In this document: positions 1 through 35,714 of the stretch, in pieces
Layout of the letters: every line of letters begins with the position of its first letter
Position numbering within the stretch: the first letter of the stretch is position 1
DNA from: a virus
Direction: 5' to 3' (one strand)
IMG/VR virus record: IMGVR_UViG_3300002835_000562
Coordinates: 1 to 35,714 of that record
Length of the DNA: 35,714 nucleotides
Notes under the pieces: model-generated
Database searches by the model: none
The model's input: the letters and a program-made list of their open reading frames with translations, nothing else
Told to the model about the DNA's origin: nothing
Made by a program: the position numbers and the translations under genes

Positions 1-66
1 AATTATGTTGATTGTTCGGTCACACCTTATAAAGAAGGGTATTCATTAATCAACTCTGTCTTGTAA
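1..66 (+). CDS. 3' end of a plus-strand gene (partial, unknown)
   Basis: Frame 1 is open from the first base and ends at TAA (64-66), giving 21 C-terminal residues that finish TPYKEGYSLINSVL. The composition is protein-like, but no family can be assigned from so little. It runs towards the minus-strand operon, which ends at 134, so the two transcription units converge here. If real, it marks the left border of the minus-strand block. Confidence 0.45.
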   Translation, partial: NYVDCSVTPYKEGYSLINSVL

Positions 67-120
67 TCTTATAATAAAAAATAAGATATTTGATAATATA
101 TATGTAAATTTTTTAGAAAA

Positions 121-133
121 CTAAAGAAAACTA
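121..133. repeat. Copy of the 13-bp element CTAAAGAAAACTA, operon 3' end
   Basis: CTAAAGAAAACTA lies immediately after the bS21 stop codon. It is preceded by a half copy, TAGAAAACTA, that shares its CTA (114-123). The same 13-mer occurs twice more in the window, at 35612-35624 and 35642-35654, in the other non-coding border of the minus-strand block. No copy was seen inside genes. On the minus strand it reads as a U-rich tract after the operon. The role is unknown: regulatory box, terminator part or replication-related repeat are all possible. Confidence 0.6.
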
Positions 134-310
134 CTAAAATAGTTTGTTTTTTCTTATAGTTTCTTCTTTTTGTAACCTCTTTCTTTTAGAAGGTTTGATA
201 AAGTTCTTCCTTTCTCTAAGTTCTTCTATTTGTTTTATGGACTGAACTCTCTTTTTGTAATCTTTTATTGCCCACTCTATGTTTCCACCTTTAACACTTA
301 CTACTAACAT
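134..310 (-). CDS. rpsU: Phage-encoded ribosomal protein bS21
   Basis: A 58-residue basic protein from ATG (308-310) to TAG (134-136), followed by a second in-frame TAG. It begins MLVVSVKGGNIEWAIKDYKK and continues with LRERKNFIKPSKRKRL. This matches bS21, a small-subunit protein at the platform next to the 16S rRNA 3' end: an N-terminal beta-strand/K-x-G-x-N-I segment, a YK(R/K) helix, LRER, F-x-KPS and a basic tail. KPS and the ML start are typical of Bacteroidota bS21, while proteobacterial forms usually have KPT. It starts 4 nt after the Dps-like gene stop and is the last gene of the operon. Virus-encoded bS21 is known from marine phages. By my alignment to a remembered flavobacterial bS21, the conserved Tyr54 is Arg53 here. 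Confidence 0.88.
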   Translation of the reverse strand: MLVVSVKGGNIEWAIKDYKKRVQSIKQIEELRERKNFIKPSKRKRLQKEETIRKNKLF

Positions 311-314
311 TCTT

Positions 315-686
315 CTATTGTAAATTTGTCAACTTGTATTTTGTTGAGTATAATAAAGTTACAACCGTATCTATATCGTTTTGTAACCAACTCATTTGTA
401 ATTTTTCGTCTTTTCTTAATTTTGCAACTACTGCAATCAATTTATCAAAATATGCAATTACATTTTTGATATCATTATTTGTATCTAAACCACTTACCGA
501 TTGTAATTTAATTAATCCGTATTGTCCTTGATATGCCTCAACTAAACCATCTACTAAACCACCAATTGTATCGTAATAGTTTCCCAACGCAATATGTGCT
601 GAAAATGAACCAACACCTTTAACTCCTACATGGAATGAATGTGTTTGTGTTCTACTATGTAATAACAATGAAGCTAATTGTTCCAC
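315..686 (-). CDS. Dps/ferritin-like small phage protein (DUF5856-like)
   Basis: This 123-residue protein is predicted all-helical, with a first long helix, LASLLLHSRTQTHSFHVGVKG, and a second, ALGNYYDTIGGLVDGLVEAY. His19, His31, Asp46 and Glu50 have exactly the spacing of the Dps inter-subunit ferroxidase site (E. coli His51, His63, Asp78, Glu82: 12, 15 and 4 apart). The V-K-G after the first His pair also recalls the Dps HWNVRG segment. The protein is shorter than Dps (about 150-170 residues). From memory it fits the phage family DUF5856. The start is GTG (684-686), overlapping the end of the upstream gene by 13 nt. bS21 follows 4 nt downstream. Iron oxidation or DNA protection is inferred from the motif only. 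Confidence 0.7.
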   Translation of the reverse strand: MEQLASLLLHSRTQTHSFHVGVKGVGSFSAHIALGNYYDTIGGLVDGLVEAYQGQYGLIKLQSVSGLDTNNDIKNVIAYFDKLIAVVAKLRKDEKLQMSWLQNDIDTVVTLLYSTKYKLTNLQ

Positions 687-1111
687 TTTGTATTTTTTAT
701 TTGTTTCTCTATTTTATTCACCAATCCTCTTTCTTGTGCTTCTTCATACATTGCTTTTGTAAGGACTGCGGTTAATTCTTTTTTAAGTTCTTCAAAATTA
801 ATATCCTTATCATTTTTATATGAATTTAATTCCGATTTTAATTCTGGATATGACATTATTGCTGATACTAATCCACCACCAATGCCCATCTTATCTACAT
901 CATTATCTATTCTACTTAAAAATGTTGGGTTTTTATATATAGATTTTAATATTTTTTTTAATGCTCTTTGTATTTCAACACTTCTACCATTATAATATGC
1001 ATCAATATTATCTGCTAATTTACCAAACAGCATACTAAACCATGCAAATAATGCAATACCACCTAATATAGCTATTAAAGAAAATTCGTTTAATTGTTGT
1101 TTATTTTCCAT
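674..1111 (-). CDS. Small membrane protein, unknown
   Basis: A 145-residue protein with one clear hydrophobic segment at about residues 11-30 (LIAILGGIALFAWFSMLFGK), then a charged helical domain rich in Lys and Glu with a short Gly-rich turn (GIGGG) near the middle. No cleavable signal peptide is evident, so a single-pass inner-membrane anchor with a cytoplasmic or periplasmic tail is likely. It overlaps the upstream 144-residue gene by 11 nt and the downstream Dps-like gene by 13 nt, so translation is probably coupled. I do not recognise the family. A holin or antiholin would be possible by size and single segment, but nothing specific supports that. Confidence 0.6.
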   Translation of the reverse strand: MENKQQLNEFSLIAILGGIALFAWFSMLFGKLADNIDAYYNGRSVEIQRALKKILKSIYKNPTFLSRIDNDVDKMGIGGGLVSAIMSYPELKSELNSYKNDKDINFEELKKELTAVLTKAMYEEAQERGLVNKIEKQIKNTKWNN

Positions 1112-1535
1112 TGCAAGTTTTACATTCTTGTAATCCCAATCTTTGTTTCATAACATCTTCCGATAAATCCGCTATTTCAAAATATCTTCCTAATACATGC
1201 CCCATATCTTCATACAATGCTTCTAATCTTTCTTGTTGTGATTTTGCTTCTACTGCTTCTTTTTCAAAACCAGCTTGTAATTTTTTTAATTCGTTCATGT
1301 TACGCTTGATTGTAACTCTATCGAACCAATCACCACCTTCTCTTAAAGTATATTCTTGTGCTGCATCTGCAATTCCACCCAATGTTTCTGCAATTTGCAT
1401 AATATCAGATTTTCTATTCATCCCCTCTCTATGTTGTCCGTATGTAGAAATGATTTCTAAAAAATGTCTTTTTAATTCGGTTGGAAGTTGTTGAAACTCT
1501 TCGGTTTCTCTCAATATATGTTTTAACTTTATCAT
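1101..1535 (-). CDS. Conserved phage helical protein with C-terminal CxxC
   Basis: This 144-residue protein starts MIKLKHILRETEE, a short amphipathic leader of a kind also seen in neighbouring proteins (for example KIREIVRKIVRER at 2675-3118 and ELKELIRQVVKEEA at 2382-2675). The middle, with DAAQEYTLREGGDWFDRVT and an ALYEDMGHVLGRYFE segment, is helical and looks like a conserved family in marine T4-like phages, but I know no function for it. Cys138 and Cys141 form a CxxC three residues from the C-terminus, which could bind a metal with a partner. It lies between the gp21-like protease module and the membrane protein gene. A head- or core-associated role is inferred from position only. Confidence 0.6.
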   Translation of the reverse strand: MIKLKHILRETEEFQQLPTELKRHFLEIISTYGQHREGMNRKSDIMQIAETLGGIADAAQEYTLREGGDWFDRVTIKRNMNELKKLQAGFEKEAVEAKSQQERLEALYEDMGHVLGRYFEIADLSEDVMKQRLGLQECKTCNGK

Positions 1536-1538
1536 AAG

Positions 1539-1790
1539 TTATCTATTTACAATTTTATTTTTCTTCAATTTTTGAACCGCTTGCATTAATTCGGATGGAG
1601 TCATACCTAATGCATCAATCATTTTTGCAATTACATATTGTTCTTTTCTTTTATTAAGATTATATCCTTTTAATGCTTTAATTGCTCTATCTAAAAATCT
1701 TTCTGCAGATGCCGGCAATGCAACATCCATATCATCTAATTCTTCTTTTACAATTTCTCTACCAGGTATTAAGTTTATTAACTTTGCCAT
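1539..1790 (-). CDS. Small helical protein downstream of the prohead protease
   Basis: An 83-residue protein beginning MAKLINLIPGREIVKEELDD. The ATG at 1788-1790 is preferred over an in-frame TTG at 1805, because that would overlap the protease gene needlessly, while this ATG begins 1 nt after the protease stop. It is predicted to be two or three helices with a basic C-terminus (QKLKKNKIVNR). It has no catalytic motif. Position directly after the gp21-like gene suggests a prohead or core accessory protein, by context only. Function unknown. Confidence 0.6.
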   Translation of the reverse strand: MAKLINLIPGREIVKEELDDMDVALPASAERFLDRAIKALKGYNLNKRKEQYVIAKMIDALGMTPSELMQAVQKLKKNKIVNR

Positions 1791-1791
1791 A

Positions 1792-2382
1792 TTAATTAAG
1801 TTCAATTATAATTTCTCTCATTAAATCTTGTGACCTACACCACTTACCACATTCCTCTGCTATCTTTGCCCATTGTTTTGACTCCTGTAAAGGTGCCATA
1901 AATGCTCCATGTGTTGATGGGTTTGAAACAAAATCCCACCCTACCAATTCGAAATCTTCTGCTACCATTACGGTACCATCTCTTAATTCTTTAACTGAAC
2001 CTAAACCTCTAGATGAAATACCTAAACGAATATTGTTCTTTAATAATTCTTTTAAAATGTTTCCAGATGGTGTTGAAAGTATTTCCACTACTCCACACAC
2101 ATCATCACCTTCCCAATAGATTTCTCTAATGTTGTGTGATACATTCTTTAAATTAATAACAGGAGATTCAGGATGGTCTAATTCACCTAAAGCTCTTCTT
2201 TCTTTAATAAGTTGTTGATATTTTTGACACTCTCTTTCTAATATTTCTTTAGGATATCTTCTATTATTTTGATTTGGAGCACCTGCTCTTTGAAGAATTC
2301 CCTTAACTAAATAAGTTCCATTTTCTTCTTGTTGAAGTTTTGCTTCAAACAAATGTGTTTCAATTAATAATCCTTTACTCAT
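1792..2382 (-). CDS. g21: Prohead core protease, T4 gp21-like
   Basis: This 196-residue serine protease would cleave scaffold and head proteins during prohead maturation. The herpesvirus/T4-type prohead protease signature is visible. A beta-rich start (residues 22-35) runs into NRRYPKEIL. GELDHPES (66-73) carries the catalytic-type His70, and LGISSRG (120-126) carries the Ser nucleophile (Ser123 or Ser124). The length is close to T4 gp21 (about 212 residues). It follows the portal gene after four small genes, in the same order as T4 (20, 67, 68, 21). Its start ATG shares one base with the upstream stop (TAATG). T4 would have scaffold gp22 and major capsid gp23 next; here small unrelated genes follow instead. 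Confidence 0.88.
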   Translation of the reverse strand: MSKGLLIETHLFEAKLQQEENGTYLVKGILQRAGAPNQNNRRYPKEILERECQKYQQLIKERRALGELDHPESPVINLKNVSHNIREIYWEGDDVCGVVEILSTPSGNILKELLKNNIRLGISSRGLGSVKELRDGTVMVAEDFELVGWDFVSNPSTHGAFMAPLQESKQWAKIAEECGKWCRSQDLMREIIIELN

Positions 2383-2675
2383 TATTTTTTATTTCTTAAT
2401 GCTGCTAAATCCGAACCTTCTATTTCACCATCACCATCCACATCAATTTTCTTTTGGCCTGCTGATAATTCAGCTTCGTTGTATCCTGTTAATTTACCTT
2501 CTGATTTTGCTTTATATGCTTTATCTACTGCACTAAAAAATTTTACCTTTTCACCATCGGACATATCAGGAATAGATTTACCTGTTCTATCTAACATATG
2601 TTTAAATAATTGTTGGTAGTCTGCCTCTTCTTTAACTACTTGACGGATAAGTTCTTTTAATTCTGTATGTTTCAT
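2382..2675 (-). CDS. Small prohead-region protein with an EF-hand-type loop
   Basis: A 97-residue protein. The N-terminus is a basic/acidic amphipathic helix (ELKELIRQVVKEEA). A middle segment, FFSAVDKAYKAKSEGKL, recalls small structural proteins of marine myophages. Near the C-terminus, Asp78-x-Asp80-x-Asp82-Gly83 with Glu86 and Asp89 fits the 12-residue Ca-binding loop DxDxDGxxxxxD. The gene sits between two other small genes in the portal-protease interval, where T4 has prohead core genes 67 and 68. A core or scaffold role is inferred from position. The start ATG overlaps the previous stop. Confidence 0.6.
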   Translation of the reverse strand: MKHTELKELIRQVVKEEADYQQLFKHMLDRTGKSIPDMSDGEKVKFFSAVDKAYKAKSEGKLTGYNEAELSAGQKKIDVDGDGEIEGSDLAALRNKK

Positions 2676-3118
2676 TATTCTGATATTTGTCTGATTTTTT
2701 GGTCTAATTTTAATAATCTCTCCTGTATACTATAAATATGACTATTTGTTCTTTTCCAATAGGATTTATTACTAACACCACTTTCATTTTTAATCTTACC
2801 ATACCAATTAAGAAATCTTTCCATTTCTCTCAATTGTTTATTGATATTAGATATACCTCTACCAATTTTAGATTGTGCGGTTGATTCATCTTGTTTTAAT
2901 GCCAACCATCTATTTTCATTAACTGGAGTATATCCTGTTAGGTCTGCTTGTCTTTTGGCTTTTTTCTTTTCACTATCTTTACCACTAAATGCATATGGAG
3001 TATTATATCCTTCAATATTACCTGTGGTGTTCATTTCGTCAATCATTCTTTCTCTAACTATTTTACGAACGATTTCTCTAATCTTACTTAATTGTTGTTC
3101 TTTAGATACTTCTGGCAT
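2675..3118 (-). CDS. Putative prohead core/scaffold-region protein
   Basis: A 147-residue, highly charged protein. The N-terminal helix KIREIVRKIVRERMIDE matches the amphipathic leader type of its neighbours. It is followed by a glycine/tyrosine linker with EGYNTPYAFSGKDSEKKKAKRQADLTGY and then a long helical C-terminal half with coiled-coil character (residues about 85-147). It ends one base into the next gene. Such short charged helical proteins between portal and protease genes are typical of T4-like prohead core components, but there is no sequence motif that proves this. It starts at ATG 3116-3118 with an A-rich leader. Confidence 0.55.
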   Translation of the reverse strand: MPEVSKEQQLSKIREIVRKIVRERMIDEMNTTGNIEGYNTPYAFSGKDSEKKKAKRQADLTGYTPVNENRWLALKQDESTAQSKIGRGISNINKQLREMERFLNWYGKIKNESGVSNKSYWKRTNSHIYSIQERLLKLDQKIRQISE

Positions 3119-3131
3119 TTTTTTGTGTTTA

Positions 3132-3392
3132 TTATGCTAATAAATATGCTGTTCCAGATGTTACTGTAATACTTCTAACATAACAAGGAATTGGTTCACC
3201 TTGTGCCAATGATTCTAATTTTAAAGTAGAACGAGTGCTAGCCGGTGTTGAACCTGACGGAGTTACAAATCCTTCTAAGTATACTGAACCTGAACAAACT
3301 GCTGAACCTCTCATTACACCCCATGCATTTTCCAATGAACCGGATTGTCCTGCGGTATATTCTTTTGCGTTAAATATTCTATAATTTACCAT
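3132..3392 (-). CDS. Small beta-rich protein, possible virion component
   Basis: An 86-residue protein of very different composition from its charged helical neighbours: rich in Ser, Thr, Gly and Val, with alternating hydrophobic residues (for example VYLEGFVTPSGSTPASTRST) and two cysteines (Cys33, Cys70). It has no signal peptide or membrane segment. The composition suggests a compact beta fold such as a decoration or spike-type virion protein. That is inference from composition and its place inside the head gene cluster. It lies 3 nt downstream of the 290-residue gene. I do not recognise a family. Confidence 0.5.
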   Translation of the reverse strand: MVNYRIFNAKEYTAGQSGSLENAWGVMRGSAVCSGSVYLEGFVTPSGSTPASTRSTLKLESLAQGEPIPCYVRSITVTSGTAYLLA

Positions 3393-3395
3393 TTT

Positions 3396-4268
3396 TTATT
3401 TTTTTATTGATTCTTTTAATTCTTTTAATAATTCATATGTCATCATCATTGCCGATAAGTGTTGTTCTTTAATCTTTTTAACAGATTTAATTTTTCTAAT
3501 ATTTGTAATAGTTTCTGCTAATTTAATTTTTGTTACTTTGTCAGAAATTTTAGAACCAACTTGTTTTAATCCTTCTACCAATTTAGTTACCTCATTTGAA
3601 ACATATTCACTTAATTTACCAGTATTATTGATATTATTAATATATTCTCTCAATAAACCCTTTTGGTCATTTGTAAGATTACTATATTTGTTATTAAATG
3701 ATTCAACTAATAATTTATAAGAAACCGCTCTTAAATCATCATCTTGTTTTCTATATTCTTCTAAAACTGCATCTTTAAGTTTTACATCTTTATTTTGAAT
3801 AGAAGAATTAATAATATTTTCTGCAATTGTAAATCTTGCTGATACTATATCGGTTGGTTCGTATTGTGTATCGGTTACAACTGTTTCAAATATTTTATAA
3901 ATAGATGCTAATGTTTTATAATTAGAAATTGGAGATTTGATAAACTCATCTAAATCATAAGTTTCTTTAATCTCTTTTATAAGATTGTATTTTTCTTTTG
4001 TAAGTTTTTTCTCATCGATTTTCTTACGAGCTTCTAATATTGTATTAATGAATTGTTCAGCCTTTGATTCTGAATTATATTTTTCATTAATAAGATATTG
4101 ATATAATTTCAATTCTTTTGATAATTCTTGCTTAGAATTAAAGTGTTCTTTTAAAAGTTTTTCAGCTACTGACTTACTAGATGACATTACTTCTGCAGTA
4201 ATTTGTCTTACTAATAATTCAAATATAAATCCCGTATTTTTAAATTTCGAATGTTTTATTTTTTTCAT
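3396..4268 (-). CDS. Helical head-region protein downstream of the portal
   Basis: A 290-residue Lys/Glu-rich, almost wholly helical protein starting MKKIKHSKFKNTGFIFELLV. The ATG at 4266-4268 is chosen over an in-frame TTG at 4280, because that codon has no better leader and the M-K-K start is typical. KNTGFIFELLVRQITAEV is a segment I associate with a conserved gene beside the portal in T4-like marine phages, function unknown. Long stretches (about 25-120 and 160-285) have coiled-coil character. Its position equals that of the T4 core genes, so scaffold or core protein is the main candidate. A leader with TATATTTA at about 4291-4298 could be its promoter. Confidence 0.6.
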   Translation of the reverse strand: MKKIKHSKFKNTGFIFELLVRQITAEVMSSSKSVAEKLLKEHFNSKQELSKELKLYQYLINEKYNSESKAEQFINTILEARKKIDEKKLTKEKYNLIKEIKETYDLDEFIKSPISNYKTLASIYKIFETVVTDTQYEPTDIVSARFTIAENIINSSIQNKDVKLKDAVLEEYRKQDDDLRAVSYKLLVESFNNKYSNLTNDQKGLLREYINNINNTGKLSEYVSNEVTKLVEGLKQVGSKISDKVTKIKLAETITNIRKIKSVKKIKEQHLSAMMMTYELLKELKESIKK

Positions 4269-4318
4269 CAAATTATACAATTATTCTGATATAAATATAT
4301 TTTATTATTGGTTTAATA

Positions 4319-6055
4319 CTATTTTGTGTTATCTTCTGTTAAAATAGTCTTTTTATTTCCGTTCATGTCTTTAAATATCTCTAAATACGAATCTCTTGCT
4401 TTGTATTTTACCGAACCTTCTTTTTGTTTAAGGGTTTTAATACCTAATGGGTCTCTACCTTCTGGGTGGTCATCTTTACCATATCTAACAGGGTCTTTTG
4501 GTCTACCAACACCATCTTCTTCTAGTTCCGATTTTAATCTATCCAATTCTTCTTCTACATTTGTTGCACCATCCGTACCTGTTTCTTTTGCAGGGTCTAC
4601 ACCTTGTGTTTCAATTGAGGTTAAACGGAATGTTTGTTTTGTATCATCTAATACCTGTAATGTCATTGTATCTTGCTCATCTTTTGCAAGTTTCATTACT
4701 GCCTCATACATCCATTCTTTAGAGAACATTTTAGTTTGTTGCATTTGTTGAATTAATGCTACTTTAGAAGTGTATAATTCAACTTGCTCTTGTTCGTAAA
4801 TTTTTGATGGTATTGTAAGTTCCAATGTAAAATCAGTTAATCTATCATCAGTAATACCTTGTGCATATAAGTGAACAATTGCTACTTTAGTTAATTCCGA
4901 AATCAATACTCTTTGTATTCTTTCAATAGTTTTTGCAAATCTAACATCTTGTGCTGCAAGAGTTGCTTTACCATTTACATCTTCTTCATATCCTAAGAAT
5001 GCTTTTGGAATTTTTAATGCTGCCATTAACTTACCCTTTAAGTAGTTAATATCATCAATCATATTATATTCCAAACCTTTTAATGTATCAATTGAAGTAC
5101 CATTATCATTACCACGAACTGGCATGTAATAATCTTCAATAAGGTTTTGCATATTGTACTTTAAATTATAATCACCAGTTCTTTCGTCTACAAATGGAAC
5201 CTTTTTAGAACCATTGATAATTTTTTGCATGTAGTTATCGACCTCATTCGGTGGAATATTACCTACATCAATTTTGAATATTCTTTTTTCAGGAGCTCTC
5301 ATTACTCTATGAATTAACATCGCATCTTCCATCAACATCAATTGTTTCCAAACTCTTCTTGCACCTTCAATCATAGATTTTCCGTAAGGTAAAAAGTTTG
5401 AATCTGAGTTTAATCTAAAGTGAGCCATTTCATAGTTTTCAAATTCTTTCTTTGGAGTTTGACCATATCCACCTGATGGGTTTTGGTATGGTGCGTATAT
5501 GAATTTAACTCTTTGTGGATTTTCTGGGTCAAAATTTTCAACTCTACTAACTTCGTATGTTGATAATGGCATTACATTTACAATACCCAATTTATCTGCT
5601 ATTTCCAATTGTAAAAAGAAATCACCATATTTTACTAAATTTCTAGTCCATGGCCATAAATTGAATTCTACATTAATAATATCGTAAAATAAATTTTCTA
5701 ATATTTGTTTTATTTGGTCATCTTCATGATGAATTTTTAAAACATTACCCATTTCGTTTCTTGCAGTAGTTTCATCCGAATATACATCTAATGCCGATGA
5801 TAGAATCGGGTCCATATCCATAGAATCGTAATCTCTAAACAAGTCAATTCTAACTTGTTGATATGCCATTGATGATTGTGTTGCACCCGTACCATAGTTA
5901 GTCACTTTCATTTTCATAAAGCGGTCAACTAAGTTTGTGGTCATGTTCTGCCACTCATCGGTATCAACAACCTTTACACCATCTTGCGTTTTACGGACAA
6001 TAGTATTTGTTGAAAATAATTTTTGTAACCTACTAAATATTGTTTTATCTGCCAT
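4319..6055 (-). CDS. g20: Portal vertex protein, T4 gp20-like
   Basis: This 578-residue protein would form the dodecameric portal ring through which DNA is packaged and to which the neck attaches. T4-type portal features are clear: DPILSSALDVYSDE (about 82-95), the LWPWTRNLVKYGDFFLQLE segment (about 131-150), the YEVSRVENFDPENP turn, and the stem/clip region with INYLKGKLMAALKIPKAFLG and NGKATLAAQDVRFAKTIERIQ (about 337-380). Length is near T4 gp20 (524 residues). The C-terminal 90 residues are an acidic and basic low-complexity tail (RPKDPVRYGKDDHPEGRDP). It lies two genes after terL; T4 tail genes 18 and 19, which normally lie between, are absent. Confidence 0.9.
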   Translation of the reverse strand: MADKTIFSRLQKLFSTNTIVRKTQDGVKVVDTDEWQNMTTNLVDRFMKMKVTNYGTGATQSSMAYQQVRIDLFRDYDSMDMDPILSSALDVYSDETTARNEMGNVLKIHHEDDQIKQILENLFYDIINVEFNLWPWTRNLVKYGDFFLQLEIADKLGIVNVMPLSTYEVSRVENFDPENPQRVKFIYAPYQNPSGGYGQTPKKEFENYEMAHFRLNSDSNFLPYGKSMIEGARRVWKQLMLMEDAMLIHRVMRAPEKRIFKIDVGNIPPNEVDNYMQKIINGSKKVPFVDERTGDYNLKYNMQNLIEDYYMPVRGNDNGTSIDTLKGLEYNMIDDINYLKGKLMAALKIPKAFLGYEEDVNGKATLAAQDVRFAKTIERIQRVLISELTKVAIVHLYAQGITDDRLTDFTLELTIPSKIYEQEQVELYTSKVALIQQMQQTKMFSKEWMYEAVMKLAKDEQDTMTLQVLDDTKQTFRLTSIETQGVDPAKETGTDGATNVEEELDRLKSELEEDGVGRPKDPVRYGKDDHPEGRDPLGIKTLKQKEGSVKYKARDSYLEIFKDMNGNKKTILTEDNTK

Positions 6056-6073
6056 TTTTGTTTATATTATCTT

Positions 6074-6105
6074 TAAATATACGGAAAATATTTGAGTTTT
6101 CCAAA
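6074..6105 (-). promoter_or_regulatory. Candidate Bacteroidota-type promoter before the portal gene
   Basis: On the minus strand TTTG (6102-6105), then 20 bases, then TATATTTA (6074-6081), 18 nt upstream of the portal ATG. This is one base off the Bacteroidota vegetative consensus TTTG (-33) / TAnnTTTG (-7). The TTTG lies 2 nt after the stop of the preceding gene. The same arrangement occurs at 28935-28966. AT-richness makes chance matches likely, so confidence is modest. Confidence 0.35.
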
Positions 6106-6107
6106 TA

Positions 6108-7301
6108 TTACCATTTTCTACAACTCCAATATCTTGCTTTATGTCTTGGTCCTGGACTATCACAATTATGTCTTGCTCTAAATGATTTTCTAGCAGCAGG
6201 ATTGGATTTTCTTATTCTCATTGTTTTTTCACCTTTGGATGCTGCGGATGTTCCACCATGTCCAAAGTTTACCTTCACTACATTACCAGCTGGGTTTTTT
6301 ACATATACTTTAAATTTCTTTACATCACCTGCCATTGGTTTTCCCAACTTAACTTCTCTACCCTGATATTCTGCTTCTCTTAAACATTGACATCCTTCAT
6401 TTAAGTTTTTATCATATGCTCTCATAAATGAAATGAAATCCTCCATATCCTCATCTTCTACATCATATTCTTCAGGTTCAACTAAACCATAATTTACATC
6501 ATCGTCACTATTAATATCTTCACTTATAGGAACACAATTTGGAACCATTTTACCATTTTTCATTTTACCACCAACTTGTTTATATCCTTCCCAACAAGCT
6601 TCGTTTACTATACTTTCACCAAACATACCTACAAAATCACCTTGATATCTATTACCAGGTCTACCTGACATTGCAGTTGCAAAATCTTTTCTAACTTTTT
6701 CTTTTCCTTTAGTTATAAAGTTAAAAAGGTTTTTAGCATTCAAATTAAAATCATCTATAAATTTTTGTACTATACTATCACGTGTGCCGGTCAATCTAGC
6801 AATTTCTTTTGCTTCTCTGCCCACCATTTCACTTACTACATTTTCACTACAAGTTTTCCAACCTCCACCTTTTTCTTTGTAATTTTTTGCTGCCCAACCA
6901 TTTGCATATGCAGAAGGATATACATCGAACTTAGATTTTGCTGCCGATTTACTTGCCGACCATTTACCTGGGTCTGTTGGGCAATTCTTTTCTAAAAATA
7001 AATTTAGTCTTTCTTCTATATTCATAGTTTCATTTTTTGGTTTTGTTGAAACATATATTGGTTTCTTACCTTGTCCACTACTATCCTTACCACCTCTCCC
7101 TGCATCATTTTGTGCTGCTCTTTTCCTTTGAGTTGCACTTTCTTTTTCTTTTTTACTCATTCCGGCTGCTTTTGCTGCAGGAACACATTTTGCATAACCT
7201 CTTTTTTCTCCCGAAGTTCCACATGGTGGGTGTTTACCATCGATTTTTTTACCGATGTTCACCCATTTTTCTTTAAACCATTTATCCAAATCTTCGTTCA
7301 T
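6108..7301 (-). CDS. Mosaic protein of short Cys-containing phage modules
   Basis: A 397-residue protein built of short modules that recur separately in many phage genomes: KWVNIGKKIDGKHPPCG...RGYAKCVPAAKA (about 12-65); NCPTDPGKWSASKSAAKSKFDVYPSAYANGWAAK...GGGWK (about 106-150, of the DUF5872 type as I remember it); an EACWEGYKQVG...VPNCVP module (about 234-258); and a basic C-terminal module from GKPMAGDVKKFKVYV to ARYWSCRKW (about 318-397). Each holds paired Cys residues, so metal binding is possible. Acidic linkers (DVEDEDMEDF) separate them. It sits between TerL and portal, where T4 has tail sheath and tube genes; it resembles neither. A role in packaging or the virion is inferred from place. 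No enzyme motif is seen. Confidence 0.65.
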   Translation of the reverse strand: MNEDLDKWFKEKWVNIGKKIDGKHPPCGTSGEKRGYAKCVPAAKAAGMSKKEKESATQRKRAAQNDAGRGGKDSSGQGKKPIYVSTKPKNETMNIEERLNLFLEKNCPTDPGKWSASKSAAKSKFDVYPSAYANGWAAKNYKEKGGGWKTCSENVVSEMVGREAKEIARLTGTRDSIVQKFIDDFNLNAKNLFNFITKGKEKVRKDFATAMSGRPGNRYQGDFVGMFGESIVNEACWEGYKQVGGKMKNGKMVPNCVPISEDINSDDDVNYGLVEPEEYDVEDEDMEDFISFMRAYDKNLNEGCQCLREAEYQGREVKLGKPMAGDVKKFKVYVKNPAGNVVKVNFGHGGTSAASKGEKTMRIRKSNPAARKSFRARHNCDSPGPRHKARYWSCRKW

Positions 7302-7334
7302 CTATAAGAGTTTCAACATATAAATATAAAAAAA

Positions 7335-8942
7335 TTACTTAAGTAACCAAGTTAGGTTTTCTATTTCACCTCTACCCACTTCCATTTCATATGGATTTTG
7401 TTTTAGATGACCTGATGAAACAAATCCTGTGTATTGACTTACTTGAGTTGAGTTTAACATTGTCTTTGTCAAATCAATTCCTTCTTGTTTTAAACGAAGT
7501 GCTGTATTACGAACCCAAAGTCCAATTGCCAATGCCATTGTTAAGTCATCATTATATCCTTTCATTGCTTCCGCTCTACCGGCAGTCCAAATGAATGTAA
7601 ATAGTTCATCTATAAGTCTTTGAGAACGAATTAGGATATCTTTACCATTTATGTATGTATCTAAAGTAGAAATAATAAGAGGTCTTGTTTTTGATGTTGT
7701 ACCAAATCCTGCAACCAATTTCTTTTCATCTCTATAAAACTTATTAGACATTTGTTTTTCAACATCGATATATTTTAAATCATTACTCATATAGAATAAA
7801 TTACCATATCCTCTATCAATTACCTGTTGGATAGTTGCCCATCCTACATTTGAGTTTTCTATAATTAATAATGCATTATTCCATTCTGTTGATACTGCAA
7901 CTAAAAAGTTTCCAAAATCTTTTGTTTCAATTTTACCTCTATATTCTGCAACCTGTGAACTATCTTCTATGTCTATTATTTGGAATGTAGAATAATCCGA
8001 ACCATCACCTCTCGCGACATCGGCAACTACCATATATGCTCTATTGTAATTAGGATGTTCCCATTTCCAATAATTTCCGTCAAACCCACTTTTTTCAATC
8101 GGGTCCATAACATATGTGTCTTTATACCATGTTAATAATGCTGGGTCGATTACAGTATCTCCTGAACCTACGAAATCACAATCACACTCTTGTGCTGCAC
8201 CTTTTACTCCCAATATACGAGTTTGTTCATCTCTCCATGATTGATTTCTTTCAGGATGAACAGTCCAATGTAAATTTATATTATTAAATCCGTTTGCACC
8301 ACTCTCACCATCGACCCACATTTTATGGAACCAGTTACCCACACCATTCGGAGTAGATAATACAATTGCAGAACCACCCGTTGATAATGTAGATTGTGCC
8401 GATAACCAAATTTCATCAATATCTCTAATGAATGCAGCTTCATCCACAACTAACAATGACAATGCTTCCGAACGGCCCGCGTCTGGAGAACTTGCGATTG
8501 CTTTTACTTGTGAACCATTTTTTAATTTAAGGGAAAGTTTATTATCTTCTACTGAACTATTACCACCATCTCTTAACCATACAGGAAGTAAGTCGTGCAT
8601 TACTCTTACCTTTTCAACTAAGTTTTTTGCTACAGTTACTTTTGTTGCAATAACCAATGCGTTAAAGTCTTGGTTAAATAACATTTTCCAAAGAATAAAT
8701 CCTGCTGATAATGTTGATAAACCCAACTGACGGGATTTAAGAATGATATTTAATCTATTTTCTTTAAAATCCGTTAAACACTCCTCCTGGAAAGGATAAA
8801 GGTGAAAGGGTATTTTTCCTCTCACCGGGTGCTGAATAACACAATACTTCTTCATAAAGTAAATGGGGTCTAACGCACATTTACGATATTCTTCAGCTAT
8901 TATTTCTTTTAATGACTTCTTAGGTTGCCCTTGAACTCCCAT
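7335..8942 (-). CDS. terL: Terminase large subunit, T4 gp17-like
   Basis: This 535-residue packaging motor would pump DNA through the portal and cut the concatemer. N-terminal ATPase: adenine-motif region YPFQEE (49-54), Walker A SRQLGLST (70-77), Walker B LLVVDE (163-168) with catalytic Glu168, and coupling motif STPNG (196-200). The linker has QECDCDFVGSGDTVID (251-266), as in T4-like terminases. C-terminal RNase H-type nuclease: Asp308 in VVADVARGDGSDYS, a second acidic site in LIIENSNVGW, and YNDDLTMALAIG near the end. Length is slightly below T4 gp17 (610). Stop and start overlap with the upstream gene (TAATG). No recognisable small terminase is present; the 222-residue gene two places upstream is a positional candidate. 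Confidence 0.95.
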   Translation of the reverse strand: MGVQGQPKKSLKEIIAEEYRKCALDPIYFMKKYCVIQHPVRGKIPFHLYPFQEECLTDFKENRLNIILKSRQLGLSTLSAGFILWKMLFNQDFNALVIATKVTVAKNLVEKVRVMHDLLPVWLRDGGNSSVEDNKLSLKLKNGSQVKAIASSPDAGRSEALSLLVVDEAAFIRDIDEIWLSAQSTLSTGGSAIVLSTPNGVGNWFHKMWVDGESGANGFNNINLHWTVHPERNQSWRDEQTRILGVKGAAQECDCDFVGSGDTVIDPALLTWYKDTYVMDPIEKSGFDGNYWKWEHPNYNRAYMVVADVARGDGSDYSTFQIIDIEDSSQVAEYRGKIETKDFGNFLVAVSTEWNNALLIIENSNVGWATIQQVIDRGYGNLFYMSNDLKYIDVEKQMSNKFYRDEKKLVAGFGTTSKTRPLIISTLDTYINGKDILIRSQRLIDELFTFIWTAGRAEAMKGYNDDLTMALAIGLWVRNTALRLKQEGIDLTKTMLNSTQVSQYTGFVSSGHLKQNPYEMEVGRGEIENLTWLLK

Positions 8943-9583
8943 TATTTTTTAAGTTTCAATTTCCAATACACACCACCACCAATATAAGGTGATAATGCCC
9001 CACTTGTACCATCGGTTGTTCTATTTGCAACTCCCAATCCTAAATGGAACATCTTATCTTTTTTCGTATTAACTAAAACACCAAATCCTAAATGAGATAC
9101 TACATCTGCTTTGTTAAATCCACCTTCAAAACCATAAAATAGTTTAGTCTTTGGTAATTCTTTTACAATTGTTGTTTCTTTAATAGTTCTTTGTTTAACA
9201 CTTGCATTAAATGTTCTACCTAATATTTTATTTTGAGTAATGGTATCAATTAAAGATACAATACCTAAACTATCTGGTAATTGTAATGTATCTTTGTAAA
9301 TGTTCTTTGCAAAATAATCTTGTAATAAAGCTTGAGTATCTACAATTGCAGGAATAGTTACTTCCTTAATTGTTTCATGGTAAATATCTTCACCTTTTTT
9401 AGTTACTACCTTTGTCTTAACTACTTCAATTGTATCAATTTCATGCTTAATAAGTTCGTACTTTTTACCATCTACTTTTACAATTTCACCCGTTTTTGTT
9501 TTGTCTCCACCACATTGTTGGAAAACTACTATTACAATTAATAATGCTATTGCAATGTTTTTTAAATTTAATAATTTTTTCAT
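8942..9583 (-). CDS. Membrane-anchored envelope protein upstream of terL
   Basis: A 213-residue protein with a basic start, then a hydrophobic segment at residues 10-21 (IAIALLIVIVVF), then Cys24-Gly-Gly. The Q-Q-C context is not a standard lipobox, so an uncleaved anchor is as likely as a lipoprotein. The exported part is Thr/Lys/Val-rich (about 30-140), followed by a Gly-rich C-terminus (FYGFEGGFNKADVVSHLGFGVLV...YIGGGVYWKLKLKK) with alternating beta-strand pattern, like outer-membrane or beta-hairpin segments. Such an inner anchor plus outer-membrane-seeking end would fit a spanin-like lysis protein spanning the periplasm, but no motif proves it. A four-base gap separates it from the upstream gene. 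Confidence 0.55.
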   Translation of the reverse strand: MKKLLNLKNIAIALLIVIVVFQQCGGDKTKTGEIVKVDGKKYELIKHEIDTIEVVKTKVVTKKGEDIYHETIKEVTIPAIVDTQALLQDYFAKNIYKDTLQLPDSLGIVSLIDTITQNKILGRTFNASVKQRTIKETTIVKELPKTKLFYGFEGGFNKADVVSHLGFGVLVNTKKDKMFHLGLGVANRTTDGTSGALSPYIGGGVYWKLKLKK

Positions 9584-9586
9584 ATT

Positions 9587-10255
9587 TTATTTTTTTACTA
9601 ATTCTGGATGATTTAACTCAACCAATTTTTCTTCTAATAATCTTTTTCTTTCTATTAATAATTCAATGGCTTCAAATGCACCATCAATATCTTTTTTCAA
9701 ATCTTCTTTTACTTTCTCAATATCTACTTCCCATGACCACTTTTCAACTTTACCATCTTCGGTAATTATTTCCATTTGTTGTTTTACACCCCCCAATGCC
9801 TCTTCCATTTTAGCCTTATAATCCCTTACATACGCAAGTTTATTATTTGTTATTTTATAATCTTCATAAAAAGGAAATGTACCATCCGCTCTCAATTGAG
9901 TTTCAAATTTTGCCAAACAAGTTGTGCACATACCAGTTTTACTAATTAACTTTTTGTCTGCCCAACTATATGGAACCGTTTTACAATCTTCTGAAGAACA
10001 ATGACTTAATTTATGTAAGAAATCTCTAACATCGTCCATTTCAGTAACGACTGTCTTAAATCCCTTTTCTTGTCTCCACTCTTTACCTTCACTATCTACC
10101 CACGTTTCACCAACTTCTCTTTTTTGTTCGGTTTCTTTTTCATAACCAAACGACTTTTTATTGTTGTCCTCTCTACCAAATACCGTATCTATAATTAATT
10201 TACGAGATTTGTGAATGTTTTTGTTTTTCTCATCAAAACTTTTTCTTTTTGCCAT
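9587..10255 (-). CDS. Zinc-finger-like protein near terL, unknown
   Basis: A 222-residue protein. The N-terminal 45 residues are very basic (MAKRKSFDEKNKNIHKSRK). The middle holds His85-Cys86-x4-Cys91 and, 22 residues after Cys91, CTTC (113-116), a possible four-Cys zinc site. The C-terminal third is helical with coiled-coil heptads (EAIELLIERKRLLEEKLVEL). A basic arm, metal site and oligomerising coil next to terminase would suit a DNA-recognition or small-terminase-like partner, but the sequence is not recognisable as TerS. It is the only gene in the window with a well-placed Shine-Dalgarno sequence. Confidence 0.6.
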   Translation of the reverse strand: MAKRKSFDEKNKNIHKSRKLIIDTVFGREDNNKKSFGYEKETEQKREVGETWVDSEGKEWRQEKGFKTVVTEMDDVRDFLHKLSHCSSEDCKTVPYSWADKKLISKTGMCTTCLAKFETQLRADGTFPFYEDYKITNNKLAYVRDYKAKMEEALGGVKQQMEIITEDGKVEKWSWEVDIEKVKEDLKKDIDGAFEAIELLIERKRLLEEKLVELNHPELVKK

Positions 10256-10263
10256 ACTAATCT

Positions 10264-10267
10264 TCCT
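10264..10267 (-). promoter_or_regulatory. Shine-Dalgarno AGGA, unique among this window's genes
   Basis: On the minus strand AAAAAGGAAGATTAGT precedes ATG at 10255, giving AGGA with an 8-nt spacer. I compared the leaders of all the minus-strand genes and saw no other purine-rich SD at normal spacing. Bacteroidota ribosomes normally hide the anti-SD, so this site may be used differently from the rest. Confidence 0.5.
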
Positions 10268-10302
10268 TTTTGTAACTGTTTATTATTATAATATATATCA
10301 AA

Positions 10303-13300
10303 TTAAGAGTAAAAAATGCCAAGTATCTGATTTAATGGTGCAAAAGTACCTGTAAGTTTATATGTTTTACCATTATAAACAAATACTAACCCTTCACTTG
10401 CTACTATTTTTTCAATTCCACCTAATTGATTTAATCTAGATAATTCTTGTTTTAATTTAGCTATTTTAGATGGGTCACCACCATTTCTAACTTGTTGTGC
10501 AACTGACTTTAATTTGTCTTTCATTGCTCTAATTGCGTTATCAGGATGAACAGTTAATACACTTCCAACAAATTCTAATACATCTGCACCTACTCCTAAA
10601 AATATTTCTTCAAATGGTTTGATATTATTTTTTTGTTGTTTTACAACATTAACTTTATCATTTTGTATTGCCCACTTTTGTAATTCTGGATTTGATATTG
10701 TATTTAATCTAAACCCTTTATCACCAAAGGCCCATCTTCTAATCAATGACTCTTTTGTAATTTTATCAATCTTAACAGGTACGTTTGATGTAATCCACCA
10801 ATCCCACCAGCTTTGATGATAGTCTGCAACATTATCCGAATCGGATAAACTAAATTCGGATTGTAATTTATTTAATTTTGATAAATATTTTCCTTTTTTT
10901 GAATTTAAATCATCATTTTTAGGAATAGATGTAATTGGAGGGCCTTGGATTGTATATTTTGATTGAACATCCGCATTTACTTGTTTAATCATTCCTGCCA
11001 ATGTACTCTCTGCACCATCCACTTTACCAATTGAATTACCACTTATATCATATTCTATACAATTATGAAAAACCAATAAAGCTTGGCCGTAAGGAATTAC
11101 ATTCACTGATGTAGGCCATATAACTTCAATGTTCATAAAGTTTTTACCTTCACCGAATATTTTTTCTCTTTGTTTTTGTGATAGAGACGATATTGCTGCT
11201 GATAAGTCTTTCATTGCAAAATTGTATGCATCCGTCAATCCACCTCTATTATTAAATTTTGATGCAATCCCTTCTATTCCTAATGCGTTTGCTCCCGCGT
11301 TTGATAAGTGACCTTTGTTACGAGCTGCTATTAATCTTCCTTTTTTCCAACTAATTGCCAAAGCCTGTCCGTCTGTTTTTTCTCTAACTACTCCTAAATC
11401 ACCATTAAGTGCGGATGATATAATATTTTTTAAATCTCCAAATGTCAAATCCATATCATCAAATGGATGTGCCATGTGACCATATGCACCACCTTCTAAT
11501 AATAATCCTTCTTTAATAAATTCTGTTTCTACATAATCTACTTCTGGTAAATTTTTGATACTATATGTAATCGTTCTTTCTTCTCCTTCTTCGTCACCAA
11601 ATATTGCATCTGCTTTTGGAAAATCAGTTTGAGTATATCCACCATTTGTATACCAATCTTCTGATTTATTTACACCATCATTTCCGTCTAATTTTCTTTT
11701 TTTTCCTTTAGGAACATATCCACCATCCGGTACACCATCTTCTCCAGTATTTACACTAACTTCACCCAAATAATTGTTTATGAAATTTTCAACATCATTA
11801 TATAGTTCATCAATTTGTTCATCAAAACTTGGTTTAAGATTTAATTCTTTTTCCATTTGAGTTATTTCATCATAATTCATATTACGAAGTACTTTTGCTA
11901 CCGCATTTGGATTATTTTGATTTGGTTTACCAAAAAGATATGCATTTATTCTTTTTCTAAAAGTTGAATCTCTATATAGTTTTATCATATTCATAAAATG
12001 TACATCCGTAGATTTCATTTCATCAATATTTTCATCTTTTTTAAATATATTTTGACCTTTGTCACCCAATCTAAATGTTGTTGCTTTCTTACCATTAATT
12101 GTTGGCATTCCGTAGTCATCCTTTCCAATATCTTTTACAACAACTTTTTTGTTTTTAAATTTACCCATCAAAACAGTATCACCTTTGTCAACATCTATAT
12201 TAATACTTTCGTTGTAAATTTGTTTATTTATCTTACCATAATTTCTCATTAAGATTCCCGCTACCGCATGTGCTTGGTTTTCTATTGGAGAACCCGTTGC
12301 ACCATCTTTAACTTCATCTTTAACTAAACCCAATTCATCTTGTTTTCTATGAACCATCTCATGTGCAAGAGTTCTAAGTATGTCTGCCGTCAATCTACCT
12401 TCTATTGCAACATATATTTCTTTTGACATTGGATTGTATCCACCTAAACTGGTTTTTGCTTCAGAATATTCTCTACCACTTAATAAAGTAATTTTTGGAG
12501 TTTCTTTTAACTTTAATTTTTTAGTTGCGTATTCTACAAAATGATTTATTGAATTTTCTTTTGATTCTGAAAGGTTTTCGTTTAGTTTAAATTTTGATTC
12601 TAATTTTTTATTATTATAAGAATCAATCATATCCTCCATTATTTTAGGAGTTATTTTCATATTTTCCATTCTTTCTGCAATTGCAGCTGCGAATATATTA
12701 AGTGTGGTTGCGGGGTTTGTACCTTCTGCAAACATTGCAGCCTTTGCAACACCACCTATTGTCACCTCACCAATAGCATGTGGAATTAATTCAATTGCAA
12801 CGTGTTTTGCAAATGCAGCTGCACCATGTGCTAAACCTCCTGTGATAGCTGCAGTTAAACCTGTTATTACAATTTTTTTACCAACGGATAACATTGCTTT
12901 TTTATCATGACCATCTAACTTCTTTCCACTCATTAATTTCATTACACCCTGTCCGGCTGCTTTAAATTCTTGTGCTTCATGTTTTAAACCACGCATAATT
13001 GCAAGACCTGCACCCTTTGCTTTATCCATTATTGCTTTACCCCAACTTCTTCTTTCGGTAGAACCACCATTGTGTAACTTTTCTTTAAAAAATTGTTTTT
13101 CTTCTTCTGACCAATTTTTTATTTTATCTCCAATTCTTTTTACATATCCTTTTGCAAAATCGGATGATTTTTGTTTTTCTATATTTTTTTCTGCCGATGA
13201 TTTTAATTCTACACCACTTAATTTTTGTTCAGGTGATGGGCCTTGTTCTTGTCCTGCTTCTGGATTTGTAGTAGAAGGTGTTTCTTTATCCATCTTACCT

Positions 13301-14394
13301 TGAGCCGTTTGTCCTTGTTTTACAGGTTGGCCAGGTTCAGATGGTTTGGCAGATTGTGTTGCTGCTTTTCCTGGTTGTTCTTTTTTCTTAGGTTCATTTA
13401 CAGGTGCATCGGTGGGCCCTTGTATTTTTGCAGCTTGAATATGTGCCGGATGGTCTTTTGGTAATCTCAAAGCATTTCTTGCTTTAATTTTCTTTTGTTT
13501 ACCATCTGCTGCTGTATATGTAATATCTACATCTAAGTTTTTATTTGGAACTTCGTTAAGATATTCCATTAACCATTCCTCAAACATTTCATTAGTTATA
13601 GTATTTCCAATTATTTCTGCAATTGGGTCATATGGGTCGTTCTTTTTATGCCAATCCGGTTCATCTGATGGATGTTCCGTTTGATGTCTTGTAGGATGTG
13701 GTTCAGGTCTCATTTCGTAAGAAGGTTTTGTATTATTACTTTCTTCTACTGAACCTGTTGGTGCACCATTGATATATCCACCTGGTAAAACTAACCCAAC
13801 ACCTATTCCACCCGGCATTCCATCTTCATTTAATTTTGAAGTAATCATTTTAAAAACTTCTCTATCAAATGATGGGTATGCTTTTAAGAAAAACTTTTTT
13901 GCTACCTCTTTATTTGAACTTCCTAATTTTTTTCTAACATCAGTTCCACTTATTGGATTTGCTTCTGCAGGAACTGGGTAATAATAACCAACCTCATCAT
14001 AACCATATCCGGCTTTACCTTTGTATGGTTTAAAATATCCACTCTTTAACCTACTGGCATCCTTTTCTCCGACTGCTGCAATGTATTGAGTAGTCTTACC
14101 ATCGTATTTAGAAAGTATCTCTACGGGTCTGTAAGGGTTGTTTACTTTGACAAATTTAGATGCTGGTACTCCAAACATCTTAATTGCAATTTCTTTTTTC
14201 TCCTTAAATGTAAATGGAGATTTGTCTGAACTTGTATCGTTAGAGGTTCCAATATATACATTTGCTTTTCCAAATTTAGAAACTAAATCTTCGTAAGCCG
14301 CATAATGTCCTTTGTGGAATGGTTGAAATCTACCACCATATATAACAATAGTTTGTGTAACTATTGGTTTATTTACTTCTTTCAATAAATTCAT
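10303..14394 (-). CDS. 1363-residue multi-enzyme fusion: nucleotidyltransferase, metallopeptidase, ligase-like
   Basis: Three distinct parts are visible. Residues about 14-170 are a cytidylyltransferase-like domain of the NMN adenylyltransferase/FAD synthetase type: GRFQPFHKGH (21-30) and ISGTDVR (148-154). Residues 330-410 are a Pro/Gln/Lys linker. Residues about 425-620 are helical with an Ala/Gly-rich, possibly membrane-active stretch. Residues about 625-735 are a zinc metallopeptidase: SLGGYNPMSKEIYVAIEGR, HEMVH (678-682), then SPIENQAHAVAG with a likely third ligand. From about 980 a ligase-like nucleotidyltransferase begins: GAYGHMAHPFDDMDLTFGD, KTDG (1006-1009) with presumed adenylated Lys1006, and AARNKGHLSN (matches DUF6267 as I recall). 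The start ATG follows 21 nt after the 39-residue gene. Whether it works as one protein or is processed is unknown. Confidence 0.82.
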   Translation of the reverse strand: MNLLKEVNKPIVTQTIVIYGGRFQPFHKGHYAAYEDLVSKFGKANVYIGTSNDTSSDKSPFTFKEKKEIAIKMFGVPASKFVKVNNPYRPVEILSKYDGKTTQYIAAVGEKDASRLKSGYFKPYKGKAGYGYDEVGYYYPVPAEANPISGTDVRKKLGSSNKEVAKKFFLKAYPSFDREVFKMITSKLNEDGMPGGIGVGLVLPGGYINGAPTGSVEESNNTKPSYEMRPEPHPTRHQTEHPSDEPDWHKKNDPYDPIAEIIGNTITNEMFEEWLMEYLNEVPNKNLDVDITYTAADGKQKKIKARNALRLPKDHPAHIQAAKIQGPTDAPVNEPKKKEQPGKAATQSAKPSEPGQPVKQGQTAQGKMDKETPSTTNPEAGQEQGPSPEQKLSGVELKSSAEKNIEKQKSSDFAKGYVKRIGDKIKNWSEEEKQFFKEKLHNGGSTERRSWGKAIMDKAKGAGLAIMRGLKHEAQEFKAAGQGVMKLMSGKKLDGHDKKAMLSVGKKIVITGLTAAITGGLAHGAAAFAKHVAIELIPHAIGEVTIGGVAKAAMFAEGTNPATTLNIFAAAIAERMENMKITPKIMEDMIDSYNNKKLESKFKLNENLSESKENSINHFVEYATKKLKLKETPKITLLSGREYSEAKTSLGGYNPMSKEIYVAIEGRLTADILRTLAHEMVHRKQDELGLVKDEVKDGATGSPIENQAHAVAGILMRNYGKINKQIYNESINIDVDKGDTVLMGKFKNKKVVVKDIGKDDYGMPTINGKKATTFRLGDKGQNIFKKDENIDEMKSTDVHFMNMIKLYRDSTFRKRINAYLFGKPNQNNPNAVAKVLRNMNYDEITQMEKELNLKPSFDEQIDELYNDVENFINNYLGEVSVNTGEDGVPDGGYVPKGKKRKLDGNDGVNKSEDWYTNGGYTQTDFPKADAIFGDEEGEERTITYSIKNLPEVDYVETEFIKEGLLLEGGAYGHMAHPFDDMDLTFGDLKNIISSALNGDLGVVREKTDGQALAISWKKGRLIAARNKGHLSNAGANALGIEGIASKFNNRGGLTDAYNFAMKDLSAAISSLSQKQREKIFGEGKNFMNIEVIWPTSVNVIPYGQALLVFHNCIEYDISGNSIGKVDGAESTLAGMIKQVNADVQSKYTIQGPPITSIPKNDDLNSKKGKYLSKLNKLQSEFSLSDSDNVADYHQSWWDWWITSNVPVKIDKITKESLIRRWAFGDKGFRLNTISNPELQKWAIQNDKVNVVKQQKNNIKPFEEIFLGVGADVLEFVGSVLTVHPDNAIRAMKDKLKSVAQQVRNGGDPSKIAKLKQELSRLNQLGGIEKIVASEGLVFVYNGKTYKLTGTFAPLNQILGIFYS

Positions 14395-14415
14395 GTATAT
14401 AAATATCCTAAATTA

Positions 14416-14535
14416 TTAGAAACTCTTATAAACGAATGGGTCTCTTTTTTTTAATTCTGCTAATTTTTTTTGAAGCTTTTTTCTGTTTTGTCTGGTTTTG
14501 TACCAATCTTTAATTTTTTTAATAATTTTTTTCAT
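14416..14535 (-). CDS. 39-residue basic micro-protein ending in RDPFVYKSF
   Basis: ATG at 14533-14535 to TAA at 14416-14418. It begins MKKIIKKIKDWYKTRQNRKK and ends LKKRDPFVYKSF. It has one amphipathic, very basic helix with a Trp. The terminal K-K-R-D-P-F-[IV]-Y-K signature is one I associate with tiny conserved proteins in marine T4-like phages. It starts 5 nt after the upstream ThDP-enzyme subunit and has the usual A-rich leader, so it is in the same operon. Function unknown. A membrane- or nucleic-acid-binding peptide would fit the composition. Confidence 0.6.
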   Translation of the reverse strand: MKKIIKKIKDWYKTRQNRKKLQKKLAELKKRDPFVYKSF

Positions 14536-14540
14536 ATTTT

Positions 14541-15077
14541 TTATTTATTGTATAATTCTGGGTATTCCGTTAATATATGAATACCACCATTTTCAATTGC
14601 ATATTTATAAGATAATTCAACATCTTGCCATGTTTTTAAATCATGTATTTCAATATTTGGACACATTGTTTTAAATTCTTCAATATAATTTGCTTTATGT
14701 TGGTGGCCAGGGTCTAATGGTGTGTCCGCACCTTTACCAACTCTAATAAGTATATTGACTTTGTTTTCCGTCATTAATTCATATTTGTCAATGTGATTAA
14801 CTAATTGATTTGTTGCTGATATAATAAAATCCCATCTTGGGTAGAATGTAATAACTCTTTTTCCAGTCATTGCCAAACCCAAACTCATACCCATTTGAGT
14901 TTCTTCCATAACAGGAACTTCAATCATTTTTTCTTTTGGTACATTTGTTAAAGTTGTACTCATAGGATTTCCGGCATAAACTATTTGTTGGCCGATGAAT
15001 ATTGTATCTTCCAATTTGGCCAGTTCTGTCATTACATTTATTAATGTATCTTTATATGATATTTCGTTTGTATTCAT
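14541..15077 (-). CDS. ThDP-dependent enzyme, pyrimidine-binding (E1-beta-like) subunit
   Basis: A 178-residue protein matching the pyrimidine-binding domain of E1-beta/transketolase-type enzymes: ISYKDTLINVMTELAKLED at the start, the EVPVMEETQMGMSLGLAMTG core, and FYPRWDFIISATNQLVNH. Glu58, five residues before Gly63, aligns with the Glu that activates the cofactor's aminopyrimidine ring. Normal E1-beta has about 325 residues; the whole C-terminal transketolase domain is missing, so this is a minimal subunit. Its likely partner, the diphosphate-binding subunit, is encoded at 21077-21706. No E2 or E3 genes are present, so decarboxylation to acyl-CoA is unlikely; two-carbon transfer onto a sugar is the more natural idea. 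Starts in an ATGA overlap with the upstream gene. Confidence 0.8.
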   Translation of the reverse strand: MNTNEISYKDTLINVMTELAKLEDTIFIGQQIVYAGNPMSTTLTNVPKEKMIEVPVMEETQMGMSLGLAMTGKRVITFYPRWDFIISATNQLVNHIDKYELMTENKVNILIRVGKGADTPLDPGHQHKANYIEEFKTMCPNIEIHDLKTWQDVELSYKYAIENGGIHILTEYPELYNK

Positions 15078-15934
15078 TTTATTTTATTAAATCTATTTGT
15101 TGAATTTATATTTTCTATAATATTATTTGCAATCACGTTATGGCATTCTTTTGATATATGTGAATCCATGGGTGGATTTTTTAAATTTTTAAAATCATTT
15201 CTTATAATAAGATTTGAATTTTCTGTTGTTAAATCCTGTATACAATTATATTCATTATCATTATATTTTAATGTAATAAATCTTTCATTTAAAAATTTAT
15301 CATTTTTTATGATATTAACATAATCGGGTGTCCAAGAAAGTAATTTTGTTTTTATACCCATTTTTTCATAAAAAATAAATTTTTCTTTAATATTATTAAC
15401 AATATAATTTAATAAATCAACAGATTGCCATTCTTCATATGTTTTATTATTAGATTCCAACCATTCGTTAAATATGTCAAAATCTGCCATGTTTAGTTCA
15501 AAATCTTTTTTAGGTTTATTATATGCATAACCTGCATTGAAAATATATTCTTTTCCTTTTAATACAAATTTAAATTTATTTCTATCCGGTTGGCTTGTTT
15601 GTAAAATAATATACGCAATATCCTCAAATTTATATTTTTCTTTATAAAAATGATTTCTCATTGGATTATTTTCAATTTGTAAACAATGGTTTATTAATTC
15701 AAATGAAACATCCTCATTACCACCATTTTCTAAATGTACTATTTCAAATGTTTCAAAATAATTTGCAACAATTCTGGGGAATCTAATTGTTTTAATAAAA
15801 TTTAAATGTGAATCAGTATATTCCGATTTTACAAATTGATTATCTTTTGGTAATACTATATTTGGTAATGTAGAATAGTGATGCAGTCCCTGTCCCCAAG
15901 TAAACGAATCTCCTGCGAATATAATTCCATTCAT
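15074..15934 (-). CDS. SGNH/GDSL-type hydrolase
   Basis: A 286-residue protein with block I FAGDSFTWGQG (nucleophile Ser10), an NGGNEDVSFELI segment (about residues 71-82) that supplies the oxyanion Gly/Asn, and a C-terminal block V MDSHISKECHNVIANNI with Asp257 and His259 (or His265) completing the triad. These enzymes hydrolyse esters, often O-acetyl groups on carbohydrates. No signal peptide, so it acts in the cytoplasm or as part of a virion. In this neighbourhood, an O-acyl esterase or acyltransferase acting on the phage-made glycan is likely. Overlaps both neighbours (ATGA with 14541-15077; one base with the methyltransferase gene). Confidence 0.75.
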   Translation of the reverse strand: MNGIIFAGDSFTWGQGLHHYSTLPNIVLPKDNQFVKSEYTDSHLNFIKTIRFPRIVANYFETFEIVHLENGGNEDVSFELINHCLQIENNPMRNHFYKEKYKFEDIAYIILQTSQPDRNKFKFVLKGKEYIFNAGYAYNKPKKDFELNMADFDIFNEWLESNNKTYEEWQSVDLLNYIVNNIKEKFIFYEKMGIKTKLLSWTPDYVNIIKNDKFLNERFITLKYNDNEYNCIQDLTTENSNLIIRNDFKNLKNPPMDSHISKECHNVIANNIIENINSTNRFNKIK

Positions 15935-16557
15935 TATTTAAGTTTTAAAATTATTGTATAAAATAAAGATTTTCCAGTCCAACCATAATCATTATATTCA
16001 ACATATTCTATTGTAAAATCATCGTTAGTTAATTCAATAATATCGTTTTCGGTAACACCTTCACAATTTTCAACAAGAATTATAACACCATCTTTATTTA
16101 AATAATTTTTAACATTTTTGAAAAAATTCTTATGAAAATTCATATTTTCGTCTAATGAAATTAATTCTTCATGTTTACTTCTATATCCTCCAGGTCTTAT
16201 TGTTTTAAAATGTGGTGGGTTACTAATAATTGTATCAATATCATTATTTGCAATCAATTCATTAAATCCATTTGATTGAATAAATTTAACATTATTTAAA
16301 TTGTTTGTTTTTATTGTTTCGTTTATATGTTGTAAATTTTCATTGTTAATATCAACTAAATATAATTCATCACAATATTTTTTGGCCAACAAGTGGAAAC
16401 CCATAAATCCAGGGCCTGAACACATTTCCATAATATTTCCTTTCTTAATGAATTTTTTTACGTTTTCACTATCCAATGCGTTTACACCAAATGTTGTTCC
16501 ACCACCATCTAAGTGTGGTTCGTATGAAATTTTAATATTATTTGTTTCAAATATCAT
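15934..16557 (-). CDS. SAM-dependent methyltransferase with NPPH motif
   Basis: A 207-residue class I methyltransferase. Motif I is MEMCSGPGFMGFHLL (about 43-57), motif II has the acidic ELYLVDINNENL (about 66-77), and the catalytic NPPHFKT (about 116-122) is of the N-P-P-[YFH] type found in RsmC/PrmC-like and other N-methyltransferases. The fold is small and complete. The substrate is unknown. NPPx enzymes act on planar nitrogens (bases, glutamine amide, amino-sugars), and the surrounding genes favour an amino-sugar or sugar derivative. It overlaps its neighbours by one base at each end, so it belongs to the glycan operon. Confidence 0.75.
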   Translation of the reverse strand: MIFETNNIKISYEPHLDGGGTTFGVNALDSENVKKFIKKGNIMEMCSGPGFMGFHLLAKKYCDELYLVDINNENLQHINETIKTNNLNNVKFIQSNGFNELIANNDIDTIISNPPHFKTIRPGGYRSKHEELISLDENMNFHKNFFKNVKNYLNKDGVIILVENCEGVTENDIIELTNDDFTIEYVEYNDYGWTGKSLFYTIILKLK

Positions 16558-17549
16558 TATGGTTTAGAATTTGGATTATATAAATGCTTATTTGCTTTAT
16601 ACCACTCAATGGTTTCTTTTAAAGCTTCTTTTATATTTCTCTTTGGTTTCCATCCTAAATCGTTAATCTTTTTAGATGATAATAATCTAATAGGAATCAT
16701 TGGTGCTTTGTTATTAACATATTCAATTGGATTTGTATTACCATCTAATTCTTTAATGGTTGCAAGTGTTTCATTTACTGTAAACCCTTCTCCATAACAT
16801 ACATTGAAAATATCATATGTATCGTTATTTTCTGCTACAAAGATAAAACCATCTGCCATATCTTCAACATGTAATAAATCTCTTACTTCCGTGCCATCAC
16901 CCCAAACAGGAATTGGGTTTAAACCATCTGCTACTTTACGAATATTTGCAGGAGTAACGTGACATTTTTCAAAATCAAATTTATCATTAGGGCCAAATGC
17001 GTTTGAAGGTCTTACAATCAAGCACTGCATTGGTTCGTGAATCTGATTAGAAAAAAAATCACACAACATTTCACCATATCTTTTCATACCACCAACTGCT
17101 TTATAAACAGGTAGCATTGGTGTAGCATGTATATTCATATCTTCGGTACAAAACTCAGTTCCCATATCAGGATAAGTTGTGTTAGATGATATAAATAAAA
17201 ACTTTCTAACTTTGTTTTTCCAACTTTGTTCCATTAAGTTTACATTCATCTCCACATTTGGAGTAACATGTAATAGTGGGTTAAATTTGGTATCTAATGC
17301 ATTTGATGTGTTTGCTGCACAATGGAATACTACATCCACATCTTTACTGATTAGGTCACAAAACTCTGCAGTTTGTAAATCTCCTTTGATGTGTTCTACT
17401 TCATTCGTTCCTTCGAAATCGTTTCTCAAATCTCTACTGAATGATGTTGAACGAAGGTTTCTATAACCCTTTTCGTATAGTAATCGTAATAAATGTGAAC
17501 CTATAAATCCACTTGCTCCTGTAACTAAGACCTTGTCTGTTTTTTTCAT
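16557..17549 (-). CDS. NAD-dependent epimerase/dehydratase (extended SDR)
   Basis: A 330-residue extended SDR with Rossmann motif VTGASGFIGSHLL (residues about 9-21), IVRPSNAFGPND and WGDGTEVRDLLHVEDMADG, all typical of nucleotide-sugar epimerases, dehydratases and reductases. The active-site segment reads VYKAVGGMKRYGEML: the Lys is present, but the Tyr normally four residues before it is replaced by Val, with the nearest Tyr seven residues before. The second SDR (18755-19753) shows a related G-x-[MT]-K-R form, as do some 6-deoxyhexose reductases I remember. It likely converts an NDP-sugar for the nearby transferases. It is followed by a one-base overlap and preceded by a 9-nt gap with TATATTTA in the leader. 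Confidence 0.85.
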   Translation of the reverse strand: MKKTDKVLVTGASGFIGSHLLRLLYEKGYRNLRSTSFSRDLRNDFEGTNEVEHIKGDLQTAEFCDLISKDVDVVFHCAANTSNALDTKFNPLLHVTPNVEMNVNLMEQSWKNKVRKFLFISSNTTYPDMGTEFCTEDMNIHATPMLPVYKAVGGMKRYGEMLCDFFSNQIHEPMQCLIVRPSNAFGPNDKFDFEKCHVTPANIRKVADGLNPIPVWGDGTEVRDLLHVEDMADGFIFVAENNDTYDIFNVCYGEGFTVNETLATIKELDGNTNPIEYVNNKAPMIPIRLLSSKKINDLGWKPKRNIKEALKETIEWYKANKHLYNPNSKP

Positions 17550-17558
17550 AACTTTGTT

Positions 17559-18755
17559 TTAAATATATATTGTTTCTTTTTTATAATTATTTATTTCATA
17601 AAATGCATTATCTTCTAATACCCATTTTATTAATTCTTTTGTTCTATCATTATCTTCTATAATTAATTCATGAACTCTTTTTTGATTTGCAATTAATCTA
17701 TCTTTACATTTTAAATAAATTTCATGCATATTCAATTTTAATAATCTTTCAATTTCTTTTGCAATTAAATTACATTTTAAATATAAAGGAGTATATTCCA
17801 TATCAGTACTTGATAAATCATTTATTTCAATTTTATCATATGAATGGTCTATTATATCATCAAACATATCAAATCCAAAACTTCTAAAATATTCAATTAT
17901 TTTAGTATGTCCCAATAAAATTGGAAATTCTAAATTTAAAAATGGTTTTATAGATTTTTCAGTTATAAAATTTACTTTTGTTGGAATTGTTTCAGCTATT
18001 ATATTAACATAAGCTTTATTAACAAATTGATTTTGTATTTTAAATCTATTATTAGATTCTTTCCAATTTGGGTCGTCTATATCTACTTTTAATTCAGGAA
18101 TTTTTATTGAACGATACTCACATTCTTGTGCACTTAAATAACCAAAATCTTTATATTTTAATAATTTATTAACCAATACAATTCTATGTGCTCTCATTGT
18201 ATTATTTAAACATATGTACAATTTATCTCGTTTATTTTCATTCCATTTTACACCACCAATTATATTAAGACATACATCGGTTCCGTTATTTATTTCTATA
18301 TACTTATGAAATGTGTTATTATTACTATCACAAAAAAATCTAGGACCTGAAAATGGGTATGTAAATATTTCCCAATCTTGTTGGTCAAAATTTATAACAT
18401 CTAATGGTGTGATTATTTTTTTTCGCTTATATGAAATATTATTTTCTTTTAAAAATTCACTCCATACTTTACACCTACTATCCAAATTATCAGCTTCTCC
18501 ACTAAAATCAATCACAAAATCGTCACAAGATAAATTTTTTATTTTTTCAATATCTAGTTCATTTCTTTTACCATAATCTAACCAATAACCATGTACGCAA
18601 ATTATATTATAAAAATTTTTATTTTTTTCTTGGAGTGAATAAAAATTATTTTGCACAGAAATTCCACCATTTGTTGAAGTAAAAAATGAACAATCATATT
18701 TTTCTGATAATGATAATATTGTAAAATTATTGTTTAAATAAGTTTTGTATAACAC
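17559..18755 (-). CDS. Glycosyltransferase-like protein (FITEK type), copy 1
   Basis: A 398-residue protein. The C-terminal half has FITEKSIKPFLNLEFPILLG (263-282), then EYFRSFGFDMFDDIIDHSYDKI. This resembles the nucleotide-sugar site of fucosyltransferase/exostosin-like GT-B enzymes (F-[IV]-T-E-K...P) and recurs in a phage protein family. The paralogue at 19753-21075 shares it closely. The N-terminal half is unfamiliar and extremely rich in Asn, Lys and Ile. The start is GTG sharing one base with the upstream stop (TAGTG). Its base composition is more AT-rich than the flanking SDR genes, suggesting separate acquisition. Transferase activity is inferred from the motif. Confidence 0.65.
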   Translation of the reverse strand: MLYKTYLNNNFTILSLSEKYDCSFFTSTNGGISVQNNFYSLQEKNKNFYNIICVHGYWLDYGKRNELDIEKIKNLSCDDFVIDFSGEADNLDSRCKVWSEFLKENNISYKRKKIITPLDVINFDQQDWEIFTYPFSGPRFFCDSNNNTFHKYIEINNGTDVCLNIIGGVKWNENKRDKLYICLNNTMRAHRIVLVNKLLKYKDFGYLSAQECEYRSIKIPELKVDIDDPNWKESNNRFKIQNQFVNKAYVNIIAETIPTKVNFITEKSIKPFLNLEFPILLGHTKIIEYFRSFGFDMFDDIIDHSYDKIEINDLSSTDMEYTPLYLKCNLIAKEIERLLKLNMHEIYLKCKDRLIANQKRVHELIIEDNDRTKELIKWVLEDNAFYEINNYKKETIYI

Positions 18756-19753
18756 TATAATCTACTTTTATATTCTAAAATTGATTTTTTTAATCCTTCT
18801 TTTAAAGTTGTTTGTGGTAAGATACCATATTTTTTTTGTTTATCTGCACCTAAACATCTAATTGGGTCACCATTTGTTTTTGTAGAATCCCATGTAATAA
18901 GTTTTGTTTTACCTGTGATTTCTTTATAACATTCAACAATGGTTTCAATTGTTTCTTTAATAGTTACTGCTTCTGCACATCCAAAGTTAATAATATCACT
19001 AACTTCTTTTTTAACTACATCAATTGCAGCTTGTGCAACATCATCACCAAATACAAAGTCTCTTTTAGATGAACCATCTCCCCAACATACCATTTCTTCA
19101 CCTTCTACATTAAATAATTTCCAAATATTAGAACTAATAACAGTTGCATCTTGTGCAAAGTTATCATTGATACCATATATGTTTGAAGGTCTTATAACTG
19201 TCCAATTTTTCCAACCATATTGAACTCTCAACGAATCCAATGTCAATTCACCCATTCTTTTTGTCCAACCCGGATGCCAATCCAAACGAGATGGAGTAGA
19301 TGCCCAAGTTTCTTCTTGTGACCAAATATCTTCTTCATTCATTACTTCTGCCGGCTTATAAACACCAACTGATGAAAGATATACAAACCAATCAACCTTT
19401 GCATCAAACGATGCTTTAATCATATTAGTATTGAACATCAACATTGGGAATAGGTAATCTGCAGGTTGAGTTGATGACCTTGCTGGTGAACCTTTTACAC
19501 CTGCAATATGTAATACGATATCTATTTTTTCATCTGCAAATAAACTTTCACAATGAGAAAGATATGTTAAGTCTGTTTTTACCAATTCCAATCTATCATT
19601 ATATTGTCCTTTTAGAAAGTTTAAGTTTTCACTAAATCTAAGGTCTACTGCGTATACTTTTGCAGCACCTTCTTCTAAACATTTTTTAACTGCCGGCAAT
19701 CCAACCAATCCGTTTGCTCCGGTTATAATAACTTTTTTTCCTGTAAATTCCAT
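18755..19753 (-). CDS. NAD-dependent epimerase/dehydratase (extended SDR)
   Basis: A 332-residue extended SDR: VIITGANGLVGLPAV at the N-terminus, LHIAGVKGSP, VYLSSVGVYKP, IRPSNIYGINDN and WGDGSSKRDFVFGDDVAQA. The active-site segment is DWHPGWTKRMGE: it has the Lys but no Tyr four residues before it, like the sister SDR at 16557-17549. It is similar to GDP-fucose-synthase-like and dTDP-sugar reductases in length and order of motifs. The likely role is reduction or epimerisation of a 4-keto-6-deoxy NDP-sugar. Overlaps both neighbours by one base, so translation is coupled. Confidence 0.85.
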   Translation of the reverse strand: MEFTGKKVIITGANGLVGLPAVKKCLEEGAAKVYAVDLRFSENLNFLKGQYNDRLELVKTDLTYLSHCESLFADEKIDIVLHIAGVKGSPARSSTQPADYLFPMLMFNTNMIKASFDAKVDWFVYLSSVGVYKPAEVMNEEDIWSQEETWASTPSRLDWHPGWTKRMGELTLDSLRVQYGWKNWTVIRPSNIYGINDNFAQDATVISSNIWKLFNVEGEEMVCWGDGSSKRDFVFGDDVAQAAIDVVKKEVSDIINFGCAEAVTIKETIETIVECYKEITGKTKLITWDSTKTNGDPIRCLGADKQKKYGILPQTTLKEGLKKSILEYKSRL

Positions 19754-21075
19754 TATATGTGTTTTTTTAAATTTTCTACAAATACATTTTCTTTTTTAGT
19801 TGCCCATAATAAAATATGATTTCTATTATATACCAAAATATCTTTTATAGATAAATACCACTCATGTATTATATTTAAATCCAACTTTGATAATCTTTCT
19901 ATTTCATTACAAATTGCAATATATCTTTCACCATCATTTTCTATTTCATCATAACTTTCATCAATAAATCCATCAAATGTCTTAAATCCTAAAGAACGAA
20001 AATATTTTAAATAACCACAAGCTCCAACTAATATAAATGGTTGCAATGTTGTGATTGGATTTATGACCTTTTCTGTTATAAAAATATCTTTTTCAAAATT
20101 TGTTTCAGTAACTATGTAAATATATGAATCTAAAAATACTTCCCTCTTATAAGCTTTACCACATTCAAATCCTTGTTTATCATCACTTCCATGTGTATCT
20201 ATTTCCATTATTAATTTTGATGCAAATCCATCTGCACTATTTTTTATATCATTATCAAATGTTTTATTATTTGTAATATATAACCGATGCTTTCCTTCAT
20301 TATGAAATAAAAACGATGCATATAATTTATCCCATAAATTTTTACTTTCAAAAAAACAACCCATTGTATATCTAAAATCTTTATTTGAATTTCTATTTAA
20401 ACAAACAAAATGTTTATTTCTTTTTATATCAATTTCGTTTTCTCTAATCCACTTTGTTTCATATCCCAATGTATAATTTGGTTCTGATTTTAGTGATGCC
20501 ATTCTTTGTGCAAACCCAATTAATAAATTATCTTCAAAATAAAAATTATAATTTTTAAATCTTTCATCTTGTTCAAATAAATTGGAAGTTCCCATAAAAA
20601 ATACAAAATGTTTTTTTAAATCTAAACCCATGCTATTTACTTCAATTTCTAATTTTTTAATAAAATTAAACGAATTTAAAAATGGTTCATGTGAATAATT
20701 TATTGCAAAAATCAATCTATCTTCTAACGCTAATTTAATAGCTTCTTTTGAAATATTTTTTATATTAAATGAATATTCTATACCATCATCTGTTATAAGA
20801 TGTCCTCCTATTAAATAATTTATTTGACTAAATATTTCTATTGGATATACATATTTTTCATCATCTTTAACATTATTTATATATTCGTGATTTCCTATTG
20901 GTGAAGAATTATACCACCATATATTTGAATGAAATGTTCTAAATTGAAATTTATTTTGGTTCGCAGTATTATAATCTCCATCATTTTTTTCAAAATAATC
21001 TATTAAAGTTTTATCCCATAAATTTGGATATGGGTGATTTCTTTTTTGGTCGTAATTATCGTAAATAAATTTCAT
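19753..21075 (-). CDS. Glycosyltransferase-like protein (FITEK type), copy 2
   Basis: A 440-residue protein. The C-terminal module is FITEKVINPITTLQPFILVG (332-351), then YLKYFRSLGFKTFDGFIDESYDEI, followed by helices ending in a Trp. It aligns without gaps to 17559-18755 in this region, so the two are paralogues. The middle has KHFVCLNRNSNKDFRYTMGCF, similar to the KLYICLNNTMRAHR segment of copy 1, which looks like a second conserved GT-B element. N-terminal 180 residues are Asn/Phe/Tyr-rich and unrecognised. One nucleotide separates it from the ThDP subunit gene upstream. The acceptor and donor are unknown. Confidence 0.65.
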   Translation of the reverse strand: MKFIYDNYDQKRNHPYPNLWDKTLIDYFEKNDGDYNTANQNKFQFRTFHSNIWWYNSSPIGNHEYINNVKDDEKYVYPIEIFSQINYLIGGHLITDDGIEYSFNIKNISKEAIKLALEDRLIFAINYSHEPFLNSFNFIKKLEIEVNSMGLDLKKHFVFFMGTSNLFEQDERFKNYNFYFEDNLLIGFAQRMASLKSEPNYTLGYETKWIRENEIDIKRNKHFVCLNRNSNKDFRYTMGCFFESKNLWDKLYASFLFHNEGKHRLYITNNKTFDNDIKNSADGFASKLIMEIDTHGSDDKQGFECGKAYKREVFLDSYIYIVTETNFEKDIFITEKVINPITTLQPFILVGACGYLKYFRSLGFKTFDGFIDESYDEIENDGERYIAICNEIERLSKLDLNIIHEWYLSIKDILVYNRNHILLWATKKENVFVENLKKHI

Positions 21076-21076
21076 A

Positions 21077-21706
21077 TTAAAATGCTATCCATTTACCTGT
21101 TCCGTAATGTGGAAATTTTGATTCGTATGAATAATATATAACATCATCGGGTATTTCTCTTTTTTTATTCCAAGTTGCTTCGGTTGGAGTATAGGTTGAT
21201 ACTCCATTATCTTCCACCACAAATACAATTGGTAAATCAAAGTTTTTTGCGTATTTGTGCACTTCATAAAATATACCACTTTCAAAAGACATGTCACCAA
21301 TAAATACAAATACTTTTTCATCACTACCTTTTTCTTTAATTCCCATTGCAACTCCCAATGCTATTGATAATGTGCCACCCACAATTGCAGATGAATAAAA
21401 CTTTTCATTTACCTTGCAAAGAGTGATTGATTTTCCTTTAAGAATTTCTTCTTCAATCCAAACAGGACACACTTCTTTTAATAATGCATGGTAGTGAGAA
21501 CGCCATGTACTAAAAACCCAATCCGAAGTTTTAATTCGTTTGAATATTTCAATCAATTGTTCTTCATTGCCATTTGATAAATGAATCGGGCCTCTTATTT
21601 TTGCATCTTCCCAATGCTTTACTATTAAATTTTCAAAATCAATTAAAGATTCCTTTGTTTGTTGAATATCTCTTACTATTGGATATTGTTCTAAATTTTT
21701 TATCAT
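21077..21706 (-). CDS. ThDP-dependent enzyme, diphosphate-binding (E1-alpha-like) subunit
   Basis: A 209-residue protein. The ATG at 21704-21706 is chosen because it overlaps the upstream stop as ATGA; a longer in-frame reading would run 66 nt into that gene. STWRSHYHALLKEV (66-79) parallels the R-x-H-x-H-A-L-x-K segment of E1-alpha. GGTLSIALGVAMG (110-122) and GDMSFESG...VEDNG (137-168) form the ThDP motif: Asp138 and Asn167 would bind Mg and the diphosphate. E1-alpha is usually over 320 residues; only the cofactor domain remains. It pairs with 14541-15077. The two genes bracket six glycan genes, unlike the usual adjacent alpha-beta arrangement. Product unknown. Confidence 0.82.
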   Translation of the reverse strand: MIKNLEQYPIVRDIQQTKESLIDFENLIVKHWEDAKIRGPIHLSNGNEEQLIEIFKRIKTSDWVFSTWRSHYHALLKEVCPVWIEEEILKGKSITLCKVNEKFYSSAIVGGTLSIALGVAMGIKEKGSDEKVFVFIGDMSFESGIFYEVHKYAKNFDLPIVFVVEDNGVSTYTPTEATWNKKREIPDDVIYYSYESKFPHYGTGKWIAF

Positions 21707-22248
21707 CTGTCTCTTTTTTGTAATATTGGGTTTGTTGTTGGCCATTCCATTTGATATTCGGGGTCGTTCCATTTTACTACACCTTGCTCATCTGCATCCA
21801 CATAACCATCTTTATAAAATAAGTTATAATGAAACATACAATCGGTTAATGCGTAGTGTCCGTTTGCAAACCCCGGTGGTACTAGAACTTGGTTTCTATT
21901 TCTTTCGGATATAATAAATGCTTCCCACTCTCCTGATGTTGGTGAATTTAATCTCATATCTAAAACGACTAAATAAATATCACCTACTGCAGCTTGAACC
22001 AATTTCCACGTCTTACTATCCCAATGTAATCCTCTCAATACACCTTTGTATGATTTTGAAAACCTACCATGAATACTAATCTCACTTTTGTCATAGTGTA
22101 TTTGTGTCATTACAGGATGTTCTTCCGAATGAAAAGTTGTAAATATCTCACCTCTGTATTCTCTATAAATTGATGGAGTATATGTTGGTACTTCATAACC
22201 AAATTTTTTCGATGGAGTAATTTGAAACTCATCCCATTTGTTACTCAT
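21703..22248 (-). CDS. rfbC: dTDP-4-dehydrorhamnose 3,5-epimerase-like (RmlC family)
   Basis: A 181-residue cupin close in length to RmlC (about 180-185). Family features: GVLRGLHWDSKTWKLVQ (69-85) with Arg72, catalytic His75 and Lys82; GDIYLVVLDMRLNSPTSG; VLVPPGFANGHYAL; and a terminal WNDPEYQMEWPTTNPILQKRD. It would epimerise C3 and/or C5 of a 4-keto-6-deoxy NDP-hexose, a step before the SDR reductases. No RmlA or RmlB is encoded here, so the substrate must come from the host or other phage genes. It sits between the third SDR and the ThDP subunit with 1-nt spacing and an ATGA overlap. Confidence 0.9.
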   Translation of the reverse strand: MSNKWDEFQITPSKKFGYEVPTYTPSIYREYRGEIFTTFHSEEHPVMTQIHYDKSEISIHGRFSKSYKGVLRGLHWDSKTWKLVQAAVGDIYLVVLDMRLNSPTSGEWEAFIISERNRNQVLVPPGFANGHYALTDCMFHYNLFYKDGYVDADEQGVVKWNDPEYQMEWPTTNPILQKRDR

Positions 22249-22249
22249 A

Positions 22250-23221
22250 TTATGTTTGATTTGCGTATCCTAAAGGAAAACCATTTCTAAATTCAAAACC
22301 CATTTTTGGTACTATCATTTGATATGCCATTATAAGTTCTTTAATACCTCTATCTAAATCCCATTGTGGGCCCCATCCTGTTGCTTCTAACTTATTGTTT
22401 GATACAATGTAGTTTCTCTTGTCTGGGTCCTCATAATAGTCATCGTAGACCACAGCAAAGTCATTTACATGAGATTGTATTTTTTCCAATAACTCTTGTT
22501 TTGAAAGATTTGCATTACTCAATCCTACATTAAAAACTTCACCTTTATATTTGTCATAATGTTGAATCATAAAACAAAAAGTAAATGCAATATCCTGAAT
22601 ATGGATAAAGTTTCTTTTAAATTGTTTTTCGAATACAACAATATATTTGTCAGTTATTGCTTTATAAACAAAATCGTTTACCAATAAGTCTGTTCTCATT
22701 CTTGGTGAAACTCCAAAGACAGTTGCTAATCTAAATATGATTGCATCCGTTGATGTTCTTAAAAAGTTTTCTGCGTCACATTTGGTTTGACCATAAACTG
22801 AAATTGGTGTGAGTGGTGATTCTTCGGTACATTCTAATTGACCGGTACTTAAACCATATCCACTATTTGTATTTGGATATAAAATCTTTTTACCTTTTCC
22901 ATTTGTAAATTTAACAATATTAACTATTTGTTGAAAATTAATTTCTTTTGCAAGTTTTGGGTCTTGTGCACATGCAGGAAATCCTACAATTGCAGCAAGA
23001 GGAATAATTACATCTGCTTCATTACAAAGTTTTTCCAATAGTGTTTCATTACGAACATCACCATGTATAAATTTAAATTTTGACTTTGATGTGTATTGTA
23101 ATAGGGAAGTTTGATTGAATAATAATTTATCCAAAACAATAACCTCATAACTTTGTTCTAATAATTTTCCAACTAATACCGAACCCAAATAACCTGCACC
23201 TCCTGTAACTAAAATTTTCAT
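22250..23221 (-). CDS. UDP-glucose 4-epimerase-like SDR
   Basis: A 323-residue extended SDR with a classical active site: ILVTGGAGYLGSVLV (3-17), GDVRNETLLEKL, LAAIVGFPAC, YPNTNSGYG, then SVYGQTKCDAE with the Tyr-x-x-x-Lys pair, and FRLATVFGVSPRMR. RNFIHIQDIA and the VFNVGLSNANLSKQELLE region bind the nucleotide-sugar. It is more conventional than the other two SDRs. The likely reaction is C4 epimerisation, dehydration or decarboxylation of an NDP-sugar. One nucleotide separates it from each neighbour. Confidence 0.88.
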   Translation of the reverse strand: MKILVTGGAGYLGSVLVGKLLEQSYEVIVLDKLLFNQTSLLQYTSKSKFKFIHGDVRNETLLEKLCNEADVIIPLAAIVGFPACAQDPKLAKEINFQQIVNIVKFTNGKGKKILYPNTNSGYGLSTGQLECTEESPLTPISVYGQTKCDAENFLRTSTDAIIFRLATVFGVSPRMRTDLLVNDFVYKAITDKYIVVFEKQFKRNFIHIQDIAFTFCFMIQHYDKYKGEVFNVGLSNANLSKQELLEKIQSHVNDFAVVYDDYYEDPDKRNYIVSNNKLEATGWGPQWDLDRGIKELIMAYQMIVPKMGFEFRNGFPLGYANQT

Positions 23222-23222
23222 A

Positions 23223-23924
23223 CTAACAAGTTTCTTCTACTTTAATTAAATAGTTTGAATTTCCTGAAAAATCCCAAACTTTGTGTGGAGTTTTTTTTAA
23301 AAAATCATAACACACAACTATATTTTTATTAAATTTATTTTTAATATAATCATATTCATTTAAATTTTCATATAAATTATTTTTTAAATATACTACATCG
23401 TCTATATCTACAATAGAATCACATAATAAATAAAAATCATAATAACATTCCATAAAATTTGTATTTTCTTCTCTATCGTATGCACCACATCCAAAGAAAA
23501 TTGGTAAATTATTATAATCGTTATATTTACCATCTATAATAACACTATCTTCTAATTTAGAATTTACATAAAATGAAAATTTATTTTCTTTACTTGAAAA
23601 TGTTATAGTTAATAAATTAAATTCATTAAAAAAATTAATATCATTTATTTGTTTTTTTAAACAAATAAATTTATTTTCAACACCATCATTATACCAAATA
23701 TCATATCTTACTTCTTTATCTTTTAAAATCATAAAACCAGAATGCATACCAGGTCTCAAACAAATTCCACCCAATTGAGTATCTTCAAATATTTCTCCTG
23801 ATTTAAAGGATACGGACATTGTGAAATCTCCTGAGTTGGTGACTATCAGTGCATCTTTTTTAACCATACCATATGATTGGAATGGCCATATTTGCCATGG
23901 TTTTTTAAAATCTATTTTCATCAT
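23223..23924 (-). CDS. Free-standing LamG/concanavalin-like domain protein
   Basis: A 233-residue beta-rich protein: SGDFTMSVSFKSGE, DIWYNDGVENKFICLKKQ, FNLLTITFSSKENKFSFYVNSKLEDSV and PIFFGCGAYDREEN make the strand pattern of a LamG-like jelly roll (strand, then LTIT/FYVN hairpin, then short G-x-x strand). A C-terminal D-F-S-G-N-S-N-Y-L echoes the ends of other LamG proteins. It is related in layout to the LamG inserts in the two GT7 genes at 26028-28738. It may bind a glycan or protein. No signal peptide. It starts in an ATGATGA overlap with the radical SAM gene; either of two adjacent ATGs may be used. Confidence 0.65.
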   Translation of the reverse strand: MMKIDFKKPWQIWPFQSYGMVKKDALIVTNSGDFTMSVSFKSGEIFEDTQLGGICLRPGMHSGFMILKDKEVRYDIWYNDGVENKFICLKKQINDINFFNEFNLLTITFSSKENKFSFYVNSKLEDSVIIDGKYNDYNNLPIFFGCGAYDREENTNFMECYYDFYLLCDSIVDIDDVVYLKNNLYENLNEYDYIKNKFNKNIVVCYDFLKKTPHKVWDFSGNSNYLIKVEETC

Positions 23925-25351
23925 ATAATAATATTTTTTGAAAAGTTATAAAATTCTTCTAATTCTGGGAATGTTTTTACAAAATTGGTTCCCCTTCTTT
24001 TATCGTGTTCGGTTACAAATATTCCAAAATCTTTTTGGCTTTGTAAAATAAATTTAGGGTCTATATCAGTTGATGTTGACCAGTCATATATTCTTTTTAA
24101 TTTTTGTATCTCTACATCGGAATAACCAATATATTTGTGGTCAAATTTTGGAACACCATAATACAATGCTAATTTGGCATGTTCTAAAATATTTTCTTTA
24201 AAATCACTTGGTAAAATTTGAACAGTTTGATGCCATGGGAATCTTAAATAAGAACTATCCAACATTACAGCGGATGGCCAATATCTATCCGATGAACCAT
24301 ATTCTTTTTTCAAATCATATACACCTTTGATTAATTTATCATAAGTAAACACACTCAATGCATTGTATGTTACCATAAATGTAATAACAACTCTTGGACA
24401 TTTTGTAAGAATTTTATTTACATTACCCCAAAAACGATTAAATTCCATTCCATGTCTAATATATTCCGCCTGTTTTCCCCATGCATCTGCAGAGGTGAAA
24501 ATAATAAATTCATTTATTCTTCCCTCATCGATTATCTTATTTACTTTATCAATAAATTTATCAATCAATGCATCTGGTGCACCTAAGTTAGTATTAATAG
24601 AAAGATTTAATTTTTTATTAGGATTTGGGTGGTCTATGATATAATCTAAAACTTTCCAAGTATCTTTGGCTAATAGAGGTTCTCCTCCTGTTATTCTAAA
24701 TGTATGTAAATCGTTATATAAATCCGGCCACCATTTCCAAAATGCTTCATTATATGGATTGTGTTCGTTTTGTTTTATTGGTGTTTTTTGTTCTCTTGTC
24801 AACCAAACTGGGTCATTGAAACTAGTAGATGTATTATATCCACCAAATTCTTCCATTTCTTCCATCCATTGTGTAGAAAATGCAGGGCCGCAATATGAAC
24901 ATTTAAAATTACAAGTATTACTAAATGCCACCTCTACATATCTTGGATTAAAATCGTCTCTCCAATCGGCATTAACAATTTCATTATAAAATGGTTTAGA
25001 CCAACTTTCAGCTGATTTAAAAATTCTATCACTAAACCTATCGGAATTATCTTCTACACCCCAACAATAATCACACTCCTCCGGTCTTGCTCCACTTAAC
25101 ATTTCTTTTCTACGAAGTTTTTTATATCTCGTATTATGTAGTGCCGATGGATTGCGTGCAATTTCGGTTTCAGATATTTTATGTGTTCTGGGGTGATGAC
25201 AAGAGTGATTGTGCCCATTTTGTAAGTGCATAGTAACCTGTGTCCATTTTGCTAAACACATTCCTTTCCCAACTTTATCCAATTCATTTTTTGTCTCTAC
25301 ATAAACAGGATTTTCAAATCCATAATTATTAGGCTTTTTTTCTTCACTCAT
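23921..25351 (-). CDS. Radical SAM enzyme with N-terminal Cys cluster (twitch type)
   Basis: A 476-residue protein. The radical SAM cluster motif is CNFKCSYC (Cys147, Cys151, Cys154), followed by FRITGGEPLLAKDTW and LNLSINTNLGAP, standard elements of the partial TIM barrel. Upstream, Cys32, Cys51, Cys93 and Cys96 (ECDYCWGVED) make a possible second Fe-S site, as in twitch/SPASM radical SAM proteins, where it is usually C-terminal. It acts on an unknown substrate: peptide or sugar modification, or carbon-skeleton chemistry. The setting among sugar genes favours sugar or glycoprotein work. It is 3 nt downstream of a methyltransferase gene. Confidence 0.85.
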   Translation of the reverse strand: MSEEKKPNNYGFENPVYVETKNELDKVGKGMCLAKWTQVTMHLQNGHNHSCHHPRTHKISETEIARNPSALHNTRYKKLRRKEMLSGARPEECDYCWGVEDNSDRFSDRIFKSAESWSKPFYNEIVNADWRDDFNPRYVEVAFSNTCNFKCSYCGPAFSTQWMEEMEEFGGYNTSTSFNDPVWLTREQKTPIKQNEHNPYNEAFWKWWPDLYNDLHTFRITGGEPLLAKDTWKVLDYIIDHPNPNKKLNLSINTNLGAPDALIDKFIDKVNKIIDEGRINEFIIFTSADAWGKQAEYIRHGMEFNRFWGNVNKILTKCPRVVITFMVTYNALSVFTYDKLIKGVYDLKKEYGSSDRYWPSAVMLDSSYLRFPWHQTVQILPSDFKENILEHAKLALYYGVPKFDHKYIGYSDVEIQKLKRIYDWSTSTDIDPKFILQSQKDFGIFVTEHDKRRGTNFVKTFPELEEFYNFSKNIII

Positions 25352-25354
25352 ATT

Positions 25355-26035
25355 TTATTTTTTATATATAAAACTATTATAATTGTATTCACATTTTGTT
25401 TTGTCCAATTTATAATAATCTATAAAGTCATCAATAGCTTTTGTTACAGAGTCGTATGCAATGTCATCACAGATTATGTAACCACCTTCTTTAATCTTAG
25501 GCCACCAGTTTACTAAATCTGCATATACATAGTCATAATAATGGTTTCCATCTATATAAACCATTTTAAAATAATTATCATCAAATAATTTATATCCATA
25601 TTTAGAATCACAACAAATTTGTTCTACATATTCTTTTAAACCTATTTTAATAAGAATATCTTTTACTAAATTATAGATATCTGCGTATCTATGTTTTTCT
25701 CTAAAATCTTTAAATGATTTTGGATGTCTGTCTAACATTAATGATGATTCTACTTCATAATAAATGTCCATAGAATAGAATTTAATATTTTTCTTTGAAT
25801 CTCTAATTAATTCGGCCATTCGTGCTGCGGATTGGCCGAAGAAAGTACCAATTTCTAATAATTTGTCACCATCTTCCGATTCATTTACAATCTTCTCATA
25901 AATCCACTCTGCGTCATTAATCCATCCTGGAATGTCTTTGTATGATTGCATTGTATGAAAATTATACTGCTTTTTTATTAATTTATTTGCATCGAAAGCT
26001 TGTTGCAAAAATTCTTTGTCTGTATGCTTATCCAT
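25355..26035 (-). CDS. Class I SAM-dependent methyltransferase (Methyltransf_24/TylF-like)
   Basis: A 226-residue protein with motif I LLEIGTFFGQSAARMAELI (about 59-77), the acidic end FYSMDIYYEV, YIDGNHYYDYVYADLVNWWPKIKEGGYIICDD, and a helical C-terminus. DGNHxYxxVxxDL followed by GGxIxxDD is characteristic of the TylF/CmcI/Methyltransf_24 group, many of which O-methylate sugars or natural products, with the Asp/Asn/His triad binding Mg. The paralogous set in this window also includes 29837-30610. It overlaps the first GT7 gene by 8 nt. Confidence 0.85.
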   Translation of the reverse strand: MDKHTDKEFLQQAFDANKLIKKQYNFHTMQSYKDIPGWINDAEWIYEKIVNESEDGDKLLEIGTFFGQSAARMAELIRDSKKNIKFYSMDIYYEVESSLMLDRHPKSFKDFREKHRYADIYNLVKDILIKIGLKEYVEQICCDSKYGYKLFDDNYFKMVYIDGNHYYDYVYADLVNWWPKIKEGGYIICDDIAYDSVTKAIDDFIDYYKLDKTKCEYNYNSFIYKK

Positions 26036-27446
26036 TGGTTTTTACATTTATAAGTTTATGTTTACCAAATATATTTTCTATTTCCAACAAGGTATATTTT
26101 TCATTTATGTTTGACATACCATCTTTTTTATAATCTATTTTACCTTGCTGCATTTCTAAGATATATCGTCTTTCATTTCTTGCAGTAGTTTCACCTTTTG
26201 CCCATTTATCAATTCCACCTGTTTTAATTAATCCTTCAGTTTGATGTGGTAAGCATTTAAATTTACCATTTTTTCTGTAAGGTAATATAGTGTGTGGTAT
26301 TTCTATTTTTTCCTTTGTTAATTCAATATTTTCCATTTGACCAAATTCTAAATTCATAGTGAATATATCTAATATCAAATTATCTTCGGGCATTTCTTTA
26401 TGTAGATTTTTTACCTCATCGGATGTTAAACATCTATCCCACATTTGTATGCTAGCAATTCCTCCTTTAAAAAATACTTCATTGGGAGATTTTGAATATC
26501 CAATTGTAAACGGCTCCATACCATATCGTTTCAATGGTTCATTATAACTAAGTGGTGATTGTGTTCCCGTTCCCAATCTTGCATCACTTTCTCTACCATT
26601 TAAATAGAAATGTATTTTTTTATTTTCCGCATCTACTGACATAGTAATCCAACTCCATTGATTTTCATATCTTTTAATCCATTGATATAAATGATTTTTC
26701 ATTCTATCCCATATTTGGAGTGTATATGCTCTACTATTATTAAATGACAACCCCCAATCATATCCTGGTTTTCTAAATATTGGGTATTCTATAAATTGTC
26801 TATTTTGGTCACCGATTAACCAGATAGGAACTTTTTCAATTTGTTGGTCTGCTTTAACTAATATAGAAATTGTATGTGAATTAGAAATACAATCCTTTTG
26901 TTCTCTGGATGGTCTTAATTGTATTTTAGAATTTATACCATTAAAATTTGCTACATATTTTTCTTTACTATAATTTAATTTTGTTTCTTCTGCATAACCT
27001 TCCATTACACATCTCCAAAATAAATCATCATCTTCCATGCCCCAATCCCAATAGTCGTTTGAATATCCGTTAGTTCGTTCTACTTGTTCTTTTGAGAATA
27101 CAACTGCACCACCAAAGTATTCTTCATACTTTAATTGATAATCTGATTGTGAAATACGAACTGCAATATGTTGTGGGTTATCATTAGGAAACGAATAATC
27201 ACAACTCTCATCTTCAGGAACCATATCGATATCATGCCATACAATGTAATCACACCCATCATCAAATGCGTGTTTTGCTGCAATGTTTTTCATTAAACCT
27301 CTGTTAAATAATTCGTTATCACATTGATGTGCTAAGTAGATTGTATGTTCGATTCCTCTTTCTTCTAAAAATTTAGATACATGAGGAACAAATTGATTCA
27401 TATGTTCTTCTCTATTTCTATATGGTACACAAACTCCTAATTTCAT
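26028..27446 (-). CDS. GT7 beta-1,4-galactosyltransferase-like enzyme with LamG insert, copy 1
   Basis: This 472-residue protein has the full GT7 set at the N-terminus: VPYRNREEH (7-15), FNRGLMKN (47-54), the DxD HDIDMVP (71-77), YFGGAVVFSKEQ (110-121) and the donor/acceptor motif NDYWDWGMEDDD (130-141). Instead of the usual short link, about 230 residues of LamG-like sequence follow (about 180-370: WSWITMSVDAENKKIHFYLNG, FKGGIASIQMWDRCLT). GT7 then resumes: KCLPHQ with His401 (the Mn-binding His of beta4GalT sits in HSRDKKN), a NERRYILEMQQGK stretch, and KKDGMSNINEKYTLLE. The LamG is thus nested in the catalytic domain. It should transfer a hexose from a UDP-sugar. Stop and start overlap with copy 2. 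Confidence 0.85.
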   Translation of the reverse strand: MKLGVCVPYRNREEHMNQFVPHVSKFLEERGIEHTIYLAHQCDNELFNRGLMKNIAAKHAFDDGCDYIVWHDIDMVPEDESCDYSFPNDNPQHIAVRISQSDYQLKYEEYFGGAVVFSKEQVERTNGYSNDYWDWGMEDDDLFWRCVMEGYAEETKLNYSKEKYVANFNGINSKIQLRPSREQKDCISNSHTISILVKADQQIEKVPIWLIGDQNRQFIEYPIFRKPGYDWGLSFNNSRAYTLQIWDRMKNHLYQWIKRYENQWSWITMSVDAENKKIHFYLNGRESDARLGTGTQSPLSYNEPLKRYGMEPFTIGYSKSPNEVFFKGGIASIQMWDRCLTSDEVKNLHKEMPEDNLILDIFTMNLEFGQMENIELTKEKIEIPHTILPYRKNGKFKCLPHQTEGLIKTGGIDKWAKGETTARNERRYILEMQQGKIDYKKDGMSNINEKYTLLEIENIFGKHKLINVKTNG

Positions 27447-28738
27447 TATATACCTACATTTAAATGAGTTATTTTATTATCTTTTGTTTTACCATATAAT
27501 GTATAATGACAATTACTTAGGCCATCATCGATATTATCGTGATACCCAAATTGTACTTCATTATTATATCTCAACTGGTTCCATCTACTATTATCATCTT
27601 GCCATCTACCATCATTAAATCCACAATCTTTGTGGTACAATTTTAAAAGTTTACTATTTCTCCTAAATGGTATATATGAATAATGATTTACAAATGATTT
27701 AAAATAATTTAAATAAACATTAAAAAATTTACCATCATTTTTATTACCAGAAATGTCGGTAAAACAATATTTTGTAATATTATAATTTTTATAATGAATT
27801 GTTATTTCATCATTTTGTTTTAATAAAAATTCATTTATAGTTCCTTTAAAAAAGCTTTCTTTTGTGCCATCGGTACCGATTATTATATCATCGGAATTGG
27901 AATAATTATATATATATTCCGAAAGTTTGATACTATTCACAATATTATTTACCACAAAAGTAATTATATTTTCTTTTTTATTATATTCTATTACTATTTT
28001 ATTTTTTGATGTTGTTACAATATCGGAATGAACATCATAGTAATTACCTTTTTTATCAAAAAGTTGTAAATAAAATCTATTAAAAGAATTATAAAAAAGT
28101 TTAAAATCGTAACCTTTTATTGATAAAATTGGAAATATATCAAATTGTTTGTTTACATCATAAATAACTTTATCTAAATTGATATCTAATTCTATTTTAA
28201 AACTTCTATTATAATTTATAATATTTGGAACCGTTGCATATGCGTCTACTCCATTAAAAATGGGTAATTTTTCGTTTGTAAATGTATCATCTATAATATT
28301 TTGAAATGGAACATTGTGTTTTATACATCTATATCTTAAGTCATCATCTTCAAATCCCCAACCCCAATACAAGTTAGAAAACCCATTTATTTTTTCAAAT
28401 AATTCGGATGGAAATAATGTGATGCCACCAAAATAAGATTCAAATGGAATATTGTCGGTGGCTAGGTGAGTGGGGGTATCCGAATAAGAATAATCTACAT
28501 CTATTGGTATCATATCTATATCATGAAATACAACATAATCACAATCCAACTTCTTAGCTCGTTCAAATCCGATATTTAGAAGCATTCCTCTATTAAATAA
28601 TTTTGCATCATCTTGTTCAACTATTATAATCTCAAAATCTATGTTATGAGATTTTAAATATTGAACTATATGAGTTTTAAATTCTATGAGATGTTCGTAT
28701 CGATTTCTGTATGGAACGATTACGCCAAGTTTATGCAT
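27446..28738 (-). CDS. GT7 beta-1,4-galactosyltransferase-like enzyme with LamG insert, copy 2
   Basis: This 430-residue protein repeats the layout of its neighbour. GT7 motifs: VPYRNRYEHLIEF (8-20), FNRGMLLN (48-55), HDIDMIP (72-78), YFGGITLFPSELFEKINGF (102-120) and YWGWGFEDDD (124-133), nearly identical to animal beta4GalT. A LamG-like insert fills about 175-340 (IVIEYNKKENIITFVVNN, FFKGTINEFLL, TDISGNKNDGKF). GT7 then closes with LLKLYHKDCG (His369) and IDDGLSNCHYTLYG. The two proteins are clearly tandem duplicates that have diverged far; this copy is more AT-rich. It overlaps the 62-residue gene upstream by 8 nt and has no signal or membrane segment, so it acts in the cytoplasm. Confidence 0.85.
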   Translation of the reverse strand: MHKLGVIVPYRNRYEHLIEFKTHIVQYLKSHNIDFEIIIVEQDDAKLFNRGMLLNIGFERAKKLDCDYVVFHDIDMIPIDVDYSYSDTPTHLATDNIPFESYFGGITLFPSELFEKINGFSNLYWGWGFEDDDLRYRCIKHNVPFQNIIDDTFTNEKLPIFNGVDAYATVPNIINYNRSFKIELDINLDKVIYDVNKQFDIFPILSIKGYDFKLFYNSFNRFYLQLFDKKGNYYDVHSDIVTTSKNKIVIEYNKKENIITFVVNNIVNSIKLSEYIYNYSNSDDIIIGTDGTKESFFKGTINEFLLKQNDEITIHYKNYNITKYCFTDISGNKNDGKFFNVYLNYFKSFVNHYSYIPFRRNSKLLKLYHKDCGFNDGRWQDDNSRWNQLRYNNEVQFGYHDNIDDGLSNCHYTLYGKTKDNKITHLNVGI

Positions 28739-28919
28739 TGTTATCGGTTTCCTCTTTAGGAACTAATTTATGAAATTCTGCTAAATAGTATTGAACTCTA
28801 TCACTCCACTCATCTTTATCGATTTCTTCAAACCAAACCGTAAGAGCATCTAATGAGTTAGCAATTTTTTCCAAAGCTTTAACCTTCTTAGTTTCTAATA
28901 ATAATTCTTCTTCTGTCAT
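28731..28919 (-). CDS. 62-residue acidic helical protein
   Basis: MTEEELLLETKKVKALEKIA followed by SLDALTVWFEEIDKDEWSDRVQYYLAEF: two amphipathic helices, acidic overall, with Trp and Tyr on one face. It has no known motif. It opens the next transcription segment behind a good promoter-like element (28935-28966). Its last 8 nt overlap the GT7 gene start. It may be a small regulatory or scaffold protein for the enzymes encoded after it. I do not recognise a family. Confidence 0.55.
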   Translation of the reverse strand: MTEEELLLETKKVKALEKIANSLDALTVWFEEIDKDEWSDRVQYYLAEFHKLVPKEETDNNA

Positions 28920-28934
28920 AATTGTTTATTTTTA

Positions 28935-28966
28935 TAAATGTACTATTTTTATTTGATATTACCAAA
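28935..28966 (-). promoter_or_regulatory. Candidate Bacteroidota-type promoter in the glycan block
   Basis: On the minus strand TTTG (28963-28966), 20 bases, TACATTTA (28935-28942), then 15 nt to the ATG of the 62-residue gene. Same spacing and same final-base deviation (A for G) from the TTTG/TAnnTTTG consensus as the element before the portal gene. It fills one of the few intergenic gaps of the glycan block, directly after the stop of 28967-29815. Confidence 0.4.
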
Positions 28967-29815
28967 TTATATTGATATTATTTTTTTAATTAATTGATTC
29001 CATTGTTTATAATCAATTTCCGTTCCAATGTATTCAAACATATATTCCTGATTTGTAACATCTATTTCAAAATTATTACTTCTTAAAGATTGATACATTT
29101 TTAAATATTCATCAGATGATGCATACTCTTTTTTAATATCTGCAACTTGTTTGATTCTTTCTATACAGGTTGAGTCCCATTTAAAGTGATGAACCTGAAC
29201 ATTGTATTCCTCAATGGGTGCAATTAAAGGGTGATTCCAACCTTGCCATCTCCATGTAGTATGTCCGTCTATTTTTGCATAATGTTGACCAGATGTAATT
29301 TCAATATATCCTTTCACTATACATACCTTATTAGGACATGCACCACTCATTGGATATCTAAAAAATCCTGCAACTGGAAATTGTTCAAATATATTTTCTT
29401 TCTTATTTATCTTTGGGAAATCTCCAACTTGTCCTATTCTATCAATAAATCCACCTCTTACTATTTCCCAACCATTTCTATCACAAGCTGATATAATTTG
29501 TTTTAATGGTTTTGAATAAATATGAAATTCATCATCGTCTGAAACTACCCACCAATCATCAGGAAATAACATTTTAGTTTCATTATATAACTGAGTAACA
29601 TATTCCCAATTGAATTTTTCTTTTGTTGCTCTTTCTACTATTCTAGCTTTTTCAAATTGTTTAGTTATTTTTAAAACTTCATTATAAGTACTAGAGCCCT
29701 CCCACTCATAAACTACAACATACATTTCGTCTACCAAATCTTTATAATGATTCAGCATATGCCACAAAGTTTCTACCCTACTACCAGTAACTGTAACTAA
29801 TCTTATTTTATTCAT
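28967..29815 (-). CDS. GT-A-type glycosyltransferase-like protein
   Basis: A 282-residue protein. The N-terminal Rossmann-like strand RLVTVTGSRVETLWHMLNHY is followed by VVVYEWEGSS and WWVVSDDDEFHIYS with acidic Asp93-Asp94-Asp95, an extended D-x-D site for metal and sugar nucleotide as in GT2- or GT92-like enzymes. Later HYAKIDGHTTWRWQGWNHP and VHHFKWDSTCIERIKQ carry His and Trp residues of the type that bind acceptor or metal. Length is complete for a single-domain GT-A enzyme, with no membrane segment. It lies between the promoter element and a methyltransferase gene. Donor and acceptor cannot be told. Confidence 0.7.
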   Translation of the reverse strand: MNKIRLVTVTGSRVETLWHMLNHYKDLVDEMYVVVYEWEGSSTYNEVLKITKQFEKARIVERATKEKFNWEYVTQLYNETKMLFPDDWWVVSDDDEFHIYSKPLKQIISACDRNGWEIVRGGFIDRIGQVGDFPKINKKENIFEQFPVAGFFRYPMSGACPNKVCIVKGYIEITSGQHYAKIDGHTTWRWQGWNHPLIAPIEEYNVQVHHFKWDSTCIERIKQVADIKKEYASSDEYLKMYQSLRSNNFEIDVTNQEYMFEYIGTEIDYKQWNQLIKKIISI

Positions 29816-29836
29816 TTAATTTTTTATTAATCTTTT

Positions 29837-30610
29837 TTAAAGCTTTCTTGTTAGTAAAGCTAAACCAGTGCTTGTAACTTTTTTATCAAACATACGAAAA
29901 TTTTTTAAATTTACCAAATTCCATTTTTTATCCTCTTCCAATTCTTTAATAAATTTACAGGGACCATCAAAAGGAACGAAATCTTCTTTTGAATTTTCCG
30001 TTACAACAAATGTGTCATGATAATTTTGGTCTATATCGTGAATTGTAATAATTCCATTTTCAGACATAATTGTAGAATATAATTCAAAATCTTTTTTAAC
30101 ACCATCATATGAATGGTCTCCGTCAATATGTAAATAGTCTATTTTAATATCTTGTCTTACAAAATAATCATAGAATGTTTTTTCGGATGTTTCTAAAATA
30201 ACTTGTGGAGAAAAATGTTGTCTTAAAAAAGAATTTTCTTCTGTCCAATCAGTAAATCCTCCAACACCATTAGCTGCATCGATTATAATAGTAGTTCCAA
30301 TATCTCCCCATTCCATTTGAGCGTTTCCATCAAATATTTTTTGATGCCATAAATCAACCCTAGCTTGTGTCATAAGACGTGGTATAAATCCACCTCCTGA
30401 CCCAATACAGACGCATACTTTTGCTCTAATAAATTGAATGAAAGAGTACACCAAAAGGCCATCGCCTAAGTGTAAATCGGTTGCACCATGTGTCCAACGA
30501 TATTTTACCGGCTCTAAAATTATATTACCTTCATCATCTATTTTATGATTGTTGGTAAGATATTCTTTTATTAATTTTGTATTAAGTAATTGTTTATCTT
30601 TTGTATCCAT
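29837..30610 (-). CDS. Class I SAM-dependent methyltransferase
   Basis: A 257-residue protein with motif I VCVCIGSGGGFIPRLM (about 64-79), TTIIIDAANGVGG, and YLHIDGDHSYDGVKKDFELYSTIMSENGIITIHDID, the DGDHxYxxVxxD and GGxIxxHD pattern of the Methyltransf_24/TylF group. The N-terminal 50 residues and a WTHGATDLHLGDGL segment are extra. The start overlaps the upstream glycosyltransferase by 40 nt; no later ATG near the N-terminus would remove the overlap, so I keep it. Probably a sugar O-methyltransferase, by context. Confidence 0.78.
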   Translation of the reverse strand: MDTKDKQLLNTKLIKEYLTNNHKIDDEGNIILEPVKYRWTHGATDLHLGDGLLVYSFIQFIRAKVCVCIGSGGGFIPRLMTQARVDLWHQKIFDGNAQMEWGDIGTTIIIDAANGVGGFTDWTEENSFLRQHFSPQVILETSEKTFYDYFVRQDIKIDYLHIDGDHSYDGVKKDFELYSTIMSENGIITIHDIDQNYHDTFVVTENSKEDFVPFDGPCKFIKELEEDKKWNLVNLKNFRMFDKKVTSTGLALLTRKL

Positions 30611-31554
30611 AACTCTTTATTTGTATATTTTTCTAGTGCATTTCTTAATTTACAAAATTCTAAATTTACTTTTTCAAATTCGTCTTCTTGTAATTCTAAA
30701 TATCTTTGGTGAAATTCTCCTTTACTATTTGCTCTATATTTGTAATCAATGTGTTTCATCCAATCGGTATGTATAATTGGAACTTTGCCATTATCAACTG
30801 CATCAAATATTGCATATCCAAATGGTTCTTTTATATAACACCCATGAAATATTTGAAAATTACTTTCAAAAAATTTATTATGAAATGTATAATCAAATTC
30901 CATAAACCTATGATAATCCGAATTAGTTTTTGACCCTTCTAACATTCTTTTGTAATCATACTTGTTTGAAAATATAATTGATGGAATGTAATCTAAATAA
31001 TGTGCATTTTTTCTGGTTTCACATCTTGCAGCATATCCAATCTTATTACTTATAATTCCTGTGAATGGTTTATTGTGTTTCCATTCATAGTAATTTGTAA
31101 TAGTTTTTGTTTTTGGATATTCATTATGTATTGTATCTTTTTCATATCCTATCCAAACTACATTGTCGGAATTATCTAATATTTCTTTTTGCCATTCCCA
31201 ATCGACTTTTGTCATTATATTTTCATAATCAGAATTCAATCCTAACATATCAGGAATGAAAGCATGAACAAATGTAAGATAAGTTTTGTGTAAATAGTTT
31301 TTAATAATGGGATTTGGTTTGTAAGAATGATGTAAGAAAATAATCTTATCACATTCGTCTAATATTTTATCAACTTCTTTTTCGTTTCCAAAAGTGTATA
31401 TTGCATCAATTTCTCTAACCAATGGCCTGCCGTCAATTATAATTTTGTAATCTTCTTTGACTAATGGTAAAACATTTTCAATAAAGTTATTACACCATAA
31501 ATCGGCACCACCTATAACATTTTTTCCGTAACCTGTTGTAATAAGTACTATCAT
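30571..31554 (-). CDS. GT-B-type glycosyltransferase-like protein (GT4-like)
   Basis: A 327-residue protein beginning VLITTGYGKNVIGGADLWCNNF, the glycine-rich acceptor-side loop of GT-B enzymes. KIIFLHHSY and YLTFVHAFIPDM follow. The C-terminal domain has IGYAARCETRKNAHYLDYIP and YIKEPFGYAIFDAVDNGKVPIIHTDW; the latter matches the donor-binding E-x-F-G-x-x-x-x-[DE]-A-x-x-x-G-x-P-V region of GT4, with the second acidic residue Asp. It overlaps the tail-fibre gene by 4 nt (ATGA) and is the first gene of the glycan block. Confidence 0.8.
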   Translation of the reverse strand: MIVLITTGYGKNVIGGADLWCNNFIENVLPLVKEDYKIIIDGRPLVREIDAIYTFGNEKEVDKILDECDKIIFLHHSYKPNPIIKNYLHKTYLTFVHAFIPDMLGLNSDYENIMTKVDWEWQKEILDNSDNVVWIGYEKDTIHNEYPKTKTITNYYEWKHNKPFTGIISNKIGYAARCETRKNAHYLDYIPSIIFSNKYDYKRMLEGSKTNSDYHRFMEFDYTFHNKFFESNFQIFHGCYIKEPFGYAIFDAVDNGKVPIIHTDWMKHIDYKYRANSKGEFHQRYLELQEDEFEKVNLEFCKLRNALEKYTNKELWIQKINNYLIQN

Positions 31555-34500
31555 ACTGAACCCGTTATCATTAAAGTATCACGAAATTCCCTTTTCCACT
31601 TTTCGGTTTTATATTTACCATCACCGCCATATGTACCACCCGTCAATACTTCCGTATCACATCTTTCAGCAATAACTGTCCAATCCACCGATGCGGATGA
31701 ATTTTGATTTTCACTAACAACATATACATTTCCATCTTCAATTTTACCTTTTATTCTATCAAATGAATCATTATTTTGTAAAAATAATTGTGCATTTCTT
31801 GTTAATGAATTAAATGTTCCATTTGTTAATCTTGCAGAAATATCTATATTAGAACTACCTTCACCATTTATTAAATTTATTTTACCTCTATAAATCAAAT
31901 CTGCTTGTGGGCCTTCAATTGCAGTGTGATATAACCATTTATTTTCATCTAATGGATGTGTAATTTGGAATTGTTTAGTAGTCGCAGAAAACGTACCATT
32001 AACAGATAGTCCTGACAAAAATTGAGACTTTCCTTTTACTTCAAAAAAGTTTTCACCGGATACAGCCGACACAGATGCGTTCATATAATTCCTAACACCT
32101 GTATACACTTGTAATCCTGCAGGTGCCAATTGTGAAAATCCATTATCTACTCTACCAAACTGTACTTTTACAGTTGAACCAAAATCATTCATATAAACTA
32201 ATGCAGAGTCATCATATGGGTCGCCATTACTAGTTGCGCATTGAACATATTGTTCTAAATAAACATAAAACCAGTTTTGATTACTATCTACTTGAAAACC
32301 ACCTCCAAAAATACCATATGAATAATCAGCATAACTGAATGTGTTACCTGCTAGTTTTACTAAATTATTTTCAACAATAGTTGACCTATATGTTTGAATT
32401 AAATTTGTTCTATTGGCAGCGTGTGTATAAGATGCATATTTTTCTGCAACCAATGTTAATTGATACTTTGCACGTACTCCATCATCATTATTAATCGTTC
32501 CACCATTAACTTGAATAGTAGCAAGGAATTGTAATAAAGTTAAACCATTTACCCCATCTCCATCAACCCAAATTTCTTCGGTAGGATTTTCTAAGTATAT
32601 GATACCTGTACCCCTATAACCTAGACTACCATCAATATCACCTCTACCACTTGTTGCGGTTAATGTTCTGGTTTCTTCTTGAGAACTATCACCACTAACC
32701 GTTAATCTTGTAGTCGCTGCATATGTAAAATTAACAAAGTCAAACGAAGAAACAGCTATTGCCGGAATAGTTGTTGCCGGTGATATTTTTACTTTTGTTT
32801 GATTTGTACTATCTCTTGTAATAAAATAAGAAGCATCAGTTGAACTCAATTTAATAGTATGTGTACCATTACTTTTAAATAATGAGTTCCCATTAAAATT
32901 CCATCCCGCAATTGAACCGGTATCAAATTGTGCATCTCTACCAAAAAACTTTAATGAAGCAATTTTTTCCGCAACGATTGAGTCGGCTATTATTTTACCA
33001 GTACTAATTGAATTATCGTCTATGTAAGTTGCATTAACCGAACTACGTGTCGCTAATGCACCCAAACCGGTTACATCCGCTGTTGCCGATACACTACTTT
33101 TTAATGCCAAAGAACCAAGTCCTGCAACCGATGCGTTTGGAACCGTTACACCCGCACTTAGTGTTAGTGATGTTGCCGTAATACCACCTTGAATAGATAA
33201 ATTGTCACCATCAAAAGTTAGTTTACTGCCCAATGAAAATACATTAGTAGAACCCGATGCAAAATAAAATGGTGTATTTGCATTTGCATATGTACCAGTT
33301 CCTACATAAATCTTTTTATTTCCTCCATCCAAAGTGATTCCATTTTGACCTACTTTAAGAATTTCACTTATATACCCCGCATTACCAGCTAAAACAGGAG
33401 ACGAAATAGAACGTGCACTAATAAATGTTGTACCACCACCCGTCCAATCCCCAGCTGCTAATAAGTTTACAGAAGCACTTGCATCGGCTTTTGCTTGTGC
33501 AATCGCAGCCTGTTGTGCAGCCGTTGCTGCAACTGAACCGGATGTTACGGCTCGTCCTGCAGCACTTGATGCAAATAACTCTGCAGCGGTTTGTGCAGCT
33601 GCCGCTGAAACTGAACCCGATGATACTGCATTTGTTCCAATAGTATTTGCATAAGTTTGTGTAGCAGCATTACCAGCTGTTACATTTATAGTACCATTTA
33701 CAGAAAGATTTCCACTTGTATCAAATGTTAATTTATCTTTAAGAGAAAATTGTCCTGTACTATCCATATAAACGGATGTATTTACATTATTATAAGTTCC
33801 TGTTCCTACATATATTTTTCGAGTTGTAGTAGATGCGTCTAATACAATTGGATTTGTTTTACCGACTTGAAATTTATTACTAAAATATCCGTCTATACCT
33901 GCTATATTTGGTGAATAAATTGAAGAACTTTCTATAAATGTTCCAGGATATCCACCATCTGCTAATAATTTTACATTTGAAAGAGATGCAGATAATGTAA
34001 GTGCAACACTTCTTGATACCGAACCACTTAATGTAGTTATTGTTCCACTAACCGATGAACTTACACTAGTCAAACTACCACTAATAGATGAACTTGTTAA
34101 TGTTACTGTTCCACTAATTGAAGATGATACCCTATTTAAATCTGCTAAAGAACCCGATGCAGAAGAACTTATCAATGTAAGTGTACCATTTATATTATTG
34201 TTACCACCTGTAAATAATGCAGATTGTGTTACTGCAACAGGTACATAGTTATTGTTTACATCATAAAATTCAAATTTAAAATTATAAGTTTCATTACCTA
34301 ATACCGTCGGCATTGTAGTAACAAATGAAATCTCATCTGGAGAAAATGCGGTATCCTGTGATAATCGTAAACTAATATTTCCCAAATGCCATTCACCTTG
34401 AGATTGTGAAAAGTATAAAGATGCAGATGGATAATCCCTATCTATCCTAAATGGTATTACCGTATCTAATAAATTTTTTGTAGGTTGCGTTCCTATTAAT

Positions 34501-35561
34501 GTTGAAATACTGCTTGATATTGTTGTCGGTACCGTTACACCATTTACTACTGAAGTTGTAATTTGATTTAAATATATTCCCAAATTACTTGAAGTAGATG
34601 ATGAATAAAATGCATCTAAATTTAATTCATATGTATTTGAACTTTTAATATCCAAAGAAGATGAATATGTAAAATACCCACTACCTGTTAATCTAACACC
34701 ACTTTCAACTCTACTGGATGTAAGATATGCATTTAACGAACCTGTATTCCAATTATTTTTAAGTGTTTCCGATGTTAGTATTCCAGTCTGGCCTACTACA
34801 CTTCCTGACAAACCATATGATGTTAATAATTCTTTTGACTCAACCAATATATCTTGTATCAAATCATAATCGGAAATATCACCTTCAGAAGTTCTAAATA
34901 CTTTTACTCTTTTAACATCACCTGCAAATGTTTCTAATTTTGAAAGTTTAATATTTGCAAAGGATTGTGTAACTGCAGATGCGACTTTTAAATCATTTTC
35001 TATTCTATATAGTGGACTAAGTAATTCGGTAATAGTAGCTTGTGGCCTTTGGTAAAATCTAATCTTTGTAGTATTAGCTAATGCCGGATTTACATTTATA
35101 GTTTTTGTCCACTTAACATTGTATTTATTTTCCCAATCTAAAGGAACGGGAAGTGTAATACCATTTGTATCTTGATACTCACTTAACTCACCTAATATAG
35201 TAAGTGTACATGGCCCAAATGCCGTATCGGGATAAACATAAACCGATACTACCTTTGAAACACCTTCATAATATTCGGTTATAATGGGTTTATCATTAGT
35301 ATCTTTAAATGATGATGAAAAGTATCCTTCACCTGGTTCGTGATAAATTATATTACCTGCCGAATCTTTTAATTCAATTTGTATTTTAGTATCTGGAACT
35401 AATTCTTGTGAACCTGCAATTAAAAATGCATTCTTACCACCTGTAAATGTATCAGGCAATTCTGTTATTTTAAAATATCTACTATTAGGTTCCGTATCAT
35501 TTACTAATACGGCGTACTTGTCTAAGTTTTTAGCAAATAAAGTTTTTTGTATAACAGCCAT
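31551..35561 (-). CDS. Tail-fibre-like virion protein with internal repeats
   Basis: This 1336-residue protein is Ser/Thr/Asn-rich with low Cys. The N-terminal 200 residues (MAVIQKTLFAKNLDKYAVLV; ITELPDTFTGGKNAFLIAGS) look like a particle-attachment region. Residues 465-522 contain five SSSxSG-type tandem units. A module at about 532-640 (LLADGG...KIYVGTGTYNN...LTFDTSGNLSVNGTINVTAG) recurs at about 700-805 (LLAAGD...KIYVGTGTYAN...LTFDGDNLSIQGG), joined by an Ala-rich helix (640-698). The C-terminus KQFQITHPLDENKWLYHTAIEGPQ resembles a module found at the ends of many tail fibres. Trimeric beta-fibre structure is inferred. It starts after a 100-base non-coding gap and shares ATGA with the first glycosyltransferase gene, so fibre and glycan genes are linked. 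Confidence 0.8.
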   Translation of the reverse strand: MAVIQKTLFAKNLDKYAVLVNDTEPNSRYFKITELPDTFTGGKNAFLIAGSQELVPDTKIQIELKDSAGNIIYHEPGEGYFSSSFKDTNDKPIITEYYEGVSKVVSVYVYPDTAFGPCTLTILGELSEYQDTNGITLPVPLDWENKYNVKWTKTINVNPALANTTKIRFYQRPQATITELLSPLYRIENDLKVASAVTQSFANIKLSKLETFAGDVKRVKVFRTSEGDISDYDLIQDILVESKELLTSYGLSGSVVGQTGILTSETLKNNWNTGSLNAYLTSSRVESGVRLTGSGYFTYSSSLDIKSSNTYELNLDAFYSSSTSSNLGIYLNQITTSVVNGVTVPTTISSSISTLIGTQPTKNLLDTVIPFRIDRDYPSASLYFSQSQGEWHLGNISLRLSQDTAFSPDEISFVTTMPTVLGNETYNFKFEFYDVNNNYVPVAVTQSALFTGGNNNINGTLTLISSSASGSLADLNRVSSSISGTVTLTSSSISGSLTSVSSSVSGTITTLSGSVSRSVALTLSASLSNVKLLADGGYPGTFIESSSIYSPNIAGIDGYFSNKFQVGKTNPIVLDASTTTRKIYVGTGTYNNVNTSVYMDSTGQFSLKDKLTFDTSGNLSVNGTINVTAGNAATQTYANTIGTNAVSSGSVSAAAAQTAAELFASSAAGRAVTSGSVAATAAQQAAIAQAKADASASVNLLAAGDWTGGGTTFISARSISSPVLAGNAGYISEILKVGQNGITLDGGNKKIYVGTGTYANANTPFYFASGSTNVFSLGSKLTFDGDNLSIQGGITATSLTLSAGVTVPNASVAGLGSLALKSSVSATADVTGLGALATRSSVNATYIDDNSISTGKIIADSIVAEKIASLKFFGRDAQFDTGSIAGWNFNGNSLFKSNGTHTIKLSSTDASYFITRDSTNQTKVKISPATTIPAIAVSSFDFVNFTYAATTRLTVSGDSSQEETRTLTATSGRGDIDGSLGYRGTGIIYLENPTEEIWVDGDGVNGLTLLQFLATIQVNGGTINNDDGVRAKYQLTLVAEKYASYTHAANRTNLIQTYRSTIVENNLVKLAGNTFSYADYSYGIFGGGFQVDSNQNWFYVYLEQYVQCATSNGDPYDDSALVYMNDFGSTVKVQFGRVDNGFSQLAPAGLQVYTGVRNYMNASVSAVSGENFFEVKGKSQFLSGLSVNGTFSATTKQFQITHPLDENKWLYHTAIEGPQADLIYRGKINLINGEGSSNIDISARLTNGTFNSLTRNAQLFLQNNDSFDRIKGKIEDGNVYVVSENQNSSASVDWTVIAERCDTEVLTGGTYGGDGKYKTEKWKREFRDTLMITGSV
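33996..34169 (-). repeat. Tandem SSSxSG repeats in the fibre gene
   Basis: Codes for residues 465-522 of the fibre protein. After a longer first unit of 14 residues (SSSASGSLADLNRV), four 11-residue units follow: SSSISGTVTLT, SSSISGSLTSV, SSSVSGTITTL and SGSVSRSVALT. This is a probable extended helix-turn or beta-spiral shaft. DNA repeats like these can expand or contract and so change fibre length. Confidence 0.7.
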
Positions 35562-35611
35562 TTAATCTTTTTAAATAAATATCTCTAAAAAAAGAATTAT
35601 GTCATATTTAT

Positions 35612-35655
35612 CTAAAGAAAACTAATATACATTATATAATACTAAAGAAAACTAA
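35612..35655 (+). promoter_or_regulatory. Direct repeat of CTAAAGAAAACTAA before a plus-strand gene
   Basis: Two copies of CTAAAGAAAACTAA, at 35612-35625 and 35642-35655, exactly 30 bp apart, in the 101-base divergent gap between the fibre gene (minus) and a plus-strand gene. A TATAAT (35635-35640) lies just before the second copy, whose end is 7 nt from the plus-strand ATG. The first copy would sit near -35, so an activator- or MotA-like box plus operator is a reasonable guess. A third copy of the 13-bp core lies at 121-133. Confidence 0.5.
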
Positions 35656-35662
35656 ATAAGTT

Positions 35663-35714
35663 ATGAAATACGCAATGTTACAAATCAAAAAAGAAACCCA
35701 TGAACTTCTCAAAG
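35663..35714 (+). CDS. 5' end of a plus-strand gene (partial, unknown)
   Basis: ATG (35663-35665) opens a frame that runs off the window: MKYAMLQIKKETHELLK, 17 residues. The I-K-K-E-T-H-E-L-L-K run would suit a helix of a small regulatory or ribbon-helix-helix-like protein, but this is too short to assign. It is divergent from the fibre gene and preceded by the repeated CTAAAGAAAACTAA boxes. Confidence 0.5.
   Translation, partial: MKYAMLQIKKETHELLK

Follow-up and report, generated by a model that had tools for sequence, protein, structure and literature searches.

A LamG-like domain nested within the GT7 fold of two adjoining predicted glycosyltransferases from an uncultured bacterial virus

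Several glycosyltransferases of the GT-A fold, among them the GALNTs (GT27, ricin-type), POMGnT1 and GnT-IVa/MGAT4A, bear a carbohydrate-binding domain that guides handling of the acceptor or product (PMC9296478). In the lectin-guided enzymes known so far the lectin lies at an end of the chain, N- or C-terminal, and has another fold, whereas the lectin-like domain described here resembles LamG and is nested in the catalytic fold. The second point of comparison is the host recognition cluster of T4-like marine (pelagi- and cyano-) myophages, where glycosyltransferase and radical SAM genes lie beside tail fibres in the structural region. A comparable island in pelagimyophages, which combines fibres with glycosyltransferases and radical SAM genes, has been read as modifying the host O-chain; GT8 is its main family, LamG or laminin is not mentioned, and the gene cassette reported below is not described (PMC7029224). 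The first-pass annotation of our sequence knew of no described GT7 enzyme with a LamG domain, and none was found in the open-access papers (full text) and databases that we searched.

The window analyzed here is a stretch of 35,714 nucleotides from an uncultured bacterial virus (IMG/VR record IMGVR_UViG_3300002835_000562). Two adjoining genes, designated A and B, encode relatives of animal beta-1,4-galactosyltransferases, and both open reading frames, A at 26028-27446 (472 aa) and B at 27446-28738 (430 aa), were confirmed and lie on the minus strand. As listed in Table 1, each protein has the beta4GalT motif set up to EDDD, then a LamG-like domain and then the last GT7 segment, an order that the first-pass annotation had proposed and that Pfam, alignments and motifs bear out for both. 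In A, Pfam places GT7N at residues 2-84, GT7C at 93-154 and Laminin_G_3 at 186-346 (E 2e-10), and the catalytic motifs are DID 72-74 and EDDD 138-141. In B, GT7N (E 1.1e-21) and GT7C (E 2.4e-17) are above the cut-off, with DID at 73-75 and EDDD at 130-133, and Laminin_G_3 is below it (E 0.028). The LamG assignment of B rests on its relatives, since 78 of 87 aligned B-class members match Laminin_G_3, and on fold, with Foldseek matches to neurexin/laminin LG domains and CBM40 (E~1e-6). The insert of A resembles the LG domain of PAPP-A and pentraxins (E 1e-9 to 1e-10).

Table 1. Positions in the window of the parts of A and B and of neighboring genes.
Feature	Position	Strand	Evidence or remark
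B residues 1-148, GT7 N-terminal part	28295..28738	-	Pfam GT7N/GT7C; PDB beta4GalT7/1 E~1e-28; Foldseek
B N-part motifs: FNRG; H72-DID; WGWGFEDDD	EDDD 28340-28351	-	
B ~residues 149-357, inserted LamG-like (ConA-like) domain	27668..28294	-	weak Pfam, strong in relatives; Foldseek; limits from alignment with compact GT7, accurate to a few residues
B ~residues 358-430 and stop, last GT7 segment	27446..27667	-	compact GT7 C-termini profile; N-C couplings; AlphaFold2
B last-segment motifs	His369 27632-27634; DGLSN 27512-27526	-	
A residues 1-156, GT7 N-terminal part	26979..27446	-	Pfam; PDB E~6e-30; Foldseek E~1e-13
A N-part motifs: FNRG; DID; WDWGMEDDD	DID 27225-27233; EDDD 27024-27035	-	
A ~residues 157-389, inserted LamG-like domain	26280..26978	-	Pfam Laminin_G_3 E 2e-10; Foldseek; coupling N172-N373
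A ~residues 390-472 and stop, last GT7 segment	26028..26279	-	compact GT7 C-termini profile E 2.6e-8; couplings
A last-segment motifs	His401 26244-26246; DGMSN 26109-26123	-	
Class I methyltransferase (Methyltransf_24), between A and radical SAM gene	25355..26035	-	
Twitch-domain radical SAM protein (N_Twi_rSAM, NF033640)	23921..25351	-	
Free LamG gene	23223..23924	-	weak Pfam, E 0.0028
NAD-dependent sugar epimerase/dehydratase (SDR)	22250..23221	-	often next cassette gene
dTDP-4-dehydrorhamnose 3,5-epimerase-like (RmlC) gene	21703..22248	-	
GT2-like glycosyltransferase, upstream of B	28967..29815	-	under Pfam cut-off
Large Ser/Thr-rich (22.6%) tail-fibre-like protein, upstream of cluster	31551..35561	-	putative, from sequence character

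Compared with beta4GalT1 and beta4GalT7 (CAZy GT7), which are the top PDB matches by both sequence and fold, A and B have a predicted GT-A core of the same kind, with FNR, D-x-D, WGWGxEDDD and the metal-binding-type His, followed by a flexible-loop region and a DG-L/M-S/N end. They differ in being viral, in having no visible membrane anchor, and in the LamG of about 210-230 residues that separates the EDDD helix from the His strand. The EDDD is kept in 131/131 class A and 127/143 class B sequences and the His motif in 131/131 and 137/143, while H401/H369 and the DG of DGMSN/DGLSN (D442-G443/D405-G406) are conserved at 90% or more. All aligned relatives, 83 for A and 87 for B, match GT7N and GT7C at E<=0.01. 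The second metal ligand of beta4GalT1, a Met (M344 of the bovine enzyme), is not kept: by an ungapped count from the His the position is Cys398 in A and Lys366 in B, and it is not conserved. This Met is a trait of beta4GalT1 rather than of the family, and the compact bacterial GT7s examined also lack it, so we do not take its loss as excluding GT7 membership.

Three lines of evidence place the LamG inside the GT7 fold, as the first-pass annotation had supposed. The first is homology. Compact bacterial and viral GT7s, such as those of Halieaceae (L169), Parachlamydiaceae (L170) and Simkania (L171), share motifs with A and B on both sides of the insertion point but have no insert. From the last Asp of EDDD to the His they have a median of 24 residues, compared with 260 in A and 236 in B; the earlier figure of about 230 holds for B and is low for A. 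A profile of the post-insert segment matches the C-termini of these insert-free bacterial proteins (E 2.6e-8; reverse search, 3.5e-12), with every forward match among 2,295 searched ORFs being a GT7, and the compact bacterial GT7s in turn align with beta4GalT1 from end to end (E 7e-57). The second is covariation, where 8 of the top 25 pairs join different parts of the protein and all 8 connect the two GT7 parts across the insert, with no GT7-to-LamG pair among the 25. In A these couplings include T35-K464, C42-L454 and D131-R423, and N172-N373 pairs the first and last strands of the insert. The third is structure prediction. AlphaFold2 models of the two proteins are confident (pLDDT 94.2/94.5, pTM 0.89/0.90), and the pTM, a matching order of strands and helices and the N-C couplings favor a GT-A fold that closes over both pieces. 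Confidence dips to ~76 in two stretches, A 401-420 and B 371-380, the places expected for the flexible loop of beta4GalT. A LamG that is simply C-terminal, with the last segment outside the GT7 fold, was not seen. Together this sequence and model evidence supports the interpretation that the last segment is GT7 and that the LamG is nested within the fold, with the metal-binding His and the flexible loop coming directly after it; we regard the nested architecture of A and B as well supported.

The surrounding genes form a cassette. B, A, the twitch radical SAM gene and the free LamG gene follow one another in an order that hardly varies, inside a phage structural region, with the radical SAM gene directly after A in 69/72 relatives and the free LamG gene after it in 67/72 distinct A loci. 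The earlier call of a free LamG gene at this place is confirmed; its Pfam match is weak. The methyltransferase is missing at this place in most relatives, and one locus (L090) has A joined to the radical SAM gene in a single 914-aa frame. Sugar-nucleotide enzymes are abundant throughout the cluster. Head protease, portal and terminase are encoded at 1792-8942, and the glyco-genes and the putative fibre gene, whose weak PHROG matches are to families of unknown function, sit within the structural gene region as in the T4-like marine cluster. That cluster is placed between VrlC and the neck gene gp14, neither of which was identified in this fragment, which ends near 35.7 kb.

The reading of A and B that we infer, for activity, sugar, acceptor, LamG ligand and biological target alike, is one to which we give an even chance: active enzymes of the GT7 kind whose docked LamG holds a glycan, with a host surface glycan as the target. 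On this view both proteins would be soluble and work in the cytosol as inverting glycosyltransferases that need a metal and belong to the GT7 (beta1,4-galactosyltransferase) kind. The chain would leave the GT-A core past the catalytic EDDD helix and fold into an entire LamG/ConA-like sandwich that docks against the core, before re-entering it to contribute the strand with the metal-binding His, then the flexible loop and finally the two terminal strands. Most probably the LamG grips the acceptor (or product) glycan beside the loop that closes the active site, and by holding it there may tune acceptor choice or processivity. Its closeness to the acceptor site is read from sequence position only; by analogy, the known lectin-bearing glycosyltransferases make acceptor choice by the insert a reasonable idea. 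We envisage that A and B act sequentially on a glycan for which the cluster itself supplies the sugar-nucleotide genes. As their target a host surface glycan (the O-chain of LPS) would be most likely, so that receptors are changed and competing phages excluded, and the second choice would be the phage's own Ser/Thr-rich fibre. More tentatively, and with rather less confidence, A and B could represent an undescribed, widespread viral glycosyltransferase class in which LamG glycan binding is mechanically coupled to loop closure, forming a fixed module with the twitch radical SAM protein and the free LamG that remodels host or virion glycans. As A and B appear soluble and well folded, the enzyme and lectin questions are directly testable.

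LamG domains bind proteins too, and a possible though somewhat doubtful alternative is that the nested LamG is a docking module and not a lectin. It would assemble A, B, the radical SAM protein and the free LamG, or bring the enzymes to a structural protein of the phage, for instance the fibre, so that this protein becomes glycosylated. The separate LamG gene fixed in the operon, the fusion of A to radical SAM, the neurexin among the fold matches (LamG/LNS domains are often protein-binding) and the Ser/Thr-rich fibre-like protein just upstream would all suit this role, but the cluster is rich in sugar-nucleotide enzymes and several fold matches (CBM40, pentraxin) are carbohydrate-binding. Less probable still is a LamG with no ligand of its own that serves as a rigid extension, shaping or covering the active site. 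The high pTM implies a fixed placement, and the LamG is the least conserved part, below the GT7 core. However, 36/218 class A LamG positions reach at least 90% conservation, among them polar and aromatic residues beyond the obvious needs of a beta-sandwich (e.g. E220, R225, N236-R239, Y254, W256, K258 and R259). The LamG parts of A and B have few conserved positions in common, and on inspection by eye the acidic ligands of a pentraxin-type double Ca2+ site were not apparent in A.

It is very improbable that the LamG is merely appended C-terminally and the last segment unrelated to GT7. Several alignments would fit such an arrangement: Foldseek aligned the N part and the insert of A and B separately, with no match bridging them, phmmer matches in PDB are confined to the N part (beta4GalT7/1, E 1e-28 to 6e-30), and a PDB search with just the post-insert profile missed beta4GalT, giving only chance matches (arenavirus GP2) at E 0.04 or worse. 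The link to beta4GalT therefore needs the compact GT7s as a bridge. That bridge holds in both directions, the compact proteins match beta4GalT1 over their full length, and the N-C couplings cross the insert, which together contradict an appended LamG; the conserved His and DG also speak against it.

A database search for the nested layout, which the first-pass annotation had suggested, yielded 335 distinct full-length proteins, nearly all viral and from many metagenomes, in three paralogous classes. An assembly or gene-calling artefact that fused two genes or reads is practically negligible, as no point in its favor was found, the identical layout recurs across these 335 proteins, and GT7 relatives are either compact or nested with no intermediates. 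The layout is carried by hundreds of environmental viruses, almost always within one small gene cassette. A set of 50,697 phage records yielded no such protein, and BFVD models gave no named relative, with matches covering at most ~1/3 of A (TMq at most 0.34). A lectin-like domain nested in the catalytic fold, and retained in three paralogous classes and a near-fixed four-gene viral cassette, offers a natural test of binding-catalysis coupling, and it hints at a common, unstudied route for the rewriting of surface glycans that aquatic phages may use. A virus-only trait was rejected, since at least one bacterial-looking locus (L167) has the nested layout, and a full-length match occurs in 2/168 genomes of its phylum. 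Separate LamG insertions into A and into B need not be assumed. The nested proteins as one clade were not rejected (p-AU 0.40; tree weakly supported), and a B LamG profile gives the LamG of A a median of 83 bits against 32 bits for free LamGs, which fits a single insertion followed by duplication.

A and B are real ORFs, tightly packed on the minus strand, with the B stop and the A ATG sharing one base (TAATG) and an 8-base overlap between A and the following gene. Both proteins match the Pfam families GT7N and GT7C, and Laminin_G_3 is matched by A (E 2e-10) and weakly by B. Their best PDB matches are beta4GalT7 and beta4GalT1 (E 1e-28 to 6e-30), with the alignments to beta4GalT ending soon after the EDDD motif. 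The final D of EDDD and the conserved metal-binding-type His (His401 in A, His369 in B) lie 260 and 236 residues apart, respectively, compared with a median of 24 in compact, insert-free GT7 proteins.

The profile of the post-insert segment alone did not reach beta4GalT in PDB, and the bridge is provided by compact bacterial GT7 homologues (Halieaceae, Parachlamydiaceae, Simkania and others). The full compact profile aligns with beta4GalT1 end to end (8-238 of 240, E 7e-57), including DGLNSL. The post-insert profile of A and B matches compact GT7 C-termini (best E 2.6e-8), and in a search of 2,295 ORFs all of its matches were GT7. In the reverse search the viral C-termini were matched with a best E of 3.5e-12, and 339 of 342 matches lay in GT7 ORFs. 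Hand alignment of a compact Parachlamydiaceae protein (L170, GLTIES-RAGTFLSLSHP) with A (GYAEET-[233 aa]-RKNGKFKCLPHQ) puts the insertion point after the EDDD helix and before the His strand.

Covariation is an independent support for assigning the last segment to GT7. Mean-field direct-coupling analysis was applied to 335 nested proteins (effective number 195, paralogues mixed), and eight of the top 25 coupled pairs span the insert, with one residue in the N part and the other in the C part (e.g. C42-L454, V122-M444, T35-K464, H59-Y451 and D131-R423). None of the top 25 joins LamG to either GT7 part, and couplings within LamG include N172-N373, which connects the regions of its first and last strands. 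As N-C pairs make up only ~20% of all possible inter-part pairs, finding 8 of 8 is far from chance, with the caveat that the pairs are not independent and paralogues are mixed.

AlphaFold2 models built from alignments with 87 and 83 natural relatives for B and A, respectively, were confident (B, pLDDT 94.2, pTM 0.89; A, pLDDT 94.5, pTM 0.90), and past the insert the secondary-structure elements run strand, helix, strand, strand, as expected of GT7. Confidence is lower, about 76, in residues 401-420 of A and 371-380 of B, directly past the His, which we take to be the position expected for the beta4GalT1 flexible loop. Foldseek matched beta4GalT7/1 (E about 1e-13, most alignments covering about 150 columns at rmsd 1.2-2 A) and, separately, matched the insert to LamG, pentraxin, CBM40 and PAPP-A folds; no Foldseek alignment spanning the insert was found. 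In a viral model library, targets covered at most about a third of A (TMq <= 0.34). The model confidence, the strand and helix order and the N-C couplings favour a predicted GT fold that closes around the insert. Together, C-segment homology, covariation and the models support the first-pass annotation, which had placed a LamG domain between EDDD and the last GT7 segment in both proteins.

The layout is widespread in IMG/VR, where scans with each of the two proteins yielded at least 177 candidate stretches and profile queries at least about 540-550; no relative was found in 50,697 phage records. The GT7 ORFs collected numbered 447 (distinct), and wherever a C segment was detected they were either nested with LamG or compact, with no intermediates. 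Scoring assigned 131 of the 335 full-length nested proteins to class A, 143 to class B and 61 to class D, with the catalytic motif intact in A, mostly intact in B and not found in most of D. Class D is a third tandem paralogue in the order D-B-A that keeps the nested LamG (L140:814-2307, L118:785-2272 and similar loci), and most members lack detectable EDDD and C-terminal His motifs, which suggests a pseudo-enzyme or an altered activity beside active ones. One common origin for all nested proteins was not rejected (p-AU 0.40), and the LamG domains of A and B are more similar to one another than to free LamGs. The simplest history is therefore one insertion with a later duplication.

A few MAG contigs also carry the layout. 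A Pelagibacterales MAG (L163) has the same B and A pair, then radical SAM-sized and SDR-sized genes. The bacterial-looking L167 (4244-13410) encodes an SNF2 helicase, LRR-kinase, GT7-LamG, GT2, ABC exporter and HlyD, and of 168 genomes from its phylum, 2 have a full-length match. The position of this GT7-LamG beside GT2, exporter and HlyD genes hints that a cellular relative may secrete a glycosylated product.

Across 72 distinct A loci, B lies directly upstream of A wherever it was callable by simple score (55 loci). In 69 loci the next gene downstream of A is a twitch radical SAM gene, and in 67 a free LamG gene comes after that, often ahead of SDR and RmlC-like genes. This linkage suggests a joint function. 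The radical SAM protein, beside GT7-LamG in nearly all relatives, may act on a glycan or a cassette protein. At L090:4001-6742, A (without its last residues) and the radical SAM protein form a single 914-aa frame, which could reflect a genuine fusion or a deletion. In pelagimyophages, tail fibres, glycosyltransferases and radical SAM cassettes occur together in a host recognition cluster, for which the authors favour host O-chain modification (PMC7029224). The window fits this island type, although the VrlC and gp14 borders were not identified in it.

GT7, LamG and twitch radical SAM are known parts. The first-pass annotation knew of no described example of the nesting, and we likewise found no description of the nested arrangement and viral cassette in the open-access full text and collections searched. 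The analysis establishes the nested layout with its catalytic motifs and conserved His and DG residues, as well as the cassette and its location. From what is known of GT7, A and B are probably metal-dependent inverting glycosyltransferases that use a nucleotide sugar as donor. The Met ligand of beta4GalT1 is replaced by Cys398 in A and Lys366 in B, and metal preference may therefore differ. The chance that the LamG insert binds a glycan, as acceptor or product, is about even. Such a lectin role is favoured indirectly by conserved polar and aromatic residues in class A LamG and by the precedent of GALNTs, POMGnT1 and GnT-IVa, enzymes that are guided or regulated by lectin domains (PMC9296478). 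In those enzymes, however, the lectin domain is at the chain end rather than nested. The most likely target, at about even odds, is a host surface glycan, and the phage fibre is a less likely second candidate.

The 35.7-kb virus record carries tailed-phage genes and a run of genes on one strand, many of which are for sugar or methyl modification.

Features of the window
Feature	Position	Remark
Head maturation protease	1792-2382	tailed-phage gene
Portal	4319-6055	tailed-phage gene
Terminase large subunit	7335-8942	tailed-phage gene
Gene run on one strand	10303-31554	three SDR epimerases, RmlC-like epimerase, methyltransferases, two TPP-enzyme parts, GT2-like enzyme, radical SAM protein
1363-aa protein	10303-14394	cytidylyltransferase-like N-terminus
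Transketolase pyrimidine-binding domain	14541-15077	separate gene
E1/TPP-binding domain	21077-21772	separate gene
Twitch radical SAM protein	23921-25351	NF033640
A	26028-27446 (-)	472 aa
B	27446-28738 (-)	430 aa
1336-aa protein	31551-35561	22.6% Ser+Thr, Ser-rich repeats

The N-terminal domain is the sole recognised part of the 1363-aa protein, the remaining 1,200 residues having no significant family. Within the glyco-cluster, the separately encoded TPP-enzyme domains resemble a split TPP enzyme, whose product might be an unusual sugar. The 1336-aa protein, encoded immediately upstream of this cluster, appears fibre-like from its sequence and is a candidate glycosylation target.
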